Source: Jaenimonas drosophilae
Taxonomy: Eukaryota; Euglenozoa; Kinetoplastea; Trypanosomatida; Trypanosomatidae
Assembly: GCA_030849065.1 (NCBI GenBank)
Contig: JASAON010001584.1
Coordinates: 1-64,000, forward strand
DNA: 64,000 bases
Direction of reading: 5' to 3'
This document shows positions 1-64,000 of the stretch, piece after piece (positions within the stretch are counted from its first letter, which is position 1; each line of letters starts with the position of its first letter). The notes beneath the pieces were generated by a model. It saw only the letters and a list, made by a program, of their open reading frames with translations, made no database searches and had not been told where the DNA came from. A program made the translations under genes and the position numbers.

Positions 1-1
1 T

Positions 2-2494
2 GTGGGTGATCATGACTTCCCTGAGCTGATGGCCCTGTACCGCCCTCGCCTGCGCGACGAAGCTGCTTGTGATACTACTGTGGTGTTGGATAATTCGTGC
101 CCTGCGATATCGCCAATGGAACATGAAGTTGTATTTGAGGGTGAAGGATGGACCCTCGTTAGTGAAGAGCGTCAGCAGGAGCTGAAGCAAGCTTTTGTGG
201 AAGATGTGGCCGAGGCGCTTTCCATGGATGTGTGCGGCGTGACTGATGTGAGGTTTTTGGTGGAGGAAGCGAGTATGCTCGCATCATTTGTGCTTTCGAC
301 AGAGACAGATGTCAGCGTAGTGGAGTCGGGCTTGGAGGAATGTGATTTTCTGCGTGTGTGGGCACTCTACGTACTTCCATTGCGTCTGGTTTGCGGTGAG
401 CAACGTTTTGGTGGCGACTTGTGGGCTTCCATTGTTGAGGACAAATCTAGTGAGTTGTCTGCGGCCTTTGGAAGTGATGCATCTGCTGCAGCTGGTACGC
501 CATTGGAGGCATTGGAAGTTGTCTCGATGGATGCAAGTGATCGTGGCGTGTGCGTTTGCTACAGCGTGTCTACCAACAGTAGCTTGACTGATGCAAATAT
601 TCGTTCTCGTGTTGATGCATGTGAGTTCCCGAGTGTGTGGAACCTGTACCGCCGTGCTCAGGATGCTGCCCGCATGCGTGCTGCTGATCGTGAGTCTCGT
701 GAGATGGAGCGCCGCTTCCCTGGTGATGACTGGGACCTTGTGCTTGATGGACAGCGTCCTGATGCCGAGGCAGCTTTCCGCAAGGGTGTGTCTGATGTGA
801 CTGGTGTGCCCCCAAGCAATGTGATCGTAACCGATGCCCATCTTGGCAGTCTGATCGTCAAGTACAAGGTACGTGGAGCTGAGCATGAAGATGACGAGCT
901 GCACCGCCGCGTGAATGAACATGATTTCCCTGAGGTGATGGCGCTGTACCGCCCACGACTGCGTAGTGTGGAGATGAACTCTGTGGTGAGCACGACGCTG
1001 TCAATACGTTTTGAGGGTGACCTGTGGGAAACCGTAGTAAACGATACGTTGTTGGAGTTAGTCTCAGCAGTAGCGGTGGATACAGCTGCACTGTCACCGG
1101 CGCTCTCCGATGATGACGTGACGGTTGTAGATGTCTTCTTGGGCAGTTTGACTGTTGTGTTCCAGGTTCGTCATGATGTGTCCGTGTTGCCCTCTGGAAT
1201 GCTGAAGGCCCAAGTTCAGAGCTGCGAGTATCCTTCTGTCTGGGCATTGTACCCGAGCTCATTGGCAGTCAACCAGTTGTCGACACCAGTACCGTTAGTG
1301 CGCTTCTTTCCTGGAAGAAGCTGGGATTTGGTGGTGTCTGACTGTCGTGATCGCCTTTGTCGCACGTTTGTAAGCGAGGTAGTGGAGCTGACAGGCACTC
1401 CGGCGACGCAGGTGGAGCTCGTTTCCATGTACACCACAAAGACTGGACTTAATGTGGTGTATGATGTTAGTGGTGATGCCTGGAGCCGACCCGAGCAGCG
1501 TCCGGAGATTGAGGATGCCGTTGGTCACGGCCCATTTCCCCATATGTGGGAACTGTACGAGGAGTACAACGAGTGCCATTTTGTGGTGAGCTCGCACGAG
1601 GTCGGATTTGGTGGAACGGAGTGGAAGAGAGTAGTGGCGCACGACGCCTCACTCTTGAAGTTCAGTTTCCGTTCTTCGGCTGCTAGTTGCCTCTCTGGAA
1701 TTCACCTCCGCCATGTGGAGCGTGTGGACCTGAAGCCTGAGCAATCTGGAGGTCTTCGCCTCAGCATGTCCATCCGTCATCGCCCGGTGCTAACGTCGGC
1801 TGCCATCGACGACGCGCTTCGTCGTTGCCCCTTTGACTCAGCATGGAAGGTGTACTTTAATAGGTGCGGTTCTGATTCGTCGTCGGCATTCACCACCACG
1901 GCTGTTGCCGTTCCGTTCCCTGGGGAGCATTGGGTGACTCTACTTGCCCAGCAGGGGGCAGAGATTGCATCGCGCATTCTCGCTGATGCTGCTGAGGCAC
2001 TGCATCTGCCAACGACAGATGTACAGATTGGACCTCTCCCGACAGGTGATTCGCGAGGGTTTACAGCACAAATCACAGCAGTATATGCGCCAAACGTCTT
2101 CGACGCGGAAGGCATTCGCGGTGTGCTGCTGAACACTTGCCCCTATCGCCGTGTGAAGGCGCTCTATCGACAGCAGGAAGTGTATCACATTCCAACTGAT
2201 TCATCCCTATACATCTTGCCCGTTGGCTTTGATGGCAGCAATTGGGTCTCGCTGATGGCTAACCCTGCGATCTATGATCAGGTTCGTTCTGCACTACGCT
2301 GCGAATGCTCCTCAGCGCTCCAAGTTCCCGCAGAGGCGGTGATTGAGGTTGTGACGAAAGAGCACCCAACAACCATGATGGCCACAATCACGTTGGTGCT
2401 CAACAAGAACACCACTGTGAAGAGCACACTGCTGCAACAGTTGGGCTGTTATCCCTTTACGGAGGTGTGGAGCTTCTACCGCTCTCCTGCCTAG
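2..2494 (+). CDS. Repetitive FAZ1-type domain protein, 5' end cut by window
   Basis: The frame is already open at the left edge (first codon GTG, Val, not a start), so only the C-terminal ~830 residues are seen. Almost all of it is a tandem array of one ~100-residue domain. Each copy has a F-x-G-x-x-W core; the tryptophans fall at about residues 50, 141, 244, 342, 441, 541, 644 and 748. Next come a helix with L..F..D, a strand pair of the type GSLxVxFxV, and a closing helix ending C-x-[FY]-x-x-[VM]-[WM]-x-LY. Eight complete copies follow the tail of a ninth. The pattern matches, from memory, the conserved domain of trypanosomatid flagellar attachment zone protein 1 (FAZ1). There is no signal peptide or membrane segment in the visible part. 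A cytoskeletal structural role is inferred from the family. The stop is TAG at 2492-2494. Confidence 0.8.
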   Translation: MGDHDFPELMALYRPRLRDEAACDTTVVLDNSCPAISPMEHEVVFEGEGWTLVSEERQQELKQAFVEDVAEALSMDVCGVTDVRFLVEEASMLASFVLSTETDVSVVESGLEECDFLRVWALYVLPLRLVCGEQRFGGDLWASIVEDKSSELSAAFGSDASAAAGTPLEALEVVSMDASDRGVCVCYSVSTNSSLTDANIRSRVDACEFPSVWNLYRRAQDAARMRAADRESREMERRFPGDDWDLVLDGQRPDAEAAFRKGVSDVTGVPPSNVIVTDAHLGSLIVKYKVRGAEHEDDELHRRVNEHDFPEVMALYRPRLRSVEMNSVVSTTLSIRFEGDLWETVVNDTLLELVSAVAVDTAALSPALSDDDVTVVDVFLGSLTVVFQVRHDVSVLPSGMLKAQVQSCEYPSVWALYPSSLAVNQLSTPVPLVRFFPGRSWDLVVSDCRDRLCRTFVSEVVELTGTPATQVELVSMYTTKTGLNVVYDVSGDAWSRPEQRPEIEDAVGHGPFPHMWELYEEYNECHFVVSSHEVGFGGTEWKRVVAHDASLLKFSFRSSAASCLSGIHLRHVERVDLKPEQSGGLRLSMSIRHRPVLTSAAIDDALRRCPFDSAWKVYFNRCGSDSSSAFTTTAVAVPFPGEHWVTLLAQQGAEIASRILADAAEALHLPTTDVQIGPLPTGDSRGFTAQITAVYAPNVFDAEGIRGVLLNTCPYRRVKALYRQQEVYHIPTDSSLYILPVGFDGSNWVSLMANPAIYDQVRSALRCECSSALQVPAEAVIEVVTKEHPTTMMATITLVLNKNTTVKSTLLQQLGCYPFTEVWSFYRSPA

Positions 2495-3231
2495 GATTTC
2501 GCTGAATCTCCTATTTGAGGTACGTGTATGAGAATGAACACACGTGTGCTCACTCATTTTATGCGTACGTCCAACTTCAGTGAAGATGAAGTGTCTCTCC
2601 GTCTCAATGTGATGGAGTACAGAGACAGCATCTTCTGTGTTATTATCAACTCCCTGGCGATTTTTTTTATTGAGAGTGAATGGAGATGTATGAGTGAAGT
2701 GGATGGAGGGGCTGGAACCAATTGGTTCCACGCCAAGTGCACCTCCATTCTCTTCCCGATGCCCACGTATCAAGCTCCTGGCCTCTCATCGTCCGTAGAT
2801 TGGTTTCATTCCGTGCCAAGATGAAGAGTGGCTTACGGCACCGTAATTCTCTTTTATTGTTTATGAAACCCATCATAGTGCACTACACACTGCTCCCTCC
2901 CCTGTACACATCTCAACTCCAACACAACACTATACACAAGAGCAGTGTGTGGGGAAGGGAGACAGCTTTCCTGTGGAGCGATAGCTCCAACCTATCTTTT
3001 CTATCTTTTCCTCGGCAGGCGCAACAGTCGCACCATCATAATCCCACGACCACAACGTGTTGCTGAGTATAGATTGACAGCCACTTCATGTGCATGCCAC
3101 TTTCTCTCTGCGCACGCTCCATATTTGTTTCATCTTCTTCTTATTTTTCTTTTCCCAAGTTGCCCAAGAGTAACGCACGTAGACCGTCTTTAAACTCAAG
3201 TTTCTTCATTCCACCGCCACTCCACGCACAT
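2495..3231 (+). other. Spacer with 3' UTR and trans-splice region
   Basis: No credible gene is seen in these 737 bases. The stretch is T/C-rich, has a T-run near 2661-2669, and ends in the acceptor before the next gene. Short open frames here lack coding character. Confidence 0.6.
3124..3159 (+). promoter_or_regulatory. Inferred spliced-leader acceptor that sets the start of the next gene
   Basis: A pyrimidine tract is followed by AG at 3158-3159. It lies inside the longest open frame, which begins upstream at 3088, so mRNA spliced here first meets ATG at 3232. Confidence 0.55.
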
Positions 3232-5493
3232 ATGTCGTCCCAGTCGGAGTCATCCAGCCGGACTCACAGCCGGAGCAGCAGCGCTGCAGGGGAGGGGTCC
3301 GACCGCCCTCGCCGTGTGGAGTTTGATGAGGCCACACAGAAGCCGGAAGAGGGTGAGCTGATGAGCGGTGAGCTCCAGCCAGTGACCGAGACGGCCATCG
3401 TCCTTGGCGATCGCAATGACCTCCACATTGGCGACTACGTTGGCTTCCAGCGCGTGGACTGCACGCGTGAGTGGCGCCTGGCCCTCGGAAAGGTGGTGAG
3501 CTTCCCCTCCTCCCGCACCGTGAAGGTTGTGCACTACGACCCCATCAGCAAGGACAGCGCCCCCATTGACCCCAAGTCAGAGGTGGAGCTCAAGAACAAG
3601 GCAGAGAAGCACGGCCGCATGACCCTCTGGCGCAAGCGCGATGTTCTCTGCGAAGAGCTCAAGGAGGCCCAGAAGGAGGAGGATGCCGCCACCCAGCGCC
3701 TCTTCACCGCCCGTGACTCCACCCTGCAGAAGCTGTCCGAGGCGTCCGACAAGACCGCCATCACCCTTGGCGCCCTTGACGAAACCCGCAACCGCCTCCG
3801 CCTTGTGCCTCCTCGCCAGTGGCGCATCGTTCGTGCTCCGGGTGAGTGCCCTCTGGGAGTGAAGAGCGTCATCCGTGCGGTGATGCTCCTCCTTCACGAG
3901 GACCGTGCCCACAGCTGGGAGGCGATGCAGGCCATCCTGCGCGAGCCCAACTTCATGGACCGCCTCCTTGCCGTGGACTGCGCCTCCAAGCCCATGTCAA
4001 GCGCCCGCCGCGACAAGGTCGTTGCTCTCTGTGCCGAGCGCCCGCAGATGAAGATGAACCCCAAGAAGGGTAGCGAGCGCCAGCCGGATACCTGTGAGGT
4101 TCCTCTTGAAGGTTTGGACGTTGGCCAGTGCGCCGTCCTCGACAGCTCCCTTCGTGCATGGATCAACGCCCAGCTCTCCTGCTCCATCGCCGGGGAGGCC
4201 CAGGAGAAGGTCTATGATCAGTGCTTCATTGAGCAGCAGGAGCAGCGTGTGCAGGTCCGCGAGATCAACGACATGCGCGCCAACATCTCTCGCCTCTTCA
4301 TCCAGATTCATATGGCCAAGCTCAACATTCTTGGCATCAAGCAATCCACCAAGACCCTCATGCCCCTCGACGCCTACAAGGTGGACTCCATCTTCTACAA
4401 GCGCACCTATGCCCAGAGCGAGGAGAACCGCTGTGTGCACGAGGTCATCCTCCGCGAGAGCGTCGTCATCAACTTCGGCCCCTTGGTCGGTCACGAGGAT
4501 GAGGATGGCTACGTTCGTCTCAGCAAGCCTCTTGCCGACGCCCTCCGCACTGAGGTTCACCGCGCCAACGTCGCGCATGACGCCGACGAGATGCAGTCCC
4601 TCCTGGATGAGAAGAAGCGCCTAGAGACTGAGATCGCCGATCTCAAGGCCCGTATCGATGATCTGCGCGCACTCAACCGCACGCCCGAGGAGGACGAGGA
4701 GCTTGTGCAGCTGGAGAAGCTCCATGAGGCTGCCGTCCGCCGCCTGCGCGCCAATGAGGTCCGCACTGCCGAGCTCTACGCCTGCGGCCGTGGTGCCCGC
4801 GAGATCACCACCGCACAGGAGAAGACTGGTCGCGAATATGCCCGCATGCACATCAAGTTTTCTGGCGACTGGGCTCCCTTCCTGGAGGACCCTGAGCTTC
4901 ACCGTGAGTTCCAGTCGGCACTTCGCCTGGACTGCTACTCCATCTTTGGTGCGGAGAGCGACCACGTCTTTGATGTGGACCTCGCCTGCGACCCAGCGAA
5001 CATCGACTTCACTGTGAAGCACGACGGCATCAAGTCGGAGCAGGAGATGCAGAACATCGCCAACAACGGCGACTACACCAACCTTATCGCCCTGTTCGAG
5101 CGTGTGCACCGCCACGAGCGCACCTTCCCCCTCAACACCCCGGAGCAGATCCGCATCTACGAGGCCTACCTCCGCTTCATTGCCCGCCAGAACTTCTCTG
5201 GCATGGGTATTCGTCAGATGGAGGCCGAGTTCGAGGGCGTCACCGAGGGCCACTCCGAGGAGATCTCCAGCCACGAGGACTACCGCAAGTCCTACATCAC
5301 GGTCCCTCCCCTGCGTGAGGACTTTGACGAGCGCGCCTTCACTGGTGCGCCGGAGAAGTACGTTGAGGAGGAGAAGGCTGCCGAGCGCGTCGAGGAGCCC
5401 GCGCCAGTGGTAGAGGCGGCCCCCGTAGCTGCTGAGCCTAGCGCCCATGACACTCCCAGGGCCGAGGAGGCTCCCATCGCGGTTGCTGCGTAA
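3232..5493 (+). CDS. Dynein MTBD-like plus FAZ1-type domain cytoskeletal protein
   Basis: 753 residues. The frame is open from 3088, but ATG 3232 is the first after the inferred acceptor at 3159. A Ser-rich head is followed by an SH3/Tudor-like segment at ~64-100 (GDYVGF ... VKVVHYDP). Residues ~200-310 resemble the microtubule-binding domain at the tip of the dynein heavy-chain stalk: R-x-P-x(4)-V-x(2)-V-x(2)-V-x-LL, then SWE, then NF-x-x-LL-x-x-D, and later a LRAWI segment equivalent to the dynein AxW helix. A heptad-rich coiled coil follows (~453-525). A FAZ1-type domain lies at ~540-635 (FSGDW, Trp 547; ends LIALFERV). The tail is acidic and Ala/Glu/Pro-rich. No AAA+ motor is present. I infer a microtubule-associated flagellar or FAZ protein; the dynein-like part needs a profile search. 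Confidence 0.75.
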   Translation: MSSQSESSSRTHSRSSSAAGEGSDRPRRVEFDEATQKPEEGELMSGELQPVTETAIVLGDRNDLHIGDYVGFQRVDCTREWRLALGKVVSFPSSRTVKVVHYDPISKDSAPIDPKSEVELKNKAEKHGRMTLWRKRDVLCEELKEAQKEEDAATQRLFTARDSTLQKLSEASDKTAITLGALDETRNRLRLVPPRQWRIVRAPGECPLGVKSVIRAVMLLLHEDRAHSWEAMQAILREPNFMDRLLAVDCASKPMSSARRDKVVALCAERPQMKMNPKKGSERQPDTCEVPLEGLDVGQCAVLDSSLRAWINAQLSCSIAGEAQEKVYDQCFIEQQEQRVQVREINDMRANISRLFIQIHMAKLNILGIKQSTKTLMPLDAYKVDSIFYKRTYAQSEENRCVHEVILRESVVINFGPLVGHEDEDGYVRLSKPLADALRTEVHRANVAHDADEMQSLLDEKKRLETEIADLKARIDDLRALNRTPEEDEELVQLEKLHEAAVRRLRANEVRTAELYACGRGAREITTAQEKTGREYARMHIKFSGDWAPFLEDPELHREFQSALRLDCYSIFGAESDHVFDVDLACDPANIDFTVKHDGIKSEQEMQNIANNGDYTNLIALFERVHRHERTFPLNTPEQIRIYEAYLRFIARQNFSGMGIRQMEAEFEGVTEGHSEEISSHEDYRKSYITVPPLREDFDERAFTGAPEKYVEEEKAAERVEEPAPVVEAAPVAAEPSAHDTPRAEEAPIAVAA

Positions 5494-5750
5494 CGAGTCT
5501 TAGCGAACCCCACATCCGATCCTTCACCTCCTCCCCTCTCTACTGGGGACGTCATTCCTGACCATCAACATCCGTTTTTCAGCGGGCAAGCAACAATGTG
5601 GCCAAGGCTGGCTGCACCTCGGAGAGGGAGAGCTCCCTCTTGTTGTTGCGCATCTCTTCCGTTGTGCAGTGAGCTCACGTCCCGTCCGTCAGCGACTACA
5701 GAGAGAGAGGAGGAGAGCCATTCTTGCCATGGCTTCTGACTTTGATCTGA

Positions 5751-5780
5751 TTTACTTTTACTGTTATTTTTCTTTGGTAG
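5751..5780 (+). promoter_or_regulatory. Acceptor-like pyrimidine tract with no gene after it
   Basis: A T-rich tract ends in GGTAG at 5776-5780, 290 bases after the preceding stop. The first ATGs downstream give only very short peptides, so this could be a decoy, a non-coding transcript start or the relic of a lost gene. Confidence 0.35.
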
Positions 5781-7307
5781 AGCGTTCTCGCGTGGGGATG
5801 ACGAAGGGCCAGTGAGCTGAATCATGGCGCAGGGGCCAAGACCCACTCGACTTTTGCGCCGCTGACGCAGCCCACTCACCCAACGACACCCGCCATTGCA
5901 ACTGCGAGAGGAGAGGGAGTTGGTGAAGTAGCTGAGCTTGCCCAAAGTTGGGCTGACGCACCACATGATGATTCATGCGATTGGTGGGTGCAGAAGGGAT
6001 CGCAGAAAAACTTACCTACTCAACCAGGTCCTTTGATTTCTTCCCTCCCCCTCATGCTGATTGGGCGGTGACTGGGTGGGGATCTCTGTCCGACGACCCG
6101 CGCACCCCTCCAGCACCTATTTCATCCACGAACTCAGGCAAATCCTCAACACACAACCGTACACACACAAAAAAATCCAAGAAGAAAAAGAAAAGAATGA
6201 AGGCATTGCGCGTCACTGTACCACCAACTCCACTGATACGAAAGGTTTGTTTTTGGTTGTTTATCTGTCGTGTGTGCGTGCGATGTTTATTTTTCGAGGG
6301 AAAACTGGAAAAAAAATCTTTTTTTGGCGGATTACACACAACGTATATATATCTCTCTATTCGCAGTCACCAATGTTTGCCCATGGTTGTCGTACGCATC
6401 ATTTTGTGGGAGCACCTCTGTTTTCTGCGCGATGCGTGCGCGCCATGTGGGGAAGTCCTCGGGTCTCAATCACCCAACGCGAGGGTAGCGGCTGCAGCCG
6501 TTGCGCGATGGGTCTTGGGAAGGGAAACGTATCGAGGAGTGCAGCCCTCTTGTGCGGGAGTGGGGGGCAGGGTGAGGGAGGAGGAGAGAGTGTGTGTGTA
6601 TGAGCATCATCAAACGGGCGTAGATGATTCTCAACGAGCTTGGTGGAGTCGCAGCTGGCCGCAGCCCAGAGAGACGCACATGCGGAATGTTGCACGCCCA
6701 CATTTCCCTGTGGTCTTCCCAAGCAATCGTAGAAAACAATTTAACAGCGAAAACAGTCACACACACCCCAGTAATGCCATCAGTATCGCGATGCGTTTGG
6801 TGTGGCTCACCGTGCGCATCGCCGTGCTAGATAAATTCTGAGGGGGGAATATAGACATGCAGAAAGTGTGTGTTTTGTGTGCGCGCTGGTGAGATTGTGA
6901 AAGCCTCGACATGATGTCTTTGTTTTGGTACTGATTAGGCTATAACGATACGCACTTTCTTCTCTTCGCCTGCCTTGTGTCCCCCCCACCCTCTGCGACG
7001 TGTTCGGTGGAACTCTTGTGACTTTCTCTGAGTACACCGAGGCACATGCAGAAGGTGGGAAGCTTCCATCATGAGTGGCGTGAAGGGGATCAACAACGAC
7101 AGCGACGAGAAGCTGAAAACCCCGAGATTTAGTAGCAAACCTGCAGGAGACACATAAGTAAAACCATTCCAACCATTTCACGCTCCAGACCACCTCCTCC
7201 TTGTGCGGGCAGATGATGGCGGCGATGGTGAAGACTTCATTGCCACACATGATGTGTGCAATGGCGCGAATATGATTGCTGACCAATACTGCAGAAGAAG
7301 TCCAATT

Positions 7308-7348
7308 CACTACTCTCTCTTCCCTACCTTCATTCTCCTTTTGTGTAG
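7308..7348 (+). promoter_or_regulatory. Inferred spliced-leader acceptor for the SCO1 gene
   Basis: A CT-rich tract ends in TGTAG with AG at 7347-7348. It gives a 5' UTR of about 130 bases before ATG 7477. Confidence 0.5.
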
Positions 7349-7476
7349 CATCCTCTGTAGGCACGGCTTGTACAGGGTTTCAGGCCTACAATAAGACGAG
7401 ATCTGGACCTACCGAGCTCGAGGTCATTACACCTCCATATTCACACACTTAACGTTGTCACTCGTACCACGCAAAC

Positions 7477-8709
7477 ATGAATGCTCACTGGGCCGAGATG
7501 CAAAGGTTTGTTGGGCGCCTTCACAACCTCTTGAGACAGGAGATGAATATGACACGCCGCTTCTTGTCTCAGCGCGGTGCCCGCCCACAGTCTTTGTTGC
7601 CTGAGATGCTCTTTGCTCGGCAACTTAGATCTGAGATTCTGAAATCTCGGTTTGTGCTGCCAGTTGCCGTTCATGGGCCCCGCTCTTCACTCCGTCGGGC
7701 CACCTTCTCCGTCACAGACCTCTCCCCATCGGGGATGAGTACGTACATGGGGGCTCGACGCATGGCGTCCAACGATGCCCGCAGCGGCGGCAGCACAACG
7801 GACATTGTCAATGCGGAGAAGCCCGTGCACATTCGTGTTGCGGAGCAGAAAGATAGCCAAATTTACACCTACAATGAGTACGTGGAGAAACATGAAATGG
7901 AGGATCGCGCTGGCCGTACCATTTCCGAGTCGCTGTCTGAGGCACGAGACAACCCCATTTGGATGTTGTGGGCCCTGTTGCTCCTCGGGATGGCAGTGCT
8001 GACGGTGGTGATCTCTCTCCGTGTACGACGTGAGCAGCTGCGCTTTGATCCCAAGCTGCGGGCGGTGAAATCCTTCGACAGTCCTGATGGTCCAAGCATT
8101 GGAGGGCCCTTCACCCTTACGAATGTGCACACGGGGAAGACGGTGACGGAGAAGGACTTCCTGGGCAAGTGGCTGTACATTTACTTTGGCTTCACCAACT
8201 GTCCCGATGTGTGTCCGGAGGAGATGGAGAAGATGTCACGTGTGATCCAGCACCTGGACAAGAAGTTGGGCAGGGATTACTGGCAGCCCATCTTTGTCTC
8301 CTTGGACCCCGCCCGGGATACGCCCGAAGCCATTCGGCAGTACCTGGCCGACTTCTCCCCACGCATCATGGGCTTGGTGGGAAACCTGGAGCAAGTGGAG
8401 GACGCTGCACGACAGTACCGCGTATACTTCGCCCGTCCTGACGAGGATGAGACTGCGTCCAACGAGGACTACCTCATTGATCACTCCATCATCATGTACC
8501 TGATGGACCCAGAGGGCAAGTTCTGCGACTACACCACGAAGGAGTTCCAGTGGTTTGAGAGCTACAGCAAGCTGCTGCGACGCATGACGGATTATGAGCG
8601 AGCGAAGAAGGAGATCCAATCCGGTCGGCAGCTAACCGCAGAGGAACGTCCAGCGAATGCGGCGGTGGCCAACATTGCGCTGATGACGGACGATTCATCA
8701 AAAAAGTAA
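7477..8709 (+). CDS. SCO1: SCO1/SenC-family mitochondrial copper chaperone
   Basis: 410 residues. SCO proteins sit in the mitochondrial inner membrane with a thioredoxin-like domain in the intermembrane space and deliver copper to the CuA site of cytochrome c oxidase. Seen here: a long basic N-terminal region suitable as a presequence, one membrane segment at ~161-182, then the SCO fold. The copper ligands are intact: CPDVC gives Cys242 and Cys246 (C-x3-C), and the distal His is His336 in DHSIIMYL. The flanking YFGFTNCPDVCPEE and SLDPARDTPE motifs are typical. The N-terminus is longer than in yeast or human SCO1, and the ~30-residue C-terminal tail is charged. ATG 7477 is the first ATG in a sensible position after the acceptor. 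Confidence 0.93.
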   Translation: MNAHWAEMQRFVGRLHNLLRQEMNMTRRFLSQRGARPQSLLPEMLFARQLRSEILKSRFVLPVAVHGPRSSLRRATFSVTDLSPSGMSTYMGARRMASNDARSGGSTTDIVNAEKPVHIRVAEQKDSQIYTYNEYVEKHEMEDRAGRTISESLSEARDNPIWMLWALLLLGMAVLTVVISLRVRREQLRFDPKLRAVKSFDSPDGPSIGGPFTLTNVHTGKTVTEKDFLGKWLYIYFGFTNCPDVCPEEMEKMSRVIQHLDKKLGRDYWQPIFVSLDPARDTPEAIRQYLADFSPRIMGLVGNLEQVEDAARQYRVYFARPDEDETASNEDYLIDHSIIMYLMDPEGKFCDYTTKEFQWFESYSKLLRRMTDYERAKKEIQSGRQLTAEERPANAAVANIALMTDDSSKK

Positions 8710-9127
8710 TGGCCGCAACCCCCAGCCCATATGATATCGGAAGTCATGTGAACGGACCTACGTGACAACAAATACGCAAGAGAAATGTTTCACAGAATCT
8801 TCTGCGATCAAGTTTGTCCATGCGTTGTGTCTTCATATTTCTTGTTTCTCTATTATTATTGCTGGAGAGTGTCGCACTACTGTTGCGTAGTTAACCCCCC
8901 TCTCTCTAGTATCTAGACCCTTTCAGCACTCCCCCCCCGCAGCACCTTAGCACCCAGGATTGGGGGGAAACTATTCACATTCGTGGTACCCCCTTTCTCT
9001 TTCTCTCTTACACTATACCCCCTTCTAACATTGTCCTGCATTGTGTTACTGCGTCAGGTGCAAGCATCATCTCTGATTGGCATCTGAATCCGAAGAACTC
9101 GATTGACCGTCTGTGCTCATTGACGAT
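8710..9127 (+). other. Spacer with splice signals
   Basis: No gene is seen. The stretch contains C-runs and a CT-rich tract (about 8986-9025), with AG at 9056-9057 as the likely acceptor for the next gene. Confidence 0.55.
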
Positions 9128-9730
9128 ATGCCTGTAGCACAAGCCACGATTGACGATGACTCGCGCGTCATTGACGGTCTGCGCTATCCGCGACCAGAGA
9201 AGCAGCTTGATCGGATGGGCTGTGAGGCCACCAAGCATGCTCTACGTTTCCGTGGGGCGGACTGGGACCTCCCCCTCACGAAGACTCGCGATGATATGAC
9301 GAAGCGATTCACCGCGGATGCTGCAGAGGCCACCTCCCTTCCAGAGGCTAGCATTGAGAAGCTCCGCTTCGTTGTGGGTGATGGAGCACTCTTTGTGAAG
9401 TTTACCGTTCGCCACAAGCCGCAGGTGACGAAGCAGGCGATTCAGGAGCAACTGGCCAATGGATCCTGGAGCACCTTCAAGGCACTATATGCAGCGCGGA
9501 CGAAGCAACCCAAGAGTTCACGACTGCGCAAGAAGCAAGACACCGAAACCAGCTTTGGACGACGCAAGCCCGTGAATCTCAGCTTCTACGGTCGAGCCAA
9601 TGTTGGTCCTGATGGACCTGCATTCAAGGACGGTCACGATGAGGACGAGGAGCCCCCGCCGTTTGAGGCGGGACAGCGCAACAAGAGCTCAGTGATGCAG
9701 CCTCTCGGTCTCGGTGCGCAGCGCTTGTAA
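9128..9730 (+). CDS. Small single FAZ1-type domain protein
   Basis: 200 residues. The open frame extends to a GTG at 9113, but ATG 9128 is the first true start after the acceptor at 9057. Residues ~40-130 form one copy of the domain that fills the gene at the left edge: FRGADW (Trp 46), a helix with MTKRFTADAAEA, strands GALFVKFTVRH, and a closing helix ending STFKALY. The rest is a basic linker with KK/RR clusters and an acidic, Pro-rich stretch (DEDEEPPPFE). No other domain or membrane segment is visible. It may be a minimal partner or adaptor of the larger FAZ1-type proteins; this is inference. Confidence 0.8.
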   Translation: MPVAQATIDDDSRVIDGLRYPRPEKQLDRMGCEATKHALRFRGADWDLPLTKTRDDMTKRFTADAAEATSLPEASIEKLRFVVGDGALFVKFTVRHKPQVTKQAIQEQLANGSWSTFKALYAARTKQPKSSRLRKKQDTETSFGRRKPVNLSFYGRANVGPDGPAFKDGHDEDEEPPPFEAGQRNKSSVMQPLGLGAQRL

Positions 9731-10258
9731 CAGACCTTGTGCACGCTTCCCGTTTTCTTTCCTTCCCGTTGGCATGTACGTGCGACGGTACTGTCTGTGA
9801 GACGGAGGGATTACAGTTCTGGAAGGAACGGTTGAGGCGAGAGACGTCGCTCCACCTAACCAATGTTGGGTTGGCTAGCCTTGAGGCTGTCCTCCTCCTC
9901 TCGTGGTTTCGTTGCCCCTTTTCCCAAATATCTGTCTTTTTTTGCACCACTCCTGCATGATGCTGAACGTTACAACAGGCGTCACATTAAGACTGCGCTT
10001 CATGAGAAAACTGTTCGTTGTTGAGCGTGCTTCTTCAGTTGTGTTGCGTCGGCAAACAACCAAGAGAAGAGTGAAACTCGCGTTCATTGGTTGCACTGAA
10101 GCTCTACCTTCTACTATGCCTTCTTTGCTTGTTTCTTCGTTCTCTTGGAAGCAAGGACACTCACACACTGTGCTAGTTCTTCGTGCTCTTGTGGAGGATT
10201 TTCTCTATTCTTGGCTTCTCCTTCTCCTATTCATTCACTCATTCTCTCGCCATCCGCC
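9731..10258 (+). other. Spacer with splice signals
   Basis: No gene is seen in 528 bases. Pyrimidine-rich tracts occur near 9893-9945 and 10103-10145, with AG at 10150-10151 a plausible acceptor for the next gene. Confidence 0.5.
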
Positions 10259-11014
10259 ATGAGTCGTTCTTCGGCCGCCTCTGTTCCACGAGCCCTATCG
10301 GCTCCACCAACACAACTTCCATCTAATCCCATCGCGCAACCGCCGACGAGTGCCGTCTCTCTTCCTACCACGATTGCGGTATCTCCTTCCTCAGGCGATT
10401 TCTTGCGCAGTGTTGGCCGTCATCCCGCACTTCCGGCAGCCCTCATGGCTGCTGCGCTCATGGCGTCCATCGTGTGGCGGGCGAATCAGACTCAATCGAG
10501 TCAGAAACCTGCAGCAGCCAGCGCACCTCCCACCAATGCTTCGTCCATTCCCCAGACAGCAAACACCCCAGAAGACGACAGCACTGCTCAACGCTCTCTA
10601 TCCCCGGTGATCAGCGCGCCAACCGCGACTCAAGACATCACCAACGTTAAAACCGACCAGCCCAACCCCGTAGTGGCACCTGTCACAGTACCTCGCTCAT
10701 CCCCATCACCTGCGAGCGAGGCCTCTCCGCTCTCCCCAGCGAGTCTTCTCCCTCGCCCCCAAAGCGCATCACAACTTTCTCCACCACTCTCGTCGGGTCG
10801 TCACTCGCCCTCTCCTACATCTCAAGGAATCCCCATTTCCTCACCAAAGCTTCCGTTAAGCACCTCTGAACGCTCCTTGTCAACGGGGGCGAAGAGCTCG
10901 TCGCCGCAGTCACCATCATCACCTGGCCATGTTGATACTCCAACCAGCACCACCCGGCGGCGAGGAGCACACGTAATCAAGTCGGTGCCCGTCAGCCTTC
11001 GTACTGCTGAATGA
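10259..11014 (+). CDS. Ser/Pro-rich single-pass membrane protein, unknown function
   Basis: 251 residues. The open frame begins at a TTG further upstream; ATG 10259 is the first ATG after the acceptor region. The protein is about one third Ser and Pro, with many SP and TP dipeptides that could be proline-directed phosphorylation sites. One hydrophobic Ala/Leu/Met-rich segment at about residues 57-75 (LPAALMAAALMASIVW) is the only likely membrane span; no cleavable signal precedes it. The tail is basic (TTRRRGAHVIK). I do not recognise a family. Codon use is like its neighbours, which supports a real gene. Confidence 0.65.
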   Translation: MSRSSAASVPRALSAPPTQLPSNPIAQPPTSAVSLPTTIAVSPSSGDFLRSVGRHPALPAALMAAALMASIVWRANQTQSSQKPAAASAPPTNASSIPQTANTPEDDSTAQRSLSPVISAPTATQDITNVKTDQPNPVVAPVTVPRSSPSPASEASPLSPASLLPRPQSASQLSPPLSSGRHSPSPTSQGIPISSPKLPLSTSERSLSTGAKSSSPQSPSSPGHVDTPTSTTRRRGAHVIKSVPVSLRTAE

Positions 11015-11628
11015 GTGTCACGGCGCCCTCATGAACTTCATATCCCGTGGCCCACCATACGCGGAAGATAGAGGCCCGTTTCCCTTGACTTTTTTTTTGC
11101 TTTTTTTTCTCTCTATCCGCCATCCGTGGGAATGCGGAACCATAAACACACCTTTGTACCTGTAGGCTCATCTCTATAGCTGTGTCGTACTTGTGTGGTG
11201 TACAGGTTATAGCTCAACTTTGTTTTAAACAACGACCAGTTGTTGCTTCATACTTCATGTGATCTCTGAACGCTACGATGAGCAAGGACATCCTGACTTA
11301 TCATCTTCGAGTATATCAGTCGATCGATTTTGATCGCTACACATACTCGCGCTCTCATTGCACCTCCTCTCTCTGCCACAGGAGGAGGTACTGCTTCTTT
11401 TACAGTCGGATGCTTACTGTTCGGTAGCTGAAGTTATGCGTTGTAGGTTAGGTGAAGTTAGTGTTGGTGTAAGGTCCTCTGCGTGGATGGCTCTGTCTCA
11501 ACTGCGAGCTGTTGCTCACTCAATACGTTCTGTTCATCTCCCGCATTCACTCCTCTCGCTCTCCTATATCGCGTCTAGATTTCCGCCCTCTCCTCTACCA
11601 ATAAAAACAACAACAACAACAACTCATC
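11015..11628 (+). other. Spacer with 5' leader of the Cys-rich gene
   Basis: No gene is seen. T-runs lie at about 11089-11108. A CT-rich tract ends in CTAG with AG at 11577-11578. The resulting ~50-base leader carries a (CAA)n run (11608-11622) just before the ATG. Confidence 0.55.
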
Positions 11629-11880
11629 ATGCCCTGCGCTATCGGAGCCTGTGTTAAGAAGAACTGCTGTGTGTTCGTCGCCGTGGCTGTGGTGGCCGCT
11701 ATTGGTCTTGCCGTGATGCACTGCAAGTGCTGCTCCAAGAAGTGTGGCTGTGACAGCGCCAGCGGCTGTGGCTGCTCCAAGGACGCTTGCGGATGCTGCA
11801 AGGATGGCTGTGGCTGCAAGAAGAATGGCAAGTGCGGCTGCACTGCCACCTCCAAGAAGGACTGCACGTGCTCCAAGTAA
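11629..11880 (+). CDS. Membrane-anchored metallothionein-like Cys-rich small protein
   Basis: 83 residues, 20 of them cysteine. Residues 1-14 carry Cys3, 8, 13 and 14 around two lysines. Residues 15-30 are a short hydrophobic stretch (VFVAVAVVAAIGLAVM), likely a membrane anchor. Residues 32-81 hold 16 cysteines in CC, CGC and C-x-C spacing mixed with Lys, Gly and Ser, with no aromatic residues, as in metallothioneins. I infer a metal-binding tail tethered to a membrane; the juxtamembrane cysteines could be acylated. Start: ATG is 50 bases after a clear splice acceptor. Codon choice is strongly GC3-biased (AAG, TGC, GGC), suggesting high expression. It could instead be a disulfide-rich structural peptide. 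I know of no exact match to this layout. Confidence 0.8.
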   Translation: MPCAIGACVKKNCCVFVAVAVVAAIGLAVMHCKCCSKKCGCDSASGCGCSKDACGCCKDGCGCKKNGKCGCTATSKKDCTCSK

Positions 11881-12572
11881 TCTTAGTAGACTAGCTTCAC
11901 TTCTCTGTAAACCATCTCTCTTGTTTCCCTCTTCAATTCTGCGCAAACGTGCTGCCTGCGGGTGATGAGGAACAGAGCGGTACCCAACGTTGACGGACCT
12001 CATCCCCCACCACTCTCGTTATGACAGAGATCTATGTTTCTGTATGCCTGTTCCCAACCTTGTTTCTTTCTTCATTTCATTCCAATGATGATGATGATGA
12101 TAGCTGGGTGTTTGGATGTGGCGCGGGGCTGTGGAAGCACATGCGCGTTCATTGTGTGCCGTCGATGGGTATGCCCTCCCTGACACTTGGTAGCAGTAGC
12201 GCAAAAAAAAATATCCTCTTCTCATTTTTCATCTATCTTGATGCTAAGATCCTGACGTTTTCAGTGAATGGACTTGGTGCCTCCTCCCTTTCTGTCTTCT
12301 TGTGCGTTTCGTGGGTTGCCTCGATATGCTGGAAGGGTCTCTTTTGGCTCTCAATCCCTATGCTGATGCATGGAGCTCAGCAAAATCAAGTTGTTTGTTA
12401 ACTTTGCAGTGCACACTCATTCAGTGCTGTTTATGTAACCACTCTCAGCTGCGTATGCGATGCTTCTTGACCTCTGATTTGATGCTGTCTTCTCTTAGCC
12501 TGTGTAGCTTCGCTAGGTGCAGAAGAGTGCGGACGTACGCAAAACGCTTCGTGAAATACGAGAACGTCGTCC
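11881..12572 (+). other. Spacer with no accepted gene
   Basis: 692 bases. A 126-codon open frame (12021-12401) contains an (ATG)n-type microsatellite near 12084-12101 read as an Asp run and hydrophobic filler, and looks non-coding. Candidate acceptors lie at 12496-12497 and 12506-12507. Confidence 0.5.
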
Positions 12573-13682
12573 ATGGCACCCATCACCTCCAAACAGTGGC
12601 GAGCTCTCCTGCAGGCATTTCCAGTATACGGCATCGACCCGAGCTCTCGAGAGCGCCGACAAGAGTTCATCACGGAAGGTGGCGCAGAGAGAGTTGGCCA
12701 GGCTTTCCTTCTCCCATTGGAGGCCACGGCAGATGATGGCGACGTGCCATTAAATCTGGATCAGTGGCTACGTGGGGTTTTTGGTTTAGCTCCACTGACA
12801 AAGAAGAAGAAGAAGGATACCACGTCATTGAGTAACATACCATCTCTAACCGAGAATGAGCGCGTGCTTCTCTCACTCTGGTGGCGTGAGCGCCAACGCG
12901 TTGATCAGTACTACTCCATGTACGATGAGCTACGCGAGAGGGTTGAGTCGATGCGCCAGCAGCCTTCACCCTCCCGGCTGGGTGAGTCGAGCACCATGGT
13001 TGATGGATCAAGAGTCTTTGTCAGTGCCATTGCACACCTCCCGGTAGCCAACAACACTCCTGGGACAACTCTTGGTGCGGCGGAGCCTATTCGTTGCGAA
13101 GTCTGCCAAGACGCTGATGGCGAGCTGTATCAGTGCGCAAGCTGCCGATCAATTCGTCATGAAGCGTGTGGCGGCCCTCACCCAGATGAAGCGTTAAGTA
13201 GGAATCCAACTGGTACGCCACAGAGCGATGGCCCAGCCCACCGAATGCTCTGTGTCGACTGCCGAAGAACATTGAACTGCGACTCCAGCTCCTCCAGCCT
13301 GCGGAGCTCCACCTCGAGCGACGAGCGAGCTGAGTTGGCAGCCCTGTACGGAGAAGACGATGATGAAGATACAAGTCTCTCTGGTTTTATTGCGGAGGAC
13401 GAAGAGGATGAGGAGGAGGATGAAGAAGGCTTGGATAGCGCTGCCTCGTCGCGGAGTGGACCCTTCACCAGCCGCCATTTATCAGAGAGGCAGCCGTTGT
13501 ATGAGCCGCACTCCGATGAAGACGAAGAGATGCTGCTGCGAGGAGATGGGGCGAGGAGGCCTCAGCGCGCGAAGGCTTCACCTCCAGCTGCTGCCGTCCG
13601 ATCTAGTGCGACTCCGCGAACGAAGAATAAAGTGAAGCGGCCTAGGGACTACAGCTGCTCAAGCAGTGAGAGCAGCTCCTAG
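12573..13682 (+). CDS. PHD-finger protein with acidic stretch
   Basis: 369 residues. A C4HC3 zinc-binding finger lies at 175-230: Cys175/Cys178, Cys188/Cys191, His196/Cys199 and Cys227/Cys230, the spacing of a PHD finger, a module that commonly reads histone H3 tails. Upstream are a Lys run (KKKKK, near residue 77) and a predicted helix with LLSLWWRERQRVDQYY. Downstream are a Ser-rich segment, a pure acidic run (EDEEDEEEDEEG, ~275-290) and a basic Ser-rich tail (RTKNKVKRPRD) that could be a nuclear localisation signal. I infer a nuclear chromatin-associated protein. The aromatic cage residues expected for methyl-lysine reading are not obvious, so the ligand is unknown. Confidence 0.8.
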   Translation: MAPITSKQWRALLQAFPVYGIDPSSRERRQEFITEGGAERVGQAFLLPLEATADDGDVPLNLDQWLRGVFGLAPLTKKKKKDTTSLSNIPSLTENERVLLSLWWRERQRVDQYYSMYDELRERVESMRQQPSPSRLGESSTMVDGSRVFVSAIAHLPVANNTPGTTLGAAEPIRCEVCQDADGELYQCASCRSIRHEACGGPHPDEALSRNPTGTPQSDGPAHRMLCVDCRRTLNCDSSSSSLRSSTSSDERAELAALYGEDDDEDTSLSGFIAEDEEDEEEDEEGLDSAASSRSGPFTSRHLSERQPLYEPHSDEDEEMLLRGDGARRPQRAKASPPAAAVRSSATPRTKNKVKRPRDYSCSSSESSS

Positions 13683-13818
13683 GCTTGTCTTGCCATCACA
13701 TGGAGTTACTAACAAGAATCCTTCTTCTTTATTGAGCACGTTGCAGCCTTATGCCAAACTTTCCAATGAACGACACTAACCCCCCCCCCTCACACACATC
13801 TCTCGCAAGTAGGAAGCC

Positions 13819-13844
13819 TTCACTCCCCTCCATCTTCACCGCAG
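13819..13844 (+). promoter_or_regulatory. Inferred spliced-leader acceptor for the small basic protein gene
   Basis: A CT-rich tract ends in CGCAG with AG at 13843-13844, 16 bases before ATG 13860. This excludes the GTG at 13848 as a meaningful start. Confidence 0.5.
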
Positions 13845-13859
13845 CTTGTGCGTCAGCGA

Positions 13860-14147
13860 ATGGGGCGAAGCAACAACCAGCGGCGACGTACCGCCAAGGC
13901 CAAGGGCCAAGCGTTCATCCCAAAGATGGTGAAGAGCAAGACGCGCAACCAGCAACGAAAGATTAAGATCATGGCTGTCAAGAAAGACCCAAAGCTGAAC
14001 CGAAAGCTCTCCTACAGCAAGTTCAAGACCAAGTCTGGAGGGGTGACCACCCGCAAGTTCCGCTCTGGTGGCTACAACAACAGTGGAAAGTTTGGTAAGG
14101 CTACGGGAGCCAAGAACCACGTTGCAAAGGGCAAGTCGTCCAAGTAG
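13860..14147 (+). CDS. Small highly basic protein, possibly nucleolar or ribosome-associated
   Basis: 95 residues. More than a third are Lys or Arg, spread along the chain (MGRSNNQRRRTAKAKGQ ... KMVKSKTRNQQRKIK), with a Gly/Ser/Asn/Lys-rich tail and no cysteine. ATG 13860 lies just after an inferred acceptor. Composition, size and strongly biased codons (AAG, AAC) fit an abundant RNA-binding, ribosomal or ribosome-biogenesis protein, but I recognise no specific family. Confidence 0.7.
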   Translation: MGRSNNQRRRTAKAKGQAFIPKMVKSKTRNQQRKIKIMAVKKDPKLNRKLSYSKFKTKSGGVTTRKFRSGGYNNSGKFGKATGAKNHVAKGKSSK

Positions 14148-14295
14148 GGATTGAGTATGGGCCCCATGCATCCTTCTTCCCTGCTTGCTGGCTTCGTGCA
14201 GTCTTTGCGTAATCGTGTAAACATACTCCACTCTACCCTCCTCCTCTGTGAGTCTGTTGGAGATGCTCTAGTGTCTCATCACACTCTTCATGTGC

Positions 14296-14332
14296 CCTTC
14301 TAATCTTCGTTTTCATTTTGTGTTTGTTGTAG
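14296..14332 (+). promoter_or_regulatory. Inferred spliced-leader acceptor that sets the start of the ARM-like gene
   Basis: A TTTG/TTC-rich tract ends in TTGTAG with AG at 14331-14332. The open frame runs through it from ATG 14290, so a second, extended product is formally possible if splicing occurs upstream. Confidence 0.55.
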
Positions 14333-14361
14333 GCCCCCGACAACTATTTTCCGCCACAGAC

Positions 14362-16536
14362 ATGTTTCGACGTGCCATCGTTCGTCGCATGTCCATCACT
14401 GCTGCCAAGGCGCTATTTCTCGCCTCCGACGGAGCTGCGCACGCACAACCTCGTGCGTCACTTCCCTCCATCCTCGAAGCTCTCAGCGAGCATGGCCTTG
14501 CTTTGGACGAGCGCTGCATGACAACCGCTCTCGCCCACGTGATGGAGCTCGACCGCACCAATGAAGATTCTTTGGTGGTGGGCAAGGCAGAGGTTCTACG
14601 CCCTTCCAGCGGTGATACCATTCGCTTGCAAACCACATCGGCCACATCAACCTCCGATAGCAACACAACTTCACCACCTGCAGCGCTGCTCGTGGTGGAG
14701 CTCATGAAGCGCTTCCCCAACTCTCCTACCGTGCGCGCATCATGCTGCCGATGCATCGCCAACCTGTGCCAGGCAAGCGGCACCACACCACAACACAACA
14801 ACACCGCGGGAACCCCATCTGCCCATGACGGGGATCGTCTGGTGGAGCAAGGAGCCATGGAGCAGGTGATTGGCACTTTGGATATGTACGCTCGACTCAA
14901 CGGCAAGGAGCGGTGCCGCGCTGCGATGGCAGCCCTTAATCTTTGCTGCCTCACACATGAAGGAGTGTCCCGTGCGGTAGCCTGCAACGCAGAGAGCTCG
15001 CTGAGCGAATTTATTCTGGCGATGGTGGCGGAGATTCGTGATGGTCGCCCGACCAGTGAGGACGATCTCCTTCCCGGACTGACGCACGAGATGTGCATGG
15101 CTCTTGACGCTGCGTTGGGCGCCCTGTGTGCCGTCTTGGCAGGTCAGGCTCCCGAAAACAGCCGCGGCATCTCCTTCAACTTTGAGCAAGCGAGCTACCT
15201 CGCAGTGGATGCGCTCGTGCAGGCCTTGATGGCTATGAGTGGTGTTCTGCTGCGCGATGGACGCAACAACGGCGCCTACGATGCCACACTCTCCTTCAAG
15301 CGACAGCAAATAGGGAGTGGCCTGGCATTTGCACGCGCATCCCCGCTTCAGCAAACTGCTGTGGCTGCGCTGCTCCCTCTTCTTCACAAGGCTTGGATGG
15401 GCCTACAGAGCGTGTGTGGGCATGCGCCGAATCTTCCCATGGTCTACCAATCCATCTACGACGTCGGCCTGGGTCATGGTGGGGCACCGGCAGGTGAGTC
15501 ACGGGGTGGTGATTGGCAGCGCACCATCGACGCTTCCATCTTTCTTGCCGTGGAGCTGGAAGGCTTGGAGGCGGTGGAGGAGCTCGCCACTCTACAGGCC
15601 GCGACGCGGGGTTTTTTGCTGGGCTGTCTGAGCCCTCTCTCTGCCCCACGAAAGCCATCGCCGGGGGATGAGGAGGCGTCGGGGGAGGCCGATCCTGGGC
15701 AGCTTACGGTGGCGGGCCAGTCTGTGATGGAGGTAATGACCTCTGGTACGGCAAGCGCTCTGGCTCTGGCGACCCTCGTGCGACTCCACGCTGAGCATGA
15801 GGAGTCCCTGCTGGACGCAAGCCCTAATGTTGGTACGTCGAAGGAGGTGTGTTGTGCCTACTCCGCCGATAACTTCCACATTTTTTCAAACGCTCTTCTT
15901 GTATTGAGCCATCTTGGGGAGGCTGGGGATGAGTCCGTCTATGGCTCCAACACCGTGGCAGCTCTTCATGTGCTTCTCAACGGGGCAAGTGATGGCATCC
16001 GCTCTCTCCCTTACCTCTATAAGGATCAGCTGTTTGAGTTGTTTCGTCCCACCTCGTTGGGGCAAAAGTTCGAAGAGGCGGCAGCTGCTGGCGAGGGGGT
16101 TAAGGAAGACTGCATCAGTGCCGACCATCGGCTCTCCTTCCTTCAGCAATCAGCGATTGTGGGTCAGGTGTATGCGGTGCTGTGGAGTGTGTTGCGCACC
16201 ACAAATGGAGTGACTGCGGTGGTAGAGCTGCAGCTTGCCGAGGCCGTGGAGGCAATCCAAACAAGCTTGCAAACCTCCTACCTTCCCGCTATTGAAGAGG
16301 CACGGAAGGCCTATGCGAAGGAGGCAACAGCGGCGGCAGCGGCTTCGGCAGAGCTGACGGCGGGGCAGCCATCCATCAAATCCAGTAGCGAGAAGGAATC
16401 CTCGGGTGACTGGATCCCCAACACGGCGGAAGAAACGGTGGTGCGCCTGCGCCGCTTGGGTGCGGAGACGATGGATCAACTTCAGAGCCTAGCACGTGCT
16501 AAAACCTCTGCCAACAACAGCCGCACTACTTCCTAA
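14362..16536 (+). CDS. ARM/HEAT-like helical protein with possible mitochondrial presequence
   Basis: 724 residues from ATG 14362, the first after the acceptor at 14332. The N-terminus (MFRRAIVRRMSITAAKALFL) is amphipathic, Arg-rich and free of acidic residues, as in a mitochondrial targeting signal. Residues ~108-225 contain repeated helical hairpins of armadillo type, such as SPTVRASCCRCIANLC and KERCRAAMAALNLCCLTHEGV. The rest is predominantly alpha-helical with further Leu/Ala-rich helices and low-complexity Ala/Glu linkers near the C-terminus. ARM arrays are protein-interaction platforms; no catalytic motif is visible. I do not recognise an orthologue by name. Confidence 0.75.
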   Translation: MFRRAIVRRMSITAAKALFLASDGAAHAQPRASLPSILEALSEHGLALDERCMTTALAHVMELDRTNEDSLVVGKAEVLRPSSGDTIRLQTTSATSTSDSNTTSPPAALLVVELMKRFPNSPTVRASCCRCIANLCQASGTTPQHNNTAGTPSAHDGDRLVEQGAMEQVIGTLDMYARLNGKERCRAAMAALNLCCLTHEGVSRAVACNAESSLSEFILAMVAEIRDGRPTSEDDLLPGLTHEMCMALDAALGALCAVLAGQAPENSRGISFNFEQASYLAVDALVQALMAMSGVLLRDGRNNGAYDATLSFKRQQIGSGLAFARASPLQQTAVAALLPLLHKAWMGLQSVCGHAPNLPMVYQSIYDVGLGHGGAPAGESRGGDWQRTIDASIFLAVELEGLEAVEELATLQAATRGFLLGCLSPLSAPRKPSPGDEEASGEADPGQLTVAGQSVMEVMTSGTASALALATLVRLHAEHEESLLDASPNVGTSKEVCCAYSADNFHIFSNALLVLSHLGEAGDESVYGSNTVAALHVLLNGASDGIRSLPYLYKDQLFELFRPTSLGQKFEEAAAAGEGVKEDCISADHRLSFLQQSAIVGQVYAVLWSVLRTTNGVTAVVELQLAEAVEAIQTSLQTSYLPAIEEARKAYAKEATAAAAASAELTAGQPSIKSSSEKESSGDWIPNTAEETVVRLRRLGAETMDQLQSLARAKTSANNSRTTS

Positions 16537-16873
16537 GTGCATCTGACAAACGTAGGGGTCGGTCCTCGAATGAGATCGTTCAGGTATTTCACAGCGACTC
16601 CCGCGGTAAGTGTTCCACAGTGTTAGTACCTAACATCGCTCACTACATGAATGGAGCGTGCGCACTTGTCTTTTTGGTGTTGCGTATGGCTGGACATGAG
16701 CTGTGCTACTTTCAATCTCTTTCCTTCCTTATTCTTGTGTGTTTCTGCATGAAGCCAAAATTCGTTAACGTCATACGATCGCATCCACCTCTCTCCACAG
16801 CGCATCTTGACCGCACCACAGCAAACATATCACGCCGCCACCACTTCCATTGGGCGAACATACCTTTGCCAAA
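16537..16873 (+). other. Short spacer with splice signal
   Basis: No gene is seen. A CT-rich tract ends in CCACAG with AG at 16799-16800, giving a ~70-base leader for the next gene. Confidence 0.55.
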
Positions 16874-17758
16874 ATGGATGGACGCGCTGTGATGACGCCT
16901 GAGGCAGGCAATGGTGCTGCCGGCCTGTTCGCCTCACACGTTCTCATGACGCTCTTCAACATTGGCCTCATTTTTGGACCCCACATTGGCTACGTGGCGC
17001 AGTACGCCAAGATTCTGCAGACACACAACATTGACGGCTACGCACCTCTTGTGTCCTTGATCCTGCTCGTGAGTAACACCTTGCGTATTTACTACTTTAT
17101 GGGTGAGCCCTTTGCTCTTGCGCTGCTCTTTCAGGCCATTTTGGCGGTATTGGTTCATGTTGCCCTGCTGCTGAAGGTGCTCACCGTGCACGCGGATAAC
17201 TTGCCACCACATCTCCAAGGAGTGGATCCAGGATTGGCCGCTAATGGAGCAGATGAGCATGGTGGCGTCTTTGGATCTCCAGATGATGGGGAGGAGGAGG
17301 GAAACATTGTGCTGCCCGAGGACGAAATTAACCGTCAGGTGCTCATCTCTACTCTTTTTGTGTTTCTGGAGTCTATGGAGCGCAGGTTGTTGGCGCACAC
17401 ACCACCGGACTTCCTCTACCGCTACATCGTTGGTGCTATCGGCGCCTTTCTGGCGGTGCTCGCCTACTACGGCCTGATGCCTCACGGTGCCTACGCCGCC
17501 GTTGGCTACCTTGCCCTAGGCATCGAAGCGATGCTTGTGGTGCCTCAAATCGTCCGCAACGCACGTCGTCGTTCCACGGAGGGCCTGACCATCATTCTCA
17601 TCATCACGTGGGTGGCGGGCGACCTCATCAAGGTCGTATACTTTGTCATGGCATCGCAGCCCGTGCCATTCATCGCCTGTGGCATCTTCCAAATCATGCT
17701 TGACATCGTCGTCGTTGGGCAGTGGCTGCAATTCCGCCACTCACTTCCCGTTGGTTGA
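16874..17758 (+). CDS. PQ-loop membrane protein, SLC66A2/Any1-like
   Basis: 294 residues with about seven membrane segments and two PQ-loop repeats. Loop 1 (~35-78) reads GPHIGYVAQYAKI followed by DGYAPLVSLILLVSN and TLRIYYF; loop 2 has the canonical Pro224-Gln225 in VVPQIVRN, then TEGL. The order and the LRIxYF ending resemble the PQLC1/SLC66A2 and yeast Any1 group, endomembrane proteins linked to phospholipid flippase function, rather than the lysosomal amino-acid exporters. A soluble acidic loop (~125-160) separates the halves. The open frame continues upstream to a TTG; ATG 16874 is the first ATG after the acceptor, and ATG 16892 is an alternative. Confidence 0.85.
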   Translation: MDGRAVMTPEAGNGAAGLFASHVLMTLFNIGLIFGPHIGYVAQYAKILQTHNIDGYAPLVSLILLVSNTLRIYYFMGEPFALALLFQAILAVLVHVALLLKVLTVHADNLPPHLQGVDPGLAANGADEHGGVFGSPDDGEEEGNIVLPEDEINRQVLISTLFVFLESMERRLLAHTPPDFLYRYIVGAIGAFLAVLAYYGLMPHGAYAAVGYLALGIEAMLVVPQIVRNARRRSTEGLTIILIITWVAGDLIKVVYFVMASQPVPFIACGIFQIMLDIVVVGQWLQFRHSLPVG

Positions 17759-17900
17759 GTGTGTGACGAAGGGTTAGAACAATCAGCTTCAGGATTTGCG
17801 TATTTTTGCGTGTTTGCGACGTGAGGTTTGTGTGGTGCGTTGCTGACTCTGGGCGATGATGTGTGTTGATGTGCCTCACTGTGGAGCACACATGGATCAT

Positions 17901-17944
17901 CTCTTCTCTTGTTCTTCATTTGTGTGGCACGTATGTGCATACAG
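17901..17944 (+). promoter_or_regulatory. Inferred spliced-leader acceptor
   Basis: A CT-rich tract is followed by CATACAG with AG at 17943-17944, about 55 bases before ATG 18000. Confidence 0.45.
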
Positions 17945-17999
17945 GCAGCTCCATCAATTTTAGTGACGACCTTCGTCACCAGCTACATCTTCATGCAAT

Positions 18000-19685
18000 A
18001 TGGATGCCCCGCTTCGCGCATCCCTCCTCCACAGCGTAAATGAGCTGGAGGAGGCGTTTGCGTCTCACAGCCACGCTAGACGAGATGCGCAACGAAATTT
18101 TGGGCAACATCAGGAGAAGCTTCGTCTTCTCCTGCAGCATCATGATCATCATCGCACAAGTGTAGGACGGAGTGTTGCCAGTGGTACCACCCTAACCCTG
18201 TTGGAGAAGGATTGCGAAACAGCTCACAGGCCACAAGCACAGCCGTGGAGCCTCGCACCTGATATTGCGGCCATGAGAACATCAACGCTGTCGTTGCAGC
18301 ATAACCGCGCGATTCATCTCCTCTGCTGGCATCTTTATAAGGTTTGGGACGCAGTGGTGGAGCCGTGGTATTGTGCAGAAGTACTCATCAACTTTGCCAA
18401 TCTCATTGCGTCAAGGCTGAAGGCACTCGATGTGCGTCTACGCACTTTGCAGAGACGCCTATCCAACAGCCATCGTTGGCGATTTGTGCGACCACGTACG
18501 CAGGATGAAGATGACGCGGAGGCCCACCAGCCGTTGAAGCTTGCGCACGCACTCGCGGAGGTGTGGCGTCATGTTGATGCAGCAGGAATCAGGTATCCGT
18601 CGGCCACGGATACAGCAGTTGTGGGAGTTGCGCCGCTGCCTTTTGGTGATCGTCCACGTCGCCCTGGTCATGTGTTGGCACTTCTTCTGCGTGTGGTGCC
18701 AGAGAGTCTCGGTTTTTTATCTTTGCTCGACAACAATGCATCCAGCGCAGATGTGAAGACACAACGACGAACGGTGGTGGAACAATCACTAGCGACTGCA
18801 TACATCTTGGCAGAATCGGTGGGTTCTAACATGACCGAACAATCTGCCACTAGTTTGTTGGAGATGAGCCATGTTATTGGGGCGGCAGTGGAAGCACTGC
18901 GGCGTGCCGTTGAATACAGCCTCCCCGACCTTCGTGTCAGACAACATCTGACCTCTGCACTGCGTGTCCTTGGTGGAGCATGCAACGTGCACGCCGTTGT
19001 GGAAGCGTGCGGCACATCTCCTTCTCACATCATGACAGCCGGCAGAGGTGGGCAGCTGCATCTGTGCGGGCTCATCTCCCCAATCCCTTCTTTCCATCGC
19101 GTGAAGGAAGCCGGCGATGAAGCGGTGTCGCCACTACGCCTTGTGCTTGTGTGGGCTGCTCTCCGACGTTATCGTGGCGTGAGCTCATGCATTGGCTTGC
19201 ATGCAAACACAGACCTTCACTCGTTACACGCTCAACACATGTGCGTATTGGCTGGTGGTCATTCCGCCAGTGAGTCGTCGCATCTTCTTGCGCAATGGAG
19301 GCTTCAGTGGAGGCAGTGGGAACAGCGCGTGGAGGTGGATGTGCTGCACGCAGCCAATCAACCAGCGCTTCTTGCTCGACTGGAGAAGTGGCGCGATGGG
19401 CTGCTTCCCCATTGCGTGGTGGCTATGGATTCGGAACGCATGGAACTGTGGAGGTGCTGTTCGTCTTGGTCGCACACCATGCCCGACAGTGCCGATGGTG
19501 GGTGTGTGAAAGACGCACCTCCAGGATGGCGAGAGATGTGGCAGCATCCCTGTATCTCAAACGTGGATGATGCCACATTTCTTCGTCTGCTTCGCCAGTG
19601 TCTGGAAGAGCTCGGAACTCGATGTCCTCTGGTGTTGTATGCACTGGCGTATCGAGTAGCGCATTGGCACAGCATCAAGGCTTAA
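18000..19685 (+). CDS. Conserved-looking helical protein, unrecognised
   Basis: 561 residues. I do not recognise a family. The N-terminal ~60 residues are predicted helical and His/Gln-rich (NFGQHQEKLRLLLQHHDHH). Much of the rest is Leu/Ala/Arg-rich helix (VWDAVVEPWYCAEVLINFAN; LLRQCLEELGTRCPLVLYAL) with no low-complexity linker, so it looks like one folded unit. Trp and Cys are frequent. There is no membrane segment, signal peptide or obvious catalytic motif. ATG 18000 lies ~55 bases after an inferred acceptor. Confidence 0.65.
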   Translation: MDAPLRASLLHSVNELEEAFASHSHARRDAQRNFGQHQEKLRLLLQHHDHHRTSVGRSVASGTTLTLLEKDCETAHRPQAQPWSLAPDIAAMRTSTLSLQHNRAIHLLCWHLYKVWDAVVEPWYCAEVLINFANLIASRLKALDVRLRTLQRRLSNSHRWRFVRPRTQDEDDAEAHQPLKLAHALAEVWRHVDAAGIRYPSATDTAVVGVAPLPFGDRPRRPGHVLALLLRVVPESLGFLSLLDNNASSADVKTQRRTVVEQSLATAYILAESVGSNMTEQSATSLLEMSHVIGAAVEALRRAVEYSLPDLRVRQHLTSALRVLGGACNVHAVVEACGTSPSHIMTAGRGGQLHLCGLISPIPSFHRVKEAGDEAVSPLRLVLVWAALRRYRGVSSCIGLHANTDLHSLHAQHMCVLAGGHSASESSHLLAQWRLQWRQWEQRVEVDVLHAANQPALLARLEKWRDGLLPHCVVAMDSERMELWRCCSSWSHTMPDSADGGCVKDAPPGWREMWQHPCISNVDDATFLRLLRQCLEELGTRCPLVLYALAYRVAHWHSIKA

Positions 19686-20815
19686 AAGGGCCAACCTCAG
19701 AATTGTTGCTGTTTTCTGCTACAGTTGTGGTACAAGTACCCACACAATTTCTTGCTGTTGTTGTTTAGTGCAGTTACCTGCTCTGTGAAACATGCTTTGC
19801 CACCATCTACACCACGTAATATTGTGCCATCTATCCTCTTTTTTTTTTTTTTCGCCGTCTACAATATCAACCATCATAGCTCCGCCACGAGCAGCAAAAA
19901 AACAAGAAGCGTGCCATTCTCTCCTTTTTTCCACCTCGTGGTCCGTACCATTCTTCTCCCTCCTCTCCCTCGATACTAGCTCTTTGTATCGTCCTTTTTC
20001 TTCTTTTTTCACCCCTCAAATTCTGTACGCCTGCCGCCGCTCCTGGGGCACTCGCTAAGAAGTCCGCCGCCGCCTTTTCTTCCTTCTTCTGGCTCAGTGC
20101 TCTAACGCCAGATCATCCGCAACCTTCGAAGTGTCGCACGACGTCGTTAACAACCGCGCTGTGCCACACCTTTACAACGTTCGGCACGCGTCCCAACAAG
20201 CACAGCCGCCGCCGAAGCTTCGTCTGAGTGGGTATCGTGTGTAGGGGCGTTGGCACCACCAGGCTATCGAGGAAATAGACCCATTTCTACTAACCATTTG
20301 TTTCTGTTTTTGGCATCTTGTTGGCATCTTGTTTTCTTGTAGCTTTGTTTGGCACTGCCTTGTTGTTGTTGTTTCTTGTTATAGCTGCCAGCGGCTCCTC
20401 CAAAGAACCACACCGTGCGCGCCACAATTGATTTTCTTCTCAACACAGCCCACATACTGCTCACTTGCGGAACGCCTTGGCTCACGGGACGACCACCGTC
20501 GAAGGAGCCAGGTTGTTTCTCTCTCTGAGTGTGTTTGTGTGTACGTGTGCCTACCAGCAATAGTAGCAGACAATTAAGCTCCCAGCCCAACTACTCCACG
20601 AGCATACCCGAGCTTGCGGCGGCTCTATTTTGTTTTTGGTTGCGTGAAGACACCGTTCGCTGCCGCATTGTTGTTGCGTGTCTTCGACCCTGAATCGAGC
20701 CAACATCCGTCCGTCGTTTCTTCCTCATCCTCAGCAGCCGCTGCCTTGGGTGTTGTCATTCTGTTAGCCTAACACAGACGAGACCGTCGAGAACACCTCC
20801 TCACAGCATATCCAC
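19686..20815 (+). other. Long T/C-rich spacer and leader of the kinase gene
   Basis: 1,130 bases without an accepted gene. A T-run of about 15 lies near 19838-19852, with further CT tracts at 19918-19975 and 19994-20016, and a direct repeat of TTGGCATCTTG at about 20319-20341. The likely acceptor is AG 20733-20734 after a CT-rich tract, ~80 bases before the ATG. Confidence 0.5.
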
Positions 20816-23410
20816 ATGGGCTGTGCTGAATCCAAGGAGGCATGTGCCAAGAAGCCACTCCACCCAGTGCAGGTGGTGGAGGACGATGGAGGCGTTCGGC
20901 CCTACGTTCCCGACGCAGCATGCCAGCGAACATACGACGCCCGCGTGGAGCTCGCTCGTCAATGTGGCGTACGCCAGGGTATCTTTGCCCCAGACACAAG
21001 TTCTACCAACCGATCTGCTTCCCAACGGAATGGAGCAGTTGCTCATCGTGGTAAAGGCCAACCCGCCCCTACACCGCCACCAAAGACAGTGCTGGTGTAT
21101 CAATGTCAGCCCCTGCCTGACCTCCCGACCTGTGTTAATAAGGGCATGTACAGCCAAGTCTTCTTGGCAGACATGACACTCATCAGCGGGAAATTGTCCG
21201 ATGTGCGGCCGCGCCATTCTCGTGTTGCCCGCAATAACACCGCCGCTGCTACCGTTAATGACAACGATGCCTCAGTGACGGTGCGCCACTACCTCATCGC
21301 CATGAAGGAGGTGCTTCTGCGGCGTGGCAATGCCGGAGCCACTGCGCTAAATCTTATCGAAGCGGAGGTACGCCAGTGGAGTCGTCTCTGCGCCTACTGT
21401 CCGAGGCTGCTAAAGTTCATTCAGATGGAGTCTGTACTATCGAATCAGAGTAGTTTGCCTGTGATTGGGGCATCCTTCCACAACTATAAACACCGGCCCA
21501 TGTCAGGGAATGGGGAGGACGAGGACGATGACGAGGAGCGCGGTCCACTAGCCTCTCGCGTCTCGTCTTTCCTTGGTGGAAACAAGCGCAGCCCGAACGC
21601 GAGCAGCACTCTGCAACAACGCGGTCAGAAGGAGCCACCCGCACGCCTGCGCTTCTACATGGAGTACGCACGCTACGGCAACCTCCACAGCTTCCAGGGG
21701 AAGGAGATGATGAGCCTCTTCAACAAGTCGTACCTTCATGAGCTCACAGCGCGCATGTACATTCGCGAGGTGCTTCTGCTTGTTTTGCACCTCCACGAGT
21801 GTGGTGCCCTTCAGTATGACGTCAATGCCTCCAACATCTTCATTAGTCGTCCCATGCGTGCGGTGTATCACACCTACTTTCCCGTATACATCTCCGACGT
21901 GCCTTATGGCGCCTTCACACAGATCCCTCCCGCTCGCATCTCCGAGGCCATCTCCCGCCAGGACCCGATGCGCTTCGACCTTGGCGGTATGCATGCCCGC
22001 TCCGTCTACAGCAATGACGATGCGGGCTCGCACTTCGTGAACCTCTCCATGCTCGTCCAAATGACGGGTGAGGACCCACAGCTGGCCTCCCTCCACGCCC
22101 GCTCCCCAACGGCAGCCCACCACGCCGACTCCTTCCGCAGCTGCCACAGCCCTGTGTCTCCTGGGTTTCCCCACGGCGGCTTGTCCTCCACGATCAACGA
22201 CGGCCCCTACCCCATCTCCCCCCTCCTTCACTCGGCCGCCTCCCCCAACATGTTTGCAAAGGCCGGTATCACCATGGACCGCGGAGTTGAAGAGGGCAAG
22301 TGGCAGAATGAGGCCTACCACGCCTACGTGCAGGAGCATGGCTACGAGGATGGTGTTACCTTACCCGCTCCCTCCCCACACGACGGACTCGAGGGCCTCC
22401 TCGATGCCGATCTGGTTGTGCAGGCCAATGACACCATGTGCGCCAACCGCATGAAGCTGTACCCGCTGGAGAACGCCGTCTACGGAGGCATCTCCGTCGT
22501 GTGCCCCAACCGATTCCCCATTCAGGAAGAGCTCGAGGCGATGGAGCGGGAGCGCGCCACCGCGCCTTTCCCCAACACCTCCTTCACCATCATGGACCGC
22601 CGCCTCCACCACGGCACCTTTCCCCCACCCCTCCTGTGCCCCCCGACAGCAGAGGTGGGCAATGAGCCAGTCTCAGAGAGCCGCGGGCGGCTGCCGCCCA
22701 ACATGAACGAGGATGCCGCCAACTTCCTCCAGCAGCCGACCTTCTCCACCCGCCAGCCCATCATCAAGCTTGATCGCATGGCCATGATCCGTCGAGCCAT
22801 GGCCATTGAGGACGGCTGTGTGGGACCCGAGTACGTTCCCATTCACAAGTACGTTTCTGTTCTGCACGCCGCACCAGAGACCATTTTTCATCGCACCTTC
22901 AGCGAGGCCAGCGACATTTACGTGTGCGCGATGACTTTTATTGAGCTCGTCACCCCCAAGGGGGAATTCATGCGTGAGTGTCTGCCGACGGACCTCCAGA
23001 AGCCACGTACTCGCCGCGAAAAGGAGCTCTTTGATGGCAAGGTGGAGGAGAACGTTCGGGCGTGGTACCGGGATCGAATGGAGCAGCTCGAGCGTATGCC
23101 ATCAACACCGCCTCACGCCACCAACTTCTACGACTCTAGCGCGCCGCCCTCACTCAGCCCCATTGCCGTTGTGTTGCCCACACAACTCTCTGATGAATGC
23201 AAGCGAATGCTCACGTGGTGCCTGCAGATTGACCCAATGGCACGTCCGACCGCGGGAGATGTACTCCGCCACAAGTACTTTGTGTTTGGTGATTGGATGA
23301 TTCCTCCAGCATCGGGCAAGTCGAAGGAGGTGCTGCCCGAGAAGCCGTGGGGTGGGGCCGTCGATGTGGAGTTGGCCGCACGATCGTTGGGTCTCCGACC
23401 ATGTGCTTAA
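20816..23410 (+). CDS. Acylated divergent protein kinase with giant activation-segment insert
   Basis: 864 residues. MGCAESKEAC is a classic N-myristoylation site with adjacent Cys for palmitoylation, so it probably lies on a membrane. Kinase motifs in order: a G-loop-like NKGMYSQVFLA near 120-130; the VAIK Lys164 in AMKEV; an HRD equivalent reading QYD (Asp335) with Asn340 kept; a DFG equivalent reading SDVPYG (Asp361); APE at 686-688; then SDIYVCAMTF (helix F) and DPMARPT. Lys, both Asp and Asn survive, so activity is possible, but HRD and DFG are altered. About 325 Ser/Pro-rich residues separate Asp361 from APE, where kinases usually have 20-35. I cannot assign a kinase group. Confidence 0.85.
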   Translation: MGCAESKEACAKKPLHPVQVVEDDGGVRPYVPDAACQRTYDARVELARQCGVRQGIFAPDTSSTNRSASQRNGAVAHRGKGQPAPTPPPKTVLVYQCQPLPDLPTCVNKGMYSQVFLADMTLISGKLSDVRPRHSRVARNNTAAATVNDNDASVTVRHYLIAMKEVLLRRGNAGATALNLIEAEVRQWSRLCAYCPRLLKFIQMESVLSNQSSLPVIGASFHNYKHRPMSGNGEDEDDDEERGPLASRVSSFLGGNKRSPNASSTLQQRGQKEPPARLRFYMEYARYGNLHSFQGKEMMSLFNKSYLHELTARMYIREVLLLVLHLHECGALQYDVNASNIFISRPMRAVYHTYFPVYISDVPYGAFTQIPPARISEAISRQDPMRFDLGGMHARSVYSNDDAGSHFVNLSMLVQMTGEDPQLASLHARSPTAAHHADSFRSCHSPVSPGFPHGGLSSTINDGPYPISPLLHSAASPNMFAKAGITMDRGVEEGKWQNEAYHAYVQEHGYEDGVTLPAPSPHDGLEGLLDADLVVQANDTMCANRMKLYPLENAVYGGISVVCPNRFPIQEELEAMERERATAPFPNTSFTIMDRRLHHGTFPPPLLCPPTAEVGNEPVSESRGRLPPNMNEDAANFLQQPTFSTRQPIIKLDRMAMIRRAMAIEDGCVGPEYVPIHKYVSVLHAAPETIFHRTFSEASDIYVCAMTFIELVTPKGEFMRECLPTDLQKPRTRREKELFDGKVEENVRAWYRDRMEQLERMPSTPPHATNFYDSSAPPSLSPIAVVLPTQLSDECKRMLTWCLQIDPMARPTAGDVLRHKYFVFGDWMIPPASGKSKEVLPEKPWGGAVDVELAARSLGLRPCA

Positions 23411-23539
23411 GAGTATTCTCTGGAACAAAGTGTGCCCATCATAAAGGTTCATTGAGTGCAAATTCGTTTGTCTTGTGTGTCATGAGGTGTGATGGAGACC
23501 ACCCACAACGTGACATGGTATGACCTCCACGATGCTCTG

Positions 23540-23574
23540 TTATTCTCACTCTTTTGTTGTTTGTTGCATTGTAG
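23540..23574 (+). promoter_or_regulatory. Inferred spliced-leader acceptor that sets the start of the SENP gene
   Basis: A TTTTGTTG-rich tract ends in GTAG with AG at 23573-23574. It lies inside the open frame that begins at ATG 23520, so the expected start is ATG 23601. Confidence 0.55.
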
Positions 23575-23600
23575 TCAGCTCAGGATCTGCTGCTGTACGC

Positions 23601-26534
23601 ATGGTGGCAGTTGAGAGTCGCACAGCATCTCGCCGCGGTGCCGCCACACCCTCTCCCTCCACCCCAGCACGAAGATCGGTTCGGCCTCTTCAACATGCAT
23701 GGGCGGAGGAGGAGGAAGAGGGCCGGTCAGTCTCAGATCGGGCCAGTCCTGCCGCACAACCACCTTCCCTGGAGGACTATCGGTGGAGCCGACTTCCTGT
23801 GGCTGCTCGAGGTTTTCGTGACAACGCTCGACGTGCGCTGAGCCGCCAGGATCTGCCACATTCGCCCGTTGGCCGTCGTCGTCGTGGTCGTCTGGGCTCA
23901 CCGGTGCTCTCGCGGCTCTTCTTCTTTTTGGCTGATCAAACCTCTATGAGCGGCCCTGACCTACCTCTACCTCCACACCAGCTCAGCAACCAAGATGCTG
24001 AGGACCTCCCTGACGTGGACGTACTTGTGCAAGAACGACGATTTCGTCAGACATGCATCCGACGCTATCGTCACTTTGCTCGACGGATGGAACGCTGGCG
24101 TGAGGCACGGTTGCGTGGAACCTCGCCATCACTCGGAAGCCCAACCCCTGCGTCCTCCCCTTCCGTGGATCGAAGCCCCACCCCTACCAAGTCAAGCACC
24201 GGCGCCGTCGCTTCGCCCATGTGGAAGCGCTTGGCACACGCAGCACAACAGGCTGCCACATTTACCAGCAGAACGGCAGCCGCTGTGGGACGGACACTGC
24301 TGCCGGGAGAGGAGGAGGTGGAGCAGGCGCCGACCTCTGATAGCGCCAACGATGGCGCCAGCTCGAAGGAATCATCGTGCAGCCCATCATCCAGTTTGAT
24401 GATGAGTGAAGGAAGGTCTAGCAGTGATGCCTCTTCGGTGGCATCGCGCTGTCGGCCGCCGCCCTCTCCACGTCGTGCGCGCTCCCACGGACTTCCACGA
24501 CGGTTGTTGCGTACATGCAAAAGCTTCTTCGCCACGCGCATTGCAACGCTGAGGAGAGGAGGCACCTCCACGAGACACGACGATGATACACGGATCGCTT
24601 CCATCGCCACGCGTCTGCGACGGCAACTCATCCAAGCACCACCATCATCATGGGATCAACCACTCATCTCCCCTGAAGAGCTGCAGCGCCTTCATGCCCC
24701 AACCCTCCCACACTGGATCGTTCATCGCCAGCAGAAACTGAGCGCCCATCGTGGCCAGAACGTGGTTCCATCAGCAACGGTGGAAGCGGTGGAGGTGGCC
24801 TCTCATGCAATATCACTTGAATCGAGTGCTGAGGACAGAACTGCCGCGGTAGTTTCATCATCATCATCTATACCCGATCATGATGTGGTGCTACGGCTGG
24901 CTCAAAGCATCCTCTCCTCATCTCCTTTCCATCGCAAAGATCCTGTACCTACTCTGCTTCCCCCGCTTGGCACGCAGCCCATGCCGTGCGAGGAGGTGAA
25001 GCAGCCATATAGTGCTTCCCACGATGCATCCACGAACCAGCCACATCGTACGTCCATCCTGTACTCTTCTTCGCCCACGTACGGAACTCCTCCACGCTTT
25101 CCTCACACTGATGGTCAACGCCGCCGTCGGCAATCACCAGAAGCACGCCAACATGAGGCACATCGCAGTCTTCTCTCGAGTCTCACTATTCGTCCGCGTG
25201 ATGAATCCATTCGACACATCTACCACAACGTCGTGAGCGAGGCATGCCAACACTACATGAAGGAGGCCATATCCTCCGTGGTTGAAGAGATGGGTGGGGC
25301 GGCACTGCGATGTGCATCGGAGCTCCTTCTCCGCGAAGGCTTGCGAGCGATACGCGCCTCCTCCTCCACTACACCCTCTGTCGGTGTCCTGCGCCACATA
25401 CGTGCTGGCCGGCCAATGGACTGCAACACCATGGAGCTCGATGAGGAAGATCGTGCAGCTTTGGCGAAGCTCGAGCAAACCTCCATCCACAACCACGTTG
25501 GGTCTTCACTCCGCTCCGACGGCTTTCAAGTGACGTACGGCCACCTTTCTTCACTTCTTCCGCGCCAGTGGCTTAATGATCAGGTCATCAACAACTACTT
25601 ACAGCTACTCTGTGAGGAAGCAGAGGATGAAGGGGCCATCTCACTTGGCACACACTTCTACGCCAAGATCCAGTCTGAGCTCGGCATGAATCATCATCAC
25701 CATCACAACGCACGGAATTACCTCCCACCGCTGCCTGCCAACGCCGCCGCTGTTCGATGGCTGCGACGTCGGCGCCATCTCCTCCTCCCCTACGATCGTC
25801 ATGCTTCACGTGTTGCGGAGCAGCCCAGCCTCACCCACACACATGTACGTGTGGTGCTGATTCCAATAAATCTGGATGCCCAACACTGGGCTCTCGCGGT
25901 GTGGGATAAGGTGCATAATGTCTGGACCTTCTACGACAGCATGGGGGCCTCACCGCGAGCACAAGAGATGGCCGCCCATCTTTTGCGTGTGTTGGACCAC
26001 GTCATGCGTGAGTGCCATCGGCATCTCTTTCCATCTACGACGGCATCCATGACGGTTTCTCGGATTCAGGCAGCGGTTCCATGCGACAATCATCATATCT
26101 CCTCAGGTGGTATTGGAGCCATGGTACGCGCGAGGCAGGCCGCCTACCCAGGTACAAAAACACAGATGGTGGAGGATGGCACGCAAGAGGATCTCTGCCA
26201 CGGGTGGGCCAAGGCACCGCAGCAACACAACGGCTATGACTGTGGCGTCTTCGTCTGCCAAGTTGCGTGGTGTGTGGTGAAGGGGACGGCAGTGGCCATT
26301 ACGCAGCGGCAAATGACCACCATGCGCCGCATCATGGCGCTGGAGCTCGTCGCCGCCCGTCTTCTGCTCCGCTACCCGAGTGAGTTGAGTGAGGGCGGCG
26401 ACGATGTGTTGGCCACACCATCTTCGATCAGCATCTTTCCCACGTTGGCGGCTTTTGTGGGCTCATCCGCAGCGCAGATTGGCCTCTCTACAGGAGAGGT
26501 CTCACCAGCTGCTCATCGAGAGTTGTATCGATGA
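23601..26534 (+). CDS. SENP: Ulp1/SENP-family SUMO protease (C48 cysteine peptidase)
   Basis: 977 residues from ATG 23601 (an in-frame ATG at 23520 lies upstream of the acceptor). The C-terminal third is a C48 peptidase, which matures SUMO and removes it from substrates. The entry motif PRQWLNDQVINNYLQLL is followed by the triad: His762 in QHWALAVWD, Asp779 in FYDSMG and Cys881 in GYDCGVFVC, with oxyanion Gln875 six residues before the Cys. Two inserts lie in the catalytic domain: one with a His run near 25691-25706 between the entry motif and the His strand, and a Met/His/Gly-rich stretch between Asp and Cys. The N-terminal ~600 residues are Ser/Pro/Arg-rich and disordered, as is usual for the targeting region. 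Confidence 0.93.
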   Translation: MVAVESRTASRRGAATPSPSTPARRSVRPLQHAWAEEEEEGRSVSDRASPAAQPPSLEDYRWSRLPVAARGFRDNARRALSRQDLPHSPVGRRRRGRLGSPVLSRLFFFLADQTSMSGPDLPLPPHQLSNQDAEDLPDVDVLVQERRFRQTCIRRYRHFARRMERWREARLRGTSPSLGSPTPASSPSVDRSPTPTKSSTGAVASPMWKRLAHAAQQAATFTSRTAAAVGRTLLPGEEEVEQAPTSDSANDGASSKESSCSPSSSLMMSEGRSSSDASSVASRCRPPPSPRRARSHGLPRRLLRTCKSFFATRIATLRRGGTSTRHDDDTRIASIATRLRRQLIQAPPSSWDQPLISPEELQRLHAPTLPHWIVHRQQKLSAHRGQNVVPSATVEAVEVASHAISLESSAEDRTAAVVSSSSSIPDHDVVLRLAQSILSSSPFHRKDPVPTLLPPLGTQPMPCEEVKQPYSASHDASTNQPHRTSILYSSSPTYGTPPRFPHTDGQRRRRQSPEARQHEAHRSLLSSLTIRPRDESIRHIYHNVVSEACQHYMKEAISSVVEEMGGAALRCASELLLREGLRAIRASSSTTPSVGVLRHIRAGRPMDCNTMELDEEDRAALAKLEQTSIHNHVGSSLRSDGFQVTYGHLSSLLPRQWLNDQVINNYLQLLCEEAEDEGAISLGTHFYAKIQSELGMNHHHHHNARNYLPPLPANAAAVRWLRRRRHLLLPYDRHASRVAEQPSLTHTHVRVVLIPINLDAQHWALAVWDKVHNVWTFYDSMGASPRAQEMAAHLLRVLDHVMRECHRHLFPSTTASMTVSRIQAAVPCDNHHISSGGIGAMVRARQAAYPGTKTQMVEDGTQEDLCHGWAKAPQQHNGYDCGVFVCQVAWCVVKGTAVAITQRQMTTMRRIMALELVAARLLLRYPSELSEGGDDVLATPSSISIFPTLAAFVGSSAAQIGLSTGEVSPAAHRELYR

Positions 26535-27155
26535 GATGATGTGCGTTGTGTGTGTGTGTGTTTGCTTGATACCAAGCAAAGAACCCAGCCAGCAATGTGC
26601 TGAGCTTAAATCACTCTTTTGCGTTTGTGCTTCAACCGTGTGTCTGCGTGGATTGCTGAATCAGGATGACCACCCAACAACTGCATCTCTTCCATTCATC
26701 GTCTCAGTCGTTTAGGTTTAGCTTCCTTGCGCTACTCATTGCAGCGCATTATTTGTGGAGTTGGTGTGTTCTGTGCCAACGAAAATTCTCCCGCCTTCAC
26801 ATCCACTCTCCCTACCTGTGCCACCAATTCATCTCATCATTGTTGGACGACTGGGGAGCTGCTTCACCATTTGCACCATCCTGGCGTATTCTTTTTTCGT
26901 TGTTGTTGCTGGTTATTCGTTTGAGCAGACACCTACTTTTTCCATTTGTTGTGTAGAGTGGCAGCACAGTCAGTCAGTGAGCCTCATTTCTTCTTCTACT
27001 TTTTTGTCTTTTCTTTCAGTACTTTGAAATTTACGAAAGTTGGCACGCTGCACCCTCTTAAAGGTGTTCGTAGTTGTGTGCCCGCACTCTCCCACTCCCC
27101 CCCCCCCACACACACAATTCATTTTCATCCACGCTGCTATTTCGTGTGTGCGTAG
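26535..27155 (+). other. Spacer with strong splice acceptor
   Basis: No gene is seen. A (TG)n run lies near 26545-26560. A strong T/C tract (26987-27019) ends in TTTCAG with AG at 27018-27019. The leader that follows carries a C-run and (CA)n around 27098-27115. Confidence 0.55.
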
Positions 27156-28760
27156 ATGGGTCAATCCACGTCTGCCGATAAGGCGAAACGTCGGGATGGC
27201 GATGGTCGCGGCGCGGGGAGCACAGCCAGCCGCTGGCAGCGCGTGCCAACAGCGGCAGTGGCCTCAGAAGAGCGTGGATGTACCACAGACGGCGGCGGCA
27301 ACGGGCCAGATCCTCGTCGTGGCAAATTGCCACAAGTGCTGCCCAACCAAAGCAGCACCAGCCACATGACGGATGATGCCTTGTTTCGTTCGGCACCCGC
27401 CGCGTATGCCGCACCTGCGCCATCGTCTTCACCCCCGCTGCCTCATTTGCGCCACTCCTCACAGTCTCTTCAATCCAGCCCGGCGCGCGAGCACTCATCG
27501 CCCCCGCGCCGACCTCCGCAACCGTTGGCCGTTGCCACACCGCCATTGCGTCCAACGGCCGCCTCCGGCCAACGCCCCTCTCTCCAATCTCCCTTCATTC
27601 CAGCAGATCAGACGGCCTACAGCGGCAACTACCAACCTCAGGCACACGCACATGCGCCACCTCAATACCAAACACCGCCACAACCGATGCACTACGGCGG
27701 AACGGCTTGTGATGGGAAGAACCCGTCGGCCGCGGTAACCGCCGCTCCGACGCGCTCCTCTGACAAGCGCCACCACAGCTCCACCTCGCCGGCCAGCCCA
27801 CATCTCCTCACTGCCTCCAATGCCTTCCTACCCTGTGCGTCCAACAACAGTTTCGGTGCCAACAACAGCAACACCAACAGCTTTGATGCGCCTCCACGTC
27901 GTGGCCCCACCTACATGGGTGAGATGGGTGTAATGCGCCAGATTCCACCGCCATCACACTCTCCGCCACCCCCGCAACAGGCGCGGCCGCACGTTGCGGT
28001 GCCGCACCGACCATCGCAGGATATTAGCCTCGACGCGGAGAAGATCCTCATGTATGGGCGTATGGCTGCGAGCCCATCATTGAATACGAGCCAGACCAGC
28101 TACGGCGTAGCAACACAACAGCGGCAGAGTCCCGCCATTGATCGCCGCGCGGCCTCACCAGGGGTGGGCGGTGAGCGGAAGTCGGATGCCCGACGGGAGC
28201 TGCCCGCGGAGCAGCGCTGTGTGCCGAATCGAATTGCGCGCTGCGACACGATTTGGTGTAATCCTTCGTGGCTCACCTCCACCGAGTACATGATTGTAGA
28301 TCGCTGGCAGCAACAACTGTTTGGGGCCAACGCGGGCTCGCGTTCGCCGCCGCTCAGCTTCCGTCAAGGGGAGCAAGTACCAGCTGGACGTGCTGCCGTA
28401 GAGTGTATAGAGCATGGGATGGACTTCGCGCAACCTAATCGCTCCACTGGTGTGCGCTATCCATGTTCGTCGCAGCCCACCATGGATGTGATACCCACCG
28501 GTCCCGGCTACTTCAAGATGCTGCAGGCGGCGTGGAAGAATGAAGCGGGCTGCGGTCGCGCCATCACCACACGCCAGCGCAAATTTGATGAGGAGGACTA
28601 TGATATCTTGGACTTTATGGAGGAGCTCACCGGCCCGGTACTGAATCCGCCCATCCTACTCTCCGATGCCCTGAAGATGATGGTGCCTGTATGGGAGGAG
28701 GAGGGGATGTACGAGATTGTGGGCGAGAAGGCACCTTCCCGTCGCGCTCAAAGGCAGTGA
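27156..28760 (+). CDS. N-myristoylated protein with Gag1-like clamp (DUF4050-type) C-terminus
   Basis: 534 residues. MGQSTS fits an N-myristoylation motif. Residues ~20-350 are disordered, rich in Pro, Ser, Gln, His and Asn. The C-terminal ~150 residues are compact: a segment around IWCNPSWLTS, then GPGYFKMLQAAW near residue 450, and a final helix ending VWEEEGMYE. The last part resembles the end of the Gag1-like clamp (former DUF4050) domain of fungi and plants, whose hallmark is a W(E)xEGLY(D) ending. The next gene has the same module without the long N-terminus. Function in protists is not known to me. Confidence 0.72.
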   Translation: MGQSTSADKAKRRDGDGRGAGSTASRWQRVPTAAVASEERGCTTDGGGNGPDPRRGKLPQVLPNQSSTSHMTDDALFRSAPAAYAAPAPSSSPPLPHLRHSSQSLQSSPAREHSSPPRRPPQPLAVATPPLRPTAASGQRPSLQSPFIPADQTAYSGNYQPQAHAHAPPQYQTPPQPMHYGGTACDGKNPSAAVTAAPTRSSDKRHHSSTSPASPHLLTASNAFLPCASNNSFGANNSNTNSFDAPPRRGPTYMGEMGVMRQIPPPSHSPPPPQQARPHVAVPHRPSQDISLDAEKILMYGRMAASPSLNTSQTSYGVATQQRQSPAIDRRAASPGVGGERKSDARRELPAEQRCVPNRIARCDTIWCNPSWLTSTEYMIVDRWQQQLFGANAGSRSPPLSFRQGEQVPAGRAAVECIEHGMDFAQPNRSTGVRYPCSSQPTMDVIPTGPGYFKMLQAAWKNEAGCGRAITTRQRKFDEEDYDILDFMEELTGPVLNPPILLSDALKMMVPVWEEEGMYEIVGEKAPSRRAQRQ

Positions 28761-29880
28761 GGCCCAACACTCTCGCCACAACTACTCACTTGTTACTTAA
28801 GCAAAACAAAATGAAGACAAAAAACAGAAGTTTTTTTTGTTTTTACGAAGGGAGGGTACTCCACTCCTTCTTGGCTGTCACAAAGACGTTGGTAAGCTGG
28901 ACGTTCTTGTCCGTGGAGTCAACGCTGCTCAGATTCATTGTGCAGCAACACACCAGCTCATCGTCACCGTCGTGGCGGTAGGGCTGCGAATCGCCCATGG
29001 CATGCGTGGTGCGTATGTCTGTGTCTGTGTGTGGAGCAGCACTCCCTTCTCTCTCCCCATACACATTCATGAAGGCTGTTGGCTGCATCATTTCTTCAGC
29101 TCAACGCTTCTTGTTAATCTTTTTTTTCTGAAATTGGTTGGTTGTGGATGTATAATTATCGTGGAGAGACACATGAGGCAGATTGAAGGTGGTGCGGGAG
29201 AATTTTGTTGTTTCCTCGCGCCATCTTCAGTCCTCTTGCGTGATCGAATCTTCTCGAAATGTGCGTTTTGTTGTTTTAGGCGTGTGTGGAGCTCCCACTG
29301 TTCGTGTGGCTATCCTCCCCCATCCTCCTCGCCCCGCTACTCCATCATGACGATGATCTTCCCACACGATCATTCTCTTATGGAATTCTGATGACTAATC
29401 TGCAGAAATCATGCTGTGACAAGGTGGAGGTGATGGATATATGTCTGTGGGTTGCGCAGTTTTGTGTCGTTGATGCAATGAATCAGCTCTCTTTGTGGTG
29501 CTGCTGTTGCAAATATTGGGTGGTGTTTTGACCACTACAGCCGGACAAGAAACAAACACATATCCACCCTGCGTGTTTGTGCCACCCGTGTGTGCGCCAA
29601 AGGTTCATCATCATGGGTTGCACCATCACTTGTGCGTTTCTCTTCAATCCTCTTCTCCAAGGCGTCTCCCTAGTTTTTGGTACGCAGCACCTCCCTCGCC
29701 ACCGTCCTCTCTCGTCGTCCGTCCTCATCCCCTCTTTCTTTGGCGTGAGTGCGTAGTGTGTGTGTGTTGGACACACCGTCCATCATCTTTACCAACCTTT
29801 TGGGGTGCTCTGACACGTGAGCACCACCTTCAACCACAGTTCTGCGGCGTGAGGTTTGCTCACCGCCTACCAACCACAAC
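28761..29880 (+). other. Long spacer with one antisense coding-like patch
   Basis: 1,120 bases. It contains T-runs (28831-28844, 29119-29128), an acceptor-like TTGTTTTAG at 29271-29279 with only a 14-codon frame after it, and the probable acceptor AG 29755-29756 for the next gene. The stretch 28843-28998 reads as a coding-like frame on the opposite strand and is listed separately. Confidence 0.45.
28843..28998 (-). CDS. Doubtful 51-codon antisense ORF
   Basis: Read on the minus strand, ATG at 28998 to TAA at 28843 gives MGDSQPYRHDGDDELVCCC and on to KKEWSTLPS, with codon choice resembling real genes here (GAC, AAG, CTG, GTC). Against it: the sequence upstream on that strand is purine-rich with no splice acceptor, all other genes run the other way, and 51 codons can arise by chance. 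It may be a fragment of an inverted pseudogene. Confidence 0.15.
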   Translation of the reverse strand: MGDSQPYRHDGDDELVCCCTMNLSSVDSTDKNVQLTNVFVTAKKEWSTLPS

Positions 29881-30477
29881 ATGGTAAGTAATCAAGCACC
29901 GACCCCAGTGCGGAAGCGGTTGGCATGCGCGCCAAAACCCATCAGCCGCGAGAGCCAGCGAATGCTCGATGAGTCCATCACGTCGGTGCGGGCCACTGAG
30001 GAGGAGATCATCCGACGTTGGCAGCTGGAGCACGCCAATGATGAGTTTCCCGCGGAGGTCAACCGCCCGAAGCCGATACTTCCTCCCTCCCACAAGCAAA
30101 CACTTTTCGACCCACCAAGCTACACTTGGGTGCCGAAGCACCGCAGCACCGGTGTGTTGGTGCCCGAAGGGGCGGTGTCTGCCCTAGCCACCAGCTCCAC
30201 ACCCACTGCCACCAATTTTATTCCTGTTGGAGAGCCCTACTACAAACTACTCCGCGCATCGTGGACAGGGGAGGCGGGTGCCGCGGTGCCGCCCAACTCT
30301 AAAGTCGGACCCGTTGATGCCCCGGTGTTCTACGGCAATGATCAGGAGATTTTGGATTCCATTGATGAAGGTACAAGGCCGCCCTTCCAGGATCCCGTGC
30401 CGCTGGATGCCATGCTGGAGTTCCTCGCCAGTGAGTGGGAATCGGAAGGCCTCTATGCAGCGCAGGATCCTCGATGA
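29881..30477 (+). CDS. Small Gag1-like clamp (DUF4050-type) protein
   Basis: 198 residues, mostly the module shared with the C-terminus of the preceding gene. Shared signatures: VGEPYYKLLRASWTGEAG at ~116-133 (compare GPGYFKMLQAAWKNEAG), a spacer, an ILDSIDEG/ILDFMEE segment, PVPLDAMLEFL and the ending EWESEGLYA. The N-terminal ~70 residues are helical and charged (ESQRMLDESITSVRATEEE). No myristoylation signal is present, unlike its neighbour. The pair probably arose by tandem duplication followed by gain or loss of the disordered head. The likely acceptor is AG 29755-29756. Confidence 0.75.
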   Translation: MVSNQAPTPVRKRLACAPKPISRESQRMLDESITSVRATEEEIIRRWQLEHANDEFPAEVNRPKPILPPSHKQTLFDPPSYTWVPKHRSTGVLVPEGAVSALATSSTPTATNFIPVGEPYYKLLRASWTGEAGAAVPPNSKVGPVDAPVFYGNDQEILDSIDEGTRPPFQDPVPLDAMLEFLASEWESEGLYAAQDPR

Positions 30478-31432
30478 GGTGCGTGGGCGATGGACGATGC
30501 TGTTATTGCGTGCTCAGTCTCTCTTTATCTATCTGCCTCCTCTCCCATCACCGTCTTCGCCTTCTCTTCGCTGGGATGTTATTTCGTTGTTGGATGAGCA
30601 CGATGATGATGTTGCTGTGGGAGAGGAGCGTTCATCCTCAGCCGTTTGCCGTCCAGTGTGCCGTGTAGGATGGCTTTGCCTAATCCATAAAACAACCTGA
30701 AAGTCACGATGATGTGAGAGGCCCCCATTCCCTTCATCAGCCGTGTGGGATCACGTTTTGACATTGTGATGTCTTTAGGCTAATGACCCACAACCACACA
30801 GCGTGTGATGGAAGCAAAGGTGTGTGTAGGTGTCTGTGTTGTGAGGATGTGTGAAAGGCACCTCCTTCACGCATGGATCATCCCTACGTATATTGGATTC
30901 TTACACGGCATTGCTTCTATCTCCCCCTCTTCTTTTTTCTGTAGTACTTATTGTCATAGTCGTGGAGAACACCTCTCTTTCCTTCATCTCAACACGTACT
31001 GAAGATTGTTTGTTGTGCCAGAGAGCAGAACCACGTTACACCCCAACACTCTACTTCTCTTCCAACACCTCTCTTTCCCTCACTCTCCCGCCAACCGTCT
31101 CAGTCACACTGCAGCTTGCCGCTGCTGCCTTTGTTGTTGTGTGTTTGGAGGAACTTGATGGATGTGTTGCAGACGATCCCTCATCCGCTTTGCTCCATCA
31201 CCACAAGCGCCACACCAAAGTTCGGCTCTCTCCTGAACGTGCCGGTGCTTACGTGAGGGTTTAATTGTATGTGGGTGGCGCACCGACACACCGTCTCCCC
31301 AACCAGCGCCTCGCCAAGCCCAAGTGATTTCGTGAGGGACTCCTCCTTCGCACCCACACAACAATAAGATTGTTTCGTTTCGTTGATTGCACCCCCTCCA
31401 CAACATTTTTGTTCTTCTTTCCATACACATTC
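30478..31432 (+). other. Spacer and leader of the large kinase gene
   Basis: 955 bases without an accepted gene. Acceptor-like sites lie at 30943-30944 (strong CT tract before it) and 31367-31368. Only short upstream frames occur, for example 32 codons from an ATG near 31158, which might act as upstream ORFs if the distal acceptor is used. Confidence 0.45.
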
Positions 31433-34400
31433 ATGAACCTTGATTCGACGACCTCGCCGATCTCGGCCGGAGATCCAAGTGAGGAGCAGCCGCAGCATCA
31501 CCGTCGCACCTTCACGATGGAGAGTGCCTACACCCACACCCACACCATCTGGGCCCCCTCCTCGCAGCTGGCCTCTGCCCGCTCCACCCCAAGTGAAGAA
31601 ACCTTTGGTGATGATGCAACCTCCAGCTCTGTGGAGGTTGCGGAGGAGTTGTTGCGCGATGATGTCGCGCCATGCCTCCACCACACCGCCATCGCCGCGC
31701 AGGTGGTGGATCGTCTTCGGTGGTGGCGTCTTAACCGTGTGCGGCACCTCCCCCTCCCTCAACATCATGTTGTGCAGCGCAACAACTATACCAACTATGC
31801 TGCCACTGGTGTGCGGCCTCTTTCACCGGGCGTGCGCCGATCGTTGGAGCGTGCATCGGGCAGCCTTCGCGCCGGCACTACTGTGCCACCGGGACGTGAT
31901 TTGCGTTGGCTATTCGGACGCCGGGCGGCAAGTCTTCCACCGCAGCGCCCACATCGTGGCTGCCGCCACACGGCGGTGAATCCATCACGCGGATCTCACT
32001 CCTTCGCGTCGGTGCGTCGGGCAGCGTTGCAGAGATCTCAGGCTGATGCATTATCACAGCTTCACGAGACCAACCCCGCGCTTCCAGTCAATTATCCCTC
32101 TTCGCAGGTTGTTGTTCTTCATCACCCTCCACGTCTTGTTGCGCATGTGAAGCACGTTGATGCTGCGGATGCACTGCGGGCTGCCGGTGTGGCGCGAGAC
32201 GATATTCGCCACTGTTCCTACGCTCTCGATCCAGCCCCACTCGCCAACCTTCTTCAGCTGCCGCTGTTTTCCTTCGAACGCTTCTTTTATGGCGAGCAGC
32301 TGCGCCAGCTCCACCAACAACAACCGTCGAGCCTCATCACCGTGGATGAGCTCCTCATGCCCGATGAAGCGGAGAGTGAGGAGGATGTGGATGAGCACAG
32401 TCGGAGCCGCCCCACCTCTGCAGCACCAAACACAACCTCCTCTCCCTCACTGCCCCCGACATCACCTTCCATGGCACTCACGACGTGGAGGGAACGTGGT
32501 CGTGGCCGCCATCACCGACGCACACTGCCACGCGGGCCCCGACTCCGTGCCGTCTCTGCACCCGTCCTGCCACTGCCGCTCGGCCCGACACGCCGCAGCC
32601 ACGTACCTCCCCGGAGCGGCCATCACTTCGCACAAGCGCAACAGCTTCGTCAGGCCTCTCCCATACACACATGCACCACCATTGATGATATCCAGGATCG
32701 TTTTGTGTTTAACCCACTCGTGGATCGCATCGGTGCCGGTGCCTTTGCCGAGGTCTATGCCGCCCTGCCCATCTTGCGTGGAGGTGCCAACCCCTACACC
32801 CGCGGAGGTGTTGGGGTGGCGCGACACATCAGCCACTCCCGTGTCTCGAGCCTGGCGGAGTTCTGCGAGGGGGCGGTGTTGCGTGGTCGTGAGGCCACGA
32901 TGGAAAGGAAGAGCTCCCCATGCATCGTGGCGCTTAAGCTCATCCCACGACTGCGCCCGAGCCACCACACTCCAGCCACGCTGGATCGATGCGATCGACG
33001 CTGGTACACCGCCCCACGTGAAGGGAAGCCACCCATGCCTGCGCGACGAGGAAATGAGGAATCGGCGGCATGCCATCGTGAGTTGATGGAGGTGGCGCGA
33101 GAGATATCCGTCCTCCGCCATCTTCATCACACGGGCTGCTCGCGCTTCTGCGAGGCGCTGCGCACACCAGAACACTACGCCATTGCCATGGAGATGCGCC
33201 CCGGCAGCATCAATCTGCGCGATTACCTCGCACGTTTTGGACCGCCTTCCGAAAAACGCACGGCCTTATTGTTGGCGGAGCTCCTCACCACCATCCAGTA
33301 CCTGCATCAACGCTTTGGTCTCGTTCACCGCGACATCAAACTGGAAAATTTGCTCATCTCCCCAATTGATTCTCCTCGTGCAACGGTGGTGGAACTCGTC
33401 GGGGCATCGGCGCACAAGGAGATGTTCTCACTCTCACGGGAGTGCTCCCAGGGTGGGATCCACTCACAGCCGGCCACACCAAGTGCATCTTGCGTGGAGC
33501 GCAGTTACAGCAGTGCCACGATTGCTTCTCCCCTCGCACCCACGCACACGACGTTGGGCGCGGCGGTGGATGAAGCCGATGCAGACTTCATGCTCCGCCT
33601 CACCCTCATTGACTTTGGTCTCGCCAGACGTCTTCCCACAACGGGGGCCAACAGCCATCCTCATCACAACAACAGTAACAACAACAACAACAACAACAAA
33701 TCTGCTTCTCCATCCTGGCGAACTCCTCAGCCCACTCCCCTTTCTTCGCCACCCATCACGGATGTGCCGTCGTGGCGGCGACGCACCACGGGCTTGATGC
33801 GGCGTGGAGCTTCTTCTCTCGCTGCCGATGCCCCTCCTCCGCAGCCCAGCATCCATCACAGCCCCACTCATCTCTCCACCGCCATCTCCTCTCCTGTCGT
33901 GTCGGCCATTAATCTCTTCCAAGACATCGACGTGGATGAGGTGGATGAGATGAGCGTGGCATCGAGCACAGATTTGGACATCACGTCCTTCACCTCCTCG
34001 TGCCACGGCTCTGATATGGATGCAGATGAAAACCATCATGAATGTGAAGATGATGTTGGCATGGCGGAGGTGGTGGATGGAGAGGTGGCTGGCACCGATG
34101 AAGCAACGGAGATGCCATCGCATCAGGAACACACACGCTCCTTCGTGCCACTCCACGGCAGCCTTGATGTGGAGGCCATCACTCTTCCCGCATGTCTTGC
34201 CAACGACCCGCGACGCGCACAGACGTCAACCTACCGCGTCGAGAGCTACCCGAGCCTCGCTCATCTCTCCACGCCCACCACCTTCCAACCCAGTTTCAGC
34301 GCGGAGGTGGTGGATGGCGGCACCACGCCACTACACCCAACCTCGCCCTACGTGGCCACCGCGGTGGTGGCGGAGTCGGCGGTGTTGTGCTTGACGCCGT

Positions 34401-35302
34401 GTGGCACTGAGCGCTACCTCAGCCCGGAGCAGCTCGAGTGGATGGAGATGCATAAGTACGGCGAGCGGCGGCAGACCTCCGTGAAGCATGCCAAGATGCT
34501 CGATATGTACGCGGTTGGTGTCGTTGCCTACGTTCTCCTCAGTGGCCACTTCCCCAGCAACTCCACCAATCGTGCCACCTTACTGCAGCAACATCAACGT
34601 GTGCCCCCATGCAGCAGCATAAATTGGTTGGGTGTGAGTGCCGAGGCGATCCAATTCGTGCAGCGGCTGCTGGAGCCCGATCCGGATAAGCGCCTCACCG
34701 CGAGTGAGGCGCTGGACCACCCTTTCCTGCGCGACGCGCTGCGGGCCGCGGAGAAGCTTGAGGTGCTCCCCCACGAGGAGGTGTCGGAGGGAAATGACGT
34801 ACTGGAGGAGAGCGACATGGCCACAGGGCCACCGAGTTGGACGCTTGGCGGCACCGTATCCACTACACCGCTGAGTGCCGTCAACGCCTCTCGTCCTACG
34901 AACGTCTCTCTTCACACAACACACAAGGGCGGCGTGTTGGCGGCACGCCGCGGAGGCCAACACGCCGCCACCGCCGACGTTAACCACTCACCGACGAACG
35001 TGGTACGCGATGCGTCGTGGTCGCTCTCCCCCTCCACGCCGCAGATGTCTGCCCCCGGCCGCTCAGATAACCCGTGGCAAACTGGGCTCCTCCCCACACC
35101 AACAACACCACAGAGCGGCGCACAACCACACCGACCACAGCCCTTGGCCGCCTTCAGCACGAGCGTGGCACCGAGCGTGGCCTCTTCACCGGCGGCCACT
35201 CCTCCACCCCCGCCGCTGGTGCGGTCTACGCCCAACCCAACAACAACAGCGCGCACAGACTTGTTTGATGAGCTCTTCCAACGTGCCATGGCAGAGAGCT
35301 AG
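31433..35302 (+). CDS. Giant Ser/Thr protein kinase with split catalytic domain
   Basis: 1,289 residues. The open frame starts at a TTG; ATG 31433 is the first ATG after AG 31368. Residues 1-420 are disordered with patches of Arg and His. Catalytic motifs are all intact: G-loop IGAGAFAEVYAA (~427-438), Lys502 in VALKLI, VHRDIKLEN with Asp634, DFG Asp727 in LIDFGLA, CGTERYLSPEQ with SPE at 997-999, then MLDMYAVGVVAYVLLSG and DPDKRLTASEAL. The C-lobe looks CAMK-like. Large inserts sit between G-loop and Lys, between the catalytic loop and DFG (~85 residues), and between DFG and SPE (~270, with a poly-Asn run and acidic patches). The C-terminal ~220 residues are Thr/Pro-rich. Probably active. 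Confidence 0.88.
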   Translation: MNLDSTTSPISAGDPSEEQPQHHRRTFTMESAYTHTHTIWAPSSQLASARSTPSEETFGDDATSSSVEVAEELLRDDVAPCLHHTAIAAQVVDRLRWWRLNRVRHLPLPQHHVVQRNNYTNYAATGVRPLSPGVRRSLERASGSLRAGTTVPPGRDLRWLFGRRAASLPPQRPHRGCRHTAVNPSRGSHSFASVRRAALQRSQADALSQLHETNPALPVNYPSSQVVVLHHPPRLVAHVKHVDAADALRAAGVARDDIRHCSYALDPAPLANLLQLPLFSFERFFYGEQLRQLHQQQPSSLITVDELLMPDEAESEEDVDEHSRSRPTSAAPNTTSSPSLPPTSPSMALTTWRERGRGRHHRRTLPRGPRLRAVSAPVLPLPLGPTRRSHVPPRSGHHFAQAQQLRQASPIHTCTTIDDIQDRFVFNPLVDRIGAGAFAEVYAALPILRGGANPYTRGGVGVARHISHSRVSSLAEFCEGAVLRGREATMERKSSPCIVALKLIPRLRPSHHTPATLDRCDRRWYTAPREGKPPMPARRGNEESAACHRELMEVAREISVLRHLHHTGCSRFCEALRTPEHYAIAMEMRPGSINLRDYLARFGPPSEKRTALLLAELLTTIQYLHQRFGLVHRDIKLENLLISPIDSPRATVVELVGASAHKEMFSLSRECSQGGIHSQPATPSASCVERSYSSATIASPLAPTHTTLGAAVDEADADFMLRLTLIDFGLARRLPTTGANSHPHHNNSNNNNNNNKSASPSWRTPQPTPLSSPPITDVPSWRRRTTGLMRRGASSLAADAPPPQPSIHHSPTHLSTAISSPVVSAINLFQDIDVDEVDEMSVASSTDLDITSFTSSCHGSDMDADENHHECEDDVGMAEVVDGEVAGTDEATEMPSHQEHTRSFVPLHGSLDVEAITLPACLANDPRRAQTSTYRVESYPSLAHLSTPTTFQPSFSAEVVDGGTTPLHPTSPYVATAVVAESAVLCLTPCGTERYLSPEQLEWMEMHKYGERRQTSVKHAKMLDMYAVGVVAYVLLSGHFPSNSTNRATLLQQHQRVPPCSSINWLGVSAEAIQFVQRLLEPDPDKRLTASEALDHPFLRDALRAAEKLEVLPHEEVSEGNDVLEESDMATGPPSWTLGGTVSTTPLSAVNASRPTNVSLHTTHKGGVLAARRGGQHAATADVNHSPTNVVRDASWSLSPSTPQMSAPGRSDNPWQTGLLPTPTTPQSGAQPHRPQPLAAFSTSVAPSVASSPAATPPPPPLVRSTPNPTTTARTDLFDELFQRAMAES
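33666..33700 (+). repeat. (AAC)n microsatellite coding poly-Asn
   Basis: A near-pure AAC/CAA trinucleotide run inside the kinase activation-segment insert encodes a mostly Asn stretch. It is likely variable in length between strains. Confidence 0.8.
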
Positions 35303-36302
35303 AACAGATCAGATTTGCTTCACACGTCCTTTTCATCATCGTCACTGCACCTTCTACATCCCCACCTCTCGCTTATGCGTGGAGGTGGAGCTCCGTGACG
35401 CGGGTTGTGGTGGTAACTGCATCCTTCCTGCTCTCCGTTCCATCCAATGTCGTGGATGATGGTTCAAGGTGGTGATGATCATGATGATGAGAGGCGGTGG
35501 GTTTTTTCGCAGACAACCACAACAGAATGGATTTTGGGCATCATCTCTTTTTTTCTTTTTCGTTTCTCTGTGTTGTGTGCGCGACATTTAGCAGATCAAC
35601 GATCTGCGCGGGCTCCGTACACGGATTTCCTAGCTTCGAGATGCCTCTTCACTGGCCCTTTGCTGCTCCTCTTTGCTTTCGCGTTGTCTTTGATCATGTG
35701 TGCCTCTGCCAACGCACGTAGACCCCATTCTTTCACGGAATGGATGGTGATGATGGAGCACACCCATGTCGGGTGGGCTCCTGTCGCTGCACATACTTAC
35801 GCACGCATATTCTTGTTCTTTTTTTCCCCCGTTAATGGAATGAAGTCGGCCGCGTTGCTAGTGCTCGGATGCTGCCATTCTGCATGACGAAAAATTATTA
35901 TCCTTTCTCTGCCTTCTCCTCAGCCTCGATGGTGGCTGAAAACGCTGTGGAGAGCGGAGGATGGATCTTCAGAAACTACACAAACGTATTCTGCCAACGC
36001 ATCAACCACCCTGAGTACGAGACGCTTTCTTGCGTAGTGATGCCCATCTTCATACATCCCTTCTCTTCTATAGGTACCTTAGCCCGTACTCATCCATACT
36101 ATCTTCACCAGAACTGTTGAGGCATACGTGTATGCCATCCAACACCAGCGGCACATCTTTGCTTCACAACCCCAGACACGTGTGGGTGCGTGCGTAGTTT
36201 GGTGAGTTGCATGCAGTACCTCTGCCATTCACGCACACGAAGTTACAATCATCACTGCCTTAGCATTGGGCTATCTCTTCCTTGCCCACCACATAAACAC
36301 CA
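35303..36302 (+). other. Long spacer before the pseudokinase gene
   Basis: 1,000 bases without an accepted gene. A strong T/C tract (35546-35591) ends in ATTTAG with AG at 35590-35591 and is followed at once by a small perfect inverted repeat. A hydrophobic frame after it (35640-35887) lacks a suitable ATG. AG 36262-36263 is a nearer acceptor for the next gene. Confidence 0.45.
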
Positions 36303-39300
36303 ATGAAACGAGCCACGCACACCGGGCCGCCACGTGGCCACCAAACATCTAATGGGCCAACAGCAGCTGCTGCTACTGCACCTCCACAACGCGTGGAGCA
36401 CACCAAGACCATCAACGGAGGCCGATCACGTCCAGCCAAGCCCACGGTTCTAGCATCAATAGCAACGACAACAGCAGCCACTTCACATGTGGTGCCTCGC
36501 AAGGCTGCCACATCCTCCGGCCCCACACGCGGCGCGGCTGGAAAACCAACAGGTCGCGTTGCCGTTGCGTCATCCGTGGCGAGCCCGATTGCGGGCCGCT
36601 CACCCCGACGTGTTGTGGAGGCCAACACACGCACCATCTCACCCATCATTGCCGGCAGCCCCACACCCACGCGCAGTCCTCCGGCGGAGATGCGCCTCGC
36701 CCACTTCCACGGAGAAGTTGGGGCTCCCGTCGTTGGACCCCAGCGTCGGATCGCCACCCCGCGCAGCAGCGCCACAAAATTAGGTGCCCCATTTGCCTGG
36801 GGCGACGCCCATCTCGCACGCCGTCGGGCACCCGACAATGCTGGCGAGGCCACGCCGCCCTCCCTCAGCCGCAGTGGTGGCGGCCCGACGTGGGTTTCTG
36901 CGACACAAATGATGGCGGAGGGTCGGGTACATCGCAGCCTCCACGCGGCCATGATCTCTGCGCGGCACGCTGGCCGACGTGCGTCGTCAGACTCCGCTTC
37001 TTCCCTCACCCTCCCACGGGGAGGGGGAGAGGCGTGGCCGCATCACTTTCACCACAGTCGCGCCGGCACGAGCGCCTTCCGCCAAAGCCCAAACCCGAGC
37101 GACGGCGTCCGAACGTTGGAGAAGACGACCGACGCCCTAACCAACCCTCTCGGCCTCTCGCGCAACGTACTTCCATCCTCCCAATCCACCTCCCCCGCTC
37201 GTTTTGCGCACACTGGCTCCAGCACCGACTCCGCGCAGAAGTCTGGGCCTGACGAACCACGACGCAGCGGGGATACGGAGCGTTTTGGCTCGTCGGGCCG
37301 CGCCGCCTCGTCTCCGGTTGCGAAGCGACGCACAACACCCGAGGTGTGGGATGGTGGACCCACCCACTCCGCCCACGACAACAGCACAGAGGTATCGATG
37401 CAGCACAGCTACGACATATCTTCGAGCAATGTCGGGAGGGAGGAGGTGTTGGGTGCCGATGTGGCCGCAGAGATACGCCACGAGCACAGCGATTTGCAAC
37501 ACAACCTCCGCCGGGGATCCACACTGACGCAGGGCTGGACGACCAACGATCAGCTGTGTGGGGTACGCGTCCTTACCATCTCACCCGACATGCTACGAAC
37601 GTGCTGCCAAGTGGTGGAGAAGGCGTGGGGCAGATTGCGCGCACAGCGGAGAGCTGCCCGACAGGTACGACGAGAGCGAAGATGCCAACGACGGATGGAG
37701 CTCATTCAACGTCGCGTAGGGCGAAGAGCGGGAACACGACCCAGCGATGAAAACCACTCCGAAGAACGACGCATGCGAGAGTCGCACTCGGGCGAGCTGC
37801 GGCGCAGCATCAGCCACACCCTCACTGGAGTGGTGGAGTTGCCGAGCACCGACGCCGACTCGCCCTCCATATCCACGACCAACACCGCCACCCCTACCCA
37901 TCCCCCTGAGAGCAGGCGACGCGTCATGGCTGACACCACCAAGAAGGGCATCTCCACCTACAAGAACACCCTTCAACGTAGTAGTCAGGCCAAGGCGCGT
38001 ACAGCCACGGCCACTGGGGAGGACCTCCGCATCCACACCAACACGACATACACTCCCCCACCCTTGCACGCCCCACAAACCTCCGCGACGTTGGGTGCCC
38101 CATCCAACATGGACCTCACATCACCCGTCGAGACCACCGCGGGCGACACGTTGGATGACAGTTGGGCCTCTCCGACGGAATTCCTCTCACTGGCGCAACT
38201 TTCACCCGGGCCACGCAACCAACAACACGGCTTCTCGGACCTCTCACTGCACAGCAGTCCGTCCATGAATTCCCTCTCCCTCAGATGCAGCGATGATGAA
38301 GAGGATGCGGATGGTGATGGAAGCAGCAGCAGTAGCGGTTGTCTCTCCACTACGGCCGATGATTGCCGCGGTGATGGCGATGCAACGGCCCTAACCGATG
38401 CCTCCTTAGCCGCCCTCCTCGCGACAGAGGCCTTCATGAACCACGTAGAAACCAACCTCACGAGCATCTTTCTCACCGAGGAGGTGGGCCTGCACGGCGG
38501 AGGCACGCGGATGGGCGAGAGCTTGCCCGAAGAAGATGGCCATCCACTCTTTGGCGAATCCAGCAGCTACTCGTCCGTCTACGCAGTGCAGCAGCCATCA
38601 ACGGAGCTCGTCTTTGCCCCTGGCCGACTTCATCCTCGAGCTCACCGATCAACGGCGGAGGACGCGGCGGCGAATCAGTGCGCGGCTGCAGCGGCAGAGG
38701 CGTCGAGCACGAATCCTATTGTGGAAGACAGCGAGGCACTCATTCAGGAGGGCGGCAGCAGCGGTCGGACGTCAACCACGTCCCGACGCCGTCGGAAGGC
38801 TGAGGCCTGTGGTGCCGCCGATCCTGCTGCCTTCGACTCCACCTACCTCACCCTCCCCTACATTGGCATTGAGCTGCGACGACACGTGGGCGGTCCGATG
38901 TCGGGTGTTGGTGGCGGCCGCGGTAGTCGCCGCACGTCGCGAGAGGCTCGCGAGACGGAGTGCCCCTTCTCCAGCAACCAGGCTGAGAAGGAGCTCGAGA
39001 CGATTGGGTCGCTGCGCATTCGTCGCTCAATGCGTCGGGCCCGAGAGTGCATATCGCCGTCCCCGCGGGTGGCAGAGTTGACGACGACGACGACGACGAC
39101 CTCCACCGCCGCCCAACCTGATGGAGCAGCCCCAACATCATCCGTCGCCCTCCCCCACATCACCGTGGCGATGGCGATGCCCTTCATCTCTCAAGGCAAC
39201 ATAAAGGAGGTGGTGCAGGAGTGGGTGCGGAGTCAGCGGCCCACTGCGGTCGAGCGGGAGACGGTGATTCGGTCAGTCATCCAGTCGGTGCTTCAGAGGT

Positions 39301-41594
39301 TGTTGGTGCTGCATCGTGAGGGCCGCGCGCATGGTAGCGTGTATGCCACCAACATCTTCTCCCTCGCCCACGCCGCTGAGGCTGTGCGATCGGTCCAGAA
39401 CATCGCCGATGACGACGACGATGCGGTGATGATGTTGTCCGAGTACATCATCCCCTCAGGAAACACCGCCACTTCCCGAGAGCCCACTCCGCCTGTTGTG
39501 TCGCTCTGGTCTCCTTCTGCCATCCCATCTTCCCCCGCCACCCCGGAACACGACCTCGTCCAGCACATGGCAGGGCGCCAACAACCACGCTACATGGCCA
39601 TACCAGAGCTGCAATCGTTGCTTCGGAAGCGTTCAAGCACCAACCTCCTCGCCGCCGAACCCTCCATTTGGGCACAGCGCGTCGTCCTTGTCGGGGAGGC
39701 CTACACCCGTGTGGAGACGGCCCTCCTGACAGCCGTTGCACACGAGTACTGCACGCATCGTGCTGGAGCAGCCAAGCTGAAGAAGCAGCTCATCGAGGAG
39801 GTGCTGTCGGCAGAGGACAGCGGGCCACCCGCACTGCGTCTCTTCGCCCTCAAAGCGACACAGACGACCCCCGCACCGGAGCTCATCACCCCAGAGCCGC
39901 TGCATCTTCTTGGGAGCTCCGACAGGCCCGTCTCGCCGACCTCCGACAGCCCCTTTCGTACCTTGCCCAACACGATGGATCCTCTGAGCACCCTTACCCT
40001 GGAGGCGGATGTGTGGATGGTGGGTCTCCTTGCCCTTGATCTTGCCGACTCCATCCCGTGGTGGCTCAGCCGGCAGCGCGATCCGCTGCCCTACTTGGCA
40101 CGCCGTCCGTGGTCAATGCGCTTCGCCATCTTCGTGGAGCGGTGCATTGAGGCCAACCCAGCTAAGCGGGCGACGGTGGAGGAGCTCCTCAACGATCCGT
40201 GGTTTTCTTCCGCCTTGGTGGCGGGGGATGGAGGTGTGGTGGAGACCATCGTCGTACCGAGCGGTCTAAGCCGCTCAGTGGGTCTCGGGCCTACCTCCGC
40301 CAACAAACGCCGCGATACAGCCATCCACTCGGAAGCGCAGACCCACCGTAGCTCTGACTCACGCCCGCTCTGTTATGCAGCCCCGGTCGACGTCGCACTC
40401 CACTTCGCCCATCTCTCACGGGAGTACCTCCGTCGGGAGCTCTCGCTGCTGCGGACGAGGACGCTATCCGCGTCACTTCCGCTGCGGCCAACGTCGCACG
40501 TTGCTGGGCAGCTCGGCGCCACCGCGCGGAGCTCATTAGCCGACTCCGCCCCCAACACCTCTCCCCAGATGCTGCAATCATGTTCCTTCCCCACATTCGT
40601 GCCATCGACGTCGCCGCTGTTGCTGCCCACATCGGCATCGACGACGGAGGTGGAGCAGAAGTCGGAAGACATCATGAAGTATATGCATTGGATTGATTTG
40701 CCGGATTGGCTGACGGCGACGACCACGACAAGCGCCACGAGTACGCCATCACACAGCCAGTCTTCGGGCACATCGTGGAAAGCTGCAGGTGGTGGTGCGC
40801 ACGAGAAAAACGAAGTGTGTGCTCCGGGGCCGGGCTCCGTGGCCTTATCTGCTGGTGCAGGAAAAGGTGGCACTCCGCCTTCTCCCGTACCCGCGATGCC
40901 GACCACGATGGATTCGCGTCGTCGAACGGTTGCTGGCAATGACCTTCCGCCGCCACAGCCACGCGCGACCCGTCAGCCACTTCCCGACCCTACCTACACT
41001 CAACGTGTGCTACACGCCGTAATACCTTACTCAGAGTTTTGGGGGTTTCACAGCGATGACGATGAGCTATATGGACAACGTCGGCTCTTCACCTCCACCT
41101 ACCTCGGCCTCTTTGCTGCCTCACTCGATGCCTGTGTGGAGCAGATGGAGGCAACGGGCCCACACAGTGGCACTGCCACAATGGAGGAGGGCAGCGAGCG
41201 GAGTGCCGCACGGGGTGAGGGCATCGATGTGGCGGCGGCGGCAGATGATCTGCTGCAGGCCTTCTGGGACCTCTCGCAACGATGCCCCATTGCGGCAGAC
41301 TTGTTCTGCAATGCCTGTGTACGGCACATGGCGTCGCTGCCGGGCATGGCCGCCTTGGCACAGCCGCTGTTGCGTAGTGATGCAACCGGGGAGTCGCTCG
41401 CGCCAAAGGAAGGCGGTGGAGGTGGTGGCGGGGTGGGCGGTGCGCCACCCTTGACGGTGGTGGAGGCTGAGCCCGCGATGCCTGTGGTGAAGGATGCCAA
41501 CCCGTCCTACATTCATCGTTTTCTCATTGGCAAGTGGGCTCTTGCCGCGACAAAGATGCTCCAGACAGACGAACAGTCTGGCCGTGTATCGTGA
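36303..41594 (+). CDS. Giant Ser/Thr/Pro-rich pseudokinase
   Basis: 1,763 residues. The first ~830 residues are disordered and basic, with an Arg-rich helix (~440-490). The kinase-like region is about 850-1310. The catalytic loop reads LHREGRAHGSVYATNIFSL: the HRD Asp is replaced by Ser1012 while the loop Asn is kept. A DFG motif is not seen (MMLSEY in that position), nor a clear G-loop or VAIK Lys. The C-lobe is recognisable: LEADVWMVGLLALDL (helix F, Asp1236), then NPAKRATVEELLNDPWF. A separate helical segment near the C-terminus (TSTYLGLFAASLDACVEQME) ends in a Gly-rich linker and IHRFLIGKWALAATKML. I infer a catalytically dead scaffold or allosteric partner. Confidence 0.82.
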   Translation: MKRATHTGPPRGHQTSNGPTAAAATAPPQRVEHTKTINGGRSRPAKPTVLASIATTTAATSHVVPRKAATSSGPTRGAAGKPTGRVAVASSVASPIAGRSPRRVVEANTRTISPIIAGSPTPTRSPPAEMRLAHFHGEVGAPVVGPQRRIATPRSSATKLGAPFAWGDAHLARRRAPDNAGEATPPSLSRSGGGPTWVSATQMMAEGRVHRSLHAAMISARHAGRRASSDSASSLTLPRGGGEAWPHHFHHSRAGTSAFRQSPNPSDGVRTLEKTTDALTNPLGLSRNVLPSSQSTSPARFAHTGSSTDSAQKSGPDEPRRSGDTERFGSSGRAASSPVAKRRTTPEVWDGGPTHSAHDNSTEVSMQHSYDISSSNVGREEVLGADVAAEIRHEHSDLQHNLRRGSTLTQGWTTNDQLCGVRVLTISPDMLRTCCQVVEKAWGRLRAQRRAARQVRRERRCQRRMELIQRRVGRRAGTRPSDENHSEERRMRESHSGELRRSISHTLTGVVELPSTDADSPSISTTNTATPTHPPESRRRVMADTTKKGISTYKNTLQRSSQAKARTATATGEDLRIHTNTTYTPPPLHAPQTSATLGAPSNMDLTSPVETTAGDTLDDSWASPTEFLSLAQLSPGPRNQQHGFSDLSLHSSPSMNSLSLRCSDDEEDADGDGSSSSSGCLSTTADDCRGDGDATALTDASLAALLATEAFMNHVETNLTSIFLTEEVGLHGGGTRMGESLPEEDGHPLFGESSSYSSVYAVQQPSTELVFAPGRLHPRAHRSTAEDAAANQCAAAAAEASSTNPIVEDSEALIQEGGSSGRTSTTSRRRRKAEACGAADPAAFDSTYLTLPYIGIELRRHVGGPMSGVGGGRGSRRTSREARETECPFSSNQAEKELETIGSLRIRRSMRRARECISPSPRVAELTTTTTTTSTAAQPDGAAPTSSVALPHITVAMAMPFISQGNIKEVVQEWVRSQRPTAVERETVIRSVIQSVLQRLLVLHREGRAHGSVYATNIFSLAHAAEAVRSVQNIADDDDDAVMMLSEYIIPSGNTATSREPTPPVVSLWSPSAIPSSPATPEHDLVQHMAGRQQPRYMAIPELQSLLRKRSSTNLLAAEPSIWAQRVVLVGEAYTRVETALLTAVAHEYCTHRAGAAKLKKQLIEEVLSAEDSGPPALRLFALKATQTTPAPELITPEPLHLLGSSDRPVSPTSDSPFRTLPNTMDPLSTLTLEADVWMVGLLALDLADSIPWWLSRQRDPLPYLARRPWSMRFAIFVERCIEANPAKRATVEELLNDPWFSSALVAGDGGVVETIVVPSGLSRSVGLGPTSANKRRDTAIHSEAQTHRSSDSRPLCYAAPVDVALHFAHLSREYLRRELSLLRTRTLSASLPLRPTSHVAGQLGATARSSLADSAPNTSPQMLQSCSFPTFVPSTSPLLLPTSASTTEVEQKSEDIMKYMHWIDLPDWLTATTTTSATSTPSHSQSSGTSWKAAGGGAHEKNEVCAPGPGSVALSAGAGKGGTPPSPVPAMPTTMDSRRRTVAGNDLPPPQPRATRQPLPDPTYTQRVLHAVIPYSEFWGFHSDDDELYGQRRLFTSTYLGLFAASLDACVEQMEATGPHSGTATMEEGSERSAARGEGIDVAAAADDLLQAFWDLSQRCPIAADLFCNACVRHMASLPGMAALAQPLLRSDATGESLAPKEGGGGGGGVGGAPPLTVVEAEPAMPVVKDANPSYIHRFLIGKWALAATKMLQTDEQSGRVS
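39081..39101 (+). repeat. (ACG)n microsatellite coding poly-Thr
   Basis: Seven ACG-type triplets in a row encode a Thr run within a low-complexity linker of the pseudokinase. Confidence 0.75.
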
Positions 41595-41764
41595 GCTACC
41601 ATGCCTCTCCCATTGCGGTCCTCTTCCTCCTTTTTGTTTTTTGCTGACCTGAGTGGGTGAGTGATGCAACACACTCATTCACCACCGTGCGTACAGACAC
41701 TTTCATGTATCCGTGATTTCGCAACACCATGCTCCTCATATCATTCAAACACACAAACACACTC

Positions 41765-41813
41765 CTGCCTTTCTTCTTCTTCATTTTTGTTTTGTTTTGT
41801 TTTGTGTGTGCAG
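41765..41813 (+). promoter_or_regulatory. Inferred spliced-leader acceptor that sets the start of the RRM-like gene
   Basis: A long TTC/TTTTG tract ends in GTGCAG with AG at 41812-41813, one of the clearest in the window. ATG 41729 lies upstream in the same frame; the expected start is ATG 41828. Confidence 0.6.
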
Positions 41814-41827
41814 GTATTTCCCACCAT

Positions 41828-42472
41828 ATGAGCTCGAAGCACGAGTCGACCCCGTCGGTCAAGGCCACGGACAAGGTCGTTCGCATCCGCCGAGGCTCTG
41901 TCCTCTTCGCCGATCTGCCAGCAGACATGAAGGAGATCAACGCCCGCGTTGTGCGCCGCATGGCCGGACCAGAACTGCAAAACGAGCTCACCAACTTTGC
42001 ACTATTGGAGGAGGCCGACAATGCCACACTCACTGTGGAGGTTTCCTCACTGGAGGCGGCACGCAAGCTGCAGAAGCGCCTGCAAAACGCCAACGTTCAC
42101 GGGCGACGCTGGAAGGTTCAGTGCCTGCCCGCCAGCGCCACGCAATGCAGCTCAGAAGCGTGCTTGGTGGAGTGTGCTCTCGTCCCACCCGCCCCACTGA
42201 CGCTGGTGGAGCGCGCACTGAGTGCAGTACCCGGCTTTCTAACCATCGCCCCGTGGCCGGAGCAGTGGACGTCGAGCGTGGCAGGTGGTGAAGCTTGTAC
42301 CAGCGACCCCACCACCTCCCCAAACGGTGCCACGAAAGACGAAGAGCAGGCCTCACGACTGTTGCTATCCTTTGTGGATGAAGGATGCGCTCTTCACGCA
42401 CGCGCTCTCTTGTCGGGTCGTGTGGTGGGTAGTTCCGGCGTGCGAATGTTCCTCACGCGTCGCCAGTCATGA
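41828..42472 (+). CDS. Probable RRM-like small RNA-binding protein
   Basis: 214 residues from ATG 41828, 15 bases after a clear acceptor. Residues ~20-100 fit a divergent RNA-recognition-motif layout: a strand VLFADLP in the RNP2 position, helix NARVVRRM, a strand ATLTVEVSS in the RNP1 region without its aromatic residues, helix LEAARKLQKRLQ, and the ending GRRWKVQCLP. A second half (~112-210) repeats the pattern weakly (LTLVERAL, FLTIAPWP, SRLLLSFVDEGCALHARALL, VRMFLTRR). The missing RNP aromatics mean it may bind protein rather than RNA. Assignment is tentative. Confidence 0.55.
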   Translation: MSSKHESTPSVKATDKVVRIRRGSVLFADLPADMKEINARVVRRMAGPELQNELTNFALLEEADNATLTVEVSSLEAARKLQKRLQNANVHGRRWKVQCLPASATQCSSEACLVECALVPPAPLTLVERALSAVPGFLTIAPWPEQWTSSVAGGEACTSDPTTSPNGATKDEEQASRLLLSFVDEGCALHARALLSGRVVGSSGVRMFLTRRQS

Positions 42473-42694
42473 CGCCCGCTTCCCGCGGCCAACGGATAAC
42501 GGGCAGACATGTGCCCGACTTCGGCTAAGTCAATCAATCACTAACACAAGACTATCATGTGATGTGCACCGAACTTGTGTCCTATTCTGTACTGCATTCT
42601 TGTGGTGTTGCGAGTATGTTATGTACCTCATCTATGTTTCATTCTTAGCAGAACGAACAGCTTCTTCGTTGTTGACGGATTCATCACGCCAGCA

Positions 42695-42713
42695 CTTTTT
42701 TCTCCACATCTAG
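42695..42713 (+). promoter_or_regulatory. Inferred spliced-leader acceptor for the CX9C gene
   Basis: CTTTTTTCTCCACATCTAG with AG at 42712-42713 lies 47 bases before ATG 42761. Confidence 0.5.
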
Positions 42714-42760
42714 GAACACCATCTCGCACTACTACACGGCCTTGGAATCATCCTGTGATT

Positions 42761-43102
42761 ATGTCGCGCAACACCAAGGACTTTAACCTCAAGGCTGATC
42801 GCTTTTCTGCTGAGTACAAGGAGCAGCGTCTTGCACTGGAAGCGTGCCTGCAGTCTCGCATCAACGACGACATCAACTTTGTCTGCCAAAAGCAGAAGTC
42901 GGAGTACCTCAAGGGCATCGCCGTGCTCTTTTGTGATAAAGAGTACCAAATAGGTGTGAAGTGCCAAAAGGAGGCCGGGGATGAGTGGGCAACCAAGTGT
43001 TTCAAGGAGAACGTAGCTTTTGGTCAGTGTACTGACTCTGTCCTAAAGAAGATGTACATCTACAACTTGGAGCACAACCGCAAAAACCCAGATGCCAACT
43101 AG
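42761..43102 (+). CDS. Twin CX9C (CHCH-domain) mitochondrial intermembrane-space protein
   Basis: 113 residues. Cys58-x9-Cys68 and Cys80-x9-Cys90 form a twin CX9C helical hairpin of the kind oxidised by the Mia40/Erv1 relay and retained in the mitochondrial intermembrane space. A further pair, Cys29-x12-Cys42, lies upstream. Twin CX9C proteins include cytochrome oxidase assembly factors and complex I subunits; the extra pair recalls multi-CX9C complex I subunits, but the spacing is not CX9C and I do not assign one. There is no presequence, as expected for this import route. The longer open frame to a TTG upstream is rejected because the acceptor is at 42713. Confidence 0.82.
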   Translation: MSRNTKDFNLKADRFSAEYKEQRLALEACLQSRINDDINFVCQKQKSEYLKGIAVLFCDKEYQIGVKCQKEAGDEWATKCFKENVAFGQCTDSVLKKMYIYNLEHNRKNPDAN

Positions 43103-43498
43103 GCAGATCCATGATGATGTTGTGAGGGCACTACATCTCCGACTTCATTCATGGTTTCTTGTATCGCATGTCGTCCTTTGCGATGGCAATTCACAGACCC
43201 ACACACAACATTCCACGTCAGCACTCAAGTCAAGGAGAATGAATGATGTGTTGTGAGCGCAATGACACCTCTGTCACTCTCAGTCCGTGCTCATGAGGGA
43301 GTGCATGAAAGCGCTCGCATTCAGCATGAGTTGCTGACAACCACTTTGTGCTACTACTAGAGTGCCCAGCGTACTCTCTGCTGGAGCAACCGCACACCCA
43401 CACCATCAACCCTTCTCTTCTCCTCATCTTGATGTAGGACCAGTCTTACCTTGGGCCTGCAGCAGCAGCGTGCAGAACCACAAACAGAGAGCTGGAAG
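43103..43498 (+). other. Short spacer with splice acceptor
   Basis: 396 bases, no gene seen. A CT-rich tract (43410-43429) is followed by GATGTAG with AG at 43436-43437, about 60 bases before the next ATG. Confidence 0.55.
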
Positions 43499-44752
43499 AT
43501 GAGTACGACAGCAGTGACGGAATCTCCAGCCCCGCTGTACGCAACAGCGATGCGATGGAAACAACACCTGACGGAGAAGTCGGTGGCCTATCGCCGTTTG
43601 CAGGCCGAGCGTGAGTTGGGGTGGCGCAGCGCTGCTCTTGACTCGTGGTACAGCCAGCGACGCGATGAGCCAACAAGCGAGGTTTCCGTCAGTGCCAAGC
43701 GACAACGAGAGCCGGAAGGAGAAAACAGCGGTCCAGCGTCTAGCTCCGAGGCATCCGCAGCCACGACCACCGCCTTCGCCACTGCTCACGTTGGTGCTCT
43801 TGCCGAGCGCTATCGTGAACATGCAGCACGTATTCTGCGTGGGTACATCGTTCCTCATGCCGGAACAGACAAGGGTAGGCCAACCTTCTTGGATCTTGGC
43901 GCTGCCCCTGGAGGTGTGAGTAAATTCTTCGTGCAAGATCTTCAGTGGAGCGGGGTTGGGGTGACGCTGCCCCTCAACTCGGGCGGCATTGCGATGGATG
44001 CCTCGCTGCTCGCGTCTGGCACACAATTTCAGCTTGTGGAGGGGGATGTTTCTCAGCCACCTTCCACCTGGGCGGGGTGGCCATCCATCTCATCCTACGA
44101 CTTCGTCAATGGAGGTGCGGTGGCAGACTATGGTCAACGTGCTGCAGCGGCGTCCACTGAGAGCAACCCACGTGGGCCGATCCTTCCATGGATGGAGCTC
44201 TTTGTTCCGCAGCTTCGCCTTGCCCTTGAAAAGGTGAGGAAGGACGGCAAAGGCTCCATGATGCTCGTCTATGGTGCACCACATTGCGCAAGCTTCTTCA
44301 TTCTGCTCTTCGCCCTCTCCGAGTTGGTGGCGGCGGAGTGTGAGACGAAGCCAGCGTACGGGCCCATTCACGTCTTCTCAACGATGCATTGGGCAAAGCC
44401 ACCCGTCTACGTACTCCTCCCGTTGGTACACCTCGTTGGAAAAGGTGCAGCTCAGCAACAACTTCTGGATGCTCTTGACGCTCAGTCGCCTGTGTTGTTT
44501 CCGTGCTCAATCCCACGAGGTGCTGGAGGGAGTTCTGTCAATCCGGCCCCGTTGGAGGGCCTCGATGGAGATGAACGTCGGCGTGCCAAGGCTGCTTTTT
44601 GGCTTGGAGAGACGGAAGAGGGGTGGCTCGCTGCGGCTGAGGGATTCCGTCGCTTTCACGCAGACGTGGAAAAAATCTGGAACAACGCCGAGCGACTCCT
44701 GCGCAACCGTCGAACGCGCGCTGAAGAAGCCATCCGCAAGACATCCCGTTAA
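43499..44752 (+). CDS. Divergent FtsJ-like SAM-dependent methyltransferase
   Basis: 417 residues; ATG 43499 is the first after AG 43437. A Rossmann SAM-binding motif I, FLDLGAAPGGVSKFF (Asp132), is followed by GVGVTLPL, then QLVEGDVSQ (motif III-like) and YDFVNGGAVADYG (motif IV-like), the order seen in RrmJ/FtsJ RNA 2'-O-methyltransferases. The catalytic K-D-K-E set is not evident: the strand that should hold the second Lys reads GSMMLVYGAP. It may use another target or be inactive. A Ser/Ala linker (~70-100) precedes the domain; an Arg-rich helix ends the protein. rRNA or cap methylation is only a guess from the fold. Confidence 0.75.
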   Translation: MSTTAVTESPAPLYATAMRWKQHLTEKSVAYRRLQAERELGWRSAALDSWYSQRRDEPTSEVSVSAKRQREPEGENSGPASSSEASAATTTAFATAHVGALAERYREHAARILRGYIVPHAGTDKGRPTFLDLGAAPGGVSKFFVQDLQWSGVGVTLPLNSGGIAMDASLLASGTQFQLVEGDVSQPPSTWAGWPSISSYDFVNGGAVADYGQRAAAASTESNPRGPILPWMELFVPQLRLALEKVRKDGKGSMMLVYGAPHCASFFILLFALSELVAAECETKPAYGPIHVFSTMHWAKPPVYVLLPLVHLVGKGAAQQQLLDALDAQSPVLFPCSIPRGAGGSSVNPAPLEGLDGDERRRAKAAFWLGETEEGWLAAAEGFRRFHADVEKIWNNAERLLRNRRTRAEEAIRKTSR

Positions 44753-44871
44753 GTGATGAGCGTGCGGAAGTTGTGATGATGGAGCTAAGGAAGCCTCACA
44801 ATAACTCAGCTATGTGATGATGAGGTTGGGCGTACCACTGTCCATGATTTACCATGATATGACCCTCGTAA

Positions 44872-44906
44872 CTTCTTGTTCCAACTCTTTCTTGTGCATT
44901 GTGCAG
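44872..44906 (+). promoter_or_regulatory. Inferred spliced-leader acceptor for the single YWT/DADF gene
   Basis: A CTTG/CTTT-rich tract ends in GTGCAG with AG at 44905-44906, 33 bases before ATG 44939; the TTG-initiated frame at 44876 begins inside this tract. Confidence 0.5.
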
Positions 44907-44938
44907 ACGTCCTCAACCTCAAGGATTCTTTTCGAAAA

Positions 44939-45640
44939 ATGACTGACTTAGCGGCGTGCGGGGACGACGTGGTGGCGGAGGTTGAGGTCATCCGCGCACC
45001 ATCGTATCCTCGCAGTCCAAAAGTAGTACGATCTCCCACTCCCGCATCAAAAGAGGAGGCACAGTGGGCCATTAGCCTCCGTGGAGCTCGACGGACGCGA
45101 TTGCCGGAGCCAACGGCACGTGTGAGTAGGCAATGGACGCGCCGTCCTCCTCGCCCGCAAATTGGCATGCCGGATGATTGTTCCGAGAATGGCCTTCCCA
45201 TTCCGCAGACGCGTGCGGAGATGAGCATGGATTGCCCGTACTGGACCATCACCTACGTTCGTGAACATGAAAAGGGCCGGTTTGTGGGCCAATCCCGGCC
45301 AACGGCAACTTGGGTCTGTGAGCTGATGGACGTGGTTTTCTCCAAGGCAAAGCCACCAGCTGTGGTAGAGAAGGAGAGGGCCAGCGTACGTCGTAAGAAG
45401 GGAGCTGCCCCACCTCCTCGTTCGGCCATGGAAATCATCACGGATGCCTTGGAGAACGATGCCCGACAGGCTGGTCTACGTCCGCTGCAGGTACTTTTCT
45501 ACAGCAATGCCGAGTACATTTACACCGAGCTCACCCCACTCGCGGTGGATTGCCGCCATCTGTCTTCCTTTTTTCTCGTCCCATGTGTTGTTCCAGATGG
45601 GCATGTGCTCGTTGACGCACATACCAGCGAGACAGCTTAA
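44939..45640 (+). CDS. Single-copy YWT/DADF-domain protein, paralogue of the next gene
   Basis: 233 residues. Family not recognised. The N-terminal part (AISLRGARRTRLPEPTARVS) aligns with the N-terminus of the next gene (AISLRSAKQLTLPKPVARVS), so the two are tandem paralogues. Residues ~98-220 are one YWT/DADF domain: an opening strand CPYWTITYV, a variable basic loop, helix AMEIITDALENDARQAGL, strand LQVLFYSNAEYIYTELTP, and closing strand LSSFFLVPCVV. Here the usual DADF reads NAEY. No membrane segment or catalytic motif is visible. I infer a protein-interaction module. Confidence 0.75.
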   Translation: MTDLAACGDDVVAEVEVIRAPSYPRSPKVVRSPTPASKEEAQWAISLRGARRTRLPEPTARVSRQWTRRPPRPQIGMPDDCSENGLPIPQTRAEMSMDCPYWTITYVREHEKGRFVGQSRPTATWVCELMDVVFSKAKPPAVVEKERASVRRKKGAAPPPRSAMEIITDALENDARQAGLRPLQVLFYSNAEYIYTELTPLAVDCRHLSSFFLVPCVVPDGHVLVDAHTSETA

Positions 45641-46258
45641 CTTGTTGCGGTTCATGTTGGGGAACCTTCTCGTGGCTTCACCTCATCCTCACCACTTTTG
45701 AGGAGTCATCTGCTCCGAGCCTCGTCCACAAGCCCCGCGGCGAATGTATTCTACGGTCTGTGTGGGGCCACGGACTCTCTCCCGTGTGTACGAAACTATC
45801 ATACCCCCCCTCAACCCTCTCCCCATACTCCTCCCAAATATTCGTGGATACTTCACTCACAAATATTTCTCATCAAGAATATGAACCTGGACCTGGTAGA
45901 TGCACATGACCATCACCGTACCACAACCTTCACCTCCTTTTTCTTGATTGCTGTCTTCGTACCTTAGTTCACTAGCTTTTCTTCTCTTTTTGTTTGGGTG
46001 CACTCGGTCGCTCTCCTCACACTCTTCACGGACCTGTGATCCCGTCCCACTGACTGGGGATATCAGCTACTTCACATATAGCCACCCACACGTACGTATA
46101 CCCCGACACAACAACGACCCTTGTTGTTTGTGCCTGCCAAGGTGTTGTTGTCGCTCGAAGCTCCACACAATCCTTCCGCAGCCCGTCCACACGGTTGTTG
46201 GGGCCACACTCACTTGTTTCTTTGCTCGTCAACGCATCATCGCTCGGCAGCAGGAACC
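45641..46258 (+). other. Spacer between two paralogues
   Basis: 618 bases, no gene seen. CT tracts occur near 45929-45966 and 45974-46020; the acceptor for the next gene is at 46249-46250. Confidence 0.5.
46211..46250 (+). promoter_or_regulatory. Inferred spliced-leader acceptor that sets the start of the three-copy YWT/DADF gene
   Basis: CTTGTTTCTTTGCTC is followed by CGGCAG with AG at 46249-46250, 8 bases before ATG 46259. The open frame reaches back to a TTG at 46121, which this acceptor excludes. Confidence 0.5.
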
Positions 46259-49200
46259 ATGACGGACGGCACCACGGATCAAATCACTCTATCCAATGCC
46301 CACCGACGTGGTCTCCACGTCCGCCGCCCTCCGCCACCGCCCACCCCTGAGAAAGAGGATGATACCAAGTATATTGCCATCTCCCTCCGCTCCGCCAAGC
46401 AGCTAACTCTACCAAAGCCCGTTGCTCGTGTCAGTAGCACCTGGAGCAGGTCTGTTCTCCGCTCCACCCAGGGCAATCGCAACATCTCCAAGGTCACCAC
46501 CCATGACTACCCACTCCCCCTTAGTGCCGATGAGCTGTCGGGAGAGTGCGGATACTGGACGGTCTTCTACACACGTGGTACGGGGAAGCAGCTTGGGCAG
46601 TCCAAGATGGATGCCCCACCCTTGGACTCCGCCCACATTGTCTCAGGACGTGGCCTTCGTGAGCGTGTTCACGACGCTCCATCTCACGGCTATGAGGTCG
46701 TGATGTCAGCGCTCCGCACGGATGCCGAGCGATATGGTCTCGTTGTGTCCCGTGTCCTCTACCTCGACCGCATTCACCGCATATACGCCCCACTGACTCC
46801 AGCAGCGATGCTCTGCAACACGTTGAGCTCCTATTTCGTGGTCTTTGTAGAGGTATTTGGTTCTGATGGCAAGTCGAACCAGCTGCTGTCCGGTCTTCGC
46901 AGCAAGAACCAATCCCCAAGTAGAAACCAAGCACTCGTTCCTGTGACGAAACCGGAGGAGGCAGCCCTTATTCCGATTGATCAGACCGCGTACACGGAAA
47001 CCTACCAGACTGAATCAAAGAGCCCACGTGCGAATGTGGCGGCAGACGTGGCCAGCACTCCCGTGGAGGCTGCAGCGGCAACCGAGTTGCCCTCGGCAGA
47101 GGAGGAAGCTGCAGCACAGGCCCTTGATGAGACAACGGTTCACGACTTCAACTCGGCAACGCTGGATACACAGGCGGATCCAGTCCTTGGCCTTCCCGCC
47201 GCAGAGGTTGATGTCGTGGAGGAAGGGTCTCAATCCGATTCCTCTCAGGAGCAGGACGGTTCGGAAGAAACCGAACCCACCCACGCTTCTTCGGTCTTCA
47301 GCACGGGTGGCTTGTCTGGTATTGCCCAGCAGGGCTGCTACGCCCTGACGCAACGGGTTCGCATGCGCCAGGCCGCACGCGAACCTCAACCCACGTTGTT
47401 CGACGTACCGGAAGACGTGAAGCTGTCCTACCGTGGTCACTGGCACCTCATCTACGCCACCCACGCCGGTAAGCCTGCTGGAAGTTCCCTCGTTCTCTCT
47501 CCGGGTGCGACGCACAGCGCTGGGCTCAGCCCTCGGCTGAAGCGTCTCATCCCCCATCCCACCTTCCGCGAGATTTGCCGCACCATTGAGGATGATGCCA
47601 TGTCTCGTGGCTTCTACATGTGCCACCTCATGTTCAGGGATGCCGATTTCAACCAGTTCTGCATTCTCACACCACAAACCGTCCATCACTGTGTCAGTTG
47701 GACCTTCTTGGTCATTGTCAGCGACACCTCCACCTGCTCTGGACCCTGCTCCATCGAGCTCAACAAGATCAGTGAGGCGGTTCTGGATGCTTCCGCTGCT
47801 TCAGCAGCCTCCCCACTCACAGAGAAGAGGCCCATCACCGCCATCAACGCAGACTCCGTGCACAGTCTTGTCGAAGGCGATGCCCAGGGCGAATCACCAC
47901 GTAGAAACAGTGAGGCCAAGGATATGGATGAAGATGAAGAAGCCGACGTACCAGAGCGGACGAACACAGCTCCACTCCGTCCAGAATCTGAGAGAGATTC
48001 CAAGCAGTCTCAGGGAGAAGATGGTGATGAACACCCCATCAATTCTATGCAGATCGCGGAGGAGGACAAGGCAGCCGGCGGAGATGCAACTCGCCCCGAC
48101 GGCGAGGAGGAAGCTGCTGGTGCTGACGACATAACAGAAGAAGATGGCGTGGTCACCAAGACATCGCAACCAACGACTGCAGCTGGAGACCGTGCCACGG
48201 ATGTCGTTGTAACAGAGCTGGACATGGACGTGGATGTGGATCAAACTGGTTGCTACGCCCTCTCCGGCAAGCCCAAGCCACGCCGCGGACATGAGGGGTC
48301 CTGCGTGCATGCAGCAGATGGTGTCTTCCCGATGGAAGACGCAAGTGTGGCCAAGGGCTTCTCCTACCGTGGTCAGTGGAAGCTCATCTTTGTCACCCAC
48401 TCCGGTAAGTTTGCGGGGTGCGCGAACGTGTCTTCACCCGCCCTGCGCCGCCACGAGCGTGAGGGTGGATTGCCTGTGTACCCTACGCAGCCAATTCCTC
48501 GCCCAACCTACGACGAAGTGGTCGAGGTTGTCGATGAGGCCGTGGACGAACGCAATCTCTTTCTCTACCACGTCCTCTATTGGGACGCCGACTTCCGCCA
48601 CTTCTCCACTCTTTCTGAGTCCTCCATCACCCACTGCGTCTCATGGAAGTTCCTGGTGATTGTTGGAACCGAAAAGCCATCTGTATTCCTTGGTTCTCGC
48701 GGTGTGCAGATGCAGTCAGGCGTCGAGGGCGACCTCCAGGGTGGAGAAGAGGAGGATGGTGCCGCTACGCAAAGCTTCACCCTCTCCGATGAACTCTTGG
48801 CTGAGATCGCGGCTCATCTCCAAACATTTGCCGCCCCGCCCGAGATCGACATCCGCAAGATCGAGTATATCCCCATCAAGTGGAGGCGTCCAGAGCGAAA
48901 GGCGTCGGATGAATCCTCCCCCACGGCAGGCGGGGAGGAGACGGGGCCCCACGGAAGCCGCAAGGCCACACCACCCTCTGGTACTGCCCCCAACAGCAGG
49001 GACGGACGCCATCGAATCTCAGATAGGTCGGCCGCGTTGGCTGCGGACGACGCCGCCACCGCGGAAGATGCCCCCAGAAGTGGCCACTTAGTTCCCCGAA
49101 AGCCCACAGACGCTGCGCATGACTCCGAGTTGAATTCTCGTCCTGGCTCCGGTGTTGGCCCACAGGGACGCAGCGGTGCTGCGTCTGGCCGTGGACGCCT

Positions 49201-51007
49201 CTCCGATGAAGCACATGGCTCGGCTCCCATGGAGGGAGCGGATGGCTCTCAGCAGTCAGGTGCTCATGGTGGAGCAGCTGCAATGGGCAAGGGCGACGAA
49301 CACAACAACGACGATTCCATCAACTCCCCACGAGAGCGTGGACATGCTGCTTCCGGAAGCGAAGGCGATGAGGAGGTAGATACGGCCGGCACTCTCACCC
49401 CTAGAAAGTCTGGCGCAGTGGGGAAGAGCGGCTCCCGGGGTGGTCGCCCACCCGCTATTCCCGGCACAGGTGCCGATGGCCACATCACCGACGGCTCCGT
49501 CACCTCCCCACTGGAGCGTCGTCCCTCCCGGGCAGGTGGGTCCCAGTCTCCTTCCGATGAGGAGGCGGACACTGCGGCAACCATGACCCCTCCACGCGGC
49601 TTGAAGAACTCCGAAGGCGGTGACGGTCGTGGTCCAATGAAGGAAAATGACCACATTGCCGTAGATCAGCTCCCGTCCCCAAAGTATCGTGCCTGTGAGT
49701 CAGAAAGCATGTCGGAGGAGTCTCGTGCAGGAACAGGCGCAGGTCGTCCCACTACCCAAGGCCGCAGCGTCACTGCCAGTGGCCTCCCGATCCCTCAGCC
49801 AAGATCCGCAGCCGGCGGTCGTGGAGCGGCTGGCTCTCCAGATGCGGAGCGATTGGGAGAGAAGGGGCAGCCTATTTCCCTCGATCACCTCCCTCCACCG
49901 AAGCACCGTGCTTGCGAATCCGAGAGCCCATCGGAAGACTCTCGCCTGGGTACGGGCGCAGGCCCGCGAGGGGTGACTGCGTCGATGAGCCCTGCCCAAG
50001 AAGAGGCCGCCCGTGCCGGAGATGGACACATTCCGCAAGGTGGACCCAATGATGCTGCTCGTGGTCTTGGCGACGAAGGGGATGCTCGAGACGGACGCCT
50101 TGGGGGACAACCAATCTCACTGGATGGCCTCCCTCCGGCCCAATACCGTGCCTGCGAGTCAGAAAGCCCCTCGGAAGACTCCCGTATGGGCACTGGAGCA
50201 GGTCGTCCCGCGACACATGGCCGTATCGTCACTGCCAGTGGGCACCCTATTCCGCAGCCAAAGTCCGCAGGTGGCCCTGAGGCAGGTGTTGCAGGCCGGC
50301 AGCCCATGAAGCATGAGCGTCTTCCTGGTGAGCCCATCTCCCTGGATCAGCTCCCACCACCTAAGCATCGCGCCTGCGAGTCAGAGAGCCCCTCGGAAGA
50401 CTCCCGACTAGGTACGGGTGCAGGACCGTATGGACGCGGTGTAGGCGGTGCAAATCGTGCTGCCCCCGTCATGCCGCTCTCTGAGTTTGACACCCAAGAT
50501 GGAGACAGCAATCCCTACGGCATCACGGGTCCACGTCCCATGAGTGCGCGGACAGACGGAAGTGGCTCAGAGCTGGGCAATCTCTCGTCAAGCGAGCACA
50601 TTCCTGGTGACTGCACACCGCTTGCCTTCAAGAAAGAACACCCCAGCGTGCCGCCAACGGATAAGACCAAGCCAACTACCGTAGTGCCACAAGGCCGTCC
50701 GCCCATTAGCCCCCGCCGCCCAATAAGCGGACGATCCGCAGATGAAGATTCCGCTCGACGAGACGATGTTCTCTCAAAGATTAAGGTGTTGTCCTACACC
50801 GAGAGCGGAACACCAGATCCGACGCAGAGCTCACTTCCTGACTCCCGGAAAGCCGGCCTGCCGAGCCTCTCCAGCCGTTTTCCGGCAGTCAACCCCCGGT
50901 TGGAGCCTTCCACACCTCCTCGTGTTGCTTTGAACTCCGCCAACGAGGGCAGCAAAGAAGAGCTACCATCCCTCAGCGCATCTTCACATGGATCATGTAT
51001 TCGTTGA
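46259..51007 (+). CDS. Three-copy YWT/DADF-domain protein with C-terminal ESES repeats
   Basis: 1,582 residues. Three YWT/DADF domains lie at ~98-205 (CGYWTVFYTRG, Trp100; VLYLDRIHRIYAPLTP), ~393-500 (GHWHLIYATHAG, Trp395; LMFRDADFNQFCILTP) and ~705-815 (GQWKLIFVTHSG, Trp707; VLYWDADFRHFSTLSE). Copies 2 and 3 are closest and share a preceding GCYAL motif. Linkers are acidic. From ~860 on the chain is disordered, Gly/Ser/Pro/Asp-rich, with four copies of a P-I-S-L-D-x-L-PPxxxRACESES-type repeat ending GTGAG. No membrane segment or enzyme motif is seen. I infer an elongated scaffold; many SP sites suggest regulation by phosphorylation. Confidence 0.82.
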   Translation: MTDGTTDQITLSNAHRRGLHVRRPPPPPTPEKEDDTKYIAISLRSAKQLTLPKPVARVSSTWSRSVLRSTQGNRNISKVTTHDYPLPLSADELSGECGYWTVFYTRGTGKQLGQSKMDAPPLDSAHIVSGRGLRERVHDAPSHGYEVVMSALRTDAERYGLVVSRVLYLDRIHRIYAPLTPAAMLCNTLSSYFVVFVEVFGSDGKSNQLLSGLRSKNQSPSRNQALVPVTKPEEAALIPIDQTAYTETYQTESKSPRANVAADVASTPVEAAAATELPSAEEEAAAQALDETTVHDFNSATLDTQADPVLGLPAAEVDVVEEGSQSDSSQEQDGSEETEPTHASSVFSTGGLSGIAQQGCYALTQRVRMRQAAREPQPTLFDVPEDVKLSYRGHWHLIYATHAGKPAGSSLVLSPGATHSAGLSPRLKRLIPHPTFREICRTIEDDAMSRGFYMCHLMFRDADFNQFCILTPQTVHHCVSWTFLVIVSDTSTCSGPCSIELNKISEAVLDASAASAASPLTEKRPITAINADSVHSLVEGDAQGESPRRNSEAKDMDEDEEADVPERTNTAPLRPESERDSKQSQGEDGDEHPINSMQIAEEDKAAGGDATRPDGEEEAAGADDITEEDGVVTKTSQPTTAAGDRATDVVVTELDMDVDVDQTGCYALSGKPKPRRGHEGSCVHAADGVFPMEDASVAKGFSYRGQWKLIFVTHSGKFAGCANVSSPALRRHEREGGLPVYPTQPIPRPTYDEVVEVVDEAVDERNLFLYHVLYWDADFRHFSTLSESSITHCVSWKFLVIVGTEKPSVFLGSRGVQMQSGVEGDLQGGEEEDGAATQSFTLSDELLAEIAAHLQTFAAPPEIDIRKIEYIPIKWRRPERKASDESSPTAGGEETGPHGSRKATPPSGTAPNSRDGRHRISDRSAALAADDAATAEDAPRSGHLVPRKPTDAAHDSELNSRPGSGVGPQGRSGAASGRGRLSDEAHGSAPMEGADGSQQSGAHGGAAAMGKGDEHNNDDSINSPRERGHAASGSEGDEEVDTAGTLTPRKSGAVGKSGSRGGRPPAIPGTGADGHITDGSVTSPLERRPSRAGGSQSPSDEEADTAATMTPPRGLKNSEGGDGRGPMKENDHIAVDQLPSPKYRACESESMSEESRAGTGAGRPTTQGRSVTASGLPIPQPRSAAGGRGAAGSPDAERLGEKGQPISLDHLPPPKHRACESESPSEDSRLGTGAGPRGVTASMSPAQEEAARAGDGHIPQGGPNDAARGLGDEGDARDGRLGGQPISLDGLPPAQYRACESESPSEDSRMGTGAGRPATHGRIVTASGHPIPQPKSAGGPEAGVAGRQPMKHERLPGEPISLDQLPPPKHRACESESPSEDSRLGTGAGPYGRGVGGANRAAPVMPLSEFDTQDGDSNPYGITGPRPMSARTDGSGSELGNLSSSEHIPGDCTPLAFKKEHPSVPPTDKTKPTTVVPQGRPPISPRRPISGRSADEDSARRDDVLSKIKVLSYTESGTPDPTQSSLPDSRKAGLPSLSSRFPAVNPRLEPSTPPRVALNSANEGSKEELPSLSASSHGSCIR
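49665..50430 (+). repeat. Four coding repeats with RACESES core
   Basis: The RACESES core recurs at about residues 1145, 1218, 1298 and 1372 of the host protein, spaced 73-80 residues apart. Copies 1 and 3 are followed by a VTASGxPIPQP segment and copies 2 and 4 are not, so the unit is a duplicated pair. Confidence 0.8.
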
Positions 51008-51467
51008 GGCCAGCTGACTGGATATACATCTTCGCCTCCGCGTTTGGTGTGCATCCAGAGGGTGTGCAACACTGGGTGGCTTCGATTTTGTTTTTTTTGG
51101 TTCGCCCATGACTGAGAAACCTGAGTATATGGAGCTCATCTTTGTGTCCTGTCTCGTTGTGCATGGGGCCCTATGCAAGGTGTGAGGCCGCATGAGTGGT
51201 ATACCCGACGCTTGTGGAATCATTAGGCTCGGTTGTTGGTACTCTCTTGACGATAGCTTTGCGACATTGTGCTCCACAAGGATGTATCTAGCACTAGGAA
51301 GGTCAAGGTTTCACTTGTACTTCACTATCCTCCTTCCCCATTCACCCGTAGAGCGAGGAGCACGTCAGGGTGAACATCCGTTCGATTCGGCTGGTTCAAG
51401 CCTTCTCCCTATGTAGTAACCTCCGACGATGGATGGAACCCTTTTGTATGTGGTTTGTGTGGTTTGT

Positions 51468-51495
51468 GTGGTTTTTTTTTCATTTTTTCTTTCAG
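51468..51495 (+). promoter_or_regulatory. Strong spliced-leader acceptor before a candidate small ORF
   Basis: A run of Ts interrupted by single C/A bases ends in TTTCAG with AG at 51494-51495. The next ATG is at 51501. Confidence 0.5.
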
Positions 51496-51500
51496 CATTC

Positions 51501-51782
51501 ATGTGTATTGGCGTTCATGAACTTACGGAACGGGCGCGCCTTCTACACAGGAAGTATGAACAGGTGCGGTGGCGTGCGGTAATTACGGGAAGGACAATGT
51601 GGCTCCAAGCACGCGTATTGGGGGAGGGGTCAACCTTCCTCTTCTATTTCTCGCGTATACACCCCTCTCAAATCCTTAACCCTCAATGTACTCATGTTCA
51701 TGAAGGGGGGTGGCTCCATTTCACACATTCCCTCGACTTCCCTATCGCAACCACCTCATTGTTCAGTCACACAAGAGTCTGA
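51501..51782 (+). CDS. Candidate small protein, 93 codons
   Basis: The ATG lies 5 bases after a strong splice acceptor. The first ~45 residues look helical and charged (HELTERARLLHRKYEQVRWR), while the second half is less protein-like. Codon use is less GC3-biased than in the firm genes, and there is no known family. It may be a real lineage-specific small gene or an upstream ORF of the next transcript. Confidence 0.28.
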   Translation: MCIGVHELTERARLLHRKYEQVRWRAVITGRTMWLQARVLGEGSTFLFYFSRIHPSQILNPQCTHVHEGGWLHFTHSLDFPIATTSLFSHTRV

Positions 51783-52543
51783 GTTCATTCGTTTGCTTCC
51801 ACCCTTCCGTCTGGCCATTCAGCAGCGCACATTGTCTGAGCTGCCCCTCCCCTCCTCGTCGCTACCATTTCACTACAAACCATATATATTGCGATTCTGT
51901 CGTAGAGAGTGAGGAGGCATCATCACCCTTTTTTTTCTTCGGTTGAACATTTGGATAACATAAACAAGAATGAGTTTTGTTTCCGTGTCTTTTCCGTACA
52001 CCTGACCTCCGTCTCGCTGCCGCCACCAGGAGGTGCCAGCTTGTTCATTCCACGACATAATATGAAGGCGATGCAATGTATGGTGCTGGCTCCCCCACCG
52101 CAACAAATGACCCTTGACACTGCTTCTCTCTTACTCATGAGGTCCACTCCAAAGTCCCAACTTCGACATTTTGCTTCCCCTGTTGCTCTATCTTCAAGGT
52201 TTATTTCTGTTGTGGTTTTGCTTGAAGCTCACCGTCCCTGACCCTCTTGCTATCGCGGACCAACACCTGCTACGAATTTGGGCCCTACGAACTAGATCCT
52301 GCTCGCCATTCGCGTCGTCGCTCGTTCTCTCGTGTTCTAACCATCTCTTTGACGCGCAACAAGCCTCACTAGTAGGTTGTGTGTGCTGGGGTCATTTAGT
52401 TGTTTTTGGCTACTCGTGTACTTCAGATTGGCAGGATATAACCCCCGTTGTTTGCTGACGTCCAATTCAATCAAACACGTCAACACACTCCACCAAAAAA
52501 AAGAAAATAACAACTACGCCAGCAGCACATCTGACGAACTTCG

Positions 52544-52587
52544 TGGTTGTTTTCCCGCTTTCCGTACCCCTTTCCCACATCTATCAG
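52544..52587 (+). promoter_or_regulatory. Inferred spliced-leader acceptor
   Basis: A CT-rich tract ends in CTATCAG with AG at 52586-52587, 20 bases before ATG 52608. Confidence 0.55.
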
Positions 52588-52607
52588 CCAACTGCTGACT
52601 TCAACGG

Positions 52608-55600
52608 ATGTTCTTCAATACAGATGCCGCGAATGCCTTCTATCTGAAGCGCGACGCAATCGCCAACAGCGTCGGTGACTACCCTCGTGAGGATAGTGCG
52701 CGGTCAGGCACGACACCGTCGCGGCCTGCATCGAGAAGCAGTCGGCCGCCGTCGAGCGGACAGCGACCCTCTCCGCCCCCACCCCTTGCTCCTCCCCCGC
52801 CCAACTCCACTCACCATTGGGGAAGCTGGGAGACCTCAGCCTTTCCGCCACGCAGGGGGGTGAGCCCACCAAGCAGCGCTAATCCGCGCCTCGGCCAGCG
52901 TGGGAACAACGCTGCCGATGCCACTGGCGCTGGTGTCGAACCGGCAGGGATGATTGCCTACTACAGTGAGCCAACGCCAACACCCCCGCCTCGGTCGGCG
53001 CCAGGGGCCACCCACAACCGCCTGCGGCCCGCGAGCGCGCCGGGGGGTCCTGCTGGAACCCCCACTGCCCCAGCCACGGCCAACAGTCCGCAACGGCACG
53101 GTCAGGCGTCGTCGGCGAACACGACCCTCATTGACGGCCGAGCGGCAACCTCACGCGGACAGGGTGAGCGCAACACTCGCCCCGCCTCAGAAGGTATTTT
53201 GACCGACGAACACACCTCCCCCACCTTGGACGAGAACATTGGTCAGTGGGTCGAGAGAATGCGACGAATGGTGGAGGACCAGCGCCACGCTGGCACCCCG
53301 AGTAGCCGTCGGTCGTCCAACCCTTCGCCTGTCCCAGCAGCAGATATTCCGCGCAGAAGCCAATCTATTCCTAATGGATCAGAAGGTGAGATGCGCTACG
53401 CAACTGGACGCCCACGCAGCCCCCTCTACGCTCACTACAGCGATGAGGACGATGCCCACAACGGCACGAATGCCAAGGAGGAACACTGGGTCGTGGAGGT
53501 TGTTGCAACCACTGTTCTACCGGATCGCACCTGGGGTCCCGACCTGGCGGCAGAGCTCGTCACAGAGGAAGACCTCATTCACCTTCGTCAGGTAGAGCTC
53601 ACGGTGCCACGCAACCTGTTGCAGCCATCGGTTTCTCTCGACGAGAACTACGACGCCGTCGTTCGCTTTCTCACCGACGCTACGCAGCAGTTCCCCGACT
53701 ATATCCCAAGCGTCTTTTATTACTACGACGAGGACTTCCAGAGCTACGCCCAGCTCTCACCAGATGCCCTACCGCAGGCCGGAAATGCCTTCCGCGTGAT
53801 GATGGTGCCGGTCTGCCCTGAGCTGCCCCCACGAGAGTTGCTTGTTGCTGCTGCCCCACCCTCCTACAACGGTGCCCAACCTCAACACCCGCCACGTCGG
53901 CCATCAACCGGCACGGCGTACGCGCCTCCTCCACCACTACCAACGCGCGACGCTGACATATTCTTTGACGACCCCACCGATGCATTGCCACCCCATCGCC
54001 CACCCACACCCCACAGCACACAAGATGCTGAGTCGCATCCCTACTACCACCTAAGGGCCAACACCCCCCCTCCACCCGCTGCACCCCAGACTCCTGCCGA
54101 GAAACCTGTCGAGGACTCGGCCCACCCAATCACCACATTTGCCGCGGATATTCCCGGAGACGACTGGGGCCTCCTCATTCAGCAGATGCAGCCATCCATC
54201 AGGCAGCTATTTATGTTGGACGCCGCCTGCCTACTCCACTGCCCTGCCCACTACATTACCAATATTAGGATGAATTCACACCATCTTCATCTGGCCTTTG
54301 ATCTCCAACACCACCCCAGCGACGATCCCATTGCTATTCAACGCAGTCTCAACAACTGCACCTTCCCATCCCTTCAACGCCTCTACGCACAGCGCCACAC
54401 CATTCTTCCGCTCCCTGAGGGAATGTACGCCACAACTCAAGCTTCCCAGAACCAACCGCCGCTCCAAGAGGCAATCGACGCTCATGATGATGTGCAAGCA
54501 TCTACTCCAATAGAAGAACCTGCCGCACAGCTTCCTCCCGTGGAAGAGGAGCCCGTTGTGGAGCCAACTCCCATGGAAGACGAGCCCATTGTGGAGCAGA
54601 CTCCCGTGGAGGAGGAGCCCATTGTGGAGCCGACTCCCGTGGAAGAGGAGCCCGTTGTGGAGCCGACTCCCGTGGAAGAGGAGCCCATTGTGGAGCCAAC
54701 TCCCGTGGAAGAGGAGCCCATTGTGGAGCCAACTCCCGTGGAAGAGGAGCCCGCTGTGGAGCCGACTCCCGTGGAAGAAGAACCCATTGTGGAGCCAACT
54801 CCCGTGGAAGAGGAGCCCGCTGTGGAGCCGACTCCCGTTGAAGAGGAGCCCATTGTGGAGCCAACTCCGGTGGAAGAAGAACCCATTGTGGAGCCAACTC
54901 CTATGGAAGAAACCGCTGCTGAAGAAGCTGCTGTTGAGGAGCCTACTCCCGCCGAGGAAACCGCTGCTGAGGAAGCTGCTGTTGAGGAGCCCACTCCCGC
55001 CGAGGAAACCGCTGCTGAAGAAGCTGCTGTTGAGGAGCCCACTCCCGCTGAGGAAGCTGCTGGTGAGGAACATACGGAGCAGGTAGAGTCTCAAAAGAGC
55101 GATGTTGGAAATAATGATGTGGAGCTGGTGGCAGAGGAAGGCGAGAGTTCCAAATTGGGTACGTCTTCAAGGGAGGTGGGAGAGGGAGATTTGCAGGAGT
55201 TGTCTGCGGAGGAGCACAATGCCGCGCCTTCTTCGCCAAAGGAGGATGTGCGGGAGCTGTCTGCTGAAGATGAGATGGTTGCCGATGATGGTGGTGAAGA
55301 TACGGCTCCGTTTGAGGAACGCGGCCGGGAGGACGGTCTTTCAGTAGATCGAGATGAGACAGGAGCTGAGAGTGCGAATGCGCGGGATGTTGGTGGTGAA
55401 GCCTCTCTTAACGTTAGATCCTGCACGGAAGAAGGTATAGAAGACCGTGATAACTCTGAAGCAGGCGCTGGTGATGAGGAAGAGGCTGTGGAGTATATTC
55501 GTTCGTGCGAGAAGCTGGGCTATGTGGGCCGCTACTGGTCTCACATGCTGGAGCATGATGAAGCCACATTGATGGAGATCTTCCGTCGTGATGCTGAACT

Positions 55601-55832
55601 GGCCATTGCCGACTTCCCCAACGTGTCGTTGGAAAACATCTCCATGAAGGTTGGAAGCTTGATGGTTGATTTCTTTGTACTTCACCCTTCCACAGTTGCG
55701 TATGAACAGATTCACGAACGTCTGGTGAGCCACCAGTTCGAGGAGCTGTGGGGCTACTATGACTCGTGCAAGAAGGCTGCAAAGGCTCAGAAGAAGGCAA
55801 AGCGAGCCGAGGACACAGACAGTCCTTTGTAG
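52608..55832 (+). CDS. YWT/DADF plus twin FAZ1-type domain scaffold with coding minisatellites
   Basis: 1,074 residues. Order: a Pro/Ser-rich disordered head (1-285) with poly-Pro runs; a divergent YWT/DADF domain at ~290-405 (EEHWVVEVV, Trp294; VFYYYDEDFQSYAQLSP, then AFRVMMVPV); a Pro-rich linker; FAZ1-type domain 1 at ~512-605 (IPGDDW, Trp520; ends FPSLQRLYAQR); an acidic linker made of two tandem repeat families; a further acidic stretch; and FAZ1-type domain 2 at ~968-1060 (VGRYW, Trp977; ends FEELWGYY). The C-terminus is a Lys-rich helix. Its domain order matches the next gene, so the pair is probably paralogous. I infer a long flexible linker protein of the flagellar or cortical cytoskeleton. 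Confidence 0.82.
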   Translation: MFFNTDAANAFYLKRDAIANSVGDYPREDSARSGTTPSRPASRSSRPPSSGQRPSPPPPLAPPPPNSTHHWGSWETSAFPPRRGVSPPSSANPRLGQRGNNAADATGAGVEPAGMIAYYSEPTPTPPPRSAPGATHNRLRPASAPGGPAGTPTAPATANSPQRHGQASSANTTLIDGRAATSRGQGERNTRPASEGILTDEHTSPTLDENIGQWVERMRRMVEDQRHAGTPSSRRSSNPSPVPAADIPRRSQSIPNGSEGEMRYATGRPRSPLYAHYSDEDDAHNGTNAKEEHWVVEVVATTVLPDRTWGPDLAAELVTEEDLIHLRQVELTVPRNLLQPSVSLDENYDAVVRFLTDATQQFPDYIPSVFYYYDEDFQSYAQLSPDALPQAGNAFRVMMVPVCPELPPRELLVAAAPPSYNGAQPQHPPRRPSTGTAYAPPPPLPTRDADIFFDDPTDALPPHRPPTPHSTQDAESHPYYHLRANTPPPPAAPQTPAEKPVEDSAHPITTFAADIPGDDWGLLIQQMQPSIRQLFMLDAACLLHCPAHYITNIRMNSHHLHLAFDLQHHPSDDPIAIQRSLNNCTFPSLQRLYAQRHTILPLPEGMYATTQASQNQPPLQEAIDAHDDVQASTPIEEPAAQLPPVEEEPVVEPTPMEDEPIVEQTPVEEEPIVEPTPVEEEPVVEPTPVEEEPIVEPTPVEEEPIVEPTPVEEEPAVEPTPVEEEPIVEPTPVEEEPAVEPTPVEEEPIVEPTPVEEEPIVEPTPMEETAAEEAAVEEPTPAEETAAEEAAVEEPTPAEETAAEEAAVEEPTPAEEAAGEEHTEQVESQKSDVGNNDVELVAEEGESSKLGTSSREVGEGDLQELSAEEHNAAPSSPKEDVRELSAEDEMVADDGGEDTAPFEERGREDGLSVDRDETGAESANARDVGGEASLNVRSCTEEGIEDRDNSEAGAGDEEEAVEYIRSCEKLGYVGRYWSHMLEHDEATLMEIFRRDAELAIADFPNVSLENISMKVGSLMVDFFVLHPSTVAYEQIHERLVSHQFEELWGYYDSCKKAAKAQKKAKRAEDTDSPL
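54541..54905 (+). repeat. 33-bp coding minisatellite, about 11 units
   Basis: Each unit encodes 11 residues of the type PTPVEEEPIVE. Units differ by few bases, mostly silent or I/V/A exchanges, implying recent expansion or homogenisation. Confidence 0.9.
54906..55062 (+). repeat. 48-bp coding minisatellite, about 3 units
   Basis: Each unit encodes 16 residues of the type EETAAEEAAVEEPTPA. It directly follows the 33-bp array in the same frame and keeps its strong acidity. Confidence 0.9.
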
Positions 55833-56448
55833 TCAAAATGGTGTTGGGTCCCTGCGTGCACACGTACGTGAAGGGTCAACGTGGTTGGCGGTACGTAGAA
55901 CTGCCCGTAGTCTCGTGAGACTACTGACTTGCAGTGGAGATGCTGGTCGTCTTCGTGCAACAAAACAAAAAAAACACAAATTTTCTAGAATTTTGATGAT
56001 GCGGGCCCCGATGTGCACTGCCATCCCACGCAAGAACCACCTTCGTTATACCCTCCCCACTTCAATCCTCCACCTAGTCTGTGGAAAGATAAGAACAGTT
56101 GGAGGTGAGGTGTGCTCTTGCACATACCGAGTCGTGGATTTATTGGTTTCAAGAGTAACCCCGAAAGCCCCACCATTGTCGTGGGCATTAGTACGATTGA
56201 TGAGCAACATTCTCTCCCCAATCACTTCATCCACTGAGGATGGTATACGATGTGCGTGGATTGGTCTTCATGTGATGAGTGCCATGTACTCTTCTCTCAA
56301 TCTCTTCTCTTGTCTGTCAAAGAAGTCTGCTTCGCGTCTAGTCTGTGCTGGTACACAGGCTACGCTTGAAGTACGTCCGCGGTCACCCCTTCCGCCATCT
56401 ACCGGCACCTTTGTTATTCTATAAGTTGTGAGTTAGGTGGTGGATGGA
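55833..56448 (+). other. Spacer between the two scaffold genes
   Basis: 616 bases, no accepted gene. A-rich sequence lies near 55961-55979. The likely acceptor is AG 56424-56425 or 56435-56436. Confidence 0.5.
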
Positions 56449-59400
56449 ATGCTCGGGCACAACAACAAGGATAACAGAGGGCATCTAGCCTCACCACAGC
56501 GAAGTTGTGCGCTACCTGCGATTGCAAAGCCGCTTCCCTTTCCTCCACCGCTTGGTGATGATGGCAGTAGCTCCAGCTCTAACTCCACCCCACGTGGTAG
56601 ACCAGAATTCATGAAACCCCTCACTACACTCCGCGAGAGAAACCGTCTAGCTCAATCATCTCCAGCACGTGAAGGGAGAGCTTCGGCCTTGTTCAATACT
56701 GGTGAGGCGGCCTACCATCAACCTTCTACCGCAAGTATACTGCAGCCTGAAACGGCACGTGTGGTGCTTCACCACCGCCATCAGCCACGTCCACCGGGCC
56801 TGTACCGCTCGCCAAGCTGTACAGAAGAAAATATGCCTGGCTCCTCCCTCGGTTACTGGACAGTTGCCTACTGCACTCATGGTGGTCGAGAGGTGGCCTC
56901 CGTGAAGCTTCACCCCGCTCTCCTGCGCATCCCGAACAGTGAGCGGTCCGCTGCGGGCCGAGGCCAAGTATGCAACGCTCGTGGAGGCTTTTCGTGCCAG
57001 CAGATTCTTGATGAGATTAGCTACGATGCATCACGTAGGGATCTTCAACTCAGCCATGTTCTCTACCTCGACGGAGACTTCAAAACGTACAATCTCCTCA
57101 CTCCGAAAACTGCACAGTTTGCCACAACTGGACGATTTAGGGCCGTTGTTATCACTGCAGCAGAGCGACTACAGGCGCAGCTTGAGCTGAATCAGAAAAC
57201 CCAACGCATGCAGGAGCTCACCTCCTCCGCCCAAGCGTTGCGGTGTTCAGATCAGGGTAGTGAGGAGGCACTGCTTCGTCGAGATATCGACGTTGCGATG
57301 AGACTACTAGATGGAGAGTTTGAGCATACGGATGCTACACTGCAACGGATGCATCCACCCAGCCCCCCGCCTTCTGTTTCTACTCCCCCGCCCGTTGCAA
57401 CTCCGCCACCTCGGCAGCCTTATGTGATTCCGATGAACATTCGTCGTCGCATTGAGAAGCTGTTGCAGAAGAATGTGGAGGAGATTCACGACCTAGAGAG
57501 GGAGGAGCAGCTCGAGCGGGATATGTTTGATCAGTCCTCAGAGGTGAGCCACATTCTACTCCACTACCTCATTGACTGCCACCTCAACGACATGGACCGG
57601 GCGCATCTGTCGCGTTGGCTGGAGAAGGAGTACAATTGCTGCAGCGATATACATATGGGGGAGATGAACGCCCTACGCAAGCAGGTGCGCGCGGCACTGG
57701 AGGAGGAGGAGATCCGCGATGAAGAGCGCCGGTTGGAGCGCTTCTTGACGGCACCTCCGCGAACAACTTCCGCCGAACCTGCCGATGATGTCTACGACAT
57801 GGAAGAGGACGAAGAAGACGATGTGTATGAAGAGGAACAGAGTGGGGCTTCTTCCACCGCACACTCTGCTGCTGAGCCAGAGGCCACAACGGCGGCCGGT
57901 GAAGTGGAACCGCTCAACCCAACCGAGATGCACAAGGCTGCCCCATCTGAGGACGAGCCGACGCCACGTATCGAAGCCGTGGAGGATGATGTTGAACCAG
58001 AGCGGACCGATATGTTGGGAGAACAGGTAGACGCAAATGGTTCCCAAGAATTGGCGATCGTAGACTCGATGAAGAGCCCGGAAAAGCAGGATTCATCGTC
58101 CAATCCTCCGTGCCCCAACGAGGGAGTCGAAGCTGCCGTGATCGAGAGTGTGCAGCAGCAAGCTGAGACAGCGGCGAAGCCGGAGGACTCACCTCACAGC
58201 AACATATCCTCATCTGCACTACCCGAAGAAGCAGATTCACCAGAGGCAGAACCCGAGGCATCTGCTTCTCTCCCAGCAGCTGAAGAAGCTGTACCTGAAT
58301 CAGCTCCTCCTCCCTATGAAGCCGGTCCCGCAGAGGCGGAGGCAACAACACCATCCGTCAATGATGTATTGCCTGCTTCAGCCTGTGAGAACGCAAGTCC
58401 GCCACAACTGGAGGCATCGCTTCCTACGACGGAGAAGGTTGCTCAGGAATCTTCATCACCAGCGCTGCTACGTGAGGCAAGTCAAGGAGAAGTAGTAGAG
58501 GCAGTGAAGACGCCCTCATCTGAATCTGCTGTGGAGGCAGAGGCAGAAGCCGCAGCCGAACACTTTAGTCCCTCGGAAGAGAAGCCAACAACACCTCCAC
58601 GACAGTTCGTGGCTTCACAAGAGGCATCCAAGTCATCACTGGTGCATAGCTCGTCCCAGCCTAACTCTCTACCAAAGACCCCGTCTTCAAGTTTGGTGGA
58701 TGTTGGTACCAAGGACGTCCAATCTTCTACCTCTCTCCATGAAACCAGTCCGGCAGAGGTGAGACCCACATCTCCGCTCAGCCAATCCACAATTGAGGAA
58801 AAGGAAGTGCCAGAAGCGTCCACTCTGGCCGATGAGGCTAGTTCGCGCCAACCACAGCCTGAGGCTTCACTGCCTTCAGAGAAGGAAGTGACACCTCAGG
58901 ATTCAACGTTGTTGTCTCAGCCACTCCAACCGAACGTCGCGGCAAAACCATCTTGTGAAACTTCTCCAGTGGAAGAATCAAGGGATGGTTTACCTTCGTC
59001 CGACATGGACGCGGACCGAAGCGAGAAGGAAGCTGCGTCGGAGTTGGCTTCTGCCCGTGATTTCCCTGAGAAGGAGGAGATCTCGTGGAGGTCGTCGTCT
59101 GTACCGATGCCACTCTCTCCTCCGCCATCGGAGGAGCGCGCGGAGGACTCGTTAGCATCAGCGGAGGAATCAAACGAGACAGTCGATGAGATGGAGGAGG
59201 AGCCGGAAGACAATGAGCCTCCTCAGCGTGCGCGTGCTCCATCGCCGGATGTCCTAGTGCTGACTGACCCAGATGAGGAGTTGGAGGAGGACATAGGCAA
59301 CAGGCATGATGTAGTAGGTCGTGCCGACGGTGACGGTACAGCGGAATTTGATGAACCCTCTGAAGAAGAATTCGAAGAAGAAGTCGAAGAAGAAGATGTG

Positions 59401-62166
59401 GAGGAGATCGAGGGAGAGGAGGTGGAGAACTTTGAACAGGAATCGACGATTGAGCGGTACGTTTACGATGGCAGCGCATCCTCCTCTGATGAGGATGCAC
59501 CAGCCGACCGTGACCATACGCTGGAGCCTCCTCGAGCGACGGCAACTCCGATTGCTGCGGTACTGAGTGAGTTCTCCGAGCCCGCCTCCCCCGCCGAGGG
59601 TGAAACGGAAGAGGAGATGGAGAAGGAGGAGGAGGTTGAGGAGGCCATGGCATCGTCAGGCTCTGAGGACGAAGAAGGAAGCCCCTCGGCGTCGGAAGGG
59701 AGCAGGAACTCCACCGAGCCGGACATCGTTGCTGTGGTGAGCGACAGCCGCATGACGCGAGCGTCGAAGAGCTCACTTTCGGAGGATGCAGGTGCAGCCA
59801 ACCCTCCCGCCACCACGGAAGACCCCGATTCTCCTCAACCCTCGTCGGAGGACTTCTACGAGGTGTTCAAGCGCAATCGTGCTACACCGAGTGAGCGTGA
59901 AGGCGTACGCAGCCACTACGAGGACTACATCTCTCAGATGATGGCACACCCTTCTCCTGGAAGTAGTAGCCCATCCCGCGATCAAGCAAGCGCAGCCGAG
60001 CCAACGAGTCCGAGCGACCAGGCTGAGGCACTTCAGCTGCTGCCTGCCTACCTGGACGATCATCTCCCCATCGATGAGGAGGTTATGAAGATCCTCTGTG
60101 AGTCTGAACAGATCGTCTGCACCCACCACCGTAAGCCACTCCCTGGGACGGAGTGGGAGATGGTGTTGCGCCACAGCACGCTCTTCTTCAAGAAGGAGTT
60201 CCTGGACGACTTCTCTGACGTGATGGAGTGCGACCCTCACTGCGTACGCAACATTGTCCTTCACGGAGAGGATGGGGTGGTGGACTTTGACTACTTCCAC
60301 GACGTGCGCCGAGGCCCGGAGACCATTGACCTCATCATTGAGGAGTTCTTCTTTCCACGTCTCATGGCCCTCTACGAGTGCAGAAACTTCCTCAAGGAAC
60401 TGGGGCCAGACATCTGCCCTGAAGGCGAGGAAGAGCGGTCACAGGAGAGAACGACGACGGTACCCACGGAAGAGGAGCTGGATGCGATTGAGAACAACCG
60501 CGAAGACAAGATTGAGGGGGCCATGTACGCCGAGAGCGTGAAGGCTTCTATGCTGGATGCAGGAGAACCTAGTAGCGAACAACACGCAGCTCCAGCCCCA
60601 CCAACGGCAGCAGATGACCTAACAGACGAGCAATTAGATGCCATTGAACATAATCACGACGGCAAGATTGAGGGTGCGATGTATGCTGAAAGTGTGAAGG
60701 CTTCTATGCTGGACGCAGGGGAGCCTAGTGCCGAACAACAAGCTCCTCCCCCTTCGGCGCAGACTGATGATACCCCAGACAATCAACTCGATACCATTGA
60801 ACATAATCACGACGGCAAGGTTGATGGTTTTGTGTGCAATGAAAGTGAGAACGCTCCTATGTTCGACGCAGGAGAACCTAGTAGCGAACAACAAGCAGCT
60901 CCAGCCCCGCCAACGGCAGAAAATGACCTGACAGACGAGCAAGTAGATGCCATTGAGCAGAATCGCGACGACAGGATGGAGGGTGCAACGCATGCTGATA
61001 GTGTGAAGGCTTCTATGGTACATGCTGGAGAACCTAGTGCCGAGCAACAAGGAGCACCACCACCACAACCGGCAGATGTACTCGACCAAGACGAACCAGA
61101 CGCAACCGGGGGTCCAGATTCCGCTCGCCAGGAGGTTTTCGCAGAGACGGACGCGGTGGAGGGAACACTGCCCACCTCCACTGCCGAGGCAGTGGACCCC
61201 ACCGCCTCAACGACGGCCTCGGTTGTCGCCCTCACCGAGACCGACGACTCCCCAAACCGTGGGAAGGTCTCCATCCGGGAAAATCGCACCGAGAGTCTCG
61301 CCAACTCCGTTTACAGCGACACTCAGACCACCACTGACCTCCAAGAGACTACTGAGTCGGAGGTACTCCACTCCGTCGAGGTGATGGAGCATGGCCGTCG
61401 CTCTGTGCGGCAGCTGCTTCAAAGCGCAGCTACCCTTCGGTATCCTGATCATAGCTATGGGGTGCCGCTGTACGAATGGGAGACAGGCCTCCCAGGAAGC
61501 AGTGCCTCTGACATGCAAAGCCGTACCGACACCACTGCCACCTACCATAGTCGCAGCCGCAGCTCTCACCGGGGAGCTGACTACCACGTTCATCGTCTGT
61601 GGATGGACCTCACCGCGGATGATCGTGGCTTCGCACTGGAGGCGCTCGCGCAGCGGTGGAAAGATACTCGGCCGCTCACCATCGCCCACGGCGTTGTTCA
61701 CTTAACGGGAGAGGAGTGGTCCAAGATTCTGGAGTGTTGCCCGCTCTTCTTGCGGGATCAGTTTGTAAGTGAGGTCTGTGGGGTGCTTCACCTCGACCCG
61801 GCCTACATCCGCAACGTGGCGCTCTGCTCCACTGCCCATCACCTTCAAGTCCACTTTGACATGGTGGTGGAGAACAGCCCGGCAGTGAAGACGGCGAGCC
61901 TCCTCGCGCTGCAGCAACACGCCTATGACCTGCTTCAGGAGCTCTACGCTGTGCGAGCGCAGATGCAAGATCTGCACCTTGAGGCTGCTCTTGTTGCTCA
62001 GGGGGATCTTCCTCTACTAGCCTTTGAACACGGGGGATGCCCCACCGACACGGAATCATCTGTGAGCCCACCTTCATCATCCCGGCGACTGCCGAGCAAA
62101 CCACTCTCGGCCAGGCCGGAGGGCTCCAGTCGCCGTGTACGTCAAGCAAAGGTGGAGATCAACTAG
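56449..62166 (+). CDS. Giant YWT/DADF plus twin FAZ1-type domain scaffold
   Basis: 1,905 residues. Two GTG codons precede ATG 56449 in frame but are not starts. Order: a YWT/DADF domain at ~135-240 (LGYWTVAYCTHGG, Trp137; VLYLDGDFKTYNLLTP; FRAVVITA); a coiled-coil segment (~330-370) with dense Glu/Arg; a very long Glu/Ser/Pro-rich disordered region (~440-1190) with runs such as EEEFEEEVEEEDVEE; FAZ1-type domain 1 at ~1228-1318 (LPGTEW, Trp1236; FPRLMALYE); four ~51-residue repeats; a linker; FAZ1-type domain 2 at ~1750-1845 (LTGEEW, Trp1757; LLQELYAVR); and a basic tail. Architecture matches the preceding gene. It is likely a long spacer or tether in the cytoskeleton. Confidence 0.83.
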   Translation: MLGHNNKDNRGHLASPQRSCALPAIAKPLPFPPPLGDDGSSSSSNSTPRGRPEFMKPLTTLRERNRLAQSSPAREGRASALFNTGEAAYHQPSTASILQPETARVVLHHRHQPRPPGLYRSPSCTEENMPGSSLGYWTVAYCTHGGREVASVKLHPALLRIPNSERSAAGRGQVCNARGGFSCQQILDEISYDASRRDLQLSHVLYLDGDFKTYNLLTPKTAQFATTGRFRAVVITAAERLQAQLELNQKTQRMQELTSSAQALRCSDQGSEEALLRRDIDVAMRLLDGEFEHTDATLQRMHPPSPPPSVSTPPPVATPPPRQPYVIPMNIRRRIEKLLQKNVEEIHDLEREEQLERDMFDQSSEVSHILLHYLIDCHLNDMDRAHLSRWLEKEYNCCSDIHMGEMNALRKQVRAALEEEEIRDEERRLERFLTAPPRTTSAEPADDVYDMEEDEEDDVYEEEQSGASSTAHSAAEPEATTAAGEVEPLNPTEMHKAAPSEDEPTPRIEAVEDDVEPERTDMLGEQVDANGSQELAIVDSMKSPEKQDSSSNPPCPNEGVEAAVIESVQQQAETAAKPEDSPHSNISSSALPEEADSPEAEPEASASLPAAEEAVPESAPPPYEAGPAEAEATTPSVNDVLPASACENASPPQLEASLPTTEKVAQESSSPALLREASQGEVVEAVKTPSSESAVEAEAEAAAEHFSPSEEKPTTPPRQFVASQEASKSSLVHSSSQPNSLPKTPSSSLVDVGTKDVQSSTSLHETSPAEVRPTSPLSQSTIEEKEVPEASTLADEASSRQPQPEASLPSEKEVTPQDSTLLSQPLQPNVAAKPSCETSPVEESRDGLPSSDMDADRSEKEAASELASARDFPEKEEISWRSSSVPMPLSPPPSEERAEDSLASAEESNETVDEMEEEPEDNEPPQRARAPSPDVLVLTDPDEELEEDIGNRHDVVGRADGDGTAEFDEPSEEEFEEEVEEEDVEEIEGEEVENFEQESTIERYVYDGSASSSDEDAPADRDHTLEPPRATATPIAAVLSEFSEPASPAEGETEEEMEKEEEVEEAMASSGSEDEEGSPSASEGSRNSTEPDIVAVVSDSRMTRASKSSLSEDAGAANPPATTEDPDSPQPSSEDFYEVFKRNRATPSEREGVRSHYEDYISQMMAHPSPGSSSPSRDQASAAEPTSPSDQAEALQLLPAYLDDHLPIDEEVMKILCESEQIVCTHHRKPLPGTEWEMVLRHSTLFFKKEFLDDFSDVMECDPHCVRNIVLHGEDGVVDFDYFHDVRRGPETIDLIIEEFFFPRLMALYECRNFLKELGPDICPEGEEERSQERTTTVPTEEELDAIENNREDKIEGAMYAESVKASMLDAGEPSSEQHAAPAPPTAADDLTDEQLDAIEHNHDGKIEGAMYAESVKASMLDAGEPSAEQQAPPPSAQTDDTPDNQLDTIEHNHDGKVDGFVCNESENAPMFDAGEPSSEQQAAPAPPTAENDLTDEQVDAIEQNRDDRMEGATHADSVKASMVHAGEPSAEQQGAPPPQPADVLDQDEPDATGGPDSARQEVFAETDAVEGTLPTSTAEAVDPTASTTASVVALTETDDSPNRGKVSIRENRTESLANSVYSDTQTTTDLQETTESEVLHSVEVMEHGRRSVRQLLQSAATLRYPDHSYGVPLYEWETGLPGSSASDMQSRTDTTATYHSRSRSSHRGADYHVHRLWMDLTADDRGFALEALAQRWKDTRPLTIAHGVVHLTGEEWSKILECCPLFLRDQFVSEVCGVLHLDPAYIRNVALCSTAHHLQVHFDMVVENSPAVKTASLLALQQHAYDLLQELYAVRAQMQDLHLEAALVAQGDLPLLAFEHGGCPTDTESSVSPPSSSRRLPSKPLSARPEGSSRRVRQAKVEIN
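60466..61089 (+). repeat. Four coding repeats of about 51-52 residues
   Basis: Units start at about 60466, 60622, 60775 and 60931. Each has a DAIExNxDxKxEG core, then an AESVKASMLDAGEPSxEQ-type segment and a Pro/Ala-rich end. The third unit is the most diverged. Confidence 0.85.
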
Positions 62167-62295
62167 GCAGCTAGCCGCTCCACCACATGGCTAGTGGTGC
62201 GTGTGTCAGTAGCTCATTCTCTGTGTGCAACAGAAAAAGACGCCTCTGTTTCTGTGTGTGTCTGGCACATACACGATGTTGCTGCGCCTGCGTCT

Positions 62296-62323
62296 GGCTG
62301 TTCTTTTTTTTTTTGGTGCGCAG
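62296..62323 (+). promoter_or_regulatory. Strong acceptor with only a short ORF following
   Basis: A run of about a dozen Ts is followed by GGTGCGCAG with AG at 62322-62323. The next ATG is at 62334; the next firm gene starts 650 bases later. Confidence 0.5.
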
Positions 62324-62333
62324 GCCCATTTCT

Positions 62334-62543
62334 ATGTATGGTAGATCATCATCATCATATTGCCAGTGTGGCTGCGGCATGTGTTGGGGCATGAGGAGAA
62401 GAGGGGAGAGGAGAGGAGAAGTGCATGTAAAGTTCAACTGGCAAGTTCCTATTTTTTCGTGTTCGCCACGTGTTTTTCCGGATGCGTGCGTCACACAAGG
62501 CTCCGACGAAGGATGGCCTTTGCCTACCTGGAGTCCTCTTTGA
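62334..62543 (+). CDS. Doubtful 69-codon ORF
   Basis: Its ATG lies 10 bases after the strong acceptor at 62323. The peptide begins MYGRSSSSYCQCGCGMCWG and is Arg- and Cys-rich at the start. Part of it derives from an (ATC)n-type run and a purine-rich (GGAGA)n stretch, so chance is likely. It could be an upstream ORF in the leader of the next gene. Confidence 0.15.
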   Translation: MYGRSSSSYCQCGCGMCWGMRRRGERRGEVHVKFNWQVPIFSCSPRVFPDACVTQGSDEGWPLPTWSPL

Positions 62544-62976
62544 CTTCATCTTCCCTGGCAGTTGCACGTCTGCATCTCATCACGAATGTGTTGTGTGCGT
62601 GAAGTGTCGCTGTTGCTATAGCGGAGTTACCATCGTGTTACTCCGTTGTGGGGACTCTATATAATCCCCAGCCTCTTCCTCAGTCGTCCTCCACCTCTAC
62701 AGGCTCCGGCCGTGCTGGCCACACTGGCGTATTCACTCGGCGTAGAAAAGTTGTTCCATGTGTTTCTGACAAACTCCTCACTCATTGTGGCATGCCCACA
62801 TGCACTCTTACACACTCTATGCCTACTGTCCATCATCACCATTACCAATTATATCTTTCCTTTGATGTCTCCAACAGTGTAGATGCTGCCAGTGTGTAGG
62901 ACGACACTCGTGCAGCCATAACAATTTCCCGCTTGATCCGCCATCAAGTGGCCAAAATAGTTCCTCTTGATCGGCC

Positions 62977-64000
62977 ATGCGCTCCCGTCGATCCACGCAG
63001 TTGGAGGTCCCGGACGTTAGTGCGATGGACCCGTGGAAGGATGATCGTTGCCGAGATTTTGTTGCCCTCAACACCATCCAGCGACTACGGGCCTATCACC
63101 TCCCCAAATCTGCCCCGATGCCACCAATCGAGGACGTCAATGTTCTGCGTGCTCGCAATCTTCTTCTTCTTCCACCAGCCTCGCCGGATTTTCGCCCATG
63201 CTGTGGTGAGTTGCCCTCATTGACGTCACGCTCCACCTCACGCAGCTCACACGACGGTGAAAGCCACTCCTCAAGTGCCAGCAGCAGCCGAGCAGCCTCG
63301 GTGGAGCCCCATCACGACGACACGCCACAGGTGAGAGAACACCCGACAGCACCTGCCACACACGAAGAGGAGGCCCCTACCCCCGTCGACGCTGCCCCAA
63401 CAGTGCCGTTGATTGATGCCGCGGTGCCAGAGACCAACTACTGTGCACTTGACCGCGCTCGCATTGTCTTTTTTGGTGCCTCGTCCTTCACGTCCTCGAC
63501 CTCACCTCGTCAGCTTCTGAACACGCCCCATGTCACCATCACTCCATCCGCACAGCGTGGAAGGAATGAACGCTGCAGCGCTGACATCATCTCCACAGCC
63601 CTCTTCCCCTTGGGCGAGACCTCAGATGTCAAGAAGGAGAGAGACCAACCGCATGTAGAGATGGAGCCCGCCACCGCTACACTCGATGGCGCCAACGATG
63701 GCATGGTTGCTCATCCTCCACCTACCAACACAACGGATATGGAGAAGATGAATCTGGAGACCCCGCTGCGTCCCACCCACCCTCCACAAGGCTGCAACAC
63801 CACTGAAGAAGACGGCTACTCACCCTCACCCCAAGCCCAGCCACGCCCATCCGCAGCCATGACGGCCTCCATGGGTCCTACGGACAGTATGACTCCCTTC
63901 AGTCACCACTGTGAGGTGTGCGATGCCTTGGTCAACTACTACCAAGGCCTGTTGGCTCGTGGTGTGGTTCTCGATCGGTACAATCACAAGGACTTGGCCT
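62977..64000 (+). CDS. Unrecognised protein, 3' end cut by window
   Basis: An open frame from ATG 62977 runs without a stop to the right edge (341 complete codons). The N-terminus (MDPWKDDRCRDFVALNTIQR) looks folded; residues ~75-300 are Ser/Pro/Thr-rich and disordered; the visible end has a C-x2-C (HHCEVCDALVNYYQGLLARG) that may begin a zinc-binding or helical domain. Codon use matches the other genes, and a splice acceptor lies at 62876-62877. No FAZ1-type or YWT/DADF domain is seen in the visible part, but either could follow beyond the edge. Confidence 0.7.
   Translation, partial: MRSRRSTQLEVPDVSAMDPWKDDRCRDFVALNTIQRLRAYHLPKSAPMPPIEDVNVLRARNLLLLPPASPDFRPCCGELPSLTSRSTSRSSHDGESHSSSASSSRAASVEPHHDDTPQVREHPTAPATHEEEAPTPVDAAPTVPLIDAAVPETNYCALDRARIVFFGASSFTSSTSPRQLLNTPHVTITPSAQRGRNERCSADIISTALFPLGETSDVKKERDQPHVEMEPATATLDGANDGMVAHPPPTNTTDMEKMNLETPLRPTHPPQGCNTTEEDGYSPSPQAQPRPSAAMTASMGPTDSMTPFSHHCEVCDALVNYYQGLLARGVVLDRYNHKDLA

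Follow-up and report, generated by a model that had tools for sequence, protein, structure and literature searches.

Organisation of the locus

The window, that is, the whole stretch of 64,000 nucleotides of Jaenimonas drosophilae DNA that we analysed, contains at 44939-62166 four consecutive genes in which a domain that we call YWT/DADF, or YWT for short, is found six times. The first-pass annotation had described six copies in four consecutive genes, a count that is right for the window and too low overall, as we found no fewer than seven copies, spread over five genes. The six segments of the window were excised at their flanking words, are referred to as A, B1, B2, B3, C, and D, and measure 100-124 residues; they and their genes, which are intact open reading frames, all lie on the plus strand.

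Gene A (44939-45640) encodes 233 residues from an ATG start, in a frame without internal stops, and carries a single YWT copy (A, 45233-45604), which has a long insertion separating strand 2 from the helix and lacks the DxDF word. Gene B (46259-51007; 1582 residues) has three copies in its N-terminal half: B1 (46547-46870), whose structure was modelled, B2 (47429-47728), with the words THAGK and DADF, and B3 (48365-48673), with THSGK and DADF. They are followed by a low-complexity repetitive tail, where a stretch around RACESES occurs four times at 49688-50390 (49688, 49907, 50147, and 50369).

The two remaining genes combine YWT with FAZ1_cons (PF23398). In gene C (52608-55832; 1074 residues), the order is YWT, FAZ1_cons, acidic repeats, and FAZ1_cons: the YWT copy (C, 53478-53825) contains DEDF, is the most divergent of all, and was also modelled; the FAZ1_cons domains lie at 54132-54395 (58.9 bits) and 55503-55766 (50 bits), and between them are tandem repeats (54535-55070) with a unit of 33 bp at 54535-54910 and one of 48 bp at 54909-55070. 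In gene D (56449-62166; 1905 residues), the YWT copy (D, 56848-57165; THGGR, DGDF) is followed by a long acidic linker, a FAZ1_cons domain (60112-60378, 55.7 bits), a 156-bp tandem repeat of 3.7 copies (60501-61076), and a second FAZ1_cons domain (61690-61950, 41 bits).

The seventh copy, E, is encoded on the minus strand of contig C167 (L032, 3475-6231) and occupies residues 153-259 of a 918-residue protein, in whose second half a stretch around GEEDVPS occurs five times (residues 654-856). The reading frame adjoining this gene is one that we take to be a mitochondrial-type RNA polymerase. Across the five proteins, the first YWT copy begins at residues 97 to 291.

Elsewhere in the window, a protease of the Ulp1 family is encoded at 23520-26534 (Peptidase_C48, E 4.8e-16), and two large frames at 31370-41594 have long low-complexity regions and stretches that look kinase-like by eye in their translations.

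Evidence for a domain family

YWT/DADF is a genuine domain family, unnamed in the libraries that we searched and known from one genome, that of Jaenimonas drosophilae. Single-sequence searches, which covered the whole 18.8-Mb genome, linked the copies without recourse to a profile: B3 retrieved B2 (E 4.1e-20), D retrieved B2 (2.5e-5), B1 (9.3e-5), and B3 (0.0023), B1 retrieved A (4.7e-6), and copy E was found with B3 (3.3e-9) and with D (2.6e-6). The full protein of gene A matched B1 together with the stretch upstream of it (E 3.6e-18). Copy C, as a single query against the genome, retrieved no other copy.

In a hold-out test, an HMM of six copies was scored against the seventh, against 2000 shuffles of the seventh, and against the 962 frames that are all the stop-to-stop frames of at least 40 residues in the window. 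The held-out copies scored 33.6 (A), 62.9 (B1), 73.3 (B2), 63.4 (B3), 18.9 (C), 53.2 (D), and 70.1 (E) bits; the best shuffle for each reached 5.7-9.7 bits, and in all seven cases none of the 2000 attained the real score. Among the other frames of the window, taken over all six reading frames, the best non-copy match to a hold-out profile had an E of 0.038.

Copy C is the weakest member, its 18.9 bits having been obtained as a cut segment; within the full reading frame its alignment covers only profile positions 48-89 (domain E 0.0038), and its first half has probably been aligned in the wrong register, because strand 2 of its model is displaced behind a long loop. A candidate eighth copy on contig C349 (E 0.045) was rejected, as its 208-residue frame overlaps one of 575 residues and its profile score is 7.4 bits. 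A profile scan of 52 loci (211,076 bases, many of them overlapping) revealed no additional copy. The number seven is a lower bound, and a divergent eighth copy is conceivable, since the genome was searched with single sequences, which did not include the A segment by itself or a query limited to the first half of C.

Motifs and kinship of the copies

Two features are present in all seven copies: the tryptophan of strand 1 and the word [YF]xxL[TS][PE]. The remaining words of the signature given in the first-pass annotation are less constant. THxGK, said there to occur in most copies, was found as THxG[KR] in three of the seven (three of the six in the window), and DxDF holds for five, being absent from A and B1.

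The closest pairs are B2 and B3 (40% identity), B2 and E (35%), and A and B1 (34%). In a tree of the copies only the grouping of A with B1 has fair support (92/97) and C forms a very long branch; we claim no history of the copies from this tree. Genes A and B look like tandem duplicates in sequence comparison, because A and B1 are close and because the stretch ISLRxAxxxxLPxPxARVSxxWxR, which lies ahead of the domain, is common to both genes (alignment A4).

Searches for known families and outside relatives

The earlier statement that the signature belongs to no named family agrees with our searches, which gave no credible match for any of the seven copies in Pfam, NCBIfam, or PDB sequences. 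The Pfam scan (E <= 10, with most matches weaker than about 0.1 not shown by the tool) gave Peptidase_S66 at E 0.18 for one copy; the NCBIfam models, which cover prokaryotes, matched no copy at E <= 1, and the best E of the PDB profile search was 0.39. A large protein collection had no match at E <= 0.01 for residues 1-830 of protein P0002 (scored against the 7979 candidates with the most words in common) or for residues 130-242 of protein P0004 (67 candidates), and none at E <= 1 for alignment A4 (7631 candidates); this collection may lack kinetoplastid proteins, and its blanks say little about the distribution of YWT. One scan of viral contigs with copy D yielded no relative, and among titles and abstract openings in the literature we found none describing the domain. 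As for the features of a conjugated ubiquitin-like modifier, the translations have no domain-terminal Gly-Gly end, and the sequence continues past the domain in all seven cases; the shortest protein, that of gene A, has the C-terminus HTSETA.

Association with FAZ1_cons

FAZ1_cons co-occurs with YWT in two of the five YWT proteins, with two domains over the Pfam cut-off in gene C and two in gene D; Pfam finds none in genes A and B or in the C167 gene. In the window, FAZ1_cons is matched 14 times at E <= 0.01 (13 times over the cut-off), and in the genome at least 116 times, at least 112 of them over the cut-off. Besides genes C and D, this cluster of FAZ1_cons-bearing sequences comprises a frame with eight such domains at 2-2494, which starts at the very edge of the contig and is probably truncated, a match below threshold at 4858-5103, and a match of 74.7 bits in a 207-residue open frame at 9230-9496.

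In T. brucei, according to the available portion of the source, the domain PFAMB506 is present in nine proteins, among them FAZ1, FAZ4, FAZ6, FAZ8, and FAZ10 (PMC4827413). GB4, PFC20, FLAM8, and Tb927.10.870 are described as cytoskeleton-associated in the available text of a second report (PMC4406125). We infer that PFAMB506 and FAZ1_cons are the same domain. The occurrence of FAZ1_cons in genes C and D points to scaffolds of the flagellum attachment zone (FAZ) or of the flagellar pocket.

Predicted fold

AlphaFold2 models were obtained for two of the seven copies, B1 and C, with pLDDT values of 73 and 64. Because both were computed from the family's own copies, in a six-row alignment, neither model is independent of the other. 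The B1 model has strands at 3-9 and 15-22, a long variable loop, a helix at 46-61, strands at 65-74 and 79-82, a short helix at 85-88, and a final strand at 96-103. The C model has the same strand order, and in it a long loop shifts strand 2 out of place. Both have a PB1-style topology of five strands with the helix between strands 2 and 3, and the predicted fold of the YWT domain is that of ubiquitin (beta-grasp). The models thus support the earlier guess of a ubiquitin-like or PB1-type beta-grasp, made from the order of the elements, and the two modelled copies, of the seven, share one fold instead of the unrelated folds that the first-pass annotation had named as a possible outcome.

The nearest structures to the B1 model are the N-terminal domains (NTDs) of BILBO2 and BILBO1 together with PB1 domains, and those to the C model are PB1 domains, in each case with modest scores. 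Foldseek gives the complex of BILBO2 with FPC4 as the best match of the B1 model. In the VIA comparison, PB1 structures top the list for both models, and BILBO2 (7a1i) is absent among the matches listed for B1; for the C model, the structure comparison has no BILBO structure among the matches listed. The parallel with the BILBO1 and BILBO2 N-terminal domains, the nearest among kinetoplastid proteins, had been overlooked in the first reading of this DNA, as had copy E and the FAZ1_cons domains of genes C and D.

Proposed role

The presence of FAZ1_cons in two of the five YWT proteins makes YWT a probable docking element of the cytoskeleton. Taking this context and the models together, we lean, by a little, towards the reading that YWT is a docking module with a beta-grasp of the PB1/BILBO1-NTD type in large, mostly low-complexity cytoskeletal scaffolds of a kinetoplastid, and that it probably acts in a BILBO-like way while the rest of the protein anchors at the FAZ or the pocket. 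Both the docking of peptides by YWT and the cellular location of the proteins are putative. The surface beside strands 3 and 4 would hold a partner by a short linear segment, as it does in the BILBO1 and BILBO2 NTDs, and the remainder of the protein (FAZ1_cons, repeats, and acidic linkers) would be anchored in the flagellum attachment zone or the flagellar pocket region. Each scaffold would have one docking unit in A, C, D, and E and three in B, which would make the product of gene B a multivalent linker. To say that YWT may work like a PB1- or BILBO-type docking module does not imply membership in either family.

A more far-reaching version, which we offer tentatively and would not expect to hold in full, is that YWT represents a third, lineage-specific class of kinetoplastid ubiquitin-fold docking domains beside BILBO1_N and PB1, linking FAZ-type scaffolds, in which one to three YWT copies would read short motifs of partners and couple the FAZ to the pocket collar.

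The likeness of fold might instead reflect nothing other than a common beta-grasp, with YWT serving some other role outside the attachment zone, for example by binding tubulin, a small GTPase, or a different partner. We consider this unlikely, given that structures with such roles rank under the best PB1 rows of the VIA comparison, and that the gene neighbourhood and two of the proteins indicate FAZ-type scaffolds.

Relationship to BILBO1, PB1, and FAZ1_cons

The NTD of T. brucei BILBO1 combines a ubiquitin-like fold with a patch of aromatic residues and resembles the PB1 domain of Par6 without sequence homology, as stated in the available part of the report (PMC5683654). BILBO2 has the same NTD fold, and FPC4 is bound by both proteins, with W71/W70 among the key residues, according to the accessible text of a later study (PMC8360560). 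The genome of Jaenimonas drosophilae has BILBO1 on contig C148 (including EF hands) and a BILBO2-like gene on C310. BILBO1, FAZ1_cons, and the gene content are the basis for a kinetoplastid origin of this DNA; a 19-base spliced-leader pattern was looked for in the assembly and not found. The genome search also detected two more BILBO1_N-like proteins (L041 on C354 and L042 on C353), one above and one below the Pfam cut-off, and a wider BILBO family in this organism is possible.

If YWT were a distant member of BILBO1_N that binds an FPC4-like peptide, its proteins would be extra components of the flagellar pocket collar. The Foldseek result for B1 is in line with this idea, and so is the hhalign alignment of YWT with BILBO1_N, which lands on strand 3, the turn, and strand 4 and, in a register that is not significant, places Y or F at the position of W71 and L at that of L74 in all seven copies. 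The same non-significant register, however, has an aromatic residue at the position of Y64 in only three copies (A, B3, and C), with Y87 and F89 falling outside the alignment. The score itself (P 0.19) is reached by 18 of 150 column-permuted controls, in a test that is weak at such distance, as BILBO1_N against PB1 itself gives P 0.052. In addition, the Pfam model of BILBO1_N (PF18281) matches none of the seven copies at E <= 10, and the five places that it finds in the genome, three of them over the cut-off, include no YWT copy; T. brucei BILBO1 starts with its domain, whereas YWT begins well inside each protein. We regard membership in BILBO1_N as improbable and the aromatic alignment as a lead from sequence comparison.

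A true but very divergent PB1 domain has a similarly low probability in our assessment. Such a domain would give the scaffolds their length by head-to-tail polymerisation or PB1 pairing between an acidic turn and a basic patch, a reading that draws on the leading place of PB1 structures in the VIA lists and on the acidic DxDF turn of five copies, located between strands 3 and 4. The suggestion that this turn sits where PB1 has its OPCA motif is correct as to position in both models (between 65-74 and 79-82 in B1, and between 75-82 and 90-92 in C), but the acidic core is missing: the pattern [DE]x[DE][GNE][DE], our rendering of it, occurs in none of the seven copies, and only two have an acidic residue within 12 places after LTP. 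A conserved lysine in strand 1 is a feature of type II PB1 domains, and among the YWT copies only B3 has one. The Pfam PB1 model (PF00564) matches no copy at E <= 10, while six PB1 segments used as a control match it at 4.4e-13 or better, and the hhalign comparison of YWT with these six segments gives P 0.17, with 9 of 150 column-permuted controls as high. A genome search for the PB1 family had no hits, but its controls gave no signal either, and this blank carries no weight.

YWT as a divergent FAZ1_cons can be dismissed, as Pfam matches FAZ1_cons to none of the seven copies and locates it at other positions of genes C and D, and hhalign gives P 0.16 with 22 of 150 controls as high. Since the comparisons show no sequence or profile tie to BILBO1_N, PB1, or FAZ1_cons, we file YWT under none of them.

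Comparison with known systems

What is new here is the domain family; the kind of module, a ubiquitin-fold interaction domain, was already known. As a recurrent folded module, YWT offers a profile with which to search other kinetoplastids, a target for structure determination, and a candidate docking surface. Our preferred reading of YWT as a docking module suggests that the docking of FPC4 by BILBO1 and BILBO2 may be one example among several in which the kinetoplastid cytoskeleton employs the ubiquitin fold.

In contrast to the BILBO1 and BILBO2 NTDs (6sjq, 2mek, and 7a1i), to which it has no significant sequence or profile link, YWT has, in the non-significant register, an aromatic residue at the Y64 place in only three of the seven copies and, in the B1 model, a long variable loop between strand 2 and the helix; unlike the BILBO1 NTD, it is internal in longer proteins and is present up to three times in one of them. 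With PB1 domains (p62, Par6, and Cdc24) it shares strand order, topology, and, in five of the seven copies, an acidic turn that joins strand 3 to strand 4, and it differs from them in the OPCA core, the strand-1 lysine, and the Pfam match. FAZ1_cons, the FAZ1 domain, accompanies YWT in genes C and D as a separate domain. A further parallel is T. brucei WDR2, a hook-complex protein to which the available portion of its report assigns a PB1 motif by homology modelling (PMC12239596): like the YWT proteins, it is a kinetoplastid cytoskeletal chain with an internal beta-grasp module; unlike them, it has WD40 repeats and a coiled coil, and we liken the two by that published description and not by sequence.
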